Shown one piece after another: positions 1 through 64,000 of a stretch of 64,000 bases of DNA (positions are counted from its first letter, which is position 1; each line of letters opens with the position of its first letter). Position numbers and translations under genes: made by a program. Below the pieces are notes generated by a model that was given only the letters and a program-made list of their open reading frames with translations, had not been told where the DNA came from and did no database searches. Origin of the DNA: Periconia sp. R9002 (Eukaryota > Ascomycota > Dothideomycetes > Pleosporales > Periconiaceae); assembly GCA_023627715.1 (NCBI GenBank), contig JAMAHW010000100.1, positions 62,001 to 126,000 on the forward strand, in the 5' to 3' direction.

Positions 1-907
1 GCTTCTTTCGCGCCCACATGCACAACTCAGTCGCTGTCGCATAACCTGTCGAGATTTCGGAGTATACTTGTTGTTCTACACGTGTAGTAACGGAAGGACG
101 CCCACGCTCGCCAGTCGCAAGATATCGCCACTCGAGTGACATACGCTTTGATGTAAAACACAGCGACCTCCGTCAGTCAGTTGCTATGAAGCATCATCAT
201 CATCCTTTCCGCATCATCAAAATCATCCCACCACCCCCCCAAACACACAACCCTTCCACCACACGTTGCTACACCAACCAACCCCGACCCTAAACTTTCT
301 CACCCCCTCCCTCCCCTCTTATAAACTTTCCCGCGCGCGCTATCGTATCAACTTACAATCCACTGCCTTCTTCATATACCTCCCCCCCCCCCCCCCACAG
401 ACACTTACTTTCCACGTGTATGAAAAGTATAATCTAATCTAAATATACCATCCCTCGTGTTTCCTGGGAAGAAGGAGACCGACGGACGGACCCTCTTTTC
501 CACCATCGTCATTATGATCGGTAACGGGAATATAATTATACTTTGCAGAGTTGTATCAAACCTTAACCTTTAACAACCCCTTCCTCGCTCGTCTCCACGT
601 CAACTATATATATACAATATGTACATAAACAAACAAACAAACAAATCTGGGCAACGAATTGTAATAGTTTTCATGTGCGGTTCCTCAATGCGTGGTTTAA
701 TCCCCTTGTTCCTCGCTTATCACTTCTTTTCTATCTATCCCGCTTCAAACACGTCTCTCTACTTTTTATAAAAATAACACCACACCACACTACACTACGC
801 CTACACCTCTCCCCTTCTCCCCCCTTATACAATATAATACAGTAGCACTTATATTAGATATGCGTCTATAACGTAGAAGAGCACACTACACAGAACAAAC
901 GTCCTAT

Positions 908-1072
908 CCTAAACCCCTTATCTACCTGTCACCTGTGAGCACGTCCCTAGTCAAGGACGTTACTTGAGATCCAAACTAGTATTGATATTATGACTGATTA
1001 CACCAATCAATTGCGAAGAAGAAGACACTTTAATAGTAAGGATAGAAGTGTTAGGTAGATAAGGGGTTTAGG
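908..1072. mobile_element. MITE-like element with 20-bp terminal inverted repeats
   Basis: Positions 908-927 and 1053-1072 are perfect 20-bp inverted repeats that bound a 165-bp non-coding segment, as in a miniature inverted-repeat transposable element. About 73 bp of the interior (971-1043) is clearly similar to 13485-13558, so the sequence is dispersed, although I see no matching terminal repeats around the second copy. No transposase is encoded. A target-site duplication is not obvious. Confidence 0.6.
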
Positions 1073-1083
1073 AAAGGGTAGCA

Positions 1084-1101
1084 GGGAGGTGGGAGGGAGG
1101 G
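1084..1101 (+). other. Potential G-quadruplex motif
   Basis: Four runs of three G are separated by 4, 1 and 1 bases on the plus strand, inside a longer purine-rich tract. This fits the usual G3N1-7 quadruplex rule. Whether it forms or matters is unknown. Confidence 0.4.
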
Positions 1102-2014
1102 AGAAAGGGAAAGGGGATAGGAAGGGGGAAAGGGGTATTAAGCTTGGTGGTATAGGATAAGGGTATTAATTGCGGTAGTATAAGACGAATTGTGCGATCT
1201 AGGGGGTATAGTTATTAATTTGAGGCGAGTGGTACGGTTTGGTAGGGAGTAGTTAGATCTAGATAGGTCGCGTTTTATGTCGCGTGAGAAAAGCTTTTGT
1301 AGGGGAATCTTAGTTTGTATTTGTTGTATAAAGTAGCTTAGTATATTTACTACTAGTATTAGAATAAGGGAGGATCCTTTTACTAATTATCCCACCTCCA
1401 AACAACGCAAAGCAACCTTAACTACAACCTACTAAGATTATCTTCCTATAAACTTCCTTATAACCCCCTATTAAAGACGCCCCCCCCCTTTCCTAACTCT
1501 ACAAAATAAAAATAAAAGTAAGTCCTAACTACAGCAAAACCGCATACCCCCCTTATGTTAAGAGTTTGCAAAACTACCCCCCCTCCCCCCCCCCCCCCAT
1601 CTATCCTAACCCGACCTCACTACCCCCTAAAAAATCGGTCCTTTTGAATACTACTATAACAAGATCAATAACCTAATACTTGCGCAGCGATATATTTATG
1701 TTAAGTATTAGGATGACGGACGGATTAGAGACGGGTTTTTTACGTGTACATAGGTGGATGGATGGGTAGGGATATGTTCTTGCTTTAGAAGTTTTTTAAC
1801 GGGGGAGAGGGGAGGGGAGGTTGGAGGATGCTGGAGTGAGTGTTTAATTGAAGGGTGTTTTGTTTAAGCTTTAAGGTTGCAACATCTTCTTGTTCTACCA
1901 AAAGGCGATAGAGTGAGTAAAGGCGGCGTGGTGGATTCTCGTGCTTTCTAGCGGGAGGTGTTTGGTGCTTGGTTTTGGTGTAGAGATCTTTTTTGAATGT
2001 GTATAGTCTAACGT

Positions 2015-2113
2015 GCCCGTCCTGGCCGAAGACGGTAGCTAGTGTTTCACCCCTACCTGTGTCGATACACGGGGTAAAATTACTCTGTGATGATCAATAT
2101 ACATTCCGTATAG
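2015..2113. repeat. Dispersed repeat B, copy 1
   Basis: This segment of about 95 bp aligns in the same orientation with 31446-31540 at roughly 75-80 percent identity by eye, including the shared stretch ACTCTGTGATGATCAAT. It is bracketed by a 12-bp direct repeat (2001-2012 and 2108-2119), which looks like a target-site duplication from an insertion. No coding capacity. Confidence 0.55.
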
Positions 2114-5100
2114 TCTAACACCTGTCAAGAAACAACATGGGATAATGGGTTGTTGGAGGGACTGGGCGTCTGTGATGTTGTTTTTGTGCCTCAGTCGTTG
2201 GGCGAATTTTTGGGGGTTTGAGGTGGGATTGGATTGGGGAGGAATGGTGGAAGTGCCACTTGCTCTCCTTGACTTGGTAGCTGTTGAGGTATTTGATAAC
2301 TTCTGAATTTTTTTGGGATCAGAGGTGGTCCGCCTTGATTGGTTTCCTGTTTTTAGATCTTGTTTTTGTCAAGGTAGAACCCTTCCCAATAGTTCAACCA
2401 AAAAAATATTTGGTAATGTGGATGCGATAGAGTCGTTTCATAACGCGTATCTCAGATGTGTGGGCCTAGGATGCAGTTCACTATGTAACTTAGGGAAAAG
2501 GTACGCTATGATGGTGTATAAGAAATGTCTAGAGCGATGTACAGGCCAGCGCAAGGCAGACTTGGAAATGTTAAAACGAAAGATCTTGCTCTCATAATCG
2601 TACAAATCAGGTGACCAGCATCCCCCTCAACTCATGCTGAACCGCAGAAAGAGGAATTGTAAACTCGTAGACTTGTAGAATTGTATCAACAAGGAAGCAT
2701 CATTGGTGGAAAGAAAAAAGGGAAATCGGAAACAAAATCATACGATGAAGAAACGAAAACTCCGTCGCCATGCAACCCATATCCATGATCCGTATGCTGT
2801 ACAGAGCCGTTCCTTTTACTCTTACAACTGAGCGCAGTCTCGACCCTTCATTTCCTTCGTTTGAGGTCCCTCTCTTATCAAAGCTTTGCAGTGGTCTCCA
2901 TGCTTACACAGTTACCAACGATGCTATTGAGGATGTCATGCGGACTAGGCTTAGCCACGCTGCGACGCCATATCATCGTCGTTATCGCTTTGGCCTAATT
3001 TCTAGTTAAAAATACACGTAGAAGTGAAGAAGAGATTAAATCGAAGGTACTGACTGTTCAGTCGTCGTGTTAGATATGGCGTGAGAGCCGCTCCGAGGAG
3101 GATGGCGATGGGCGTCACGAGGCTCCCAATCGCTGATATGGTTTGAAGAGTGAGAGGGGCCATGCTGGGATGCGCGTAAGGTGATATTTATTTGAGAGAG
3201 AGTGTGTGTATTGATGTGTGTAAAAGGTGCGCGCGAGAGATGCAGGGAGAAGAAATGGAAGATAGACTTGTAGGTTTGGAGGGATAAGGATAGGAATAAT
3301 TAACAGCGAGAACGTAGAATATATATCATCTTAAGACATCATGATGTGTATATAGTAACAAAAGGGTAATGCACGTAACTAGCCCAAAAGTCATCCACGA
3401 TGGACTACACCGTTAGTATCCAAGGTGAGACGACAAAAGAGTGTGGGGCACAGCCATGATTTCTGGAGAATGATGATTACTCCGTGGAAACGGGAAGTGA
3501 ACGGATCGCATGCGTGCGTAGCTTCGGGATTAGGTGAGGCAGAACAGTATGTAGAATACCTAGCACAGTCAGCTCCACATGTGTCTGACAGTGAGGAGGC
3601 AATGAGATTAATCCCAGTCGCTCATTGGGATGCAGCGATAATGTACACACGTCCCTGACCACTGGTCCACGCCCACCTACTTGCGCGAGTTACTTTAACC
3701 AGAAGCAATAAGCAGGGTTGACGTAGGAGTAGAGCGTCCATTAAACCCGAACGAGAGATCTGAAGCCGATGTCTCCTAGTAACGATGCTTGCGCATAACC
3801 TGAGATAATCAACATAACCCCTTTCAACTATCTACAATGCGATAACACCTATTTCAGCAGTCGCTATGTATCCAGATGCAGGGCGCCAATTTCCACGTCG
3901 ACACAAGAACATGCAAGGGATCGGTGCGTTGGGACGCCGCGTATCGGGAGGTTTAGCTTATCCGTATTTCTGCACAAACCAGAAATTGGATATATTTCCA
4001 TTTAGTACCATGATTCAACTATTTGCGAGTACATTGAACTCTCGATATATGCGGCGTCCCGGTGAACCACCCTGCGCAAAAAGTGGCATAGGGCTGCAGT
4101 TGTTGGAAAAGACGGGAAGTCAGCTTACGATCGCCTCCCGTAGATTATGAACTATTAGAAGTGACGGTTGAATGGCCCCCTTTGTTGTACAGGAAGGTTG
4201 ACCAACGTTAAACAGGGTGTCTTTGCAGGAAAACATAATGTTCAATCTTTTGTATGAAAGTACCAATATTTAAGTTACCTTTATTGACGCTCGATTTCAA
4301 CAAGAGGGTCCGTCACTTCTACTTCTGATAGCACTTAAGTCCATAGTAGAGGCCGGCGACTATATAACTGGGTATGCAACGGACAGCTTATGGACCTGTG
4401 CTGGCAATCTTACTTGGTTGACGACGTACTTGTAAGGGCAGCAGAATGCTTGAGTCATCATCTCTAAAAGAGCGTTGCAACGCTTTTGCTCCTCAAAGAC
4501 CACACGCTCAGCTTAGGTGAGAAGGATGAACTTTTGGAGGTGCATGCACCAGGAATGAAGTCGGAAAAGCCTTGAAAGTGCGGCAGGCTGCCCCTTTGTG
4601 GTGCCACTTTGTTCTCGTATTTATTACCATTCCGGTGGCTAATTGTGCTGTCAATACGTTATCTCAACTACCCTCAGGAAACAACATTCAGACGCAGCAT
4701 TGCCATGATATGCCATGCCTTCGATGAGTGGTTATTAGGTTGTGGTGAAGACCAACTCTTCTCACAGACTTTTTTTTGCCGTGGCGGACGCTTTTGCATC
4801 CATTCCACATGTACATACATATTGATGTACACACTTACTATGCATCATCTAACCTCGTCAGCTGATACAATTTTTGTGCACACTCCTTTTTCTGTTTCCA
4901 ATTTTTGTGAGCCGATATATATTTTCATTTTTTAATTTTTTTAAACTAGATTTGGACAGCCCAGGCATACTGACATCAATTGTGTAAAGAGTATGAATTT
5001 ATAATTTGATAGCGATTGGTGCTTCTCCGAGCTTGTGGGTTGTGGGAACTCCTACAAGGGTTCCGATCCTGGTTCTTGATAGTGTGGCTGATTATGCACA

Positions 5101-5301
5101 CTATCATTTGACAACCCCTGCGGTTTGACCGACTTGTCGCTAGCCTTGTAGGCAAACGCGAAACGATGACCGGATTTCTGCCCCGCGGGCGGTGGCTGTG
5201 TTGCAACATTTGAGAGTTGGCTCTTTGCACAGCGATGTGGATAAACCCAACCTCAAATCTTCTGTATCTGCTTGCCACACCTTGTCGGGCGTCTGGACGG
5301 T

Positions 5302-8300
5302 ATGGCCGATCCCCTTAGCGTCGCCGCATCTATCATCGGTATCATTGCCGCGGCCGGAAAGGTGGCCGAGACCCTGGGACCTCTCATCTCCAACGTCAAA
5401 GACGGCAAGAACATCGCGCGCACGATACAAAACCAGGTCAACGACACTCGGTCCATCCTACAGGCACTACAAAAGCTATTCGACGACCTAGAACAATCTC
5501 CACGGCGACGAAAGGAGCTCATTCAGATCGATCAGCTGAGAGCGACGTTACTCGACGGCACCGTCATCTTCAGCGACTTGGAACCTGTCGTATTGCAGTT
5601 GGGTACAAATGACCGCCTGCGAAGCCGCGTGCAATGGACTCGCAAAAAGGATCAACTCGATACTTTTGTTTCGAGGCTGCAGCTTTTCAAGTCCTCCATA
5701 ACCGTAATGCTCAACATTCTCCAGTGGTACGTTGCCTGAGGCTACTGTAACCCTATCAACTACTTATCAAACGGCAGTGAGTCTGATTTGGATGCCATGA
5801 AGAAGCAACAAGAGCTCCATGACCTTACCTTTCAGTTGCTGCAAAGCAACCACGACTTGTCTCGTAGGCTTTCTCTTCTCGAAAGGCGTCCGCAGGGTGA
5901 CAGCCACTCCACCCTCTCGCAAACAAGTCCACGGACGTCGTTGACGTCGATTCGATCACAAATCCGTGCATTTGAATTTGAGCACGATCTTAAAGAGTCC
6001 TGGGTATATCGAAAAGCAAGGAGATCAACCGCCGACGCATCATTTAGAAGCTCCAGTGCTCTGTCGCATGCTTGGTCAGCACTGTCTGATATTAGCCTTT
6101 CTGACATTTCCGCCATTTCTGTCTTAGCTCTTCCAATCTGCCCGAATGATCTTTCCAATGGCCACTATTATCGACAAGACCCGAAAACGCTGGCCGGTTC
6201 TGATTTGCAGCAGGCGAGCTTGCGGAACTCGACCATTCGTACCTCCGGACACAGCCTCATTCCCCTCGACTTAGCTGAGGGAACGGTTGAAGAAAGCCTT
6301 CATCTGCCGACCATCGCGGAGTCGTGGACGAAGATCCTTGAGTCGTTTCCTCCGCACGCACTTAACACCGATAGGCTAGTGCTTTGGGGTGGCTTGGAGA
6401 CCTCCTCTGCTGAGCGAGCGTTAGCGGATCCGCCTTCCACATCGTTCTCGTCAGAGCCTGCCACCCAAGAGCAGAGTCAGAATTTTCATGTTCGGCTCCC
6501 TCCAACCGAATTATCCTCGCACGCACCCCAGGTCGATGAACCATTGCATGCGTTTGATTTTCCATTTCCTCCTTCTGACATACTCAAGACATCACAACAA
6601 CATGACACGTCTTTGGAGAACACGATTGATATATATGGTGAGAATGAAGAGACTGACCCCAATTCAACAACCCCAACGGGGCTGTGGAGCACTGAAGCGT
6701 CAACTGACATATCCCAAAACAATGTTCCCAAAATCAGCGAAGTAGCAGTAGCTCGGCATCGCAAACTAAGGAGTGATGAGTATGTCCTCCAAAATAAGTA
6801 TCAGGGTACTACATTTGAGAGGTTCCAAGCTACTCCAGATGGGAGACAATTTTACGTCAATTACTTTACCGGCGCCATCTGCAACAAAATTCCGTCTAGG
6901 AAGAATGGTCATCCGGTTTTAGACATCCCGTTAGCAGACGCCTCCTTGGCGGAAGAAGAGGAGTTAAAGTTCTGGATACCACAAGCGACTGCGGAGGGAA
7001 GGCTGTATTATTACAATACCTTGACTGGGGCGTATAGTGCATGGCCGCCGAATGAAAGCAAAGAGCATTGGATACCACAAGCGACTGCGGAAGGAAAGCT
7101 GTATTATTACAATACCTTGACTGGGGCGTATAGTGCATGGTTGCCGAATGAAAGCAAAGAGCATTGGATACCTCAAGCCACTGCAGATGGAACGCAGTTT
7201 TATCACAACAGGAGAACAAAAACTAATTCGAGGGAGCTTCCAGAGGAAATGGCCACTGACGAACGGATGAGGTTAATAGCAAGCGCGCTATCGCTACTGT
7301 TGGATTTGCCCAACACTTCGGCCGCGGCGGCGGAGGAAGAGAAGAAGGAAGAAGAAGAAAAAGAAGAAGTGTTTATAGCTGATTCATATCCTCCTTCACT
7401 ATCTGCAGACCAGAAAGGCTCAGTTCTAGATGTTTCAACCCCTAATGCTCGGCGCGATGATATTACTCCCTATGGAACATCCCAAGCGTGCGGTTTTTCA
7501 AGCTTCCTGAAAAGCTATAAGCTTGTTGTTATGGGAGCCGGAGGCGTTGATAAAACTAGCCTCACCATACAGGTAAGTTTAGAGTGGTGTTGTTTGATAC
7601 CCTATGTTATCCCAAGCTGATTCATCCTCGCAGTTAGTTCAGCCTCATTTTGTCGACGAATATGACCCCACCATTGAAGATTCGTATCGCAAGCAGTGCG
7701 TCATTGACGATGAAGTTGCGATGCTGGACGTCTTAGACACTGCTGGGCAGGAAGAGTACTCGGCCATGAGGGAGCAATACTTGAGGTCGGGAGAAGGCTT
7801 CATGATCGTATACAGCATCACCAACCGCAGTTCTTTTGAAGAAACCACAATATTTCAACAACAGCTCCTGAAAGTGAAGGATAAAGATTACTTCCCGATG
7901 ATTCTTGTCGGCAATCACTGTGAGAGGGAAAGTGAGCGAGAAGTCAGCGTCGAGGAAGGTCGGGAACTCGCGCGACAGTTTGGTTGTCCCTTCATAGAGG
8001 TGTCATCCAGGAACAGGATAAACATCGATAATGCCTTTTACGATTTGGTTCGCGAAATTCGAAAATCCAGGAAATATGCCCCGGAAGTGAGACGTACAGC
8101 CGTCGCGACGACAGTTGTGCCAGAAACGAAACCGGTCAAGCGTAAACAACCACGTGTCTGGTTGAAGAGGCCGAAGAGGAACCTGCCAATGGAAGCCATA
8201 GATGAAGTCCGAGAAATCACGCCGCTCACTACTCACCGAAGCCCTGAAACTTCGTCGCCGGTATCTCGCGAGAGTCAGCATAGTCGAGGAGGCATCGGCA

Positions 8301-8374
8301 GCCAAACACCCAGTATTCAGAGCATCTCAGCACCTGTCATGACCGAGAACTCTTTAGGATGGAAGCATCTCTAG
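5302..8374 (+). CDS. PigL_N - WW repeats - Ras-like domain fusion protein
   Basis: Three exons: 5302-5726, 5778-7572, 7634-8374 (986 aa). Residues 1 to about 145 match the fungal STAND/NLR N-terminal domain (PigL_N type, opening [13 protein letters not shown]). A long low-complexity linker follows, then four WW-like units (about 504-530, 551-582, 583-614, 615-645), an Ala/Glu/Lys-rich stretch near 670-685, and a Ras-family domain (about 733-915). The Ras switch II motif [11 protein letters not shown] is intact. The P-loop reads GAGGVDKTS, with Asp743 where Ras has Gly15, and the G4 motif is NHCE (844-847) instead of NKxD. The tail is basic and has no CAAX box. WW domains normally bind proline-rich peptides and PigL_N domains sit on fungal NLR-like proteins, so a scaffold or sensor with a degenerate GTPase module is my inference. 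Domain calls are confident; function is not known. Confidence 0.85.
6973..7197 (+). repeat. 96-bp tandem repeat encoding WW units
   Basis: Copies at 6973-7068 and 7069-7164 differ at only four positions, all transitions. A third, diverged partial copy starts at 7165. The unit is 32 codons, so the duplication keeps frame and adds one WW unit. The near identity points to a recent duplication or gene conversion. Confidence 0.9.
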
Positions 8375-9229
8375 GTACTCGCACCTCAACACGCCAAGAC
8401 AATCGCAACAATACAACTGTCTTAGGCATAGAGACCGAAGCATCTATCAGAAGGAACTCCGAGAGATGTTTTCACCGATTTCACCAGTCGGAATGCTTAG
8501 TCGAAGCTTCAGCACATACGTGGGATGATCTTCTGCAGGGTACTTCACTGTTCGGCTTTTTGCACAGAGCAAGAACTTGATAAAAGCACAAGCATGATAT
8601 CCATATGGCGAAAACTTCTCGTTACGTATAAAACGATTGTCATCACCAATCTCAACTCATCAGAGTCCATTTATGATCCTCTCTCTTCTTGTTGCCAATC
8701 AACGCACTGGGTACTGCTTCGCCCTGGAGGTCGCCGCGATCAATACTTACTGCTACGCACTACCCGGGGCACCTAGGGATATGACAAGCAGTCTGATATG
8801 AGCCCTTACAACGCATTCTTATGAATTATACACTATCCCTACGTCAACAAGAATAATTGAACAACAATTCGCGTAACAGACTCTAATGAAAAAGACATTG
8901 GGCAGCCTCTACTTTATAGGTGTCTCACGACCTAGGCTTAAATTATGTAATTATATACCTGTTTGTGCTTAATATATAATGCACGTCTGCTGCTGGGTTA
9001 TTGCGACTAACAATTAAAAAGACTAAGTTATATATCCCATTGGAAACTTGCGGTTGACGAGAGAATTACGCGTCACTACGATATGATTCTGAAGATGCCT
9101 TTATTGATAGGTGTTCAATGCGAAGCGGAAGCCAGGATCTTTACTTGTTGCTGTTTGAATTAACTAGTTACCACGCATAACATTGAATCACTTCACCTCT
9201 TATTGAGCTCGTCCTTCTCCTCTATGCCA
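8375..9229. other. Convergent intergenic region
   Basis: This is the 3' region shared by the fusion gene (plus) and the RBR ligase gene (minus). It is AT-rich with scattered short open frames and no recognisable gene, repeat or RNA. Confidence 0.5.
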
Positions 9230-10714
9230 TTAATGGTCTTCCTCCTCCTCATCCCGTTGACGCCGAATTGCATCCCCCCTAACACCAAGAAACAAATCTT
9301 CGTCTTCTTCCGGGTTAGCCAACATTTTTTGGTAGCACGAACTGCTCGGTGTCAAAAAATGGTCATTGTAGTTCGGTCCAATATCCTCGCCACACAAATA
9401 GCAGAAATGGTGACGGCATATTGGGCATGTCATGTGATTACACCCCTTATTTTTGATCATGGGAGTATTGCAAATGGGGCAACGTGTCGTGTTCTGCTCG
9501 ATGAATGCTTCGGTGGCGTTTTCTTCCTGCTGTTGACGTTCTAACTGAAGGACGAGCTTCTCCAAGAACTCCCCGCTTTCACGTTGCTCCTGTAGGCGGG
9601 TTTGTTTCATGTCGTTGAATGCTTGTATCATGTCGTTGATTTGCTTTGAGACTTCGAATTCACGCCAGCAACGCACATGCTCCCCGTGCCATGACTTCTT
9701 GCAGACTTTGCAGAAGGCGAAGTTGCAATCTTCGCACACCTTCAGCCGATCTCCGTATTTCTTTTGCAAAATAGGGATTTTTTCCGAAAGAGGGAGGTTC
9801 CAGAAGTCCAGCGTCCATCGGTTATTCTTCCCACTGATATATTTAGACATTTCCTGGTCATTTTCGTGGGTTGTATGAACGTTAGGGATAACCTGCGGCG
9901 GTGCGTTCATTTCTTCGAGGGGTATCGATGGCTTGGGACAGTTCGAACCCATAGCAGCCCCTTGGCACCAAAGCCGTGGGCAAAAGACAGTCGTGCGGTC
10001 GGTCTCCAACAGTCGCTTGCGTTTGATGTCGACGTACCGTTGGACAAGTTCACGCTCGGGGAGTATGTGTACAAGGTCGCGCGGGGCAAGTAGCACAGTC
10101 CCGCAGTCTATGGCCTGGCAGGTAACACTATCAACTTCCCCGTTCTTGATATGCATTGTGTAGCATTCTTGAAGGCAAGCCAAGCAGAAAATGTGGCGGC
10201 ATTCTTCCATTTGATAGCAGTCACTGCCGGCTTTGGGATCAAGACAGAGTTCACACATGTGCGAGTCCTTCTTGAAGGCTTCTTTCTTGGCCTTTCGATC
10301 AAACTGTACAATTTCCCGAAAAATGTCCTCGCGTACGTTGATCATATTAAACCCGAAGCTATCCTCAATAACTTCAACAAGGTGCAGAACGTAGATGGAA
10401 ATAATTGCGCAATTCCCATACTCTTTCCATAGTGTAGCCACCTGCTCTTCTAGCGGAAGGATGACCTCTTTGTACGGTAGTAAACGGTTTTCAATCTTAA
10501 CAATGGGGGGTTGCTGCTCCGGATAGTCCTTAGGGAGTATAATAGTGAGCTTAAGGGGTGGTAAGTAAGAAACCAAGCATTTCTCATCTGCGGCAATCTC
10601 TATCGGTTTGTCTACAACCACTGGAAGCTCTAGCACAGCTGTGTTGCTGGTGATAGAGATCTCTGGCCAGGTAAAAGAAAGCAGCTCTAGCTCTTCTTGT
10701 TGCTCGGTGCTCAT
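9230..10714 (-). CDS. RBR-type E3 ubiquitin ligase (ITT1/RNF14-like)
   Basis: Single exon, 494 aa. Residues 1 to about 130 look like an RWD domain. RING1 is at about 154-204 (CELC...HIFCLAC), the IBR at about 245-349 and RING2 at about 412-441 (CPIC...CNHMTCPIC...CYLC). Cys425 in KGCNHMTC sits where RBR ligases carry the catalytic cysteine that takes ubiquitin from the E2 before passing it to substrate. RWD-RING-IBR-RING is the arrangement of RNF14 and yeast Itt1, linked to translation termination and ribosome-associated ubiquitination. The C-terminus is acidic. The start codon ATG at 10714 opens the RWD domain directly. A housekeeping gene, not obviously part of either cluster. Confidence 0.9.
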   Translation of the reverse strand: MSTEQQEELELLSFTWPEISITSNTAVLELPVVVDKPIEIAADEKCLVSYLPPLKLTIILPKDYPEQQPPIVKIENRLLPYKEVILPLEEQVATLWKEYGNCAIISIYVLHLVEVIEDSFGFNMINVREDIFREIVQFDRKAKKEAFKKDSHMCELCLDPKAGSDCYQMEECRHIFCLACLQECYTMHIKNGEVDSVTCQAIDCGTVLLAPRDLVHILPERELVQRYVDIKRKRLLETDRTTVFCPRLWCQGAAMGSNCPKPSIPLEEMNAPPQVIPNVHTTHENDQEMSKYISGKNNRWTLDFWNLPLSEKIPILQKKYGDRLKVCEDCNFAFCKVCKKSWHGEHVRCWREFEVSKQINDMIQAFNDMKQTRLQEQRESGEFLEKLVLQLERQQQEENATEAFIEQNTTRCPICNTPMIKNKGCNHMTCPICRHHFCYLCGEDIGPNYNDHFLTPSSSCYQKMLANPEEDEDLFLGVRGDAIRRQRDEEEEDH

Positions 10715-11903
10715 ATTTGTGGATTGACCGATTTTTTTTGTTGGCTAAGGTATACTTAGGACGTAATTCTGTTCTATGTGGTTTGACAGCTCCTCACGAA
10801 GAGATGTGTAGGTAGAATCTGAGAATGTATACTGTGATATAATTTTAGCATTGCATAGCATAGGGGATTTATATATTATGCTTGTAGCGATAAACAACGT
10901 TCACGAACAATGGGTTAAAAAAATCCCTTGTTATACCATTTTTTGTGCTAATTACAACACTGTTGTATTCTTTGTCTACCGGTTGAGAAGCCTGGTGGGT
11001 ACCTTTGTTGGTATCAATTCTCTCAAAATTAGTGACTGTGATGTATAAATTTTAGTGTTCCTTAACGATAATAATATCTAATCATATTTGCACACCATGC
11101 TGTTATACGTTACGAAGATTTGGATGCGTATTCGATCGCTGGTGTGGTGTACGTCCAATCCAAAAGTATCTCATGAGAGTTCTTATCACTTGTTTATACC
11201 TCAGTGGGTTGAAAAAATCACGCAGAAGCTTCAACATATACACGTGGTCTAGGGTATTAAGACATTGATCATGTACCGCGTCTGACGAGATATCTTCTAC
11301 GCTAACGGTAGTCGGACAAGGAGTGGGAAAGAGTGTTCTTTGGAGGGCGAGACCGTACTTGTTTTCTTTTGTAAGTAATCAAATCTCATTTCTCGTAAAA
11401 TTATCAGTCAGTGAGGCTGCATTCTGTGCCATGCTCTTGGATCTCCACAATCAACCACCGACCACGCAGCGCTGCTTTAGCAGTCTTAATGTAGCCCAGC
11501 GCTTAGGGGGTGGCGCAGTGCTCTCATATAACTGTTTACAGTAACAAGGCAAAATCACTGAATACGGAACACTGCATCACTAATATACCGAATACAGGAA
11601 CTGTGACAAACGGCGAGTCGGAGAGGAAAATCTGTTTTCATGGTCCTATGGTCGTATGTAGAGATTTTACTGAGTTATAAAATCTATATATCAAACCCGC
11701 CTTTTGTTAGCTTGGCCCCGGTAGTACGGGTACGTATATAGGCATCCTTGTCTGGTGTGCCCTTGTCTTCCACCTTGTAGCAATATATGTTAGCACTGAA
11801 CCACGTGTAAACACCGAAAACTTACACTCTAGGCAACGGACAAAAAACTGACAGTATGATGCTCTATGTGTTGAGTTTCTGTGCAGGCCTTGTAGTACTA
11901 TAG
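10715..11903. other. Intergenic, contains repeat A
   Basis: AT-rich DNA upstream of the RBR ligase gene and downstream of the phosphorylase-like gene (both minus strand). It contains one copy of dispersed repeat A at 11464-11660. Short frames at 10851-11048 and 11323-11544 have no support; the latter overlaps the repeat. Confidence 0.5.
11464..11660. repeat. Dispersed repeat A, copy 1
   Basis: A stretch of about 197 bp aligns in the same orientation with 17151-17320, sharing long blocks such as CGCTTAGGGGGTGGCGCAGT and CTAATATACCGAATACAGGA. A truncated copy of its right end lies at 13576-13630, and a weaker match near 37553-37610. It is non-coding and its borders are not marked by clear terminal repeats. 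Confidence 0.8.
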
Positions 11904-13241
11904 TTAACAGAACAGAACTACGATAAATGGATAGAAGGTCATACATTTACCACATTCCTTTTTACAATTGGACTCGAAATGTCTTGGAGATCCGCAGTTG
12001 AAGCAACAATGTCGTGATTGCCAATTTTCTACTACCTCTTCCCATTGCTCTTCCCCTTCTGCAAGCTCCTTCATTAGTGCATCATGTAGAACAGTTTCTG
12101 AAATTCCCCTTTGATCTGTGTTCACACTAAGTGTCCCCGCCAGCCTATCAAGGTTGTCCAAGTCGTCGTTCCGTCCTAGCAGCTCAAGAAGATCAACGAC
12201 AGATGCTCGCCAATCTGATTTAACATCAAATTTCCTTGCAATCCTGGCAAGCTTTGCTTGAATTTTTACTTTCCATAATTCCATGGAGTCTGCGTTATGG
12301 TTTTCGGCAGTTGACGTGTCATGTTGTCCGCTTGCTTCGGCCGCAGACAAGATCGATAACAAGACCTTTGCGTACGCTGCTGCAGTAGCAGCAGCGTACG
12401 GCTGCCAACGTTTGTTTTTGTGGGAGTCAGCATAGTCGCAGATCCCTCGAATTACCAGGCATGGGAGGGTATTCATCAGTCCTGCTGCCTCCATTTCGAA
12501 ACAAAGAACTCCCCCTAGGTCTTTGCTTGACCGATCTCGGGTTTCACCGTCTCTCATAACTTGGTTTCCAGATGCTATTGTCCCATAGTGGATCTTTATC
12601 TCAGAGTCTGGCCGTTCTATTCGTTGCATCTCCTTGGCTTTGTCGCAGTTTTCGCAATACTCTCCATCGACATGGTTGTAGCTTGCTTCAAATAGAATGT
12701 CTGGGCCTGCCTCTGCACGTGTACACGTTTTGACCTTCTCACCAATTATCTCAATGTTGTGGAGAAAACTGATATAATGTTCGGAATGATGCGCTCGCCA
12801 CATGCTCACTGTGGTAAGTAGAGCGGTTGGTGGTTTGTTGAGACGTCCTGTTTGCCGGAATCCACCCGGTTCATTCTTCCCAAAATCGGACGGGATTACT
12901 CTGTGTCCGACAACCACATCACCAAGCTGAATGTCGTTGTCGCGACTGGGGACCCCTCCGCCAATGCCTACCATCAGGCCAAACTCGATCGATGTGAATG
13001 TTGATCTCATCTGCGCGGCGACCGTAGCCGCAGCGTTTGTTCCTGGATTATCTGACGGAAGGCATGCCATCACGACGTTATGACCGCTGATACAGCCCAG
13101 CACGTAACAGTTATCATCGTTCGATTTTCTTCGATGGCATTCATGCTTCTCATCTAGCAATGCGGTTGCTGCATTTAACTCTAGAGGCAGAGCGCAGATC
13201 CATCCGATTTTGTAGTCCTGGATGCGAAGTTTTGGCAGCAT
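11904..13241 (-). CDS. Nucleoside phosphorylase-like protein with C-terminal zinc knuckle
   Basis: Open frame of 445 aa from ATG at 13241. Residues about 8-300 match the PNP_UDP nucleoside phosphorylase superfamily as found at the N-terminus of many fungal NLR/STAND proteins (opening IGWICALPLE; GIGGGVPS; FEMEAAGL; IRGICDYAD). A helical segment of about 100 residues follows, then a CCHC zinc knuckle (CX2CX4HX4C, CFNCGSPRHFESNC) about 20 residues before the end. No NB-ARC or NACHT ATPase and no repeat domain follow. The last residues run into a hydrophobic, non-conserved tail just after a possible splice donor (GTAAAT near 11945), so the true 3' end may differ. It is a stand-alone effector-type protein or a truncated NLR gene, flanked by dispersed repeats. 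Confidence 0.75.
   Translation of the reverse strand: MLPKLRIQDYKIGWICALPLELNAATALLDEKHECHRRKSNDDNCYVLGCISGHNVVMACLPSDNPGTNAAATVAAQMRSTFTSIEFGLMVGIGGGVPSRDNDIQLGDVVVGHRVIPSDFGKNEPGGFRQTGRLNKPPTALLTTVSMWRAHHSEHYISFLHNIEIIGEKVKTCTRAEAGPDILFEASYNHVDGEYCENCDKAKEMQRIERPDSEIKIHYGTIASGNQVMRDGETRDRSSKDLGGVLCFEMEAAGLMNTLPCLVIRGICDYADSHKNKRWQPYAAATAAAYAKVLLSILSAAEASGQHDTSTAENHNADSMELWKVKIQAKLARIARKFDVKSDWRASVVDLLELLGRNDDLDNLDRLAGTLSVNTDQRGISETVLHDALMKELAEGEEQWEEVVENWQSRHCCFNCGSPRHFESNCKKECGKCMTFYPFIVVLFC
12371..12400. repeat. Perfect 13-bp hairpin inside the phosphorylase-like gene
   Basis: Arms 12371-12383 and 12388-12400 are exact inverted repeats with a 4-nt loop. They encode the alanine-rich segment YAAATAAAYA, so the palindrome may partly reflect alanine codons, but perfect pairing over 13 bp is more than that requires. 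Confidence 0.7.
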
Positions 13242-14212
13242 GTTGGAAAGCTAAAGATCGTTCTAGCTAGCTAGCATGTGCGAGGGGCAGCAGGATAAAA
13301 GCCCAAATCCTTGTTGCTGCGCCACAATCTTGCACTACTTCACTATCCAATGGGTGATTGGATATTATGCAATTACAAATATGATTGATTAGAAATGCCG
13401 TACCAGAAGCTCGCGCAGGGGACAATTGTAACTATAGACTTACCGGTACTTATCAAGTAACGAGCTATAATACATCTGTATATTCAAACCAGTGTTGATA
13501 CCGTGACTGATTTCACCAATCAATTGCGAAGAAGAAAGACACTTTAATTAGTAAAATACTAAATATAGAGCCTTAAAAAACGGCGAGTTAGGCAGGAAAA
13601 TATGTTTTTATAATCATATGGTCGTATGTAAAGGTAAAAACCAAATGTTTGTCTTATATACAAATTTTGCAATTTCGGTCACCCACATTCAGGTGGTTTC
13701 TTCCCAAGCTACTGGCCAACGTAGCCTAGTCTCGTCGTACACTTTTTCTTCAATATGAAATAGAAGCTATGCTAAATATAGCAAATGCCCTTAAAACCGA
13801 CAACATCAAAACCTCGGACAACCTCAGTGATCAGGAACACAGTTTTTGCGTACCTTTGGCTGTTTTGAGATTCTTACGCACTAAGCTGGTCGGCTATTGC
13901 TTACCTTCTCCTTGCCCGACTTCTTATCGTCCGCTCTTTATCACTTTACTTATCGTCACCCAACTCATTGTTATCCAAGTCATCGTCACTAGTACTTAAA
14001 AATTTGTATACATGGTGTGTCTACTCTGCTATGTCAGCTGAAAGTAAGAGTATCCATGACAAAAGAAAGAAAGAAAGAAATACATTGAATTCTAAAATTT
14101 CCCCCCTTCTCCTTCTCTAAGCTTTTTGTTTTTATGTGTTGTTGGCATGTTGATCAAGTTGTTAATATCGAGGAGATGGGACCTTGACTTGAGCCTTTAC
14201 TCATTCACTCAC
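13242..14212. other. Intergenic with repeat fragments
   Basis: Upstream region of the phosphorylase-like gene and 3' region of the GMC oxidoreductase gene. It contains fragments of repeats C and A (13485-13630). A GAAA microsatellite-like stretch lies near 14063-14080. The open frame at 13769-13999 has no recognisable features. Confidence 0.5.
13485..13630. repeat. Composite of repeat C (MITE interior) and repeat A fragment
   Basis: 13485-13558 matches 971-1043 (interior of the MITE-like element), sharing ACCAATCAATTGCGAAGAAG. Immediately beyond it, 13576-13630 matches the right end of repeat A (AAACGGCGAG ... GGTCGTATGTA). The adjacency suggests the two are parts of one larger decayed element, or a nested insertion. 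Confidence 0.65.
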
Positions 14213-16606
14213 TCACTCCTTGTTGAAGATGACCTCGACCGCCTTCGTACTCATGGTAAACGTCGGCAGGTTAACAAACGAACCTGGAACCCGGGGCCAC
14301 ACACTCGCATCTACAATCCTAAGCGCTTCGACGCCCTTAACGCGGAACTTGGAGTCGACGCACGCTTCGGCGGCGGTGGCATTTGGGGGGCCCATGCGGC
14401 AGCTAGATGTGGCGTGGTGGCTGAATGTCTCATCCTTGATTCCTTGGGCGAGTGATACGTCGGGGCTGGGCCAGACGCGCTGCGAAGAGGTGAATCATTA
14501 GTAGGTGGATATATAGGGTGGGGCGAGGAGTTGGAGAGTAAGTTTACCTCGTAGGGAATGCCCGTGTTGTCGTATCCGCGGAAGAGAAGCTCGGCGGCTT
14601 CGGAAAGAGCGGTCAGGTCCCGGTCAGCGTTATTTTCGAAGAAGTGGAAGTTAATAGCGGGTGTCATGCGCGGATCTTTAGAACGCAATTGGACGGTTCC
14701 TGCTGGGTTGGCAGTTTGCATCTTAATCACTGGAGAGGGGGATAATTTTACATGGTTAGCAAAGGTCGAAAAATTGGGCGAGATTTTTTTAATGGATTTT
14801 GGAAAGAGCTCTCATTCAAAAGAGACACATCGGACGCGCATGGGATACGTACCAGATGTAGACCAGTAGTGTGGGTCGCTGGAGAGATTGGAGTAGCCCG
14901 GCCAGAACCCAGGCTTGACGCCCGTGGGGGCGCTGCCGAAGCAAAGATCAGACTCCTCGTTCCAAGACACACTGCTACGACTGTTGAAAAGCAAGTATGC
15001 CGCAGATGCATACGGACCGGTGGCGTTGGTCTGCCACATGACGAAGCATGGGTCTGAGGCGTCAAAGGTGCCGGTGCAGGGGCCGGAAGTGTTGAGCCAG
15101 GGCTCTTGTGCGCGAATTGTGACGCTCGTCTCGTAATTGTCTTGCATAAAGTTGCCCTACATATGAACGTATAAGTTTTGAGCGTGACTAAGGGGCGAGA
15201 GATTTGAACATACGACGGCAGGAAGATCCATCACAACTGGAATATCGAGAGCCTCCAGTTTCTCGCGTGGACCGATACCGCTCAACTTCAGGATCTGGGG
15301 CGTGTTGAACGTGCCTCCGGAAATGATGATTTCTTTTCCGCGTACCGTTCGCACCTCTCCTTTCTGCGATGCGTTGTATTGTCCACCGGCCGAGTAAAGC
15401 CCCTCTCCTTTCTGGTACTCAATCGCAACTGCCTTGGGACCGGTTTTACCCTCCTCGAAGATGATTCTTTGGGCCAACGAGTGAAGACTAATTGTTAGCG
15501 GATGCCCTGCAGCAACCACAGCGTTAAGATGTCTTGCGATGCCGCTACGGGAAGCAGTCTCAGGGTCTATGGCGCTTAGGGCTGCATAGGTAGATGGCTT
15601 GTAGCGATCCGTGTCAACCCTATTAAGATCGCGGCCTAAGCGCCGAGCGAGGTCTTCGGTGCCGTTAGGGTACTCGCCCTCAACTTCACGGATAATTTCA
15701 GAGAAGAAGCTGCGGACATTGGGGAATTCGGCTACTGTCTCGAGGGTTCCGGGAGGGCTGCTGACCTAGCAAAGGCAGACATCGTCAGTCTCTACTCACG
15801 CAGATCTTTTCTGGTTGATTTTCTGGCAAAATCCTTCGAACATACCTTAATGAAGCCATCGTGGCCGTGGCCCGGAGTTCCCTCAGGTACATACGTAGCA
15901 TTTTCCAGCGCCATAAGATGGCGACGCATTTCCTCATGTCTCCAGGAGTCATCGCCCGTCAGCTCCGCAATATAATCCCATTCGCTATCAGGCGCCCAAA
16001 CAACGTTCATCGCATTCACCTGCGAACTGCCTCCCAGAGTGCCACCTCGTGGGTATAGGATCCCTGCATTAAGCACCTTCGTTCAGTACCGTTTAAAGGT
16101 GGAGGATGTGCAAAGCTTACGGTGTAGAGCCGGCTGGGGGATCTAAGCCGACATAGTAGGATCCATTTCTCAGCGTGTAAGCATATTTGGAGTCCCGAAC
16201 AGCCTGCGTCCTGTTGTCAAAGTGTTCGACAAAATACTGCCACGAATGCGGCGCGTGTTCAGCGGCATACGCAAAACTTAGTTCATTCAGTCAGTAGGGC
16301 TGCACAAGGCAGATAAAAGTTGGGGGAGGATCAAAACTCACCGCGCGATCATAAGCTGATTGATGTCTTGGTGATGATCGCCTCCCGCTTCAATAAGAAA
16401 GACTGAGGCCCCCTTTTGCGCTAGGCCAGCTCTGTCATTTAGATATTAATGGAAATTCTGCAATAATCTTCAGTGTAGACGTACGCCAAAGTCCCCCTTC
16501 CGGGACCCGATCCAACAATAACGTAATCATATTCTTTGGTGTCAGGCGGCGAATATGCCTGTACGATGCCGGCGCTGGCTAGCAATGCAGCCACTAGCTT
16601 CATCAT
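14213..16606 (-). CDS. Secreted GMC oxidoreductase (one phase conflict)
   Basis: Eight exons by eye, 5' to 3': 16485-16606, 16342-16431, 16121-16276, 15846-16063, 15214-15765, 14853-15156, 14548-14729, 14213-14479 (about 630 aa). An N-terminal signal peptide (MMKLVAALLASAGIVQA) is followed by the FAD Rossmann motif YDYVIVGSGPGRGTLAAG (spanning the first intron), the GMC signature GGTLGGSSQVNAMN, SGGTFNTPQILKLSGIGP, and the C-terminal active-site region SHHATSSCRMG plus VDASVWPRVPGSFVNLPT. These flavoenzymes oxidise alcohols or sugars with O2, or dehydrogenate them, and are often secreted. One junction does not fit: joining 16121 to 16063 with canonical GT/AG leaves the frame one base off, although both flanking exons are strongly conserved. 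That may be a sequencing indel, an unusual splice or a real lesion. The gene lies about 3 kb left of the RiPP-like cluster and could be an accessory enzyme; that is a guess. Confidence 0.82.
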
Positions 16607-17610
16607 GACTCTGTTTTCCAATAATAAAAGAAATTTTCGAGTAACGAGATCGCGACACGTAAAAACTAGGTACGAGAAGAATAAGAGTATAGTAAAGTAC
16701 AGCAGTGATAAAGATGAGTTGCTGCTGTTGTTGTAGCCATTATTGACGTAGTCGGAGCCACCAGTTTATATACACATAGATTGAGATATACTGAGAGCCT
16801 ATTCAAGCAATGATGTACAGCAACACCTCTAATATACATCAATGATAGATTAGATTTTAGAGGTATACGTCATGCTGGATACGTAATGCTGAACGGTTAA
16901 TGCTGTTCCGGCGATACCAATCCCTAAAGATCGTCGAGGTATGTACAGGATACCAGTTGAAGCGCCTAAAAGGGAAAACAATTTGGTATCAGAGGTGTTG
17001 GCATTCATCATTGTTTAGATAGGCTCTTACATCGGGATTGACACTAGTCCTAAAACTCTAGTAGGTTCTCAGCAGAAGCCGCACAGTGTCACTAACCTGC
17101 TGTGCCGTGCTCACGGCTCCTCTACAACTAACTATTAAACACGCAGCGCTGCTTTATCAGTCATAACTTAACCTAGCGCTTAGGGGGTGGCGCAGTGCTC
17201 TCCTGTAACTAATTATAGTAATGAATGAACACTGTATCACTAATATACCGAATACAGGAACCTCAACAAACGGCGAGTTGGACAGGAAAATCTGTTTCCA
17301 TGGTCCTATAGTCGTATGTGGTGGAGAATGCAATTTGTATATTAACTAATGTAAAGATTAATCACCCCACGCTCACAGGAAAAGAAGGAATGTAATATCA
17401 TAATAACTACACGTAGGAAGTACTGAGATGATGAGACCCGCTACACAAGGAACTAATAACAAGCGCCGATAATGACTGAAAAGACATAAAAGCATTTTAA
17501 AAACGAATCAAATCTCACAAAATTAGATCATAAGTGTTGGGAACGGCAAGGTATGAGGCAGATGTGTTTGCGCAGTAAATTCTAGCCCGCAAGCAAGATA
17601 TTGGCCGAAC
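16607..17610. other. Intergenic with repeat A copy
   Basis: Promoter side of the GMC gene. It contains dispersed repeat A copy 2 at 17151-17320. No gene seen. Confidence 0.5.
17151..17320. repeat. Dispersed repeat A, copy 2
   Basis: This stretch of about 170 bp is similar to 11464-11660 in the same orientation, with an internal deletion of about 25 bp relative to copy 1. Most differences in the blocks I compared are transitions. The two copies bracket the phosphorylase-like and GMC genes. Confidence 0.8.
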
Positions 17611-18417
17611 TCAACCGCTGGCGATTAGAGGCAGCCTCTTCATGTACCTGATAACATAATGTCCCCATTTGTCTTCCGTGACCCCCTCTTCAGTTGCCTC
17701 AAGCGCTTTTGCCCACTTGACCCCAGGTGGTTGGGGCGCGTACTCATCCAAGTCAAGGTCTAATTCCTTGACTACCTGATATCCAAATTTTGCATATGCT
17801 TTCCATGCCTGATCAGACGAGTGCACCCAGGTGAAGATACCAAGGCGGTCTGCTATGTCGGCGCCGTAATTGATGAGTGCACTGCCGACACCACGGGATT
17901 GATGCGATGGAGCGACAATGAGGCCGATTACAAACATACACGACGTGCCAGGAGGCATTAACTCAGACATCATATGCTGCATATCGGCGTCTTCAAGCGC
18001 ATGAAGACGGTTGATGCCATTTTCTTTGACCGGTTCGCCTTTTTGATCGTTGTTTTCTTCTTTTCTCTCTTCGTCTTTCTCTTGTTCTGCATGCTGCTCT
18101 GGCATCGGCGCCATATCACTCGGTCCCTGCCGCGGTATCTTGGACACGTCGACGCCCCTGAACCCCCAGCCCGCATGGCCCACAATCTCACCTGATTCCT
18201 CGTCTACAGCTTTGACGTATACATAAGTGTCCCGATGAAGGGTCGCGAGAAACCCATCTCGAGACACTTCATACATCACGAATGGCTGGGAACCAAGCTG
18301 TTTCACTATCGTGTGTCTATCTGTTGAGAAGGCTTTGGCAGTAATTTGCGCACAAGCCGGAATGTCTTTGTATTGTAGAGGTTGAATCGACAGTGGCACT
18401 GAGTTGTTTTCCGCCAT
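17611..18417 (-). CDS. GNAT-family N-acetyltransferase
   Basis: The frame gives 268 aa from ATG at 18417 (MAENNSVPLSI). It could extend in frame to ATG 18471, and an open frame without ATG runs to 18642. The acetyl-CoA signature lies in VIGLIVAPSHQSRGVGSALINYG (the Q/R-x-x-G-x-G/A core is QSRGVGSA), preceded by a beta strand and followed by the usual 'AYAKFGYQ' segment. The insert between about residues 105 and 155 is acidic and lysine-rich and low in complexity. This type is common in ascomycetes and acylates small molecules or proteins; the substrate cannot be read from sequence. It sits 1.3 kb left of the first UstYa-like gene, so a tailoring role is possible but unsupported. Confidence 0.8.
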   Translation of the reverse strand: MAENNSVPLSIQPLQYKDIPACAQITAKAFSTDRHTIVKQLGSQPFVMYEVSRDGFLATLHRDTYVYVKAVDEESGEIVGHAGWGFRGVDVSKIPRQGPSDMAPMPEQHAEQEKDEERKEENNDQKGEPVKENGINRLHALEDADMQHMMSELMPPGTSCMFVIGLIVAPSHQSRGVGSALINYGADIADRLGIFTWVHSSDQAWKAYAKFGYQVVKELDLDLDEYAPQPPGVKWAKALEATEEGVTEDKWGHYVIRYMKRLPLIASG

Positions 18418-19763
18418 GATAGCAGCACAACAGCGACGATGTTCGGCGAACCTGTTCGCAAACGTTATCATGGGTGAGGGAAACACCGTAAACCGCTGCC
18501 TGGTGACGAACTTGAGTAAAACCGCTCTTGATTTGAGCAAGTATGTTTTTCCGTTACTAAATGCACTTGAGTCTACTTGATCTCGGGGAAAGTAACTGTG
18601 GGATTGTCGGCGACTTTCTCGAGGAGCACTCGCGGGGGGCAAGCTGTACCTTGGATCAATCCAAGTCGGGTTGCTTTCGCAGCTGTTGCAAGTCCTGACG
18701 AGTCAAGCTGGGCTAATCATCAAATGACCTAGATAAAAATTAGCGTTACATTACCATACTACTTCGCATTGACGGCAGATGCTGTGCACAAAGTACAGCG
18801 CTGTGTGGGGTCAGTGTAGAGGCGGTGAATTCACCCCGCAAAGTCATTATGGGGCAGCTGAAACATACTCTTCGGGCCTATCACCTTCCCGGAAGCATGT
18901 TGGCTGCGAGCAGGGGTCTTTCAAAATTGGTCTTGGGTCCGGGGAGGGTTGCCACGGGTGGTAAGGTGCACCTCGAGGTTCGTTGGCATCAACTGGTCAC
19001 GTGCACCATGCTTTGCTTACCTGCATTTACAAACCACGCTAATGCCGCAACACGTTACGATTCCTTATTAAGCTTTTTAGCATCCTGATCGTCCGCCAAA
19101 TTTACTCTTATCTTATTGCCCTAAACCTTGCGTTATGTCCCCAACAGGATCTACGGGTGTCAGCGGCTGATATGCAGATGCATGTCGGTTTACGGATGTC
19201 TGAGCGTTTTGCATAATGATACCATCTGCTCTACTTGTGGCGACGTGCAGCAAGATAGAGCGTGGTAAAAGTACAGGCATGTTGATGCAGTGCACTTGTA
19301 TTCACTCGCGGTTTCGCCCTAATCTCCAGTCAGACAAACTAGCGTGCAGATATGCTATGACGGCGTTTGGCATGCCGTTGACAATTGCGAGTGCAAGCTA
19401 CTCTTCGTTGGCTACTGAGACGGTTCACGTGGGTTCCTATGCTTGTTCATCAGGACTGGCTGTCGGCCGGGCAGAATGTGGTTTCGCTTGCAGCGACCGG
19501 CGTTGCGAGGATTATGCGAACAAGGAATCGTTCAATACAGCGGACCCATGCAAGTTAGACAAATAGTCAAAGTATTGTGATCAGTCACATCGGTTTCTAT
19601 AGGATTGAGTCACGAGGTAGCCTGGCAGCTGTTAAAGAATCGTGGAAGGGGTTAAAGCTTTTCCCACCTTTCTTTTCGTTTCGATTCCATTGACTCCCCT
19701 CTAACCAAAAAATCTGAATCTGTGGAAGAAGAATTTTATAAATCATCAGTTTTCAAAATCAAC
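18418..19763. other. Intergenic, divergent
   Basis: Region between the GNAT gene (minus) and the first UstYa-like gene (plus). A TATAAA lies about 25 bp before the ATG at 19764. The open frames at 18825-19088 and 19216-19566 show no recognisable domain, signal peptide or splice partners and were not called. Confidence 0.45.
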
Positions 19764-20453
19764 ATGCCTGCTGAGAAGACCATCTACCAAAGAGTGTAAG
19801 CCTTCACGTTAGAAATCGCACAATGCTCGTTTCACTAAGCTCAGTATAGCCCAGACGAGGAAACTGCGTCTTCTGACCATCTCCTACAAGAGATCTCTGT
19901 TTCTCTTGTCCCGGAGTCAAAATGGCGCAAGGCAAAACATCTTGCAGGCAAAGCCATAGTCTTGGCTCTTGTTACGTGGGGCATCGTCAGTCTCGTGCTC
20001 CAAGCCTATATCAGCATCAAATCCCACAAGAAGATATCTTGTGACTGCGGTGCTAGCATCGCCGAAGCTTTGACTCTCGACTGCAAATACGACACAATGG
20101 CTGCGGCATGGTTGCCTCCAGCTTGCCGTGATGATGAATTGAGCGCCGAATTCGACCGCAACGGTCCTGGTCCAAACGGCCAGTGGTACTACTGGTCCGA
20201 TCCGCACCGCAAGCACGAACTTACTCTAACGGAGCTTGCTAATCTTGCGGATACGGGAGAGCCATTCTTCACTGAATGGGCGTGGCATGTTGCCCATTGC
20301 ACTTACTACTGGCGCAAGCAGGATAGGGGCAAGGCGTACATGGATTCTGCGGATTTGTATGGCCACATTGTGCATTGCGAGGAGGTCATCTTCAGCGATA
20401 GAGAGGCCACAATCATGTCCGGCATTGGGTTGAACAAGACCTCTTTTCAGTGA
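19764..20453 (+). CDS. UstYa-like membrane oxidase 1 (divergent subtype)
   Basis: Two exons: 19764-19795 and 19850-20453 (211 aa). It has a short N-terminal tail, one transmembrane helix (about residues 46-66), then a luminal domain with paired motifs HVAHC (about 158) and HIVHC (about 185), the hallmark of UstYa/DUF3328 proteins. It shares with the genes at 23.2 and 24.1 kb a pattern CDCG-x5-A...C.YD..A.AWLP..CRDDEL that canonical UstYa proteins lack. In ustiloxin, phomopsin and asperipin pathways these copper-type oxidases are implicated in oxidative cyclisation of the peptide core. This gene marks the left edge of the cluster and converges with the MFS gene. The small first exon is supported by splice signals and frame only. 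Confidence 0.82.
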
Positions 20454-20826
20454 CGTAAGTGGCGTCTTTGGTAGATCTAAGGGGGTCCATATATGAGTCG
20501 TTGTGCACAATGTCGATTTTCTTTTCCGCTGCCAGCATGTTAACTTCGACATCTCCCGTAGCTTCACCTATCGTTGAATAAATCAACTCTTGTTTCCGCA
20601 ATGCATGATTTATCAAGGTAGATTCTTTGTGACTTACCGATTTCAAGATAATCGACATCTGATTCTTCTTTGTGCAATCGCAAAGCCCCGTCAACTTACG
20701 GATAAAAGAGCCTCCAGGGATACAAAAACATACTTCAGAGTCAATTGCTAGATCAATGAACAAAAGAGTCCCAAATCTGTAGCAGCAATAAAATTTTTGC
20801 TCTGAATTCCTGAGATTGCAAAGGCA
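20454..20826. other. Short convergent spacer
   Basis: 3' ends of UstYa-like gene 1 (plus) and the MFS gene (minus). No feature seen. Confidence 0.4.
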
Positions 20827-22465
20827 CTATCTAGCTAGGAATCTGCTCGCTGTATACGCTGCCATCAAAGATGAAAATGCGCTCTGCAGAAATACCCAAT
20901 GCAGGCTTCGTGCACTTCCTGAAACATGCACGAGAGATAGAACTATGCTGCTTAGAATTGCAGACAGTATCTGCGGCGCAGATATGGCTGCATTGTGTAA
21001 TCCCATGACTGATGCCGAAGTAGTACAGTCCAAGCTCAACCCGTCTGTCTTTTCCTCGTCGGCTTCCTTACTCTCAGCAAGCTCAGTCCCAATAATGGCA
21101 TAAGGGGTCCACACTGTGAAGGCCCACGATATACCTGCCACTGCCACAACTATTGTACCACCGGTGCTAGTTGTGACCCATTGAGTGCTTATCATAAGGG
21201 TAGCCAACAGAATCTGAGACGCCGCCCAAAGCCGGGACATGATCAAAGTCCATTGCACCTTCGATTGTAGGGGATCAACGGCTCTCCCGATAAGATGTGA
21301 TAAGACCAGATTTGTCACTAAGGACACTACAGCAAAATTTAGACTCCCAAAAGTACCCAAATAAGTAGCCTTCTTTCGAATGAGATTTTCTGCCTCAGGA
21401 TTAACGCTGGGAGCGGCCTTATAGATGGATTCAGTGTAAAGCTCGGCGATATACCTTTACATTCTCTTTAGCTTCAATGAAAAATGCATACGAAGAGAAC
21501 TCAGAACCTACGTTGTGGAGTAATAGAGAAATGGGAACCATCCCATCCACGACCAAAACTGTACGTAGAGGACCTGCCTTATCTTCCTCGGAACCCGTGT
21601 CCATGTGCGTCGTAGATGATGAATCATGGATTCAATCGATTTTGTGGATCCCATCTGTACACTTTGGGATAAGGTTTTCTCCTCCAGACGCCAACAAGTC
21701 CAGCCGATAGAAACCATCAGTGCAGCAGACGCCAATAAGCACAAAAATTGAAATTGTGATGTGTTTGGTAATCTAAACCAATCCACGAGTGACATTGATC
21801 CTGCGATGTAACCAAAGATGTTACCGACACCCGCCATGTAGCTGGCCCATGCGTTTACCCGGGCCTGTTGGTGAGCAGGACAGTTGTCCACGATCATTGC
21901 TCTCAAAGCGACTTGAACAGTCGCGACGGCGATATTGAGGCAGTAAACGAAGACTACTGCTAGGACGATAGCCAATTTCTCAACAGACCTCGGTGGAAGT
22001 GACGAGCAAGTATCGAAACAACCGGAAACTGTTTGAGCCAGCTCTTTAGATCTTGATAGAGCGATGATTGCTGTGACTGTGGCTATGGTTCCCACAATAG
22101 CGAAAGGACGACGTCGACCCCATCGACTGTGACAATGATCGCTGTAGACTCCAATGACAGGCTGAACGATAAGACCACATAGCGGAGCAGCTAGCCAGAC
22201 AAGCGGGGTCCAAGATTTTGCAAGACCCAAGGAGATGAGAAAAGGCTGGGGTGTTCATGTCAATTACTGTGAGAAAGAAGACTCAGATATACGTACAGCG
22301 CCGTTTGAAAGTACAACTGACCAGACTACCTGCAGCCTAACACGCAATTCAGTCAATGCATTTATGTTTTGAAGTGAAGAACACTCACCCTCCAAGACCA
22401 CACGTCAAAGCGAATAGATTCTTCTTATACATGAAACGTTGACTTTCTACACCATTCGAGTACAT
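20827..22465 (-). CDS. MFS transporter (GPH/sucrose-transporter-like)
   Basis: Four exons, 5' to 3': 22389-22465, 22297-22336, 21512-22245, 20827-21454 (492 aa). Hydrophobic throughout, fitting about 12 transmembrane helices. The motif SRWGRRRPF after helix 2-3 and the overall layout resemble the sucrose/alpha-glucoside H+ symporter (SLC45/GPH) group rather than the drug-export DHA families. It lies inside the RiPP-like cluster between UstYa-like genes 1 and 2, and diverges from gene 2 across 741 bp. Export of the cyclic peptide is the natural hypothesis, as with transporters in the phomopsin cluster, but the family resemblance is to sugar importers, so this is open. Confidence 0.85.
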
Positions 22466-23206
22466 TTTGTGGCTAGCAGGAAGAATCTGCTGGCTGATAA
22501 GCAATAACAATGATAATCAATCACTACTGATGTTTTGAAAATTTTGACTGGTGTACATTGAGCGAGATTGTTGATTGAGAGAGTTTCGATAGATTGGCCA
22601 GCTAGTGCACAGGTGTTGTGAAGCTTTAGGAAGAGTCACTGCGTAGCTAGTAGCACGCTTCTGAATATTGCATCCCGGACGTTCTGCATCTTCCCCCCCC
22701 TCTTTTCGTCAGCAACTCGGTTCCGTAGAAGCTAGACCCAAGTAACACACTCGTGCATCCGCCACCCGCTGAGATACCCTGCACGGCCCAAGCGTTTTGC
22801 ATAACCCCATTTTTTTATACCCTGACGGTCTACCGCACAAAGCTGGTCACAGGGTCCACAGAACTATACGAGGAAATCAGCCGGATGCATTCAGCTTTTA
22901 AGTCTCGGGCCGAAAAGAAGTTCGCGAAATGTTTAGCTACTATGGTATGTTCAGGCCTAGGTGGGACTTGATCAGCCAAACTGTTATGCATGTTAATCAG
23001 AAAATACCAATAAGGTTATGCTATACGATGGGGATGATGCTTTGTATGTCGACCTTCTTCTTCTGGATCAGCGTGAATTGCTCGCTGAATGTTGTGTAGC
23101 GACCATCTATCCGACAAACCGCGACCCCCAAACACAGGGAGGGACTCATTCCCCCTTTACTCTTCTTTTCAAACTCCCCAGAAACTCCTCCATATTTGCA
23201 AGCCCT
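22466..23206. other. Divergent promoter region, MFS / UstYa-like 2
   Basis: 741 bp between two divergent starts, probably a shared promoter. No specific operator motif identified. Confidence 0.4.
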
Positions 23207-23926
23207 ATGTCTCCACCAATTATACCTGATACGAGCACCCACGATCTGGAGATTATGGAACACGATGAAGAGAAGAGTCTTCTACATATGCGTCCCAAAA
23301 ACTTGGACCAGAAGTCAAAGAAAGGCTGGATCTTTATTGCAATTCAAGCTTTACTGCTGGCCATTGGCGTCATGGTATTGATAATGATCGCCCGACTTGT
23401 TCATCGGTTGGAAGACTCCCTCAGTTCCACTCGTTATCCATCACTAGAGCTTCGAAAGGATCCATGCGGTCAGACACCAGCAGCAGCAAGAGCGGCAGGA
23501 TGCACTTTCGATCTCGGTACCGCAGCATGGCTTCCACCGGATTGTTTTGATGAGGAACTCCACGCTGAATTCATGTCACAAGGCCCATGGAAATTCTATC
23601 ACAATACATCCGACTTCGTATGCGGCGAGGATTGTCTCACGTATCCCGAACCATCTCAGCTTGTGCCATTGGAGACAATGGATGATATCAGTGGATATCT
23701 TAGTTATTTCGTATGGACGGACCGACGATATCATGTGTCTCACTGTATGTACGCCTGGAAGCTGATGCATCGTCAAATGGAGAAAGGAAGGAAGATGGAT
23801 CAGATTTTGATTAGCTGGCACCATACAGCACATTGTGTGGATTCGATGAATAGGACGTACATGTCGCCAGAGGTACCATTGGAAAAGGTCATGACAGCGG
23901 TTGCTATAAGTTTTCCCAATTGTTGA
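23207..23926 (+). CDS. UstYa-like membrane oxidase 2 (divergent subtype)
   Basis: Single exon, 239 aa from ATG at 23207; the open frame continues upstream without another credible ATG. One transmembrane helix (about residues 43-65) follows a charged N-terminal tail. The luminal part shows DPCGQTPAAARAAGCTFD, then AAWLPPDCFDEELHAEF, HVSHC and HTAHC with the spacing of the paired HxxHC motifs. It belongs to the same subtype as genes 1 and 3, though with a variant N-terminal cysteine pattern. Likely an ER/Golgi oxidase acting on the processed peptide, inferred from the family. It converges with gene 3 at 24128, 200 bp away. Confidence 0.82.
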   Translation: MSPPIIPDTSTHDLEIMEHDEEKSLLHMRPKNLDQKSKKGWIFIAIQALLLAIGVMVLIMIARLVHRLEDSLSSTRYPSLELRKDPCGQTPAAARAAGCTFDLGTAAWLPPDCFDEELHAEFMSQGPWKFYHNTSDFVCGEDCLTYPEPSQLVPLETMDDISGYLSYFVWTDRRYHVSHCMYAWKLMHRQMEKGRKMDQILISWHHTAHCVDSMNRTYMSPEVPLEKVMTAVAISFPNC

Positions 23927-24127
23927 AAGATTGTCAAATCGTTTAAGACGCTTCCTCATTCGATCCAAGCTATGGAATTCAAGCTCGTGTAGTATAGGCG
24001 TTGGTCTGAATAGGCATCGCAAATATACAATATACACTGGTTGCAGCTGCATCAAAGTTCAATGCATTGACTTTCAGTATTCCACTTCCGTTGAGTAAGT
24101 ACATAACAAGACTATGAGAACAACCCT

Positions 24128-24808
24128 TCACTCAGCGACTGTCTCATCATCGAACAAATCCGAATTCAATCCCGCAGTAGATTTTGTGTTGATCTCATGT
24201 AGTGGACGACAGCTCTTCAAAACATCCTCGCAATGATTGACATGATATTCTCCTGTGAAGCTCTGCTCAAGAGCAGTTTTACCGCTTACCCTAGCCCGCG
24301 ATTCTTTTCTCCAGTAAAATAAGCAATGAGCAATGTGCCATTCATGAGTTGTCCAAAACGAAGCTTCGTCGCCCTCTTTCTCTGCTAACATTGCCACTTC
24401 TTCCAAGGTCCACGTATCGTTTCCTGACTGAGTTTTAAAGTAGTCCCATTCGCCGTTGTCCCCGGGTCCGGCGTGATTGAATTGGTCGATAAGCTCATCG
24501 TCTCTGCAAGCGGCAGGAAGCCATGAGGTAGCCATTGGATCGTATTTGCAACCCTTCGATAAGGCTTCTTGAATTGAGCCCCCGCAATTGCAATCAACCA
24601 CGCCGTTACTGGTGGCAGTCGACAGTACAAGCAGGCGAATGATTGTGATTATTCCAATGCCGCAAAGAAAAACCAGGACTGTCCTCCAAATAATTGTGTA
24701 GAAGTTTGACCATCTACGCTTGGGCTGCAAATTGATATCATCTAGAGTTGAGCCCTCTGTTTGAGCCAGGTACTGGTAGCCGGTTTGCTGTTGTTTTGTA
24801 GCCAGCAT
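24128..24808 (-). CDS. UstYa-like membrane oxidase 3 (divergent subtype)
   Basis: Single exon, 226 aa. A transmembrane segment at about 40-62 (TVLVFLCGIGIITIIRLLVL) is followed by VDCNCGGSIQEALSKGCKYDPMA, SWLPAACRDDEL, then HIAHC and HVNHC. The close resemblance to gene 1 (CDCG/CNCG, CRDDEL, G-W-Y/D-Y block, H-x-A-H-C-x-x-Y-W-R-K) suggests a local duplication followed by inversion. Its 5' side faces UstYa-like gene 4 across a 735-bp divergent spacer. Confidence 0.85.
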   Translation of the reverse strand: MLATKQQQTGYQYLAQTEGSTLDDINLQPKRRWSNFYTIIWRTVLVFLCGIGIITIIRLLVLSTATSNGVVDCNCGGSIQEALSKGCKYDPMATSWLPAACRDDELIDQFNHAGPGDNGEWDYFKTQSGNDTWTLEEVAMLAEKEGDEASFWTTHEWHIAHCLFYWRKESRARVSGKTALEQSFTGEYHVNHCEDVLKSCRPLHEINTKSTAGLNSDLFDDETVAE

Positions 24809-25543
24809 GATGTGTACGAAGATTACCGGGCCTTGCAGCTGGTCAGAAGTAGACTAAAAGACTTTAAGGACAACTAAAGCGTTGAAAAAAGTTTCGTTGG
24901 CGATTGAATGGAAGTCAAAGAAAAGTCTGATGGACCTGCCCAAGAGAACGAGAGGGGGTACGCGAGACTACCTGAAAACTTTGGACTTCAACCACGGTAA
25001 CTCAGCCGCTTCCAATTCGGAATAGGTAGTTCAGAACTATACTAGATGAAAGTCAAATGATATTGCATGCTTCCTATCAAAGGCAAGTGTTGTGTTGCCG
25101 CATCATCTTAACAAATCAAGGTTCGTGGTACTGGTTAGGGATAGATAAAATGCAGATCGTTTCAATAGTCACATCTGGTTTGCAGCTCATGCAATACCCA
25201 TGTCTTTGTGTAGCTGGTGTTGATTACTATGCGCATGTCGCCTCACAATGCCGTGAGTGCATATGCAAGATGCTGATCTTGCATTAGTGCACGCGTTCGG
25301 CTACAAAGCTCCAGCTACCGATACAACTACCTAGGTATGTTAAGATGTGGACTTAGCTAGCTTGAAGATCACAAGACCTGTTTTTCGAACAGATGTACGT
25401 GTACTTGCAGCCCGGTTCGCTTCAGATCTGCGTTGGGAATCAGCCGCGATATCGGAACCGATTTTCCAGTACCAACATACTCCCGTCTTCAAGCAACAGG
25501 ACAACTTCTCACTTTGCATCCATTCACAATTGCTGTCGCCCCA
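24809..25543. other. Divergent promoter region, UstYa-like 3 / 4
   Basis: 735 bp between divergent starts at 24808 and 25544. Probably regulatory. Small frame 25057-25287 has no support. Confidence 0.4.
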
Positions 25544-26396
25544 ATGCTTGAATCACTTCCCGAACATGAGGTACCCTTTCTACCAAAGGACCACACTTTC
25601 ATACCAGCCTCAAAGGCTGCTGAAAAAAAATTGCACAAGACATCTCGGCGGACGCTACTCGTTGTAGCAGTCATCAGTGCGATTGTTTCGACGATTGCCA
25701 CAATTTCACTGCATAGCTTTTTATCGGCTCATTTGACTACCTCATTGAAGACGTCTTCCTTGGTACATGAGTCTTTGCCATCTTTATCCGTTCCGCCTCT
25801 GGGAAGTGTGCTTCGAACATACATACCTGAGCCGCAATATGTGGCCCAGAACTTGAATGAGAGTCACGATGCTTGGATGTCGCTATTTCCCAGTAAGAGA
25901 TCAACACCTCAACGCCAGACTAGGCTAACCTGATGAAGAGGGCATGGGCTATGTATCGATGGACAAGATTGGGTCTGAGGGCCCCGTTCCTCAAATTCTT
26001 CAGGACATGAGTACAGATGGCTCTGGAAGATTCTGTGTGGCAGGATTTCACCAGCTGCATTGTCTGGTGAGTGCCATTACCTTTCGCAGGTACCCCCAAA
26101 TTATTGACGATATCAAGTACCTCATTTACGCCGACTTCCGTCGTGCGCTCAGCGGGGATATCCAAGAGTCGGATATGCACACGCTGCACTGCTTTGACTA
26201 TCTTCGTGAAAGTATCATCTGCGCTGCAGATAGTGCATTGGAGCCGTTCCGTTCTCCTTTCGACGGTGGTACTGGTGGAGATGGGATTGATGGATTTGGG
26301 AGTCTACATCAATGTCGTGATTTTAAGCAGCTTTTTCAGTGGAGTGAGCGTTTTCGATATAATGATGAACATGACGCCGAAAGATTTGAAGGATAG
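25544..26396 (+). CDS. UstYa-family oxidase 4 (canonical DUF3328)
   Basis: Three exons: 25544-25892, 25939-26066, 26118-26396 (251 aa). A cytosolic N-terminus and one transmembrane helix (about 37-58) are followed by the canonical UstYa blocks: SLFPKGMGYVSM (across intron 1), AGFHQLHCLYLI (across intron 2) and HTLHCFDYLRESIICAAD. The two HxxHC motifs are intact. Intron 2 (51 nt) is a multiple of three, so an unspliced reading stays open; splicing it restores the usual HQLHCLYLI run. It converges with the precursor gene, ending 590 bp from its stop codon. Confidence 0.88.
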
Positions 26397-26985
26397 AATA
26401 TATAGGCTGATTATCAAATTGAAGACTTTTCGTCCTTTCCTGCTGCTCGTAGATGCGAAATCCTCCATATATCTTCGTTGCCTTACCTGAAGTACATTAC
26501 GGGCTTTGGCTATGCTTGAAATATGGTGTTAATCGAACTTTTTACTTTTAAAATACGTTAAACATCCTCTTAACGTAGCTTCTACGGGCGTTTTGCATAC
26601 GATCTAGACGTGAATTCCTGTCAGACAACAATCCTAGGGTGTGTCAAGCCCCGTAATACACACGTGAAAACCAGAAGATCGCGAGATTGTCCCACGATAT
26701 CTGTCAAAATCTTGACAAAGTCCTGAATGGGTGATTATATATCTGTGGTTGAAGATCACAGTAGAAAGTCTCACACACGTTTCACGAATTGATATCAATC
26801 AAAGAATTCACCAGTTCCAATATTGCCTAAGCTATTGATAAAGAGTGACATTTAGAAACAGCTATTAGCTAGCAGATGACCCTGTATCCATCCTATGTGA
26901 CCTGCTCCAGCCACAATGTCTACCTAAATGACCGACGACGATCAGTTCCCACCCTTCATACATTGCTTGCCCAAGTTGTGCCAAA
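26397..26985. other. Convergent spacer before precursor gene
   Basis: 589 bp between the 3' ends of UstYa-family gene 4 and the repeat-peptide precursor. No feature seen. Confidence 0.4.
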
Positions 26986-27594
26986 TCAATCAGTATCTCC
27001 TGGATATCTAACTCCAGGGTAGGAGTTAGTTCGCTTTGTGACCTCGTCTGCGTCACCTGGATACTTCACACCTGGGTAGATATTGGTACGTTTGGCAACG
27101 TCGTCGGCATCTCCAGGATATTTGACCCCTGGGTAGATGTTCGTTCGTTTAGCAATGTCGTCGACATCTCCAGGATATCTTACTCCAGGGTAGGAGTTGG
27201 TTCGCTTTGTGACTTGGTCTGCGTCACCTGGATATTTGACTCCTGGGTAAATGTTCGTTCGCTTGGCAATGTCGTCGACATCTCCAGGGTACCTAACTCC
27301 AGGATAGGAGTTGGTCCGTTTGGCAATCTCATCAGTATCACCTGGATATCTGACTCCAGGATAAGAGTTGGTACGTTTGGCAATGTCGTCGGCATCTCCA
27401 GGGTATTTCACTCCTGGGTAGATGTTGGTACGTTTGGCGACCTCATCTGCATCCCCAGGGTATTTCACACCCGGGTAGATATTGGTAGGAGTGCGTTCTT
27501 TCAAGTCACTATGACCGCCTTCGTGAGGAAGAGGGGCAGCAGTAGCCAACGCAAGCAAAGAAGCAACGAGAAGAGTGGTGCTCAACTGAACCAT
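26986..27594 (-). CDS. Kex2-processed repeat precursor peptide (candidate RiPP, dikaritin type)
   Basis: Single exon, 202 aa from ATG at 27594. A signal peptide (MVQLSTTLLVASLLALATAAP) and a 15-residue leader are followed by nine head-to-tail repeats of 19 residues. The first eight end in Lys-Arg, the Kex2/KexB cleavage signal, and the ninth ends at the stop codon. Each unit has the invariant core Y-P-G-V-[K/R]-Y-P-G-D with variable acidic residues before KR. Five units read N-I-Y...V-K-Y and four read N-S-Y...V-R-Y. This is the architecture of UstA, PhomA and the asperipin precursor. Together with six neighbouring UstYa-like genes, it supports a ribosomally made peptide cut at KR and oxidatively cyclised at tyrosine. 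I do not recognise this core. A non-cyclised secreted Kex2 repeat peptide (KEP) such as a hydrophobin-like or pheromone-like product is the main alternative. Confidence 0.92.
   Translation of the reverse strand: MVQLSTTLLVASLLALATAAPLPHEGGHSDLKERTPTNIYPGVKYPGDADEVAKRTNIYPGVKYPGDADDIAKRTNSYPGVRYPGDTDEIAKRTNSYPGVRYPGDVDDIAKRTNIYPGVKYPGDADQVTKRTNSYPGVRYPGDVDDIAKRTNIYPGVKYPGDADDVAKRTNIYPGVKYPGDADEVTKRTNSYPGVRYPGDTD
26989..27486 (-). repeat. 57-bp tandem repeat, nine units
   Basis: Nine in-frame units make up most of the precursor gene; the last is cut short at 42 bp. Units differ mainly at third codon positions, at the I/S and K/R sites and in the acidic spacer, so protein sequence is more conserved than DNA. 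That indicates selection on the peptide rather than a neutral minisatellite. Confidence 0.92.
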
Positions 27595-28594
27595 GATGAA
27601 TACTGGCAAAGATCGTTGTCTTGGAGGAGTTTGATAGAATTTTAGTGTAGTTAAGAGGCATATTCACGGTCAAATGTCCTCAACTTAAACAGATTGAAAG
27701 GTCTGTCATGCCGGTATCGGGTGCTTCAGTCCATTACATGTCGAGCTACAAGGACAAAACTTCGACATCTTAGCATTGGTTTCACTAGGTCATTCTGCAC
27801 TAGATTATTTTGCGTCTGTTCTAGAGCCACTATCACGAGTGCTTCTTAGCGGTGACCGCTTCCTCCTGTTTCTATCCACGATCTGCATCAACAGGCTTTG
27901 CAGGCGATCTGTTGGAGTGGAAATATACTTGCACCTTCTGAATATGGTATGCGATAATCTTAGCCTACACGTATGAGCCATTCACAAGCGCAGAGAAGTC
28001 GATAACGTTTCCGAGCTGCAGCGTAAATCTACTGTAGTCCAGCTTGAGTGACTTGAGTTCCACCATAAAAGAGGATGTGATTACCTCAAAGGGGAAGGTA
28101 CAGAGATGCCAGGGTGAGGAACCTCAAATTTTGGTGACGTGAAGATCGCTGGCGACGATGCATGCCCCATGTAGTGTACATACGCGGTAAGCACTGTGGC
28201 CCTGCGCGCGACGCTACACAATCCTTGTTTCTAGTACCGTAAGCATGCATATGCAGCATCGTTGAGGCGGCCCCGCCCGGAAAGTGCAATGGCTAGACTC
28301 AAGGGCCCGCTTCTGCTGAATGCTTCTGCGCCTAGCAGTGTAACATACCCCGTTGAGTAATCACTTAGGACTGGGTTTAATTGCGCTAGAGCTGAGTCCT
28401 AATCCCCACTTTGATACGGTCAGCTGCGCCCACATGCATAATTGACGCTTTCAATTTTCCGGGGAAATATGAATCACATGCAGCAATTTCAAGTAGAATA
28501 GCAGTCTTCTGCTTCATTAGTCTTCTGTTATCACTGTCTTTCATATCTTCTTTGTACTTTGTCAGATTTGCATCAAACTTCAATCTTGCCAAAG
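27595..28594. other. Divergent region, precursor / UstYa-family 5
   Basis: 1.0 kb between the precursor start (minus) and UstYa-family gene 5 (plus), presumably holding both promoters. No gene recognised; short frame 27776-27976 was not supported. Confidence 0.4.
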
Positions 28595-29682
28595 ATGTTG
28601 CCTCTTTTCAACACACAGTATTCATCTGTCGCGTCGGACGATGCATCGTCGTCTCGGAATTCCTGTGATGACACCAGCCCTGAGAAAGGTTTACTTACCA
28701 ATGAACCTAAAATCAAAAGAATCACTAAAAGGACAACAATACGTGGGGCAATCTTCACAATCCTCATATGTCTACTTGCTACAAGCCATTTCGCGCTATG
28801 GATCTTAGGGCGCAGAAGCATTGACGTTGATCATTTATGTCTGCATCACACATCGACGTTTTGTAGGCTTTCCGAAAGCTTGTCAAATTTCACAGGGTTA
28901 TTGACAAGACGCAGCACCCGTACTTGAAGCTATGGAACCGAAATACAAAATGGTACAGTTCAATGGCACATTGGGTTATCCGTCTGAGTTCACCGGCGAC
29001 CCAAGCCCAGAATTGGATGCTGTTTGGGATCGATGGGGCTATGGTACGTCAACCCGAGCAGTTTAAACATGGGATAAGAAAATTTTATCTGACTCGAGTG
29101 AATAGTGAAGTATGCGAGTATTCCGGAAGAGACGTTCATGAAACTTCCTGGAGCAGACCCTGATGCTGCTCGCCTGACGCCGGAATACGGAGGCGGCTAT
29201 ATTGGCTTCCTAGAGGTCAGCCATCACATGCATGTAAGAACTCAAGCATAACATCCCAGTAACTGTATTCTGACTGCTACCAGTGCTTGAATATGCTACG
29301 TCAGGGCATTCATCAAGACTACTACAATAATCCCGAACACCCTGAGCGAATGGCACCTGTCTTCACAGACCGACCATATACGGTCAAAATACATCTGCGT
29401 AAGTTCGTTGACACAATTACAACCACCTAGCTAATATTTTCTTAAGAACACTGTATTGAGATCCTACGGCAAAACATCATGTGCAACGCGGATGTAGGAG
29501 TCATTCCCCACCAATGGATTACGGCAACGCCGGATCCATATGCGAACTTCAACACTTGGCACAAATGCAGGGATTTGAGTAGCGTAGAGAAATGGATCCA
29601 CGAGAATGAAATACCGGACACGCCTGATGGAAGTGATTTGCCGATTCCGCTCAACTCAAAGATCTTTGCGCAGCCACCCTGA
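28595..29682 (+). CDS. UstYa-family oxidase 5 (canonical DUF3328)
   Basis: Five exons: 28595-28862, 28915-29043, 29106-29233, 29284-29398, 29447-29682 (291 aa). The spliced product carries every block of the family in order: a transmembrane helix (about 48-70), HTSTFSPVLEAMEP, FNGTLGYPSEFTG, VWDRWGYVKYASIPEE, GGGYIGFLEVSHHMHC (first HxxHC), HLQHCIEILRQNIMC (second HxxHC) and a C-terminal HKCRD. Each motif is completed across a splice junction, which supports the exon model. It lies next to the precursor and diverges from it, so it is the best candidate for the core cyclase; that role is inferred from position. Confidence 0.9.
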
Positions 29683-30128
29683 TCAGGTTGCGAATGAATC
29701 TCCAATGCCTAGCTCGGAAGACAGTTTTAATCCTGCGCGATGAAACAAGGGAGAAAAATGGAGATAATGCTTTTAGCAGAAATATAGGCTGATCAGCGAA
29801 ATTCAAACGTCGTCATGTCTTCTTATATCAGTGAAATTCAGATGCCGTAGTGTCTTCTTATGCTGATACCTAAATTTGAAACGTTGAGAAAGCGATATTT
29901 TATCGTGCAACCCATTTATTGTGCAAGGCACCCCACTCGATACAGTGCTGCGTATTGGCGGTAAAGCGCGATAATACATTTTTAGCTTTCTGCAAAGTCA
30001 GCATGAACACTTGGGTGGCAGAAATGAGATATAAGAAGTGCTCGTCCAGCATTGAGGCTCCTCTCTTTTTTGCTCTGCTCAAATCTTTCGTCACCTGACC
30101 ACAGTCTTGGCACTCAAGATACCTACCC
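29683..30128. other. Spacer between UstYa-family 5 and 6
   Basis: 446 bp upstream of gene 6. It contains a short imperfect direct duplication near 29785-29865 (shared TCAGxGAAATTCA and GTxTCTTCTTAT blocks). No gene. Confidence 0.4.
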
Positions 30129-31022
30129 ATGTCTGCAACTCAATACCACGACGTCACCTCCTCGGAGTCGATTGGCTTGTTGGACGAAGAAGTTCCAGGG
30201 GACGAGAAACCGCGACTACGAAAAAAGTCATCATGTTTCTATCTGCTCTGGCTGTTACAACTCATATTCTTCACTACTTCCCTCACCTTTTTCTTCGCTG
30301 CGCTTTCACTGTCACATTCTTCACAGAAGACCAAAGAATGTGTGGGTCTTACTTACTTTGATGAACATGTGGATAATACATGGGAAGAGCGGCGGTTTGA
30401 AGATAGCCTTGATTCGATCTATCGTGGTCCGCCGAATCCGAGTGTTGATTTAGCGTGGCGCAGTTTGATAAACGGTATGCAGTTGAAAACGTCCAACACC
30501 GGCAGCCTAGCTAAAATCTTGAAGTAACACGGCACTCAATCACACTTGAGCAGATACGGGCCATTGGCGCACCGGAGTCATCAGTCAGGTTCCCCGAGAG
30601 AATGGGTGGAGGATATATGGCCAACACTGCCGTTTTTCACCAATTGCACTGTGTGGTAAGTTCCAAGACCGAAATTTTCTAGTTGGCCAGACTTTGACGT
30701 ATATCAGAACTTGCTATGGCAATATACGTATCGGGAATACTATGAACCACTAGAACCTATACTACAAGAGGGCGAAGAGAAAGTGCATCAGCATCTAGGT
30801 ATGAAGACTCCAAAACATCTTGATAAAAATACTTACACGAGTCCAGATCACTGCGCAGATATAGTTAGACAAGCCCTTATGTGCCACGCTGACACCAGCA
30901 CTCTGACCTATAGTTGGCCAGAACGCAAGGGTGATACGCTGAAAGAAAACCACAGTCTCCCACGAAAGTGCCGAAGATTCGATCTCATCATGGATTGGGC
31001 CAAGGAACGTGAAGTAGTCTGA
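30129..31022 (+). CDS. UstYa-family oxidase 6 (phase conflict, altered second motif)
   Basis: Exon blocks 30129-30474, 30554-30655, 30708-31022 (about 254 aa). The N-terminal transmembrane helix (about 37-60), YRGPPNPSVDLAWRSLI, GGGYMANTAVFHQLHCV, NLLWQYTYREYY and DHCADIVRQALMCHADTS identify the family. Two oddities are seen. First, joining block 1 to block 2 with the only good GT/AG pair leaves the frame one base off, although both sides are conserved. Second, the second HxxHC motif reads SPDHC, so its first histidine is missing. Either the gene is decaying, the sequence has an indel, or the enzyme works with a modified metal site. It is the right-hand member of the RiPP-like cluster. Confidence 0.75.
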
Positions 31023-31647
31023 GAAGGTTTCGACATTTAAAAAGACAGCAATAGTAAATTTATTGAGGATTTTACGCCTTGGAGGAGGCGCAGTCAATCA
31101 TATTATGATTGTGGCTCCTGAGCCCAGTCACGCAATCTTCCAGGTTTTTCAATTTCGAATCTGTAATCTTTCCTGGGATTTCAATGCCAGCGCATCGTAC
31201 GAGCTATATTCAGACGAAGCCTTTGCTTATTTTGTCGGGGATAAAAAGACTTATGAACAATCCAAGAGGCGCGCAGTCAATATATTTTGCACAAGTGAAA
31301 GCATTTCTATTTAATGTTACGGAAACCTAAGTTGTTTGCCAAAGACAGATTCATTCCCACATTTTCAAAAGTGTAATTGAATCACATCCCCTCTGAATAT
31401 CCACCGGCGATGCTTGATTCCTGATCAGTTCCTTCTTTATGAAAAGACCCGGGGCCGAGGACGAGGCATAGTGTTTCCTCCCTACCTGTGTTAATACCCA
31501 GGGTAGCAATACTCTGTGATGATCAATCCACAATACATAGTTGAAATCAAGGCCAGAAGTTAATGTAAAATTATAGCTGCCCTCATAAACAAACGTGCTG
31601 AAAACTTTCACTCATTGAAAAAATAGAGAGAAACTGCGACGCAGACG
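31023..31647. other. Spacer at right edge of the RiPP-like cluster
   Basis: Convergent spacer between UstYa-family gene 6 and the bestrophin-like gene. It holds repeat B copy 2. Two short related stretches (around 31088-31105 and 31267-31285, shared GGCGCAGTCAAT/GCGCGCAGTCAAT) suggest a further small duplication. Confidence 0.4.
31446..31540. repeat. Dispersed repeat B, copy 2
   Basis: Similar to 2015-2113 in the same orientation. It lies at the boundary between the RiPP-like cluster and the bestrophin-like gene. No direct repeat flanks are evident here. Confidence 0.55.
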
Positions 31648-33404
31648 TCAAACCTCCTCCCTCATAATTCCACCCCTCTTCGCCTTCCCAGTTTTACTAC
31701 TAACTCTCAGATTTCCCCTCTCGATACTTTTTACCGCTCGTTTCCGCAGTCCCTCTCTAATGTCCTCGATGCTTCGTTCGTTCCATACGGAATAGCCTTC
31801 ATTGCTCAGCGGGTGGAGGAGCTGGTTAGCAGGGTCGCAGATAAAAGTGTCGCTGGTCTTAGGCGTCGACGCAGCAATGATATTAATTTCCGCTTCGAGT
31901 TTATCACAAAAACTGTCGAGTGGGAGGTCATTGACGTCGTTGCCAAAAGGGTTCTCGAGCTCGGCGCCAATATAGGCAAAGCCTAGGATGATGTACGCTG
32001 CGACTGTCACGAGGGTTAGCAAGGTGTATTCTTTGCTGAGTTTTGGGAAGGGTGATTTACAAAGTGTGCCCGGAATCGCGATCATGCCTAGTCTGTTGTA
32101 GAGCTGAAACGGAAGGATTAAGATGTACACCCATGTAAGTTGTGAGATAGCGATGGTATATGCGAGAGGCAGGGGCGTGTTCAAAATCCTATCCGAGGTT
32201 TCTAGGATATCGTTCATGGTCGCAACGGCATTAACTATCAATCATAGCAAGTAAGCCAGGCGGATCATCATGGTATGATGAAGGAGACGGCTCGTTATGG
32301 TACTTACAGGAGTGAGTAGCGTAAAGGTTTCCCTTAATACCGCTGGCCGTGATGACCTCACGTAGGTATACGGCCAGGTGGTTCAATATCTCTAATGGTA
32401 GGTTGCCGAGTGGGTGTGTAGCCCGTTTAATAGTCTTTCGGGGGTTCGATATGGCAAAGGGGACACCAAGCTGCTCCCCTAGAGTCTTCCAAAAGCCCTT
32501 CTTGGAAGGCTGGTCGCGTTCTAGCTTGACCGCTGTAGCAGTTCTAGCGAAAGTGTCGAGATGAGGGATAAGTCCTTTAAGATCGGCATAGTCTGTATAG
32601 GGTTCGAAGCGGAGGCGGTGTTTGAGTGCGCGCGCGTATGCGACGATAAGATTCAAAGCAGTTCTGTCAAAACAGACATGTTAGACGCATTGGTTTACAA
32701 AAGATGCGGTTGAGTCATATGAGCGAGACGAACATCTTTCCAATCAAATCTTTTTTCTCACTTTCCTCCCTCTCTGCAACGTTGATCCAGATATGTCGCG
32801 CGAAATTATGCGATGTGTTCATTAGCAACGTCCACGCTCGCCTGCCCTCCATGTACCGCTCATACGCCGTCGTGCTGCGCACCGATAGTGACAATGCCAC
32901 AATAAACCCCAGAACAGTAAGTAGTGTAGGTCTAATAGAGACTGTCGAGGAAGACACGCACACATGCGTGAGCACCGGTCAGTGGAACTCTCGTGACAAT
33001 GTCATCTTTACAGATTTCACTCACCATCTTTCACGTGTCGCATGAACATACAAACGCCCACTGTCCAGAACACCACGACAATCAAAGGAAGAATCAAGCT
33101 TGGGAGGCAGCTTCCGTGAATCCGGAGCATCATTGGCCATTTTGAGTGACGATCAAGCTCACGCGGACCGAGCTGGAGGAAGGGGTCTGTTAGCTATTAT
33201 CGTGGCAACGGGAACATGTATAGCACGCACAAAGTATTCGTCAAACTGGTGACTCTGGAAACTGCGGTGTTTTTCGTGGGAAGAAGACGGTATGAATGAT
33301 TCAAAGTGACGGGGCGTGCTAGATCGCGACCCGAGTTTGTAGTCGTCTATCGAATCCCTACTTTCGTCCTTTTCCACGAACAGTGAGTGACGCACCGTGT
33401 CCAT
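31648..33404 (-). CDS. Bestrophin/UPF0187-family anion channel
   Basis: Five exons, 5' to 3': 33231-33404, 33025-33172, 32734-32941, 32308-32663, 31648-32234 (490 aa). Family blocks seen include FDEYFLGPREL, SVRSTTAYERYMEGRRAW, GKITALNLIVAYARALKHRLRFEPYTDY, a helix pair around the TIAISQLTWVYILILPFQLY segment, and ENPFGNDVNDLPLD near the end of the membrane domain. These proteins are fungal relatives of bestrophin Cl-/HCO3- channels. The C-terminus is basic and probably cytosolic. The exon 3-4 junction uses a weak GTTCGT donor but restores GKITALNL. A housekeeping-type gene separating the two biosynthetic clusters. Confidence 0.88.
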
Positions 33405-35189
33405 AGCTGTCAAATACAAAATACTAAAAAAAGAGATGAGGACAGAAACAAAAAGGTGGCGAGACAGTAGGATCTGTTCACTAAAACAGACACTTAAGTA
33501 TACCGCGAGTCAAGGGGACGAAGGACTCATGCTGCAGGTGCTGCGCGCACTCGTATATATTTGTCCCATTTGTTGAATGCTACGCATGCATATCTCCATA
33601 TCAATTTTGACGAGGATCCTACTTGTAAGCTGAGCATGTAAGCTAAGCCTCCTGAGTAACTTACTCTCAGCTAGCAAATTAGTTGGGGCTACGTGTGTGA
33701 GTTGGTTGGTTTGTATAACTAAACCTGGTCCAACCTGGCCCCCAACCCTTACTAACATAGGTGACTGGTATGACCAACGCGCTAGCAAACGGCTAGGCTG
33801 TGGGGTCGCCCTGAAATGCAGTGAGCATTTAAAGGGCTTAAAAGAGATAAAGCTCCATAAGCGCGTCTCACGGAGCCGGAGAAATCGACTTTTCTGAGTG
33901 GACAAGCAATGTTTTGTCTACACGCAAATCTTTCGAGAATGCTAACCACAAGTGTCCACATAGTGCGCACAGATCTTTCCCAGGGGATTCAAAATTGTCA
34001 TAAAAAAGGCAGCATGGTACCAATCAAATTCATGAATTAAAGGGCCATATATGCGACAAAAATGCTTTCAGTATTCTACACTAAACGGTATGACATGCAA
34101 GTATGATTAGGAGGGATAAAATTGGCATGATGGCTAGGATACGCCGCAATGATGTGAGACGCTACGGCGTAGTATATTATTAGCAAAATTTGTACTCGGA
34201 AGTTCTTGGGTCTGCTGCGGATAGTGATACTGTTGGTAAATATTATGATTGGGGGTCTTTTACTCTTGTTATGATAGCATCAAGTTCTACAAAAGGTGGA
34301 TTCAACTATGCTGATCCCTAAAAATTATAGCACCGAATTCGTTAAGGATATGCTCCAGCTATCACCAAGCAACGCAACATGCATCGGATAGTTAGTCGCC
34401 TTGAGTTTGTCGTTCGTTTGGTTTGTTCCCCTCAAGTGCTCCGTGTATACATCAATTGATTAATGTTCTCTGTTTTTGCGCACACCCTACTGCAACTGCA
34501 TGTTAGTAAACTAATCAATTGATCTTATTGATGTCTCGTACAAAGTCTACTATAAACCTAGGGTCAACTGGTGGTTACAGTATATAATAAGAGTCTCAAT
34601 ACACCATGCTATGTGGTATGCCTATAGCGAATGATGCATACCTATGTACGTACGTCGCATCGGTCCTATATTATTAGTATAAAGCCAGCTATATACAACT
34701 AGGGTAGTTACAAGTTATAACTTGTGTCTCAATATGCCACAGGACATAGTATCTTGATAACGAGCAACTCAGTACCTACTTTACATATGTATGTTTTGGC
34801 AGTCACAGAATTCTTAGAACTTTGAGTCGGGCTAATGCATACATTGATCACTGATGGTAACAATTGAGTAGCAATGTTGACTGTACATGTATCAATTAAT
34901 TGATGTAGCAATGGATCTAAGCTAGGTATGAGCTATCCAAAGCCAAAGCGCTAGCCTCAAGGGATCTAGTCCTGACTCCTCCTCCATATCCCCAAATTAA
35001 GGTGTCTCGGCTGTTCTGTAACCCACCATCAAGCTTTTCAACGCCAAGCATGACGTCTTATCCGGGTTTAGCTTTCCGCGCGAGCTCTAGGAACCAATGA
35101 GACGCCAGTATCTAGACCGGGGGAATGATTGTTAGTACCAGTTGACAACTGGTCTAACTAACGAGATGCTTTACTCACCATGCAGGATA
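33405..35189. other. 1.8-kb intergenic, AT-rich
   Basis: No gene, tRNA or clear repeat was recognised. Frame 33510-33905 (minus) lacks recognisable features. Several short CAATTGAT-type palindromes occur between 34450 and 34910. Confidence 0.45.
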
Positions 35190-35462
35190 TCAGCAATATC
35201 TACATTTGGCATTGATTTGGGGTGCATCGACATTGTGTTTCGGTGCTGGGGTGCGGCAGAAGCCAATTTTTCCAGTTGGAGTCGTTGTCTTCTCACACCG
35301 GTATGGACAGTCCTGGTATACATGGCCACAAACGGACGAGTAGTAGACATACCAGCCGCAGGAGCAATTGTTCGGGTTGGAGGGATGGTTGACCAGGCGA
35401 TTGAGGACATCCTTTGCCATTTGTCCTGGTGGAATCGGCGCTGGCGGGTTCGGCTGTGCCAT
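35190..35462 (-). CDS. Small cysteine-rich protein of unknown function
   Basis: 90 aa from ATG at 35462; the frame is open upstream but without a better start. It contains nine cysteines in a pattern that looks structured (CSCGWYVYYSSVCGHVYQDC then CEK, CRTP, CRYC at the end) and two histidines, suggesting zinc binding. There is no signal peptide, so it is less likely to be a secreted effector. The stop follows the last cysteine, and a possible splice donor (GTGAGT near 35179) lies just beyond. I recall similar short uncharacterised proteins in other ascomycetes but cannot name a family. Confidence 0.55.
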   Translation of the reverse strand: MAQPNPPAPIPPGQMAKDVLNRLVNHPSNPNNCSCGWYVYYSSVCGHVYQDCPYRCEKTTTPTGKIGFCRTPAPKHNVDAPQINAKCRYC

Positions 35463-35966
35463 GTTGATTGCTTGACAACGATATTTGAGGAGTAAGAGAT
35501 TGATTATGTACCTACCAATATAGGCATGTTCTGTTTGCAAGTACGCGATTATCTAATCACCATTCAATCTTTAGGCAGCAGCCCACGTGATACTGTAGGC
35601 AGGCTCCAGCCTTGGAATTATTCAGATTGATGTCAACAAACGCGTGAGTAGGTCTACCTATCAATGTACTTCAGTATCTGGCGCTAGGGTGCGTAAACTC
35701 TGGCCGAGGATTTTCCGGCAGCCTCACAGCCCCAACCGTTCCTTGTGTTGAGACTAATCTGTCATCCATGCCAACTCTTCCTTCAATTGACCATGATTAA
35801 ACCTGAGCACAGGTTTTGGAGCGAGGGGCAAATATTTACCCCAACGGGTGATGACCCCAGATCCCTAGCTGAATGCAACGTTTAGGATTAGGATCAACTC
35901 CGCCATATCAAAGTTAGAGGCACTGCCAAGCTCATTTGACCTGAAGAGGACGTTGAGATTAGAATA
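35463..35966. other. Divergent spacer
   Basis: Between the small Cys-rich gene (minus) and the kinase-like gene (plus). It may contain an unrecognised first exon of the kinase-like gene. Confidence 0.4.
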
Positions 35967-36995
35967 TTGGCACGATTCGTTGATTGCCTGTCGCCCAATG
36001 TTCACAGGGTAACCGTCGACGACGAAGGACTCATTTATGAAGTTTCCACAGATCCGGATGAGGACACCTACGTAACATTCATTGCGTATCTTCCTTTCTC
36101 GATGGCTGAATCGCTTCACGATTGCCGTACAATCCAGCAATCCAAACTGCAAGAGCTCGACAGACTTGGACCAGGTGTTGACTTGTCAGCATACCACGAC
36201 GAATCCGGAGTGTCTCACAAGGTTGCCTTCAAATTCAATCCTATTGCCAGACCTCTGAGGGCGCAGATGCAATGGGATGAAATCAACTTGCTCAAAAGCT
36301 TACCGCCGCATCCAAACTTAGTGCCTTTTGATCGAGTAGTTCTCGAGGACGTGGAGAGTCGGGTGATTGGATTTACAACAAAGTACATTTCCGGTGGATC
36401 CTTTAATGACCCAAAGCGGCCTTTCCGTTTTAAATGGCTGCAACAACTCACCCAGCTTGTTGACTTCTTAAATCTGGATCTGGGAATTATGCATCAAGAC
36501 ATTGCGCCCCGAAATCTACTCGTCGACCCCGAAACCCAGAATATTCTTCTATTCGACTTTGATCGGGCTGCATGTGGAAAATGGCGCTTATCGGACGGAC
36601 GAGACGATGTATCTGGCGTGGTATATACCCTACACGAGCTCATCACGGGTGATGGGTCCTTCACAAAAATCCCTCATTGGGAGCGAAATATGGAATTGGT
36701 ACAGAATATACCAGAGTGGATTTGCAACCGCGAACTTGACTCTGACGTATCAACGTTTCGTAACTTTTTGAACGAATGGGTAACGAAGCGAAAGTCCGGC
36801 GATGACATGCAAAGATATCTCGACGCGCCCAATCGCCCCCAATGGCCGGACCTCCCAACACCCCCCGACTACAGTGTACCTTTCGAGCTTGGCACGTTTG
36901 AGAACGGAGAGACAAACTGGGTCACGGGTTGGCGGAGCGTGTGCACTGCGAGGGAGAAAGGGCAATACATCTTTCGTTGGGAAAGGCCACCATAA
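35967..36995 (+). CDS. Protein-kinase-like protein
   Basis: Open frame of about 342 codons. The 5' end is uncertain: 35967 is not ATG, the first in-frame ATG encodes MAESLHDC (near 36102), and an acceptor (TTCACAG) just before codon RVTVDDEG suggests an upstream exon. A kinase fold is supported by VAFKF (beta-3 Lys), GIMHQDIAPRNLL (catalytic loop with HQD in place of HRD, Asp and Asn kept) and LLFDFDRAA (DFD in place of DFG, metal-binding Asp kept). This atypical pattern is frequent in fungal kinase-like families near repeats and secondary-metabolite genes. Catalytic activity is possible but cannot be assumed. Confidence 0.7.
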   Translation: MARFVDCLSPNVHRVTVDDEGLIYEVSTDPDEDTYVTFIAYLPFSMAESLHDCRTIQQSKLQELDRLGPGVDLSAYHDESGVSHKVAFKFNPIARPLRAQMQWDEINLLKSLPPHPNLVPFDRVVLEDVESRVIGFTTKYISGGSFNDPKRPFRFKWLQQLTQLVDFLNLDLGIMHQDIAPRNLLVDPETQNILLFDFDRAACGKWRLSDGRDDVSGVVYTLHELITGDGSFTKIPHWERNMELVQNIPEWICNRELDSDVSTFRNFLNEWVTKRKSGDDMQRYLDAPNRPQWPDLPTPPDYSVPFELGTFENGETNWVTGWRSVCTAREKGQYIFRWERPP

Positions 36996-37957
36996 AGCAG
37001 GTTAAAGAGGTCCGAAAACGCTGTGTGATAGCATATCAACCACAGCGTCGCATCATCATCAGCTCGGACTATCTACAAGGATTGCTTTATGGGACTCAAT
37101 AACGAGATACGGATGGATTTAATCATGGTGGTGGCTGGATTCAGTTCAGGATGTCTGACTTTTAAGCTCAAGACGTTCATCTAGATCTGTTGCTAAACTC
37201 GCCTGCGCAGAAACTCAGTGTGTAAGCTACCTGGATAGCTAATGTTTAGCCGTCTCTAGGTGGTTTGTTTAGCCCTATAGGGACCTACACTAGCTGTTTC
37301 TTTTTATGGCGAACATCTTTCCGTATCATCTCTACAGAGCTTTCCCACCCCATGGGCTCAGCTTCCTTCACATTATGCACCTTACCCACTGTTTAGACTA
37401 GAAACCAGAGAGACTATCTTCTCTCCTAGTCTAGAAATACCGGTCGTCCCAAAAAGAGGGAAATACGGGGGAATCCATAGCAAGGGTAGAATTATAGTAA
37501 TAAAGCAAAATCATCATAGACAGAACCCTGTATAAATTCAACTTGTGAACCTTGAAAAACGGATTGTATGCTGAGAAATCAGTGTTCATGGTCCTCTGGT
37601 CGAATCTGTTGTATGAGTTACGTACCTAGGTACTCATAAAACATTAAGTACCTACAGGAGAATTGTATCGAAGGAGGTCACTGCGGTCCTCCAGTGAAAA
37701 CTCGCGCCATCTCAATGTAGAGAGCATTTCAAATTTAAGATTCACGACAACAGGCCATTGCTCTTCGGTAAATATATATAACCTCAGACTCTTTGTCTTC
37801 TTCACGGGTGGAATGATATATCTCGTGTGCACGTCTATAGCCAAGACTGACCTTTTATTAATGTCGATACTGAGGGCAACTATGCGATGAAATACAATTA
37901 TTTTGATAAAACTTGACTATAAATAAGAACAATCAATAACAATAAAAGCGAATAATT
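36996..37957. other. Intergenic, 3' side of the PKS
   Basis: Convergent region between the kinase-like gene and the PKS gene. A weak match to repeat A lies near 37553-37610 (shared TTCATGGTCCTxTGGTCG). No gene seen. Confidence 0.45.
37553..37610. repeat. Possible diverged repeat A fragment
   Basis: Resembles the right end of repeat A (AAACGG ... TTCATGGTCCTCTGGTCG). Short and diverged, so only tentative. Confidence 0.35.
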
Positions 37958-40900
37958 TCAAGCCGGAGCAAGCAGCTTGCTCTTCTCTGCCAAATTCTGG
38001 GCCAATTGCGTCATGGGCACATTTTGCATAATGTCAAATACCGAGCACTCGACCGCCATCTCACGGGCAATCCAATTTCTCACCTCGACAGCCACCAGAC
38101 TATCAACACCGTACGCGCTCAGGGGCCGACCCGCGTCAATGTCGGCTTCGGGCGTCATCATTAGGCTGGCAAGGCGCTGCACCATTGCTTCCGTGATGAG
38201 CTGCACAGCTTTCTCGCTAACGGTTCCGCACCGCGTTAGCTCTTCACGAAGTGAGATGGCCTGTCCAGCAATGGCCGAGGAACCGGCCCCAAGGTTTCGC
38301 AGGCCCGCAAAACGCGCATCGGCTATCCAGTACCAGGCGTCATCGTGCTCGTTAAAAGGCAGACCGCACATGACTTGAGCTGGGTGGTGCGAGGGACCTT
38401 CGATGGCGGTTGCCATGAGACCATGCAAGTCCGATGTATGCATGACCTTCAGCCCCATAGCCTTGACGTGGTCGACATACTCATCGTGCTCAGCTACAAA
38501 TCCAACTGACAACAGGTAGCCAATGTCGATAGTCAGTGCCGGCAGACCTTGACTACGTCGGAATGCAGCAAATTCGTCTTGGAAGTTGTTACCACATCCA
38601 TAGTTACCCTGTCCTCGGTGACCCATGACGCCGGCTAGTGAAGACAGCATGACAAAAAAGTCCATGTCGCGTGGTAGAAGTTCGTGCAGGTTCCATGTTC
38701 CATGAACTTTTGGACCGACCGTTGTACGGACATCTTCTGCCGTCATTTTATCAAAGAGACGGTCCTTAAGTACCATGGCGCCAGTTGCACATCCTTTGAT
38801 AGGTGGCAAACCTCTGGCCTTGAGGTCATCGAGAACTGTTTGTAAGTCGTCCTTGTTGCCAACATCGCAGTCATAAGCCAGTGGCGTAACGTTATATATC
38901 TTTTGCAGTTCCGAAGCAAACTCTTTGTTGCTTGCACTGCTCGCTGCGGAGCGGGAGAGCAACACCAGATTCTTTGCGCCCTTGACTGCCAACCAGCGCG
39001 CAATTTCACGAGTGATGCCTCCCAGTCCTACGAGCACATACGTAGCGTTGGGGTGGATATGCCCACGGGGAATTCGAGGTACAGCGCGAACAGTGTCTGC
39101 ATCATCAACTCGAATAATCACTTTGCCCATGTGCTTGCCAGCCTGCATGTGACGAAAGGCCTTTTCGACTTCAGCCATGGTGAAGATTTGGAGTGGCGCA
39201 ATAGGCTTGATTGCTCCTTCGTGGATCATTTTCGCTGTATCTTGCCAGAGCGCAACAGCCCGAGGCGTTGGATTGTTTTCAAAGTCAAGCAAATTGACAC
39301 CGATATAGCTCTTGTTATCCAACAGAGGCTTCATATCGAGTCCTGTGTTGGCGAACAGGTCTGCCTTTCCAATCTCCAGGAACCGACCAAACTTGGCAAG
39401 ACAGTCAGTCCACGACAGACGGAGGGCTTCGCCAGCTAGCGAGTTCAGGACTACGTCCACACCCTGACCATCGGTAGCACGCAGCACACCCTTGACAAAA
39501 CTGGTGTCGCGGCTGCTGAAGATGTGATCCTCGGGAATGCCGTACTGCTCCACTAGAAGCCGTTGTTTTGCGTCTGCGCCAACTGTAGCAAAGATTTCCG
39601 CGCCCTTGGCTTGGGCAATCATAATGGCGGCTTGTCCAACACCACCAGCGGCAGCATGAATCAATATCTTCTCGCCAGCAATCAGACCGCCAGCTGTAAT
39701 CAGGGCGTAGTAGGCAGTGAGAAAGATTAGGGGCATCGAGGCGGCTTCTTCAAAGCTCATACCCGAAGGAATGGATATGGCGCCCTTGGCTGGAAAGCGA
39801 ACGTAGGTGGCGAAGGTGTCGCAGGATGCAGTCATTACTTTGTCGCCAACCTTGAAGTTTGTGACAGCAGATCCAACGCGGGTCACTATACCAGAGGCAT
39901 CGACACCTAGCTTGTTCTCGGCCAGGTTTCCCAGCGCAACGAGTACATCCTTGAAGTTGAGACCGACGGCTTTGACTTCAATCTCAATCCAATCCTCGGG
40001 TAGCGGCGTGTGAGAGGTCTCATCCTCCTTCCATTGGAATGTGTCGAGCAGCCCAGGTGTCTTGATTGTCAGTTTGAGAGGACGTCCGCAGCCCTTGAAC
40101 GAGACCATCTCGGGCTCACCTTTGGCCTCATACTTGCGCAATAATGCGTCGAGTTCCAGCGTTCGTTCAACACGGGGTACATAGACCTTGTCTTTACGCG
40201 CAGCGAACTCACTCTCTGTGCCATCGCCGCGGATGTGCGCTCGAGCGACTTTGAGGGTAGCCTGAGATGCCAGTTGGAAGTCAATTGTGGATGGTGATTC
40301 TAGATCGAGACAGGCGAGGCGAACACCGGCGTCTTCGTTTCGGATTGCTCTTGCGAGTCCGACCATCAAACTCTTCATGGGTTGAGGTGTGTCAAACGCA
40401 CCACCGCCAGTGATCCACAACGCGCCCTCAGACGACAGCACAACCTCGCGCAGTCTGTCCCAATCTTCATTAGTAAGATTCGCGAGGATGCCGTCTTCCC
40501 ATTCAGCCAGGCAAAGGCAGTATTTGCCTTCCACATGCGCCTTGGTAACACCACTCCATTCAGTAATACTGATCTGGTGCCCAGCGGACGTGAATGTGTT
40601 TTGAATAGCACTGGCAAGCTTGTCAGATACTTCGGTTCCAGTAGTGATGACAAGGCAGGGAGACAGATTGGGAACTTTTGTCTCGGGCTTGGTTGAGATG
40701 ATCAGTGAGACCGGCTCCTTCGAAGTGTCTCTGTCACCACGAATATCAACATCAACGCCAGAAAATCCTGCCTTGCTCAGTGCGGCATCCCACTCTTCGA
40801 CATCCAAGAGCGGACCTCCTGTCCTACCATCTGCCTCACCTAGCCACCAACCGGGCAGCGGACCCATGATGAAGCCTGAGAAGATGCGCTTGATGGTGAC

Positions 40901-43900
40901 CTCGGATAGGACAAGACGACCACCAGGCTTCAGCAGTGACTTGCAATGTGCCAAAGTCTCCTGAATGCTCTTTGTCGCGTGGAGTACGTTGGCACACACG
41001 ATGAGATCAAAGGACTCAGGGCTGAATCCCTGCTTAGTAGGCTCGTTTTCGATATTCAGCGTGCCAAACTGCATAATGGATCTATCTTTGTTGAATCGGT
41101 CGGCTGCTTTGGCAAGAAAGCCAGGAGATATGTCCGTGAAGAAGTATTGCGCTGCCTTGGAACTGCCATCCGCGTTTCGCAGACGTTCAAGGACATGGTA
41201 TGTAGTACCTCCCGTTCCAGCGCCAATCTCCAAGATGCGCAAACCGGGACGCATGTCGGCAATCAGACCGACGTATTCGGCCACATTGGTGTTGAAGCTA
41301 GTGCCAAAGGCTCCACGGTAGAACGAATAGAGAAGATCACCCTCAGTCATGCACTGCAAAGCCTCGACCTCGTGCGTGAAGATGCGGGAAAGGTTTTGCC
41401 CAAAGCGATCCACCATCTGCACCGTGATATCGCCACTCTCCGACCGTACTATCCGCTTCCGGGCTTCTTGCATCTCGGTTTCAACGTCCTCGGGTAAGGG
41501 AGGAAATTGCTTTACGGTCTCGTGCATCCATTCGACGTATGACTTCCAGAAACCATCCTGGGGTACGTGTGCCCTGCCTTGCTCGCTCTCGAACCAGACC
41601 AAGATGCGATAAATGTACACCAGTCAAACAAATTCAAGCTTGTCGAGCACCGAATCGTCGTCTTTACTCTTCAGGGTGCGCTGGTAGATGATTTCCTTGA
41701 CCTGGGATGGCTCTAGCAAATCGGCATTCGTGTACCAGTTTTGCGTGAAGCATGAGGCGCGCGTTTCTAGCTGCTGGGATGCATTTTCTGTCGCACCAAC
41801 GGATGCAAGTGTGACGCCCTCCATGATGACAACCGGTTCAGCCATGGCTGCATCTGACATGGTGATGTTGGACGTCCAAGTCGTGTAGCTCACCTTCTTT
41901 GCTGTGGAGCAGCCATGTAGCTCTGTGCCGGCGTTCTTTGATATATTAGCTGAGATGAAGACGCGGTCAAATGACCTAGGCACAACCGCCTCGCTGAGCA
42001 CCTGTTCTTCGCCAGAGATGCTAGGGAAGACAAGGTGAAGGACCGAGTCCAATGTCGCAGGATGCACGACATGAGGGAACTCAAACTCCTTCGGCATGAT
42101 GGTTTTGGTGTCGGGCACTTTTATGACGCCATAACTGCTATTCTGACCAGCGAATAGTTCCGTCATATTGCGGAAGGTAGGTCCATAGTTCATGCCAATC
42201 GTCTCGACGGTATCATACAGAAAACTTCGCGCCGGCTTTTGGCAAATCTTCCTGGCCTTGGTGATAGAAGACACATAACGCTCGTTGGCGAGAGCCACTT
42301 CATGTGCCATAGATGGAGAAAAGGACTTGAAGGTAGCAGAGACGAGACCACGAGCGTGAGCAGTCCAAGAGCTCATGTCCTCGCTCCAAGAAGAGACTGT
42401 GAACTCGTAAAGTGTACATGAGGGCGCTGCTCGGCTACCAGTGCGGCGGTTGTGCAGCTGCGTCATGACTTCGACGCCCTTTTCTGTATCAGGTACACGA
42501 AGTGCCGTGTCAATACTGACATCGCGGAGTTCGAAACCGTAAATTTCGTCAGCATTTGTCCCCTGCGCCAATTGATGAACTGCCTCGATTGCCATTACGA
42601 GCATGCCTGCACCCGGGTACAGAATGTCGCCCTGGACCTTGTGCTCGCGGATCCAAGGGTTTTCGTTGCATCGCAAGAAATTCCGCCATGTGTACTCTGG
42701 AGTACCAGGAAGCCGATATCCGAGGAGGTCGGTACGGGGTGACTGACGCAGCCGGTATTGTCGGCTTAGATGCGCCTCGTCCCAGTACGACTTATGGTTC
42801 CAGCTGTATGGAGGTAAGTCGACTAGCGTTCTAGCGTCTTCAGGAGATGTATTGTTGGCTTTCTCAATATCAACTGTACATCCTTCAGCCCAAAGCTTAC
42901 CCACTGCTTCTAATGTAGTAGCAGCTCCGTCGAACTTGCGGCGGAGAACGGTCGTGTATTTCAGATCCGTGATGCTGTCTTCACTGCTGAAAATGTCGAG
43001 GAGATAGCTGCGTAAGGCCGAGTGCGGGCCAACCTCAATGAAAAGGTTGGCAAAGGCTTTGCGCGGATTGCCAGAGTGCCGCAAAAGGGAGCGAGCTGCT
43101 CCGACAAAGTTGACGGGAGAGACCAGATTATCGACCCAATAGGAAGGCTTCATTTGCTCAGGAGTGATGAGCTCACCGGTTACCGAGGAAAACATGGGGA
43201 TTGTTGATGTGGAACTGTGCGGAATACCCTCCAAGGCCTTCTCGTATCTTTCTCTCGCAGCCTCCATGTGGAAAGAATGATATGCAACGTCTATTGGGAG
43301 CCGGGTGCATGCTATTTGCTCATTCTTCAGCACTGTCTGCAGTGCCTCGATGGCAGTAGCATCGCCAGTGACGGTGCAAGCCTTAGTAGAGTTGTAGCAT
43401 CCAATGACAGCCCTACCAGTAGCCAACGAATCAAGGTGATGTTGTATGCTGTCTACACTGGCGGAAACAGCCAACATGCCGCCATCTCTGCAAACCGTCT
43501 TGCTCACCTGTCCTCTGAGCCATGCGATCTTGATGGCAGCCTCCTGATCAATGAAGCCTGCGGTGTACGCAGCCGCGATTTCGCCACTGGAATGGCCAAC
43601 GACAGCAACAGGACGGATACCAAAGTCACTCAAGAGGTCGACGAGAGCGACTTGAATGGCGGTACACGCCGGCTGGCTGTAGTCGGTTTCGCGGAGCTTA
43701 GACTCAGCTTCGGACCGATTCAATTCCTCACCCAGGTTCCATGGGCAACCGAAAGATTTTAGCAGCATCTCAGAACGTTGCATACTTTTGACGAATGCCG
43801 TGTAAACGGAAAGACCCTTGCCCATTGCATGCCATTGCGCGCCCTGGCCGGTGAAGACGAAAGCAACTCGCGGTACAGTGGAACTGGAGGAGCGAACTAC

Positions 43901-46030
43901 GGGAGCGAGACTTGACAGCTTCTCCTGCAGGTCCGCAACGCTCGAGGAGACAACGTATGATTTCCATGGAAGAGTAGTCCTCTTGGAATTCAGCGTAAAA
44001 GCTAGGTCGCTGAGGTATGAGGGCCCGGTGGACGTTTTTGATGCGAGGTAGCTCCCCAGCCGCTCAGCATTGCGTTTAACTCCCTCCTGGTCATTGGAAG
44101 ACAAAACAAGCAGTCTTGATGTGGCTTGGTTATCCTGCGGGATTGCGCTTGACACATCGCTTGTGGAATCACTTAGCTCATCGCTGGTAGCACTGCTCGA
44201 ACTGTCAATCAGACACCGTCCTTGGATATTTTCTAGGTCTCCATTGCGCGCTATCGTGGCATGGCGTCCCTCAAGACCGTGACGGGAAAGGAAAGACGCT
44301 GCATCCTCAAGAATGACGTGTGCGTTAGCCCCACCAAACCCGAAGCTGTTGATGCTCGCACGGCGAGGTCCATTGTGAGGCCAAGATGTCAGTTTGAGGG
44401 GTATCCTGACGTTGTCTGGTAGATCAATCTCAGGGTTGAGCTTTTCGAACCTGAACGCTGTCAGTATGCATGGGTCAAAATCAATTTAGTTTGTTCCCTT
44501 ACCAAAGATTCTGGGGTATCATTCCTCGCTCTACTGCTAGCGCGGCTTTAATCACACCGGCTACACCGGCCGCGCCTTCAAGATGGCCAATGTTAGTCTT
44601 CACTGATCCAACGTAAAGATCGGACTTGCGCCCCTCAACCGCCCCCACCGTCTTCAGAATTGCCCGAGCCTCCAGTGGATCACCTATGCATCTCTAGTCA
44701 GTAACATACCACTAAAATTATTCTTACCAAATCCTAGTGTCACTCACCGGCTTGCGTTCCAGTTCCATGTGCCTCGACATAGCCTGTCTCTGCGGGATCC
44801 ACACCAGCCATTTGATATGCCCTTTGAATCAACTCTTGCTGCGCTTCGCTGTTGGGTAGCGAAATACCAGGAGTGTGACCATCTTCATTAGCGGCTGTGG
44901 CCAGCACAACTGCTCGAATGGTATTACCATCGCGCAATGCTGCGTCTAGGGGCTATATGATGTCGTCAGTCAGTTCAAGGTTCAACAAGCCATATTGCTG
45001 TCTGCGAGAACGAACCTTCAAAATAGTAACCCCAAAACCTTCTCCACGAGCAAAGCCATTTGCGCTCGCATCCCACATTTTGCTCTTGCCTTCCGGTGAC
45101 AAGATTTTGGCAGCTCCCAAAAGAATAGACATATCCGGTCCAAACATGAGATTCGCTCCTCCAACCACGCTCTGTGGCCGGTTTGTTAGTAAAATGTTCT
45201 AGGACATGAGTGTTTGACATACCATCTCTGCTTCGCCTGTGCGAAGACTCTGACAGGCCAGATGGAATGCAGTCAGACTTGATGAGCATGCCGTATCTAC
45301 TGTGAGGGAAGGGCCTTTGAGATTGTAGAACCATGATAATCTGTTTGATGCCAGCGATGTTGACATGCCAGTTGCATCTTATCGTGAAAGTCAGTTCAAA
45401 TGTGTTCGCATATGCCTTCTTGGCCGAGAAGCAAAACTCGCGACTTACGGTATATCGAAGGTCCCTCATTGTCACGTGCCTGTAGGTTGGGAAAGTCTGC
45501 TGTGAAAGTTCCTATGTAGCACGAAGTCTGTGTGCCGGAAACATTTTCCAAGCTCAACCCAGCTTTTCACAAAACAAGTTAACATAGCTCAAGTTGTCTC
45601 ACTGCGCACTTGGAGAACATACCATTTTCAAAGCCCTCATAAGTAGCTTCCAACAAGATACGATGCGTTGGATCCATTGCCTTGGCTTCCTTGGGTGTGA
45701 CGCTAAAGAATGGAGCATCGAAAACTTTGAAATCTTGTTGCATAAAGTGTGCATGTCTATTGCAACCATCAGTCAGATATTTTATGGGCTTGAGACAGCA
45801 ATGACGATGCCTTAATCTCACCTCTGCTGAATGCTGCCCAGCCGCTCCGGGTCAGGGTGGTAAAAAGCGTCGACGTTGTAACGATCTTTGGGAATCTCAG
45901 ATCGTGCACTACGGCCCTCAACAAGCATACGGTAGAAGGCTTCAGGATCCTGAGCATCTCCAGGGCCCCTGAATGCAATGCCAATGATGGCAATTGGCTT
46001 GCTTGTGGGTGTTTCTGTGATGAAGGGCAT
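37958..46030 (-). CDS. Highly reducing polyketide synthase, interrupted by in-frame TGA
   Basis: Eight exons, 5' to 3': 45822-46030, 45623-45756, 45449-45562, 45223-45377, 45016-45171, 44748-44952, 44503-44683, 37958-44450 (2549 codons). Domain order: KS (about 10-440; Cys183 in [21 protein letters not shown]), AT (Ser672 in GHSSGE), DH (about 955-1260; HKVQG), C-methyltransferase (about 1400-1600; [11 protein letters not shown]), ER (about 1840-2150; GGVGQAAIM), KR (about 2200-2380; [13 protein letters not shown]) and ACP (Ser2502 in GVDSL). It would build a reduced, possibly methylated polyketide chain; there is no thioesterase or reductase for release. Codon 1327 (41624-41626) is TGA, in frame, between DH and MT, and no convincing intron removes it. 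Exon phases are otherwise consistent end to end. Either the allele is broken into a KS-AT-DH fragment or the base is wrong. It is clustered with the FAD oxidase and P450 to the right. Confidence 0.9.
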
Positions 46031-47443
46031 GACTGTCGATTATGAGGTATCAATTAGATTTCAATTGTATGATATGACACAGGATATATAGATGAAACAA
46101 TCGGTTGCCCTGGTTTGGTTCAATGATTGAGATTTACGTATGTCTTTGAAGGTTTTATCCAGAATGTACTTTGTCTACACGTGCTGTTTTACCATCAGAC
46201 CACCGCTATGTCTAGCCAACGTCCCATGGCTCGATTACACGGGAGTCTCAGAAATCGCCTCAGATCGGCCAAAAAGATTCAAGTTATCTATCCAATACTA
46301 TTTCATGGTTGGAGCACGAGGTAATTTGGTGTAGCCCTCTAGACCTTCAATCGCTAGATCTCCTTCTCAGTACCTGGTGTGGTCAAATCATTGCATATCT
46401 ATTCAGGACGAGTCAGGTTGACCAACGTTATCACCTAGCTTGAAAGATATCAGTGCTTTGCAAACGTCCATAACTATCTAATAACAAAAATGTATCACTT
46501 TGTACAGTAAAGCACCGCTAAAGGTGCCGATGACTATTGAAAGCACGATACACGTGGGAATCTGTTTTTACACACTATACCTTTTGTGGGTCAGTTCAAA
46601 ATCACGGACTAGCTTAATTCTTGAAAGTTTATCTTGTACAGAGCACTTACAAAGATCTGTGGACCACATGAGATGCAAAGATAGAACCAGATAGATAGAA
46701 TCCACCAATAAGACGGTGCAGACTTTTTTTTCCGCTCATCTTCACAATCAGGGGTACTGCATATATCAACTGCTGTCTCGGGAAAGTTTTATGTGGGGAG
46801 ATCTAGAGAGACTACGGTCATATTGTATTGAACATATACGCCGTGTAAGTGGGGGCGAACAGGGAGAAGCCGTCTTTAGCGTACTATTTGTGAAGGACGC
46901 AAAGAAGCCCCGATCTTCGGACAATGATTACAGTCCCCGGAATATCTATCGGGGAAATCATAGACCGACCGAAGTGGACCCTCCTTCATATTAGAAGCGA
47001 GCGTTATTAAGGGTGTATGGTTACTTATCAAACAGGGGAAGCAGGGGTCCGTTACTTTTTTCAGTCCGTAGCACTTTCCTGGTAAATATACCGGGGAAAT
47101 AGGCACGTGGAGCAGGTACATGCACCAAGGAATGGAGATGCACTAAGACGATCCTTGTTGGTTAACGAGGTCTAACAAAGGCGGATGATGTAGGGTTGGC
47201 ATGCTAACATGTTCGCCTACGCCCCTGCACAGCATTGCAAAAGCGTAGTCCGATCTTCAGCTGTAGCTAACTAGAGATCTATTTACGAATGCACCGGAGA
47301 AGCTCTCCGTCAGATCAAACCTATATGTAGAGCACGTGATGAGTCAGGGTTGCAAACGAATGGGCATCTGAGAGTTCTACATGAATTGATTCAGGTTTAT
47401 ATTGGTGACTCTACTACAAGTCTGGAGCTAACAAGCTATCTTC
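46031..47443. other. PKS upstream region
   Basis: 1.4 kb between the PKS start and the 3' end of the FAD oxidase gene, presumably the PKS promoter. It holds short stretches resembling 4195-4335 (GGTTGACCAACGTTA; GGGTCCGT-ACTT ... AGCACTT), perhaps scraps of one old repeat. Frame 46716-46994 is unsupported. Confidence 0.45.
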
Positions 47444-49088
47444 TTAAGACTCAATGATAGGTTGATACCATCGGAAAACGTTATCGGGATCGTACTTTTG
47501 CTTGAGATTTCGTAGCTTCTCTAGCCTCCATGGTTCATAGCCATACAGTGACTCGAGCGGATCCTCCAAAGACGATGTACTGTTTCCGTAGTTCACATAT
47601 TGTTGCAGGCGGCCGTACCCAGACGTCTGTATAAATCGTTGCTTCCAATAGTCGATATGACCCTCAAAAACTGCGCGATCTTCTATATGCTTGGGCGTGG
47701 CATTCAACATCCTGAAGCTTGCGTATGAGCATTTGTTCGTCATCAAAGTTTAACGAAGCAACTCACAAGAAATGATTCGATCCCCCACGCCAAGGAAACG
47801 CCGTTGCATCATCAGAAATTTCGCGCACACGATGGTCAGGTAGGCATTCGAACATGGCACCAAACCAACCACGATCTTCCCATTCCTCGCTCATGGCCTT
47901 GACGCTCTCGAAAAACTCACGCGTTGTTTTCAGGTCAAATTGGGCCACGCAAGCGGCGCCCATCATCTTGAAGGGGGCTTTCGCCCAGATCTCAGGCTTA
48001 CAGTAGAGCTTGTTTATCTCCTTGTATGTGCAGAAAGGGAGCTCTGGCCACGGCACTGATTTTCTTCCGCTGTTGAGAACAGGATTCAGAGACTCGAAGC
48101 GCTGTACCCAAGAATCTGCGCCGGCGGCTAGGCCAGACCAGACCAGGTTAACGAGAATGATGTGCTGAGACCTGTCAGTGATGCAGGTATGGAGAGAATC
48201 GCCATAACTCACCTTGCGACCACTGCTCTGGCGCATCCAGAGAACAAAGATTGCCAACTCAGCAGGCATTGTCTCGTAGACACTATTCAACGTCTCAAAT
48301 ACTTCGTCACATTGGTCTAGAGTGTACTCCAGGTCCCAAGTATGATGAATGCCGTTGTGCGCTTGCGGGTATATTTGGAAGGTGGCTTCGAGTGCGATAC
48401 CAAAGTTATGACCGGCTCCACGAATGGCCCAGAACAAGTCTGCATGTGAATTCTTTGAGGCAGTGACTACACTTCCATCAGCGAGTACGAGTTTACACGA
48501 GATCATGTTGTCATTCAGAAAGCCGTATTTTCCCTGTAGACGTCCTAGACCTGCACCAAACGATACGCCAATGACACCAGTTGTGGGACATGATCCCACA
48601 TCTTTGAATATCGTCAGAGTTCATATTAACGCAAACTTCTTTCAGAAAAACTCACTGACTTCCATGCCCAAATCATGCACAAACCGCACAAACTCATCTG
48701 TAATTGCTCCTCCCCCGGCCGTGACACGCTTTTGCTTCTCATCCCATCGCATATGGTTGAGCGGGCGCATGTTGATGCAGATTCCATTTTGGAAGCGCCT
48801 CATAGTGCTGGTGACTGCATGATGGCCGCCGCGGGGCGTGAAAGGAATTCCCTTTTCCCGGGCGTACTTGACGATTTCAACTACATCATTCTCACAGTCC
48901 GGCTCAACCACGGCGAGGTACATCGGACGCTCATACTGAGTGAATCGCAAATTGGCGGCATCGAAATCCGTTTTGTCCTCATCATACGGAAGGTGAATTC
49001 GCGCCTTGGCCGACAGCCTTTTGAGAAGCTCCGAGCGAATTTTGTTTGCGGAGGACAAAAGCGCGTCTGCGTCATTTTGGGCACTCAT
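47444..49088 (-). CDS. FAD-linked oxidase, berberine-bridge-enzyme type
   Basis: Four exons, 5' to 3': 48656-49088, 48213-48601, 47767-48164, 47444-47711 (495 aa). The FAD-binding PCMH domain has RGGHHAV (histidine for covalent flavin attachment) and [23 protein letters not shown], with the conserved [11 protein letters not shown] later and a C-terminal BBE segment ending [11 protein letters not shown]. No obvious signal peptide. The intron at 48165-48212 is 48 nt with good GTGAGT/CAG borders but is also open in frame, so retention would add 16 residues. BBE-type oxidases commonly oxidise or cyclise polyketides and other metabolites. It is next to the PKS and divergent from the P450 gene, so a tailoring role on the PKS product is likely. 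Confidence 0.9.
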
Positions 49089-50061
49089 TCTTGAGATGTT
49101 GCCTTACGGACCCTGAATGTCAACGATTAATGCAGTTAGAATAGAGAGTTGCCTGTATCTCTACAATGATCAGCAAGATAATCATGGACACAGTCACTGC
49201 TGAAAAGAGAAGGGGATCGCACTTTGAGACTGATGTTATGATTAGATTCACAATCTAAGATTTGAGTATGGTCTATGCATGCTTCAGAAGATTTTTTCTC
49301 TAATGGATTATTCGTAGCCGTACATTATTACTCCTGTTGAAGTGCTTTGAAACACTACCAACGTATTACCCGAAACAACGTGCTCAGAGATACGGAGAGA
49401 AACCACGATAAGCTCCTGTCATCGGAGCACTGAAGCGACTAATCACCTATTTCCCCTATGAATGTAGCATTGATTCGGCTCGATAGTGAGAACAAACCAC
49501 GATTTCCGACACACGTGGTTAAGCTGCACGTAATGATTCGCCGCAGCAGTCCAAGCTTTGTCAAAAAAGCTTCATTTCAGCCCTGTTAAGCTGCTTCAAT
49601 CCTGACAAGCATTATCGGTCGATTGTGGACCTTGCAGCCGTTGAGTCTAAAAAGGACCGTTTTGTCTTTCCAACGGGCCGTTTCGTTAAACTCAGGGCAT
49701 CCCTTCCCGTAGTGAACTTCGGGCCGTGGTACCCATGCTACACCCTGGCTAGGCTCAATACTTCTTAATCCCTTAGCACAGTAGTATAGTACAGACGATA
49801 GACGAACATACCTATACCCCACGTTATGGGTGTATGCGACAACGTGATAAAACAAGCAATTGTTACTGGCTCTATCTGCACTTAACGTACTTACTGAGAT
49901 TGAGACATAAATTAGTCATTACAATGACGGGTGATGTAAAGAAGAGTCGAGACGGCCCGACGGAGGCTCTTACCTCTTCAATATGCATACGTAGGTCTTG
50001 TCGTTGATTTCGAAATCCTGAGACTGAGCTTCAGTTCATTACGTCTTCTACCCAAGAAACC
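49089..50061. promoter_or_regulatory. Shared divergent promoter, FAD oxidase / P450
   Basis: 973 bp between starts at 49088 (minus) and 50062 (plus), a typical place for a cluster regulator to act. A CACGTG E-box occurs near 49512. No regulator gene is present in the window, so the site assignment stops there. Confidence 0.4.
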
Positions 50062-51886
50062 ATGGCAGATTCCTTATTGTCGACGTTTTGGGATCAACTG
50101 AATAAACGGCCTTTGACGATCAACAATATTTTCGCCAGTCTCTCTGCGCTTGTGAGTTGACAAATCAAATCTCAAAGCACTTCAAGAAGCAGTTTATAAC
50201 CGCATTTAGATCGTTGTTTATATCACATCTAAAGCTCTCTACAACTTGTATCTAAGTCCGCTGTCCAAGTACCCGGGACCCAAGCTCTGGGCCATCTCCC
50301 GCTTACCATGGAATTATACCAACATGAATGGCCGCATCAGCTGGAAAATCCGCGAACTTCACGATAAGTACGGTCCTGTTGTTAGAATCGCACCAGATGA
50401 GCTCTCGTACACGACATCGAGCGCATGGAAGAAGATATATGGACAGCGGAATCCCGAGTTTGTCAAGGCCCTCGACGGAAGGGGAATTGCACCCGCGAGT
50501 ATTGGTGGCCAGCGCAGCTTGATGACCGAGCACCAAGATAGACATCTAAGGTTACGCCGGGCCATTGATCCAGCATTTAGTCAAAAAGCACTGTATGTTT
50601 GGTAGCCATTAATTATATTTCCGACAGATGCTGACGCGTTCTATCATTGTAGACGCGAGCAAGAAAACTACTTCCAAGACCACTCGGATAACCTTGTACA
50701 AAAGCTCAAGGAACGTTGTGCGCAAGGACCCGTTGACATGGGCATGTGGTACAATCTCGTCGCATTCGACATTGTATCTGACCTAGCTTTTGGTGAACCA
50801 TCGGGCTGTGTGAACAATCCCGATCAACCGTGGATACAAGCCATTCTAGCCCGCGCCAAAGCTATTGTCTGGTTCCAGCTTGCCGTTCAGTACGGATTTA
50901 TGGACTTACTGAACTGGTTGACGCCGAAATATGTCACAGAGTCAAGAAAGAAACACATTGCCATGACTGAGGCGAAGTTGAAGGCACGGATAGAGGCTAA
51001 GAATCCCGGCAAGGACTTCATGTAAGTTCGCAGATTTCAGCCGAAATTATTCGAGGTCTTGCTAACGCCATGATCCCAAAGGTCCTACATCCTCGAAAAT
51101 GATGAGAAATTCAATCATCTCGAACTTGTCATGCTATCTTCTAATTTCATCGTTGCCGGCAGCGGCACTTCTGCAGGCGGCATGTCAGGCTTAACATACC
51201 TGCTCCTACGCAACCCAGACAAGCTTGACAAGCTCAAGCGAGAGATCCGCAATCTTTTTAAGACGCGCGAAGACATCACTCTCCAGGCGGTCACGGGCTG
51301 CAAATACTTGCGTGCCTGCCTCAACGAGGGCATGCGTCTCTATCCACCGACACCTGGCTCGCTGCCCCGGTTCGTTCCCGGGAAGGGCGAAATGATTGAC
51401 GGCGCATGGGTCCCTGGTGGTTTCGCCGTCGGAGTCAACCAGCTGGCGGCTGGACACTCGGAGCGCAACTTCAAGCGTGCGCGGGAGTTTATTCCTGAGC
51501 GATGGTTGGAAGAAGCTGATTCGGAATTTCAGAACGACGACCGCTCCTCTGTTCAGCCGTTTTCGTACGGCCAGAGGGCTTGCATTGGAAGATCGTAAGT
51601 TTCACAACCAAGAGGAGTCATAGAGTGATAACGTGTGCTAACTATTTTGAACTTGTAGCATGGCATATGCCGAGATGTCACTCACTATGGCAGTAAGTTT
51701 GATCCCCTTCGCAAATTGTTGAAAACGAATGTCGCATACAGAAATGCTCACGCTTGAAAACAGAAACTCATATGGTATTTTGACTGGAAGCTGCACGACC
51801 CACAAGATGATTGGTGGAATAAGCAGGGCACCTACCTGGTATGGGAGAAGATGCCTCTACTTGTAGAGTTGAATCCTGTAGCGTAG
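50062..51886 (+). CDS. Cytochrome P450, PKS-cluster tailoring type
   Basis: Six exons: 50062-50151, 50210-50592, 50653-51021, 51082-51594, 51659-51692, 51764-51886 (503 aa, the usual P450 size). An N-terminal membrane anchor (about 24-45) is followed by the proline-rich hinge YLSPLSKYPGP, the I-helix AGSGTSAGG, the ExxR helix NEGMR and the haem loop PFSYGQRACIG (Cys448). All junctions are GT/AG and in phase. The sequence style matches fungal secondary-metabolism P450s such as the isotrichodermin C-15 hydroxylase/CYP65-like group. It is divergently paired with the FAD oxidase and most likely hydroxylates or epoxidises the polyketide. Confidence 0.92.
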
Positions 51887-52269
51887 CCACATAATTTTAC
51901 TTGTGTTTTTGAATAATCGATGCTCGGATATGTAGGAGTCAGTGGTTGCTAGGCATTTCGATGTTGTGTAAAGTCCGCGAATTAGATCTAGCCGTGACAA
52001 CAACCGTGATGATTCTGTCCCACAAATGAATTTGATATTGAATAGATCTACATATTAGCCGATAACAACTAGTCAGTAATGGTTATCGTACGAGGAAATC
52101 CGATTGTGGGTTCAGATAGAACAAGCATTAAGCCCCCAGCCTAGAATAGTGGACGTGGGCCAAGGGCTGTATCTTAGAATAGGCAAAGCGACTATTATTT
52201 AAACTAAAACGAGACGCTTTTGTGCGGCACAAGTACATCTTCAAATTCTTCAACAACACACCACCAAAC
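51887..52269. other. Spacer between the two P450 genes
   Basis: 383 bp, AT-rich, upstream of the second P450. Nothing specific seen. Confidence 0.4.
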
Positions 52270-53883
52270 ATGCAAACAAACCTATTCCTCGTAGCAACAG
52301 GTGTCCTATTCTTCGTTAAAATTACCCACACTTATATCACCACCCCTCTTCTCCACCGTCTCAAAAGCCACAAACTCAACTGCGGTCCCGTTCCCTACGA
52401 GCCAACAAAATGGCCTCTAGGGATCGACGTAGTCCTCCGCAGTCTACAAGCCGACTGCGAACAACGCACGCCCGACTTCGTAGCCGCGCGCTTCGAAGCC
52501 ATGGGTCGCTACACCTGGGGTCTATCCTTACTAGGGACATCGAATCTGATTACTGCGGAGCCCCGTAACGTGCAGGCTCTGCTCGCGACGCAGTTTGACG
52601 ATTTCGCCATGGGGACCGCGAGGAAGACGAATCTGAAGATTGTGCTTGGGCGGAGTATTTTTGCTGTGGATGGGAAGGCGTGGCATAGTGCGAGGGAGAT
52701 GATGCGGCCGATTTTTAGTAGGGAGAATGTTTCGAGGCTGGAGTTGCTGGAGGTGCATTTGCAAAGTATGATGCGCGTCATAGAGGGAGCTGCTGGGGGA
52801 CTTAGCACGGATAAGGAGGGACGAGCTTGGTCGGCGCCTGTGAGTTTGGCTACGTTGTTGCCGTGCTTGACGATGGATTCTGCGACGGAGTTGTTTCTAG
52901 GGCAGAGCACGCATTCTCTCGAGACACTCCTCGCTGGACAGTTGCAGAAGTCTGGGAAGGGCGAACATCACGAAGACACTTTCGAGCATGCTTTTGAGCG
53001 CATGCTCGCCATCCTGGGGAAAAGAATGCGCTTGCGAAGTCTCTACTGGCTCTACGGCAACACTGAACTCAAGAAATGCGTAAAAACGCTCCACAAGTTC
53101 GTCGACCACGCCATCGAAGCTGCAGACCGAGCACGAGATGAAGGCACACCGCAACTCCGCTACGATTTCCTCGATTCCCTCCGCACACGGTGCGCCGACC
53201 GTGCCGAGGTGCGCGAGCAAGTCCTCGGTCTGCTGGCCGCAGGTAGAGACACAACGGCATCCCTTATCGCATGGGTTTTCTACTGTCTGGTACGACATCC
53301 ACGCGTCTACAACAAACTCCGACAAACCATCCTAGACACATTCGGCCCCTACTCAACAGATCCCGCGGATACAATCACGTTCGCGAAACTCAAGGGCTGC
53401 GCGTACCTACAATACGTAATGAACGAGACACTCCGACTCCACTCCGTCGTCCCATTCAACTCGCGCTGCGCAGTACGCGATACCACGCTCCCGACAGGCG
53501 GCGGACCCGATGGCTCGATGCCCGTGTTCGTGCCGAAGGGAATGGAGGTTAATTTCAGCACGCATGTGCTTCATCGACGGAAGGATCTTTGGGGCGAGGA
53601 CGCAGATGAGTTTGTGCCGGAGCGGTGGGAGAAGAAGAGGGTTGGGATGGCTTGGCAGTATGTGCCGTTCAATGGTGGACCGAGGATTTGTATTGGACAG
53701 CAGTTTGCGCTTACGGAGGCTGGGTACGTGTTGGTGAGGATGCTGCAGAGGTATGATGGGGTTGAGGGGTTGGATGTTGATGCGGGACGCGATTGGCATA
53801 ACTTTACGGTCGTGTGTAGTCCCGGGAGTCCGATGGATAGAGAGGGTGCTGTGAGGTGTCGGGTGAGGGTTGCGGTTGAGTAG
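52270..53883 (+). CDS. Cytochrome P450, CYP52-like
   Basis: Single exon, 537 aa from ATG at 52270. N-terminal membrane anchor (LFLVATGVLFFVKITHTYI), then LKSHKLNCGPVPYEPTKWPLG and the CYP52-type GRSIFAVDGKAWHSARE, I-helix AAGRDTTASL, ExxR NETLR and haem loop FNGGPRICIGQQF (Cys474). CYP52 and related enzymes hydroxylate the end carbon of alkanes and fatty acids. Intron-free structure and a different family from the P450 at 50.1 kb suggest it need not belong to the PKS cluster, though terminal hydroxylation of a reduced polyketide is possible. Third-position base use shifts midway, with C-ending and G-ending blocks, as in the sulfotransferase-like gene. Confidence 0.9.
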   Translation: MQTNLFLVATGVLFFVKITHTYITTPLLHRLKSHKLNCGPVPYEPTKWPLGIDVVLRSLQADCEQRTPDFVAARFEAMGRYTWGLSLLGTSNLITAEPRNVQALLATQFDDFAMGTARKTNLKIVLGRSIFAVDGKAWHSAREMMRPIFSRENVSRLELLEVHLQSMMRVIEGAAGGLSTDKEGRAWSAPVSLATLLPCLTMDSATELFLGQSTHSLETLLAGQLQKSGKGEHHEDTFEHAFERMLAILGKRMRLRSLYWLYGNTELKKCVKTLHKFVDHAIEAADRARDEGTPQLRYDFLDSLRTRCADRAEVREQVLGLLAAGRDTTASLIAWVFYCLVRHPRVYNKLRQTILDTFGPYSTDPADTITFAKLKGCAYLQYVMNETLRLHSVVPFNSRCAVRDTTLPTGGGPDGSMPVFVPKGMEVNFSTHVLHRRKDLWGEDADEFVPERWEKKRVGMAWQYVPFNGGPRICIGQQFALTEAGYVLVRMLQRYDGVEGLDVDAGRDWHNFTVVCSPGSPMDREGAVRCRVRVAVE

Positions 53884-54818
53884 GTTGTGTTGGTGGGCTT
53901 TGGGGAGAAGAGGTTGAGGCATTGTTCCTACTTTTTTTTTTCTTTCTTTGCGTGGGGGGTTTTCACATTACATTTTTTTCAATAATCATTGGAATGCTCT
54001 AAACTGCACAGCAGCTCGCTCTCTCACAAACTTCAAGGCAAGAAAAACAAAACTTCTTTTTACTCACCAACAACCTCTCCCTCCCCCTTCCACCTCTCAA
54101 TCAAAACTCACGTCCCACACAACCCAATCTCGAAACCATTCCCGAACCCCAACCTAGCAACCCAAGTATCCATCCCAACACGTATCAACCTAAATCGTTT
54201 ACGACTCCCCAGGAACCACCTCCTCGTCCTCTCCCTCTAGTCAAACGTGCGTTCGGCCCGAAACATCTAACCCTCAACCAACCCCCCTTGCAGCACTGTT
54301 TTCGGGCCGAGAAATGCACGAGTAGCGTGCGTTGACAACATTCCCGCGATAACTTAAAAAAAAAGTGGGGATTGATATACCCCGGGTAGCTACCTAGCTT
54401 AGTATGTAGCTTACTTAAATGAATGGCTCCGAAACTCCGGTGCTGGGAATCGTACGGTGGTGTGGGGCGCTTAGGGGGAGTAATGGAATGTTGCTTGTTG
54501 CTTTGAGGTGCGGAGAAGGACCGAGGGTGTGGTGTTGGATAATGGCGATGATTGTGTGCTGTGTGCCTGTTGTTTAGGCACGTGTTCGACATCAATCAAT
54601 GGAGATGAAACGTGCGAGGTGATAAACACGATATCTTGAATGGTTTATAATAAGATACTGTAAGAAGCTGGAGGAGGTGTTTTTCAGGTGTGAAATATAG
54701 GATTTGTTGAGGTGGTTGAGGTAGATTTTTGGTTGTTCCTGTTTGCTTGCTTTTGGTTCATCTATCTACATTGATTCTTTGCAACGATTCACTGTGAACG
54801 ACATCTCCCCAACCTATA
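53884..54818. other. Intergenic region
   Basis: 935 bp between the CYP52-like P450 and the sulfotransferase-like gene. C-rich and low in complexity around 54060-54240, where open frames in several phases come from base bias. No gene recognised. Confidence 0.45.
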
Positions 54819-55772
54819 ATGGCTCCACCACCCCCCATCGACGACCGCCCCAAGCGAGAACTGCAAATTCTCTCTCTAGGAATGACACGCACTGGTAAGT
54901 AACATCAACTGATGTTCAGCAACATCCAAAATCCCCATCCAAACCCTCAATTAAACCCATCCCTCCCTCCCCCAGGCTCCGCATCCATAACCTCCGCCCT
55001 CCACACCCTCGGCTACCACAACATCCACCACGGCATCCACACCATCTCGCACCCCCACGAATGGACCCTCCTCTCCCTCGCAGCCGACTCCTTCTTCCCC
55101 ACCCTCACCACCTACACAGGCACCCCCTTCACGCGCGCCGATTGGGATGCCCTCCTCTCGCCCTACGACGGCATAACCGACATCGCCTCCTTCTTCGCCC
55201 CCCAACTCATCACCGCATACCCCACCGCCAAAGTAATCCTCGTCGAACGCGACGTCGAGGAATGGTACCAAAGCATGGAAGACGCGATCTTCAGCACAAC
55301 CTGGGGGTGGCGTGCGGATATCATAATTAATTTTTTAGGACCGCTGTATGGGTTGAATGGCGGGAAGACGATTCGGAAGATTATGTTGGGGTTTTATGGG
55401 GTGCAGAGTGTGGGGGAGATGAGGAGGGTCGCGAGGGAGAGGTATAGGAGGCATTATGAGGAGGTTAGGACGTTGGTACCTAAGGACAGGTTGTTGGAGT
55501 TTAGGTTGGAAGAGGGGTGGGGGCCGCTTTGTAAGTTTTTAGGGAAGGAGGTTCCGGATGTGCCTTTTCCGGTAAAAAATAAGCGGGAAGAGCACGTGGA
55601 GAGGGTAAGGCGGAAACAGAGTATGTTTTTTAGGTTTGTGGCGAAGAGGTTTTTCTTGAAGGGTTTGACGTGTGCTGTTGGGGCTGGGATTGTTGGGTTG
55701 GTTGTGTTGAGGTGGAGGGAGGTTAGGGGGTGGGTTGAACTTGTGGGGTTGAGATGGGGGAAGGTTTTTTGA
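54819..55772 (+). CDS. Sulfotransferase-like P-loop protein (Sulfotransfer_4 type)
   Basis: Two exons: 54819-54894 and 54976-55772 (290 aa). The N-terminus has SLGMTRTGSASITSAL (across the intron), matching the G-x-x-R-T-G-T-x-S-L PAPS-loop motif of this family. YDGITDIASFFAPQLITAYPTAKVILVERDVEEWYQS is the family's second block. A C-terminal hydrophobic segment (about residues 248-268) suggests membrane attachment. Related fungal and animal proteins are annotated as sulfotransferases but few have a proven substrate. The usual second Thr of the loop is Ala here. Codon third positions switch from C to G/A about halfway through. Confidence 0.8.
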
Positions 55773-55999
55773 TGGGAGAGGGGGGGGGGGGGTGGATAGG
55801 ACTGTATAGATATTGAGTATTGATGCATGTATTAAATTGAATTTTGGAATTTGGATTGTTGCTAATACCTAAACCCAAACCAAATTCCAAGTCTGTCAAT
55901 TCATCATCTATTGAATCTAAATTACACACTGCATTTTCATAACCAACATCAATATCAATACACGTAAAACCCATCACCATTCATACAACACCACCAAAA
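55773..55999. other. Convergent spacer with G homopolymer
   Basis: Short convergent spacer; a run of 10 or more G lies near 55781-55792, another homopolymer spot where sequencing error is likely. Confidence 0.4.
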
Positions 56000-58153
56000 T
56001 CACACTCCCCCTACAACCCCAACAACAAACCCAGCAACACAAACACTCAACCACCAAGACCCCTTACCCGCCAACATCGCACCCCCAGCAAAAATCTCAG
56101 GCGCATTCACACCGCTTGACGGCGCAACTACACTCCTACTCGTACTACTACTGCCGCCAGTGGAGCTCGGCACCGGCAATGTAGTCACCTGCATGGTCGC
56201 CCCGTTCCACACACTCACCACCGAGCTGCTGGCGCCGGTTTGAATGGCGATGGTGTTGCCGTCGATGATGGTCGTCGAGCCGGGGACTAACGTGCCTCCG
56301 TTAGGGAGAAGCACGCCTCCTTGGCTACCGCGGCCGCTGCCACTGGGGGCAACGGGAGAGAGCGTCAAGACGGAGCTGGAAGCTCCTACAGCGGAGCCTC
56401 CTACAGCGGAGGCAGCTGGTGGAGCGGTGGGGACGGGGACCACGCGCGTGCTTCCGTTTTCGATGATTTGAACCGCTGGCGGTGCGGCGGTGGAAGCAGG
56501 GCCGTTGTTGTTTGCATTGTTATCATTGTTGTTGTTAGTTGCGGCGGCAGGTGGGAAGACGATGGTCTGAGAACCAATGATTGTTTGGCTTCCGGGCTGG
56601 AGAGTGTTGCCGCCGGGGAGTATCACGTCCGGTGCGGAACCGCTCTGAGAAGGGGGTTGCACGGTGATGACTTGGTTGTTTCCGATAGTGATTGGGACTG
56701 GGGCCGGTGCGGGAACGGGAGATGGGTTTGGCGATAAGGTGATGAGCACTGGAGGAAGTGGGGCGGGATTGTTGGGGGGATTCTGGGGCGAGTCGTTTGA
56801 GGCAGGGGAGGTATTGGATGAAGGGGAGTTATTTGAAGAGGGTGAATCGTTCGAAGAAGGCGGGTTGTTCGAAGAAGGTGGGTTGTTCGAAGAAGGTGGG
56901 TTGTTGGAGGAAGGCGAATCATTAGGAGAAGAGGGGTTGTTAGGGGAGGAGGGGTTGTTAGGAGAAGAGGGATTATTGGAGGAAGGTGGGCTATTCGAGG
57001 GAGGATTGTTGGAAGAAGGTGGATTACTAGAGGAAGGCGGATTGTTCGACGAAGGTGGATTATCCGACGAAGGCGGGTTGTTCGACGAAGGCGGGTTGTC
57101 CGATGAAGGTGGAGGGTTATTGGAAGAAGGCGGGTTGTTAGAAGGTGGGTTGTTAGAGGGAGGATTATTAGACGGAGGGTTGTTGGAGGGAGGATCATTC
57201 GACGGGGGATCATTCGAAGGCGGAGGGTTATTCGAAGGAGGATCAGGCGGTGGAGTCTGCCCGGGCGGCGAACCACTCATCCTTATAGTCGTCGAAGCAT
57301 GCGCCGTCAACGCCGTAACAGGGACATGTACAGAAGGCTGCCCCGAACCGCCCACGACACTGCACTCCCTAAGATCCGGCAACTTCTGAGTAATTGTAGG
57401 CGTGTGCTTTATCCAGTAATCAATCACTTCGGTACCGGGGGCGTCCACAGATGCGGGCTCCGTTCGAGTCGCCAGCGGCGTCTCAACGTAGCCCCATTCT
57501 GGCGAGAGTTGATAGAAACTTGGTAATCCTCCCGATCTACTCGTCACGCAACTTGTGACACCATTTGCTCCGGTTGAAACCGTGCCGTTCACGTGAAGAA
57601 GGATTCCCACTCCAACGAATGGGGTGGGTGAGGCTCTGGGATTGATATGTTAGTCCTGCTGAACAGTGCAGGTATCTGGATTGTAACTTACACAACCGTC
57701 GTGGGTAAAGCAACAGAGGTGTTGGTACCATAGAACGTCCTGGTATATAACAGACCACCACCCATGTCTGGTATAATGCCTGAAGGTGCCTTGACATTTG
57801 CGACGGCCGAGGAATTGTAGACGGTTGTCGTGCTAGTGATGACCGTGTTGTTGTACTGGAGATATTGGGTGATCACTGTAGCAGCCGTTGCCGTTAATGT
57901 TTGATTCCACCAGAAGTTGAGCCCGACGGTCTGTATTGCGACTTCACAACAGTGCTGCCCAGCATTCGTGACTGTGCCTGGGAGTGCTGAGCTTGTTCTG
58001 GTCGCATTGTAGCCTGCTGTTGGTCCTTTGTTTCCATTAGCACACAATGGATTAAGTTTGATTTGCAGATAATTAACACGTACTTTGAGCAAGAGAGCCT
58101 TGAGCGATGAGCAGCAAGCTCAGTCCGAGCGAGAGTACTGATTGAGACATCAT
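56000..58153 (-). CDS. Secreted GPI-type Ser/Pro/Asn-rich cell-wall protein
   Basis: Three exons, 5' to 3': 58084-58153, 57692-58016, 56000-57635 (676 aa). A signal peptide (MMSQSVLSLGLSLLLIAQGSLA) is followed by a domain of about 230 residues rich in Thr/Ser/Asn and glycosylation sites. Next comes a low-complexity region (about 250-430) of P-P-S-[N/S]-N repeats, then two or more degenerate units with 'VLITLSPNP', 'NGGTLVPGSTTIIDGNTIAIQTG' and 'PGGNTLQPGSQTIIGSQTIVF'. The hydrophobic C-terminal tail after a small-residue site fits a GPI anchor signal. A surface or wall structural protein. No enzyme domain was recognised. Confidence 0.8.
56790..57250 (-). repeat. Imperfect short tandem repeat coding for PPSSNN units
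   Basis: 12- to 18-bp units run through the wall-protein gene. Such tracts change length easily between strains, which can alter surface protein length. Confidence 0.8.
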
Positions 58154-59368
58154 GACGGGTAAAGGGTGGATTACGCCCAAGTTCTGCGGTGGGGATCTGG
58201 CAGTGTCGCTGCTCTCGTAGAATGAGCGAAGGCCTCTTGATATTTACACCGTCGTTATCCACTCTCAGCGCCAAGGTAAGCAATGTTCCTTCTACAAACT
58301 AGTCTCCTTGAAGATACCGCTCAATCCTTGGACTCGTACATATTCCCTTCAAAAGATTGCCCATAAGCTTGGGATCCGATTGGGACCTAACTAGTCAGTG
58401 AGGTTTGGGTATAGTGCTAGAAGCACTGGTATAATTCCGGCCCCCATCTCCTTTCTAGCGCCCCAATTGCAGCTATAGATCTGGCTAGCCTTCACGTAGC
58501 CTTGACATTTAACTACCGTTCTGCGTATAGCAGGGCTGACTATAAATAAGCTGACTACCTACGAATTTTCCGATGGCGTTTCCTTGGAAGACGGCAAGAG
58601 AAGTCGATTAAACGTTTCTAGGGCTTGCATATCGTGTTGTCGCAAGATATTCAATACTACTCGCAGACCCAACACACGTAAAAGTTTTACAATAACGTCC
58701 TCAACCCCACCCTCCTTATATTTATCATCGCTATACTATCCATCGCAAATTCATAGGTATCCCCGCCCTAAAACTCAAAACACCCCGTTTCCCACCCAAC
58801 TAGCTTACCCTCGTAAGTACCATGTCGCCAAGCCCCACTCGCCACAGCATCAAAAAAGCTTCAACGGGCAAATTACTGAAATGCACGGGATTAACCGTGC
58901 CCTTACTGTGTAAGATTTCATATCGAAGTTTTTCGCAGTCTCAGCTCAAATATACTCAATGGTCAATGGCAGCTACTTTCTTCAACCCCCCTCGTTCTCC
59001 ATTTACCCCAGTCATCAATCAATGTTGTTTGTGTCTGAGGTTTCAGATACAGATGCTCCTTGTGCCGTTCATAGTAAGAAAGCATACCAAAGGGATTTGT
59101 GTTTAATAACTGCCAAGTCAGGTCCCCTCGTACTGTCCTACAAACACACCAAGTTTACTCCCTTCCACCCCCCCCAACGATGCACTCCATCCGGATCGAT
59201 ACTCATCAGAGAACAACACATAACCAACTACTACATCTTTATTGAAAAAAAAAGAGACTCGATGTGCCTAATACCAGAAAATAACAATGTACAGCAACAT
59301 CTGCTGACAGCCAATAAGAGCGTCTTACTACTCTACAAGAATAAGGTATCTATCTATCTAAATATCTA
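58154..59368. other. Intergenic region
   Basis: 1.2 kb between the wall-protein start and the 3' end of the PPPDE-thioredoxin-PUL gene. Short plus-strand frames (58584-58913, 58959-59507) have no recognisable domain; the last overlaps the neighbouring gene. Confidence 0.45.
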
Positions 59369-61260
59369 TCACACATCCAACAAAGTCTTCACCTCCGAAA
59401 TCAACGCACGATCCTCCGCCGTCTTGCCCTTGAGTTTCCCCACCGTACCAGCGGCATCCATGACTTTCCAAAGGTCCTTGACCTCTCCGTTCATGTCGGC
59501 GCAGTAAATCAGCCACCCGATGCTGATCAGTGCCATTTTCTTCACGTCGCTCCATTCGGTGTTGTCGGACAGCGTTTCCAATAACGAAGCGAGCAGTTCG
59601 ACTTGTTCGGATTCGTCGAGCTCGGTGCCGGATGGGGAAGAGGTGGTGTGGTTGGCTGTGTGTTTGTTCATGCGGATTTTGTGGTTGGAGGAGGCGAGGT
59701 TCATGGCGAGGCTGAGCGCGGAGGCTTTGAGTGCGGGGTGTTTCTCGTCGAGGAGGGCGGTGGTGAGGATGGATATTAGGGTGGATGATAGCGGTGGTGA
59801 AAGGACGTGTGGGATGAAGAGTGGGGAGTTGAAGAGATTGCATGCTAGATGCAGTGTTGTTAACCTCAGGGGATAAGGTGCCTTTTCTCCGAGGGCGTTG
59901 ACGTGCTCGAGGAGATGGGCGACGGTAGCTGGTGTTCCGGTGGCTCCCTTGTGCTCTTCGGCAAAGAATCCAGCTACACGGACGTCTGTAAGTGTGACGC
60001 GGAGCAAGTCATAGGATACGAAGAGGAGATCAGGTGGAAGCGTGGATGTGCTTTTTCGTAGGTACTCAGCAAACTGAGGGAGTTGGGTGAGTGGTGCTTC
60101 GAGAGCGCCAAAGCGTTCGCGGTTGTCGATGAAAGAAACGATCGAATGTACGGCGGGATCTACGCCTACGTCCTTGAGCTTTGCAACCAATTTCTCCAGA
60201 GGCGGCACCTTTGTGTATGTAATGGGTCGTTGACTTTGTCGCAAAAACGTGGGCACGCTCTTGGAAAGATGGGGGTTGGCAGGGAACGCCTCGTTCACAA
60301 GCATCTCGACATTAGTACGCAGCTGTCGTGGATCCGCGCCACTCCACTCGTCACGCTGATGGCCTCGTAGATATGTGACAAATGTAGGTGTCGCACGGAT
60401 ATGCGGATACCGGGTGCTTATGGAGCGATCCGCGTAACTGAAATCGATTTTGAGAAATACGCATTTGTCTCCCACCTCGGCTGCGAGATCGTCATAGGGT
60501 TGATACATGATTTTACAGGGGCCACAAGTAGAGCTGGTGAAGAAGATGATGGCACTTCGATCTTTTGCAATATTCAAAAGACGATCCACAGCCTGGATAG
60601 TTGTCACGCTATTGACTTTACCAGTGGCTTCAGCTAGCGCGGTCTCGGTTGCTGACATAGGGATAGGTTTCGATACTGGTGCTCCATTACTTGCAGAACC
60701 ATTTGTTGAAGGAGTCCCGGCTGGCTTCGGTGCAGGTATAGCTCCTTGTTGCGGTGTGGGTGCTTGAACGATTGGTCTCATCATGGCGTCCAAGCGAGGT
60801 TTCAACATTTGTCCAAAGGGCGTATTCAACACCGTCTGTGGTAGACTTGTGATGTGTTCTGGAATACCCTTGCCTACCAAAAACATGGCAAAGTCGTTCG
60901 AGAAGTTATTGCAGTTATGCAGGAATAAGTCATAGGCCTCTGCCGTATAAATGGACTTCAAACTCTCGAGATACTCCAGAATGACTTCCATGGGAAGCTG
61001 GGTGGTTCCCAAGGGGATGATTTCCATGGGTGCCCCATGATGGGTAGCACCAGCACGGCATGTTTGCACGCCTTGGCCATAGTAATATTCGACAGAGTCT
61101 ATCACAATCGAAGTGTGGTAGACGGCGTCAATCTGCACGCCTACCATGGCGAGTGAAAGAGAGCGAGCCAGACCCTGCACGTGTTAGTGTACACATGTGG
61201 ACATGGCTGGGGGTGCGGCGTACCTGTGAGAGGTCGTACACATACAGCTGCACATCCATT
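59369..61260 (-). CDS. PPPDE peptidase - thioredoxin - PUL domain protein
   Basis: Two exons, 5' to 3': 61225-61260 and 59369-61174 (613 aa). Residues 1 to about 140 are a PPPDE/DeSI-type deSUMOylating or deubiquitinating peptidase domain, with the catalytic pair His32 (VYHTSIVI) and Cys100 (HNCNNFSND). After a Pro/Ala-rich linker comes a thioredoxin domain (about 195-300) with the intact CGPC motif (229-232), then a PUL domain (about 330-610), an ARM-like fold that binds Cdc48/p97 in Doa1/PLAA. This three-part arrangement is known in fungi and is probably a redox-linked protease working with Cdc48. Core gene, unrelated to the clusters. Confidence 0.9.
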
Positions 61261-61698
61261 GGAAATGAAATGATGGGTTGGACGGAAATTGTGTTATTGA
61301 TGCTTATTTGTTTTCGTGGCAGCAGCAATGATTATTATTGCGATTGAAGATCGTGAGACGAAAGCAAGCAAACGGATTCGAACTCGAATATTCTAGAAGA
61401 TGGGATCTAGGCAGGCAATGGTTGACGTGTGAGATGCGGCAACTGTTCCAGATTCCGGTGTGGCGGTGGCGGGGCATCACAGACAGGGTAAAGCGCGCTA
61501 GCACGTGCGGTTTCGTCCGACCGTAATCAGACGTTAACATGGCCGCAGGGTAGAATTGCACTTTTGCATTGCTCGCATGGTAGGAAACGTGCGGGGGTTT
61601 TAGATGAATGTATAAAGTACGTTAAAGAGTTGGGTGCAGCTTGCTACATGCATTCAGTCATCCCCAAATGCTATACTGTGGGCTGCGATTCCTTCAAG
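61261..61698. other. Intergenic spacer
   Basis: 438 bp between the PPPDE gene start and the 3' end of the deaminase gene. Nothing specific seen. Confidence 0.4.
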
Positions 61699-63093
61699 TC
61701 ATGTGCTGAATTGTGAAAACAGCTCATAGAGGCGTGCCTTTTCACCCTCTCCTCCAAATATACTAGGAATTGGACTTTCTGCCAGCGCCTTGAGCTGACC
61801 TCGATCGAGACCAAAATGGGTAGACGCAAGGTAATATTCTTGGGAAAGAGGACTGCCGAAAACACCCACGTCATCCGTCTGACACACGTTAGCCAGAGGG
61901 TTATACCATGAACCAAAAGATCAACGAACGCTAAGGGCGAGTGGAACACTGCTGTGCCTCCAAGTGCCGAAGTGATGATCGGGGAAAGATCCCGCGATCA
62001 TTTTGGCTTGGACGTTACAGCTAAGGCATAGTTCGACGCCAATTTTGTCTTTCTCGATCTGCTCTCGAAACCTGTCTTTGACTTGAATGACATGTCCCAA
62101 GCGATCAGGTTGGAAGGAGAGAAGGGCTTCGAGCTCCCCGTCCGTTGCAGAAGCTTCCACCTCTGCAAAATGTAGCGTGATCTTCAACCCTGCTGCTTTT
62201 GCACGAGCAAACGCACCGGAGAAGATGCGAACGTCTCCCTTTGAGCAATCACCACACAGATCTAAGCCTACTACGCCGGCGGATTGATACTTGAGGGCGA
62301 GGTCGACGACTTGGTCGGCTTCTACGGCTGAATTACGCCGGTCTATAGACAGGATCAGGTATACTTTCATGGCATTTTCCGGGTTGCTGTTGTGGTTCCG
62401 AAGGATGGTGAGAATGGTCTGGACATAATCATGTTTTGTCATTCCGTCTTCCGGGACTGCCCTCGGCGTAGTGCGGAGCTCCAGGTAGACGACCCCGTCA
62501 TCTTGAAAGTCGTGCAACACGGCCTCTGTGGAATATCTAGATGGGCGTCATTCGATTTGCGCCAGACGTTGGATCCCTATGGACATGACAAGCAGACATA
62601 CTCTATGCTGTAGCGGTCGTTGCAAAGCTTATAGGTATACGAAGAGAAGAGTGAGAAGAAGCTGTACAGGACATTAGTGCAAGAGCTTGGTGGTCAGTAT
62701 AGCAATAAATGTTGGATGCGACCGAGGCTTGGCCGATTCGTACGTGTTTATGTCATATTCCGGCAGCATGGCCACAAGAGGGTCTAGCAGAGCATAGTCT
62801 GGGTCTCGTGCTTTCTTCGTCTCCCAGATTTGGTGCAGACATTGTCGACTGATGCTACCGGTGAGGTGTGCATGAAGCTGGCGTGTGGGAGGTTTGTATT
62901 AGCAAGCAATGCTTCATTCCTCCGCGTGCGGACTTTTTAGTATTGGAAGTCCATGCGCCCTCGGCAACGCGCGAGTAGTACTTAGACAGCGGATATCGGA
63001 TGACGGCGAAGATTGAAGAAACAGTACCTCGATCTTAGGGAGTCGGCGGGTGTAGGGTAGGTCTACGGGGAATGGCGGATGATGCGCAGGCAT
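61699..63093 (-). CDS. Adenosine deaminase-like protein (ADAL type)
   Basis: Five exons, 5' to 3': 63028-63093, 62744-62877, 62602-62661, 61930-62536, 61699-61878 (348 aa). Metal ligands His24 and His26 in LHAHLTGS are followed by VVYLELRTTPR, VVGLDLCGD, HFAEVE (catalytic region), DRLGHV and STDDVGVFGS (Asp pair across the last intron). The length and the LELRTTPR block match the ADAL subfamily, which removes the methylamine from N6-methyl-AMP rather than acting on adenosine itself. All exon phases close. A housekeeping nucleotide-metabolism gene. Confidence 0.9.
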
Positions 63094-64000
63094 GTGGAGA
63101 AGTATTTAAAGGAGGAGAAGGTAGCGGAAGGAGTATCGGTATTTACAGTATGGAAGGCGAGGATGTGAAGGTGCAAAAGCAACGAGATTGGGACCAACAG
63201 GAGTGGTGAATGGGTGGGCAAGCGTTAATTAGCAGCGGCCAATCAGAGCGGGGCATGGCAGGGAAATGGGGTCCGTATCGGGGCTAGCGCGGTGGCCGTC
63301 GAAAGAAGGAGCGCCCCGGGAGATTACCAATTGACGAAGAAGGCGCGCGCAAAGGCAAGAGGAAGGGCCTCATCAATAATCTAGCACGGCAGTAGTAGCA
63401 TGCTAGCCATCACCAGCTTCTTTTTTGTCTCTTCTCCTATTCCTTGTCTATCTTGAGAGAGTGCGCGAAAGATACAGAGAGACTGATCCATCCTCCATTC
63501 TGCCGCGGCTTCTGCATCGGGCTTCCTCTCCGTTGCTGCGTTGCGTTGCGTTGCTCTGCTCTGGTCTGCTCTCCTGCGAGTAACGAAAAAGAGCGCGAGC
63601 CACGTCCTCTCCTTCCAGTCTCCACTCACAGTCTTGTCCGTCCGTCTCTCTAAAGGCTTGACGTTTCTCGGTTAAGCCAAGCTCCCTCTCGCACCCTGAC
63701 CCCAATCCCAGCAAGCCCGCCCGCCGCCGCCGCCGCCCCCGTACCTCTCTCCTGGCTTTGGCTCTGGCTCTGTCTGTCTGCACGTCCCGGACGCTCTCCC
63801 TCCTCCCCCAAAGCCAATCCTCAGCCCACCCACCCCCATCCATCCTCGCCAGCCCATTGTCCAACGTCGCCTCACGCGCGAGCAATTGCTACTGCACAGT
63901 GCACCGCTCCTCTGTCCAGTCTGCCCCTCTCGTCGTCGCTGACCCGTCCCTCCTCAGCTCGGCTTTGCTCTGCTCCCATCGCGCGTCTCGGTCTTCCCAC
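63094..64000. other. GC-rich right end, probable promoter or leader
   Basis: Upstream of the deaminase gene, becoming strongly C/T-rich on the plus strand toward the end, with a GCC trinucleotide run near 63717-63737 and a GCGTT pentamer run near 63535-63555. Open frames here in several phases are products of base bias. This is typical of a long 5' leader or promoter of a plus-strand gene starting beyond 64000. Confidence 0.45.

What the first reader, a model, noticed from the sequence alone, without database searches (positions are those of the whole stretch)
19764..31022. Candidate new RiPP (dikaritin-type) cluster: nine-repeat precursor plus six UstYa-like oxidases and a transporter
The sequence shows a secreted precursor with nine 19-residue repeats (eight ending in KR), six single-pass membrane proteins with UstYa-type HxxHC motifs (the second motif altered in one), and an MFS transporter within 11.3 kb. 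This gene set is established for ustiloxin, phomopsin and asperipin pathways. The core Y-P-G-V-[K/R]-Y-P-G-D, with two tyrosines per unit, is not one I recognise, and six oxidases is a large number. Inference: a cyclic peptide closed through tyrosine ether or C-C bonds.
Basis: partly seen in the sequence, partly recalled or inferred. Interest (0 to 1): 0.93.

Follow-up and report, generated by a model that had tools for sequence, protein, structure and literature searches.

The report
Fungal cross-linked-peptide gene cluster, six oxidases
A fungus, probably a Periconia relative, carries an 11-kb gene set that very likely makes a small secreted ribosomal peptide chemically modified at tyrosines, and half of its copper-type oxidases belong to a family that Pfam does not name.

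Summary
In detail: a 202-residue secreted precursor with nine 19-residue Kex2-type repeats (eight end in KR), six single-pass proteins with two HxxHC motifs each, and an MFS transporter within 11.3 kb. One detail is wrong: the 'altered' motif of the sixth oxidase is a 48-nt in-frame intron read as coding; spliced, it reads HLDHC, as in four of five homologues (the fifth is annotated unspliced too). The synteny test largely passes. Contig lengths and locus tags place orthologues together in Periconia macrospinosa (three oxidases), Kalmusia (two), Aspergillus tanneri (two) and A. alliaceus (precursor homologue and one oxidase). The repeats differ at about 73% of synonymous sites but hardly in the core, so the peptide is under selection. 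A. alliaceus keeps TNIYPGV but not the second tyrosine. Only three oxidases are UstYa by Pfam; the other three belong to a Pfam-silent sister family (WLPxxCxD plus two HxxHC) found beside Kex2-repeat frames at three of its four loci in this genome. Best reading: a UstY-dependent RiPP cluster, asperipin-like in logic (no tyrosinase, methyltransferase or peptidase among its genes), using two oxidase families. Product and chemistry are inferred, not shown.

The parts
19764..20453 (+). Oxidase A (211 aa; exons 19764-19795, 19850-20453): one TM, HVAHC and HIVHC; Pfam-silent WLPxxCxD family
   Evidence: 51% to A. tanneri P0015
20827..22465 (-). MFS transporter, nearest the GPH/sucrose-proton symporter type (several exons; not all junctions settled; C-terminal half assigned by position only)
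   Evidence: MFS_1 1.9e-10 and MFS_2 1.4e-9 for 21511-22254; TIGR01301 5.7e-32, below that model's own cut-off; start codon and first junctions
23207..23926 (+). Oxidase C (239 aa, single exon): one TM, HVSHC and HTAHC; divergent member of the Pfam-silent family
   Evidence: 136 of 137 residues identical to the partial P. macrospinosa protein P0024
24128..24808 (-). Oxidase D (226 aa, single exon): one TM, HIAHC and HVNHC; Pfam-silent family
   Evidence: AF2 model mean pLDDT 87.8 with the motifs on two helices
25544..26396 (+). Oxidase E (268 aa; exons 25544-25892, 25939-26396): UstYa, HQLHC and HTLHC
   Evidence: PF11807 1.1e-24, gene model
26986..27594 (-). RiPP precursor (202 aa): signal-like segment, short leader, nine repeats TN[I/S]YPGV[K/R]YPGDxDxxxKR
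   Evidence: homologue P0001 in A. alliaceus
26989..27486 (-). Repeat array: five units of NIYPGVKYPGDA type, four of NSYPGVRYPGD[T/V] type; the last unit ends before KR
28595..29682 (+). Oxidase G (291 aa; exons 28595-28862, 28915-29043, 29106-29233, 29284-29398, 29447-29682): UstYa, HHMHC and HLQHC
   Evidence: PF11807 1.3e-51, gene model
30129..31022 (+). Oxidase H (247 aa; exons 30129-30474, 30525-30655, 30708-30798, 30847-31022): UstYa, HQLHC and HLDHC
   Evidence: PF11807 8.4e-49, gene model, orthologues
30799..30846 (+). 48-nt intron, in frame and without a stop, that made the second motif of H look altered

Best explanation
This is a biosynthetic gene cluster for a ribosomal, post-translationally modified secreted peptide of the UstY-dependent fungal kind. 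Shown by sequence: a precursor with a signal-like start and nine repeat units (eight closed by KR) under purifying selection, six proteins with one membrane segment and the two HxxHC motifs of the binuclear copper site known from CctR, and a transporter; members of the set are co-conserved in other fungi. Inferred: the precursor enters the secretory pathway; the oxidases, anchored with their catalytic domain in the Golgi lumen, use copper and O2 to oxidise the core; Kex2 cuts after KR and carboxypeptidase removes the basic pair, giving 17-residue or shorter peptides. Most likely chemistry: the first tyrosine (T-N-[I/S]-Y-P-G-V, kept in A. alliaceus) is tied to a neighbouring aliphatic carbon, Val of Y-P-G-V being the best candidate by analogy with the tyrosine-to-isoleucine links of dikaritins (PMC9233826 passage). 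The second tyrosine (K/R-Y-P-G) serves a second, lineage-specific ring or modification. Two related products are expected, because the repeats are of two types.
For: Array and selection: proportion of synonymous differences 0.72-0.79, nonsynonymous 0.031 in YPGV..YPG, 0.061 in residues 1-12, 0.22 in the linker, 0 in KR. The search with H found five homologues among 150 candidates, four of them these; the fifth is a lichen fungus (the query was H read through its third intron). Two HxxHC and one TM in 6 of 6. CctR, a DUF3328 protein, needs copper at HxxHC(x)nHxxHC, is O2-dependent and dimeric (PMC12435403). 22% of 7878 surveyed KEPs lie near DUF3328 genes and 65.6% of the repeats of those contain tyrosine (PMC7329392).
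Against: No product, expression or mutant data. The precursor was found in only one other species (A. alliaceus); P. macrospinosa, Kalmusia and A. tanneri gave no precursor hit (perhaps not annotated), so precursor-oxidase linkage outside this genome rests on one species. The annotated A. tanneri H homologue P0126 lacks the first HxxHC (possibly a wrong gene model). No tyrosinase, methyltransferase or peptidase is among the eight genes. The division of labour among six oxidases is unknown, and three of them are UstYa relatives only by remote similarity.
Confidence: 0.82

Rival explanations
1. UstY-type RiPP cluster, but the oxidases mainly hydroxylate, desaturate or halogenate residues instead of closing a tyrosine ring.
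For: DUF3328 members are implicated in hydroxylation, halogenation, macrocyclisation and isomerisation (PMC12435403). Six oxidases are more than two rings need. The second tyrosine is not conserved in A. alliaceus.
Against: [quoted passage not shown] all nine repeats keep both tyrosines at near-saturated synonymous divergence.
Confidence: 0.22
2. The precursor gives linear secreted peptides (pheromone- or hormone-like) and the neighbouring oxidases serve something else.
For: The same review literature notes that dikaritin precursors resemble alpha-factor precursors in being multi-core and Kex2-processed (PMC9233826 passage).
Against: In the KEP survey almost all pheromone-type KEPs (three exceptions) lack DUF3328 genes nearby (PMC7329392 abstract). 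Here the precursor lies among six HxxHC genes, and precursor plus H share a contig in A. alliaceus. The core lacks the W-rich, GQPC-ending type of filamentous alpha pheromones (recalled).
Confidence: 0.05
3. A, C and D are not oxidases but accessory proteins (partners, chaperones, copper or substrate delivery) for the three true UstYa enzymes.
For: They fall below the Pfam UstYa cut-off; CctR is a dimer and its authors hypothesise an accessory electron or copper donor (PMC12435403); no solved structure matches.
Against: Two HxxHC motifs are kept in 111 of 120 listed family hits; in the 57 rows that I chose for an alignment the four histidines are invariant and the cysteines invariant or nearly so; the profile match to UstYa places both motifs in register and beats 100 of 100 shuffles. 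At C47 a family member stands near a KEP with no PF11807 match listed within 200 kb.
Confidence: 0.2
4. The cluster is decaying and makes nothing.
For: H appears to lack a motif histidine when read without splicing (finding).
Against: That is an intron. All six oxidases have open frames after splicing and intact motifs; repeats are under purifying selection; C is 136/137 identical to P. macrospinosa over the partial record.
Confidence: 0.03

Closest known systems
Asperipin-2a cluster (Aspergillus flavus)
   Same: KEP precursor with tyrosine-rich core and a UstY oxidase; lacks a peptidase gene (PMC12048977 passage); tyrosinase is named as required only for ustiloxins and phomopsins; a transporter (recalled)
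   Different: One DUF3328 oxidase there against six HxxHC proteins of two families here; unrelated core (FYYTGY, recalled, against TN[I/S]YPGV[K/R]YPGD)
Phomopsin cluster
   Same: KEP precursor with several UstY oxidases (five)
   Different: Needs a tyrosinase, absent here; different core
Ustiloxin B cluster
   Same: Signal-peptide KEP precursor and UstYa/UstYb oxidases
   Different: Two DUF3328 proteins, a tyrosinase and an N-methyltransferase there; neither of the latter among the genes here
Epichloecyclin (gigA)
   Same: Multi-core Kex2 precursor with core variants and a UstYa-like cyclase (PMC9233826 and PMC8982410 passages)
   Different: Different product core (nonapeptides) and gene set
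CctR (cyclochlorotine hydroxylase)
   Same: Single N-terminal TM helix, lumenal helical domain, HxxHC(x)nHxxHC copper site (PMC12435403 parts 1-2 of 3)
   Different: Acts on a nonribosomal peptide; A, C and D here are not PF11807 by score

Membership tests
Dikaritin / UstY-dependent fungal RiPP | Precursor with signal peptide and repeated Kex2-delimited cores | tested here: met
   Nine repeats, eight KR, selected core; the signal peptide was judged by eye, no predictor was run
Dikaritin / UstY-dependent fungal RiPP | DUF3328/UstYa proteins with two HxxHC motifs (class-defining enzyme as cited in PMC12048977) | tested here: met
   E, G, H far above cut-off, two motifs in 6 of 6
Dikaritin sensu Ding 2015 (as cited in PMC12048977) | Tyrosinase gene | tested here: not met
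   32 PF00264 matches in the genome, none on contig C100
Dikaritin sensu Ding 2015 (as cited in PMC12048977) | Methyltransferase gene | tested here: not met
   No methyltransferase match among the eight cluster genes; in the neighbours scanned, such a domain lies only inside the PKS at 37958-41623
Dikaritin / UstY-dependent fungal RiPP | Transporter or peptidase | tested here: met
   MFS transporter present; no peptidase match among the eight genes
Dikaritin / UstY-dependent fungal RiPP | Oxidatively cyclised product through tyrosine | not testable with these tools
   Needs LC-MS/MS or in vitro assay
UstYa family PF11807 (for A, C, D) | Score above Pfam gathering cut-off | tested here: not met
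   A no UstYa match, C and D 12 bits against 25; of the relatives scanned P0007, P0015 and the C136 protein get none and P0035 gets 19 bits; 0 of the 120 listed relatives carry a precomputed Pfam domain
UstYa family PF11807 (for A, C, D) | Remote homology with both HxxHC in register | tested here: met
   hhalign E 2.1e-4, probability only 46%; rerun on trimmed alignments: score 39.6, probability 67%, against a maximum of 25.9 in 100 shuffles of the lumenal columns and 15.7 reversed
UstYa family PF11807 (for A, C, D) | TM helix plus lumenal helical domain with one HxxHC on each of two helices (as in the published CctR model) | tested here: met
   AF2 model of D: TM helix 32-65, motifs 158-162 and 189-193 on helices 155-175 and 187-198, block pLDDT 92-98 there; monomer only, not superposed on a UstYa model
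UstYa family PF11807 (for A, C, D) | Binuclear copper binding and O2-dependent oxidation | not testable with these tools
   Needs protein
Alpha-pheromone-type KEP | No DUF3328 genes nearby (true of almost all in PMC7329392) | tested here: not met
   Three PF11807 genes within 4 kb

The most novel reading that the evidence does not exclude
The WLPxxCxD/HxxHC proteins (A, C, D and relatives in Aspergillus, Colletotrichum, Fusarium, Metarhizium and others) are a second family of binuclear-copper peptide oxidases dedicated to Kex2-repeat precursors. Because no Pfam model finds them, many fungal RiPP clusters stay hidden from DUF3328-based mining; in this cluster both families act on one peptide.
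Probability: 0.45. Interest if true: 0.75.

Novelty: new variant of a known kind. Interest (0 to 1): 0.6.

Why it matters
It gives a testable new RiPP with a precise core and expected masses. It also points to a Pfam-silent family of HxxHC proteins that sits beside Kex2-repeat frames in this genome and may let one find clusters that DUF3328-based rules miss. It further shows how a short in-frame intron can fake loss of a catalytic histidine in this family, also in one public annotation (P0122).

Tried and rejected

Whether the second motif of H marks a non-catalytic partner: rejected after splicing and orthologue comparison.

Whether the precursor has paralogues in the genome: one match only, itself.

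Whether the Pfam-silent family goes with KEPs more than UstYa loci do: 3 of 4 loci against 2 of 20, Fisher p 0.018. This is weak: small numbers; 12 of the 32 other UstYa loci (my grouping) were not fetched; C100 and C136 also hold UstYa and were counted on one side only; C100 was scanned as the whole window and C136 as two stretches, the rest as one; the C105 stretch ends at a contig end; the scan sees only repeats within one open frame.

Literature: ten searches listed no paper whose title or abstract start describes this cluster, a Pfam-silent UstY-like family or a KEP fused to an HxxHC protein. None of the ten used the letters of the core; 'YPG' was looked for only in the main text of PMC7329392 (no occurrence). 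The searches cover open-licence PMC papers only; PMC12143957 on a copper-dependent DUF3328 cyclase is not held, and no supplements were read. Read: PMC7329392 outline with abstract, section 7 and passages; PMC12435403 parts 1-2 of 3; PMC12048977, PMC9233826, PMC12186524, PMC12871659, PMC11109268 and PMC8982410 passages only.
Full report
What is there. The window is a piece of a 42.9-Mb fungal assembly. Its nearest named relative at this locus is Periconia macrospinosa (Pleosporales), so the host is probably Periconia or a close relative; this is inferred from a few proteins, not from markers. Between 19764 and 31022 lie eight genes: HxxHC proteins A, C, D, E, G and H, an MFS transporter, and a repeat-protein gene. 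The flanking genes look unrelated: a GNAT acetyltransferase at 17611-18702 and a bestrophin at 31648-32241.

Precursor. The 202-residue product starts with a hydrophobic signal-like segment (judged by eye) and carries nine 19-residue units, TN[I/S]YPGV[K/R]YPGDxDxxxKR; the ninth stops after 14 residues. Two core types occur without mixing: I at position 3 always goes with K at 8 (5 units), S with R (4 units) (Fisher p 0.008; the units are related by duplication, so this is not independent evidence). Between units the proportion of synonymous differences is about 0.73, near saturation, whereas nonsynonymous differences are 0.031 in positions 4-11, 0.061 in 1-12, 0.22 in the linker and none in KR. 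The array is therefore old, and its core and cleavage sites are maintained. No paralogue was found in the genome. The only database relative found is A. alliaceus ETB97_011436 (113 aa), with three TNIYPGVGLAG units, one of them a full 19-residue unit TNIYPGVGLAGEENEHAKR, the first longer and the last cut short: TNIYPGV, the second G, an acidic residue and KR are kept, the second tyrosine is not. The search scored only the 7991 candidates sharing most words.

Oxidases. All six have one N-terminal hydrophobic segment and two HxxHC motifs. E, G and H are UstYa (PF11807). The motif is intact. One homologue, P0126, lacks the first motif as annotated.

The second family. A, C and D share C.CG or CG, EA or AA, C[K/T][Y/F]D, WLPxxCxDxEL, W and two HxxHC. 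A profile search gave 123 relatives, 120 listed, from many ascomycetes: 120 of 120 have WLPxxCxD, 111 of 120 have two HxxHC, and none has a precomputed Pfam domain. Profile comparison with UstYa aligns about 96 columns, both motifs in register (E 2.1e-4, probability 46%); in my rerun the score is 39.6 against at most 25.9 in 100 shuffles of the lumenal columns and 15.7 reversed. An AF2 model of D (mean pLDDT 87.8) has a TM helix and the two motifs on two helices of the following domain, the arrangement described for the CctR model (PMC12435403). In this genome searches with D, C, A and the C47 member agree on six members at four loci: C100 (three), C136, C47, C105 (the search with A does not reach C105; such counts are lower bounds). 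A KR-repeat frame lies in the fetched stretch at C100, C136 and C47, not at C105. At C47 no PF11807 match was listed within 200 kb.

Synteny. Contig length and locus tag serve as a proxy for neighbourhood. P. macrospinosa contig 279770: C, D, H. Kalmusia sp. contig 3928139: D N0V90_004077, H N0V90_004082. A. tanneri contig 18344: D EYZ11_011054, H EYZ11_011052; an A-type protein is in another assembly of that species (P0015, 51% to A). A. alliaceus contig 310319: precursor ETB97_011436, H ETB97_011438. H had five homologues among 150 candidates; the fifth is from the lichen fungus Lobaria immixta. The P. macrospinosa tags do not look positional, so only co-residence on 280 kb is shown there. 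The precursor itself was found outside this genome only in A. alliaceus. E, G and the transporter were not searched outside this genome.

Gene count. The survey in PMC7329392 reports on average 1.7 DUF3328 genes per KEP that has any, and 1, 2 and 5 for asperipin-2a, ustiloxins and phomopsins (section 7). Six HxxHC proteins is high, but only three would be counted by Pfam.

How it most likely works. Shown: architecture, selection, co-conservation. Inferred from CctR and from characterised UstY RiPPs: copper- and O2-dependent oxidation in the Golgi lumen, Kex2 cutting, export. Inferred with least support: the bond. The conserved Y-P-G-V favours Tyr-to-Val or a neighbouring aliphatic carbon; the second tyrosine would be a lineage-specific second site. 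No tyrosinase is on the contig, and no methyltransferase or peptidase is among the eight genes, so the logic is closest to asperipin-2a. What the product does is unknown; dikaritins are predominantly mycotoxins (PMC12048977 passage), which is no evidence about this one.

Verdict. A real, conserved, very probably functional UstY-dependent RiPP cluster, plus a Pfam-silent sister family of UstYa. The core is not one of the published cores that I can recall, but no literature search used its letters. It is a new variant of a known kind. The interest lies more in the second oxidase family than in one more KEP, since thousands of KEPs are known (PMC7329392 abstract).

Noticed in passing
L016:3950-4942(-), own genome C136: One open frame holds five repeats (DAPWYRDSAAS..., four ending in KR) followed by a C-terminal part with two HxxHC motifs (HQYHC, HVIHC): a possible precursor fused to its own oxidase; Pfam gives no significant family. 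A D-type protein (7587-8309 +) and a UstYa match (about 6136-6312 -) lie beside it.
   Followed up: partly
L018:2002-2475(-) and 3828-4544(+), own genome C47: A KEP with five QHM[V/I]DPP repeats lies 1.3 kb from a Pfam-silent HxxHC protein (HYEHC, HLEHC), with no PF11807 match listed within 200 kb: a possible RiPP cluster without classical UstYa.
   Followed up: partly
L023:2793-3002(-) and L020:5047-5406(-), own genome C75 and C60: Two further KEP-like repeat frames beside UstYa genes: AYPESYKR repeats and DITYIDK repeats.
   Followed up: no
window 37958-55772: A separate highly reducing PKS region: PKS frames 37958-44485 (only 37961-41623 was scanned), FAD-binding frame 48642-49103 with an adjoining one at 47763-48620, two P450 frames 51074-53883, Sulfotransfer_4 protein 54903-55772.
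   Followed up: partly
P0009, P0012 (Colletotrichum): Proteins that seem to hold two consecutive domains of the Pfam-silent HxxHC family in one chain (by eye).
   Followed up: no
window 29792-29861: Tandem duplication of a 35-bp unit just downstream of oxidase G.
   Followed up: no
window 6973-7208: 96-bp tandem repeat inside an open frame, encoding WW-domain-like units by eye.
   Followed up: no
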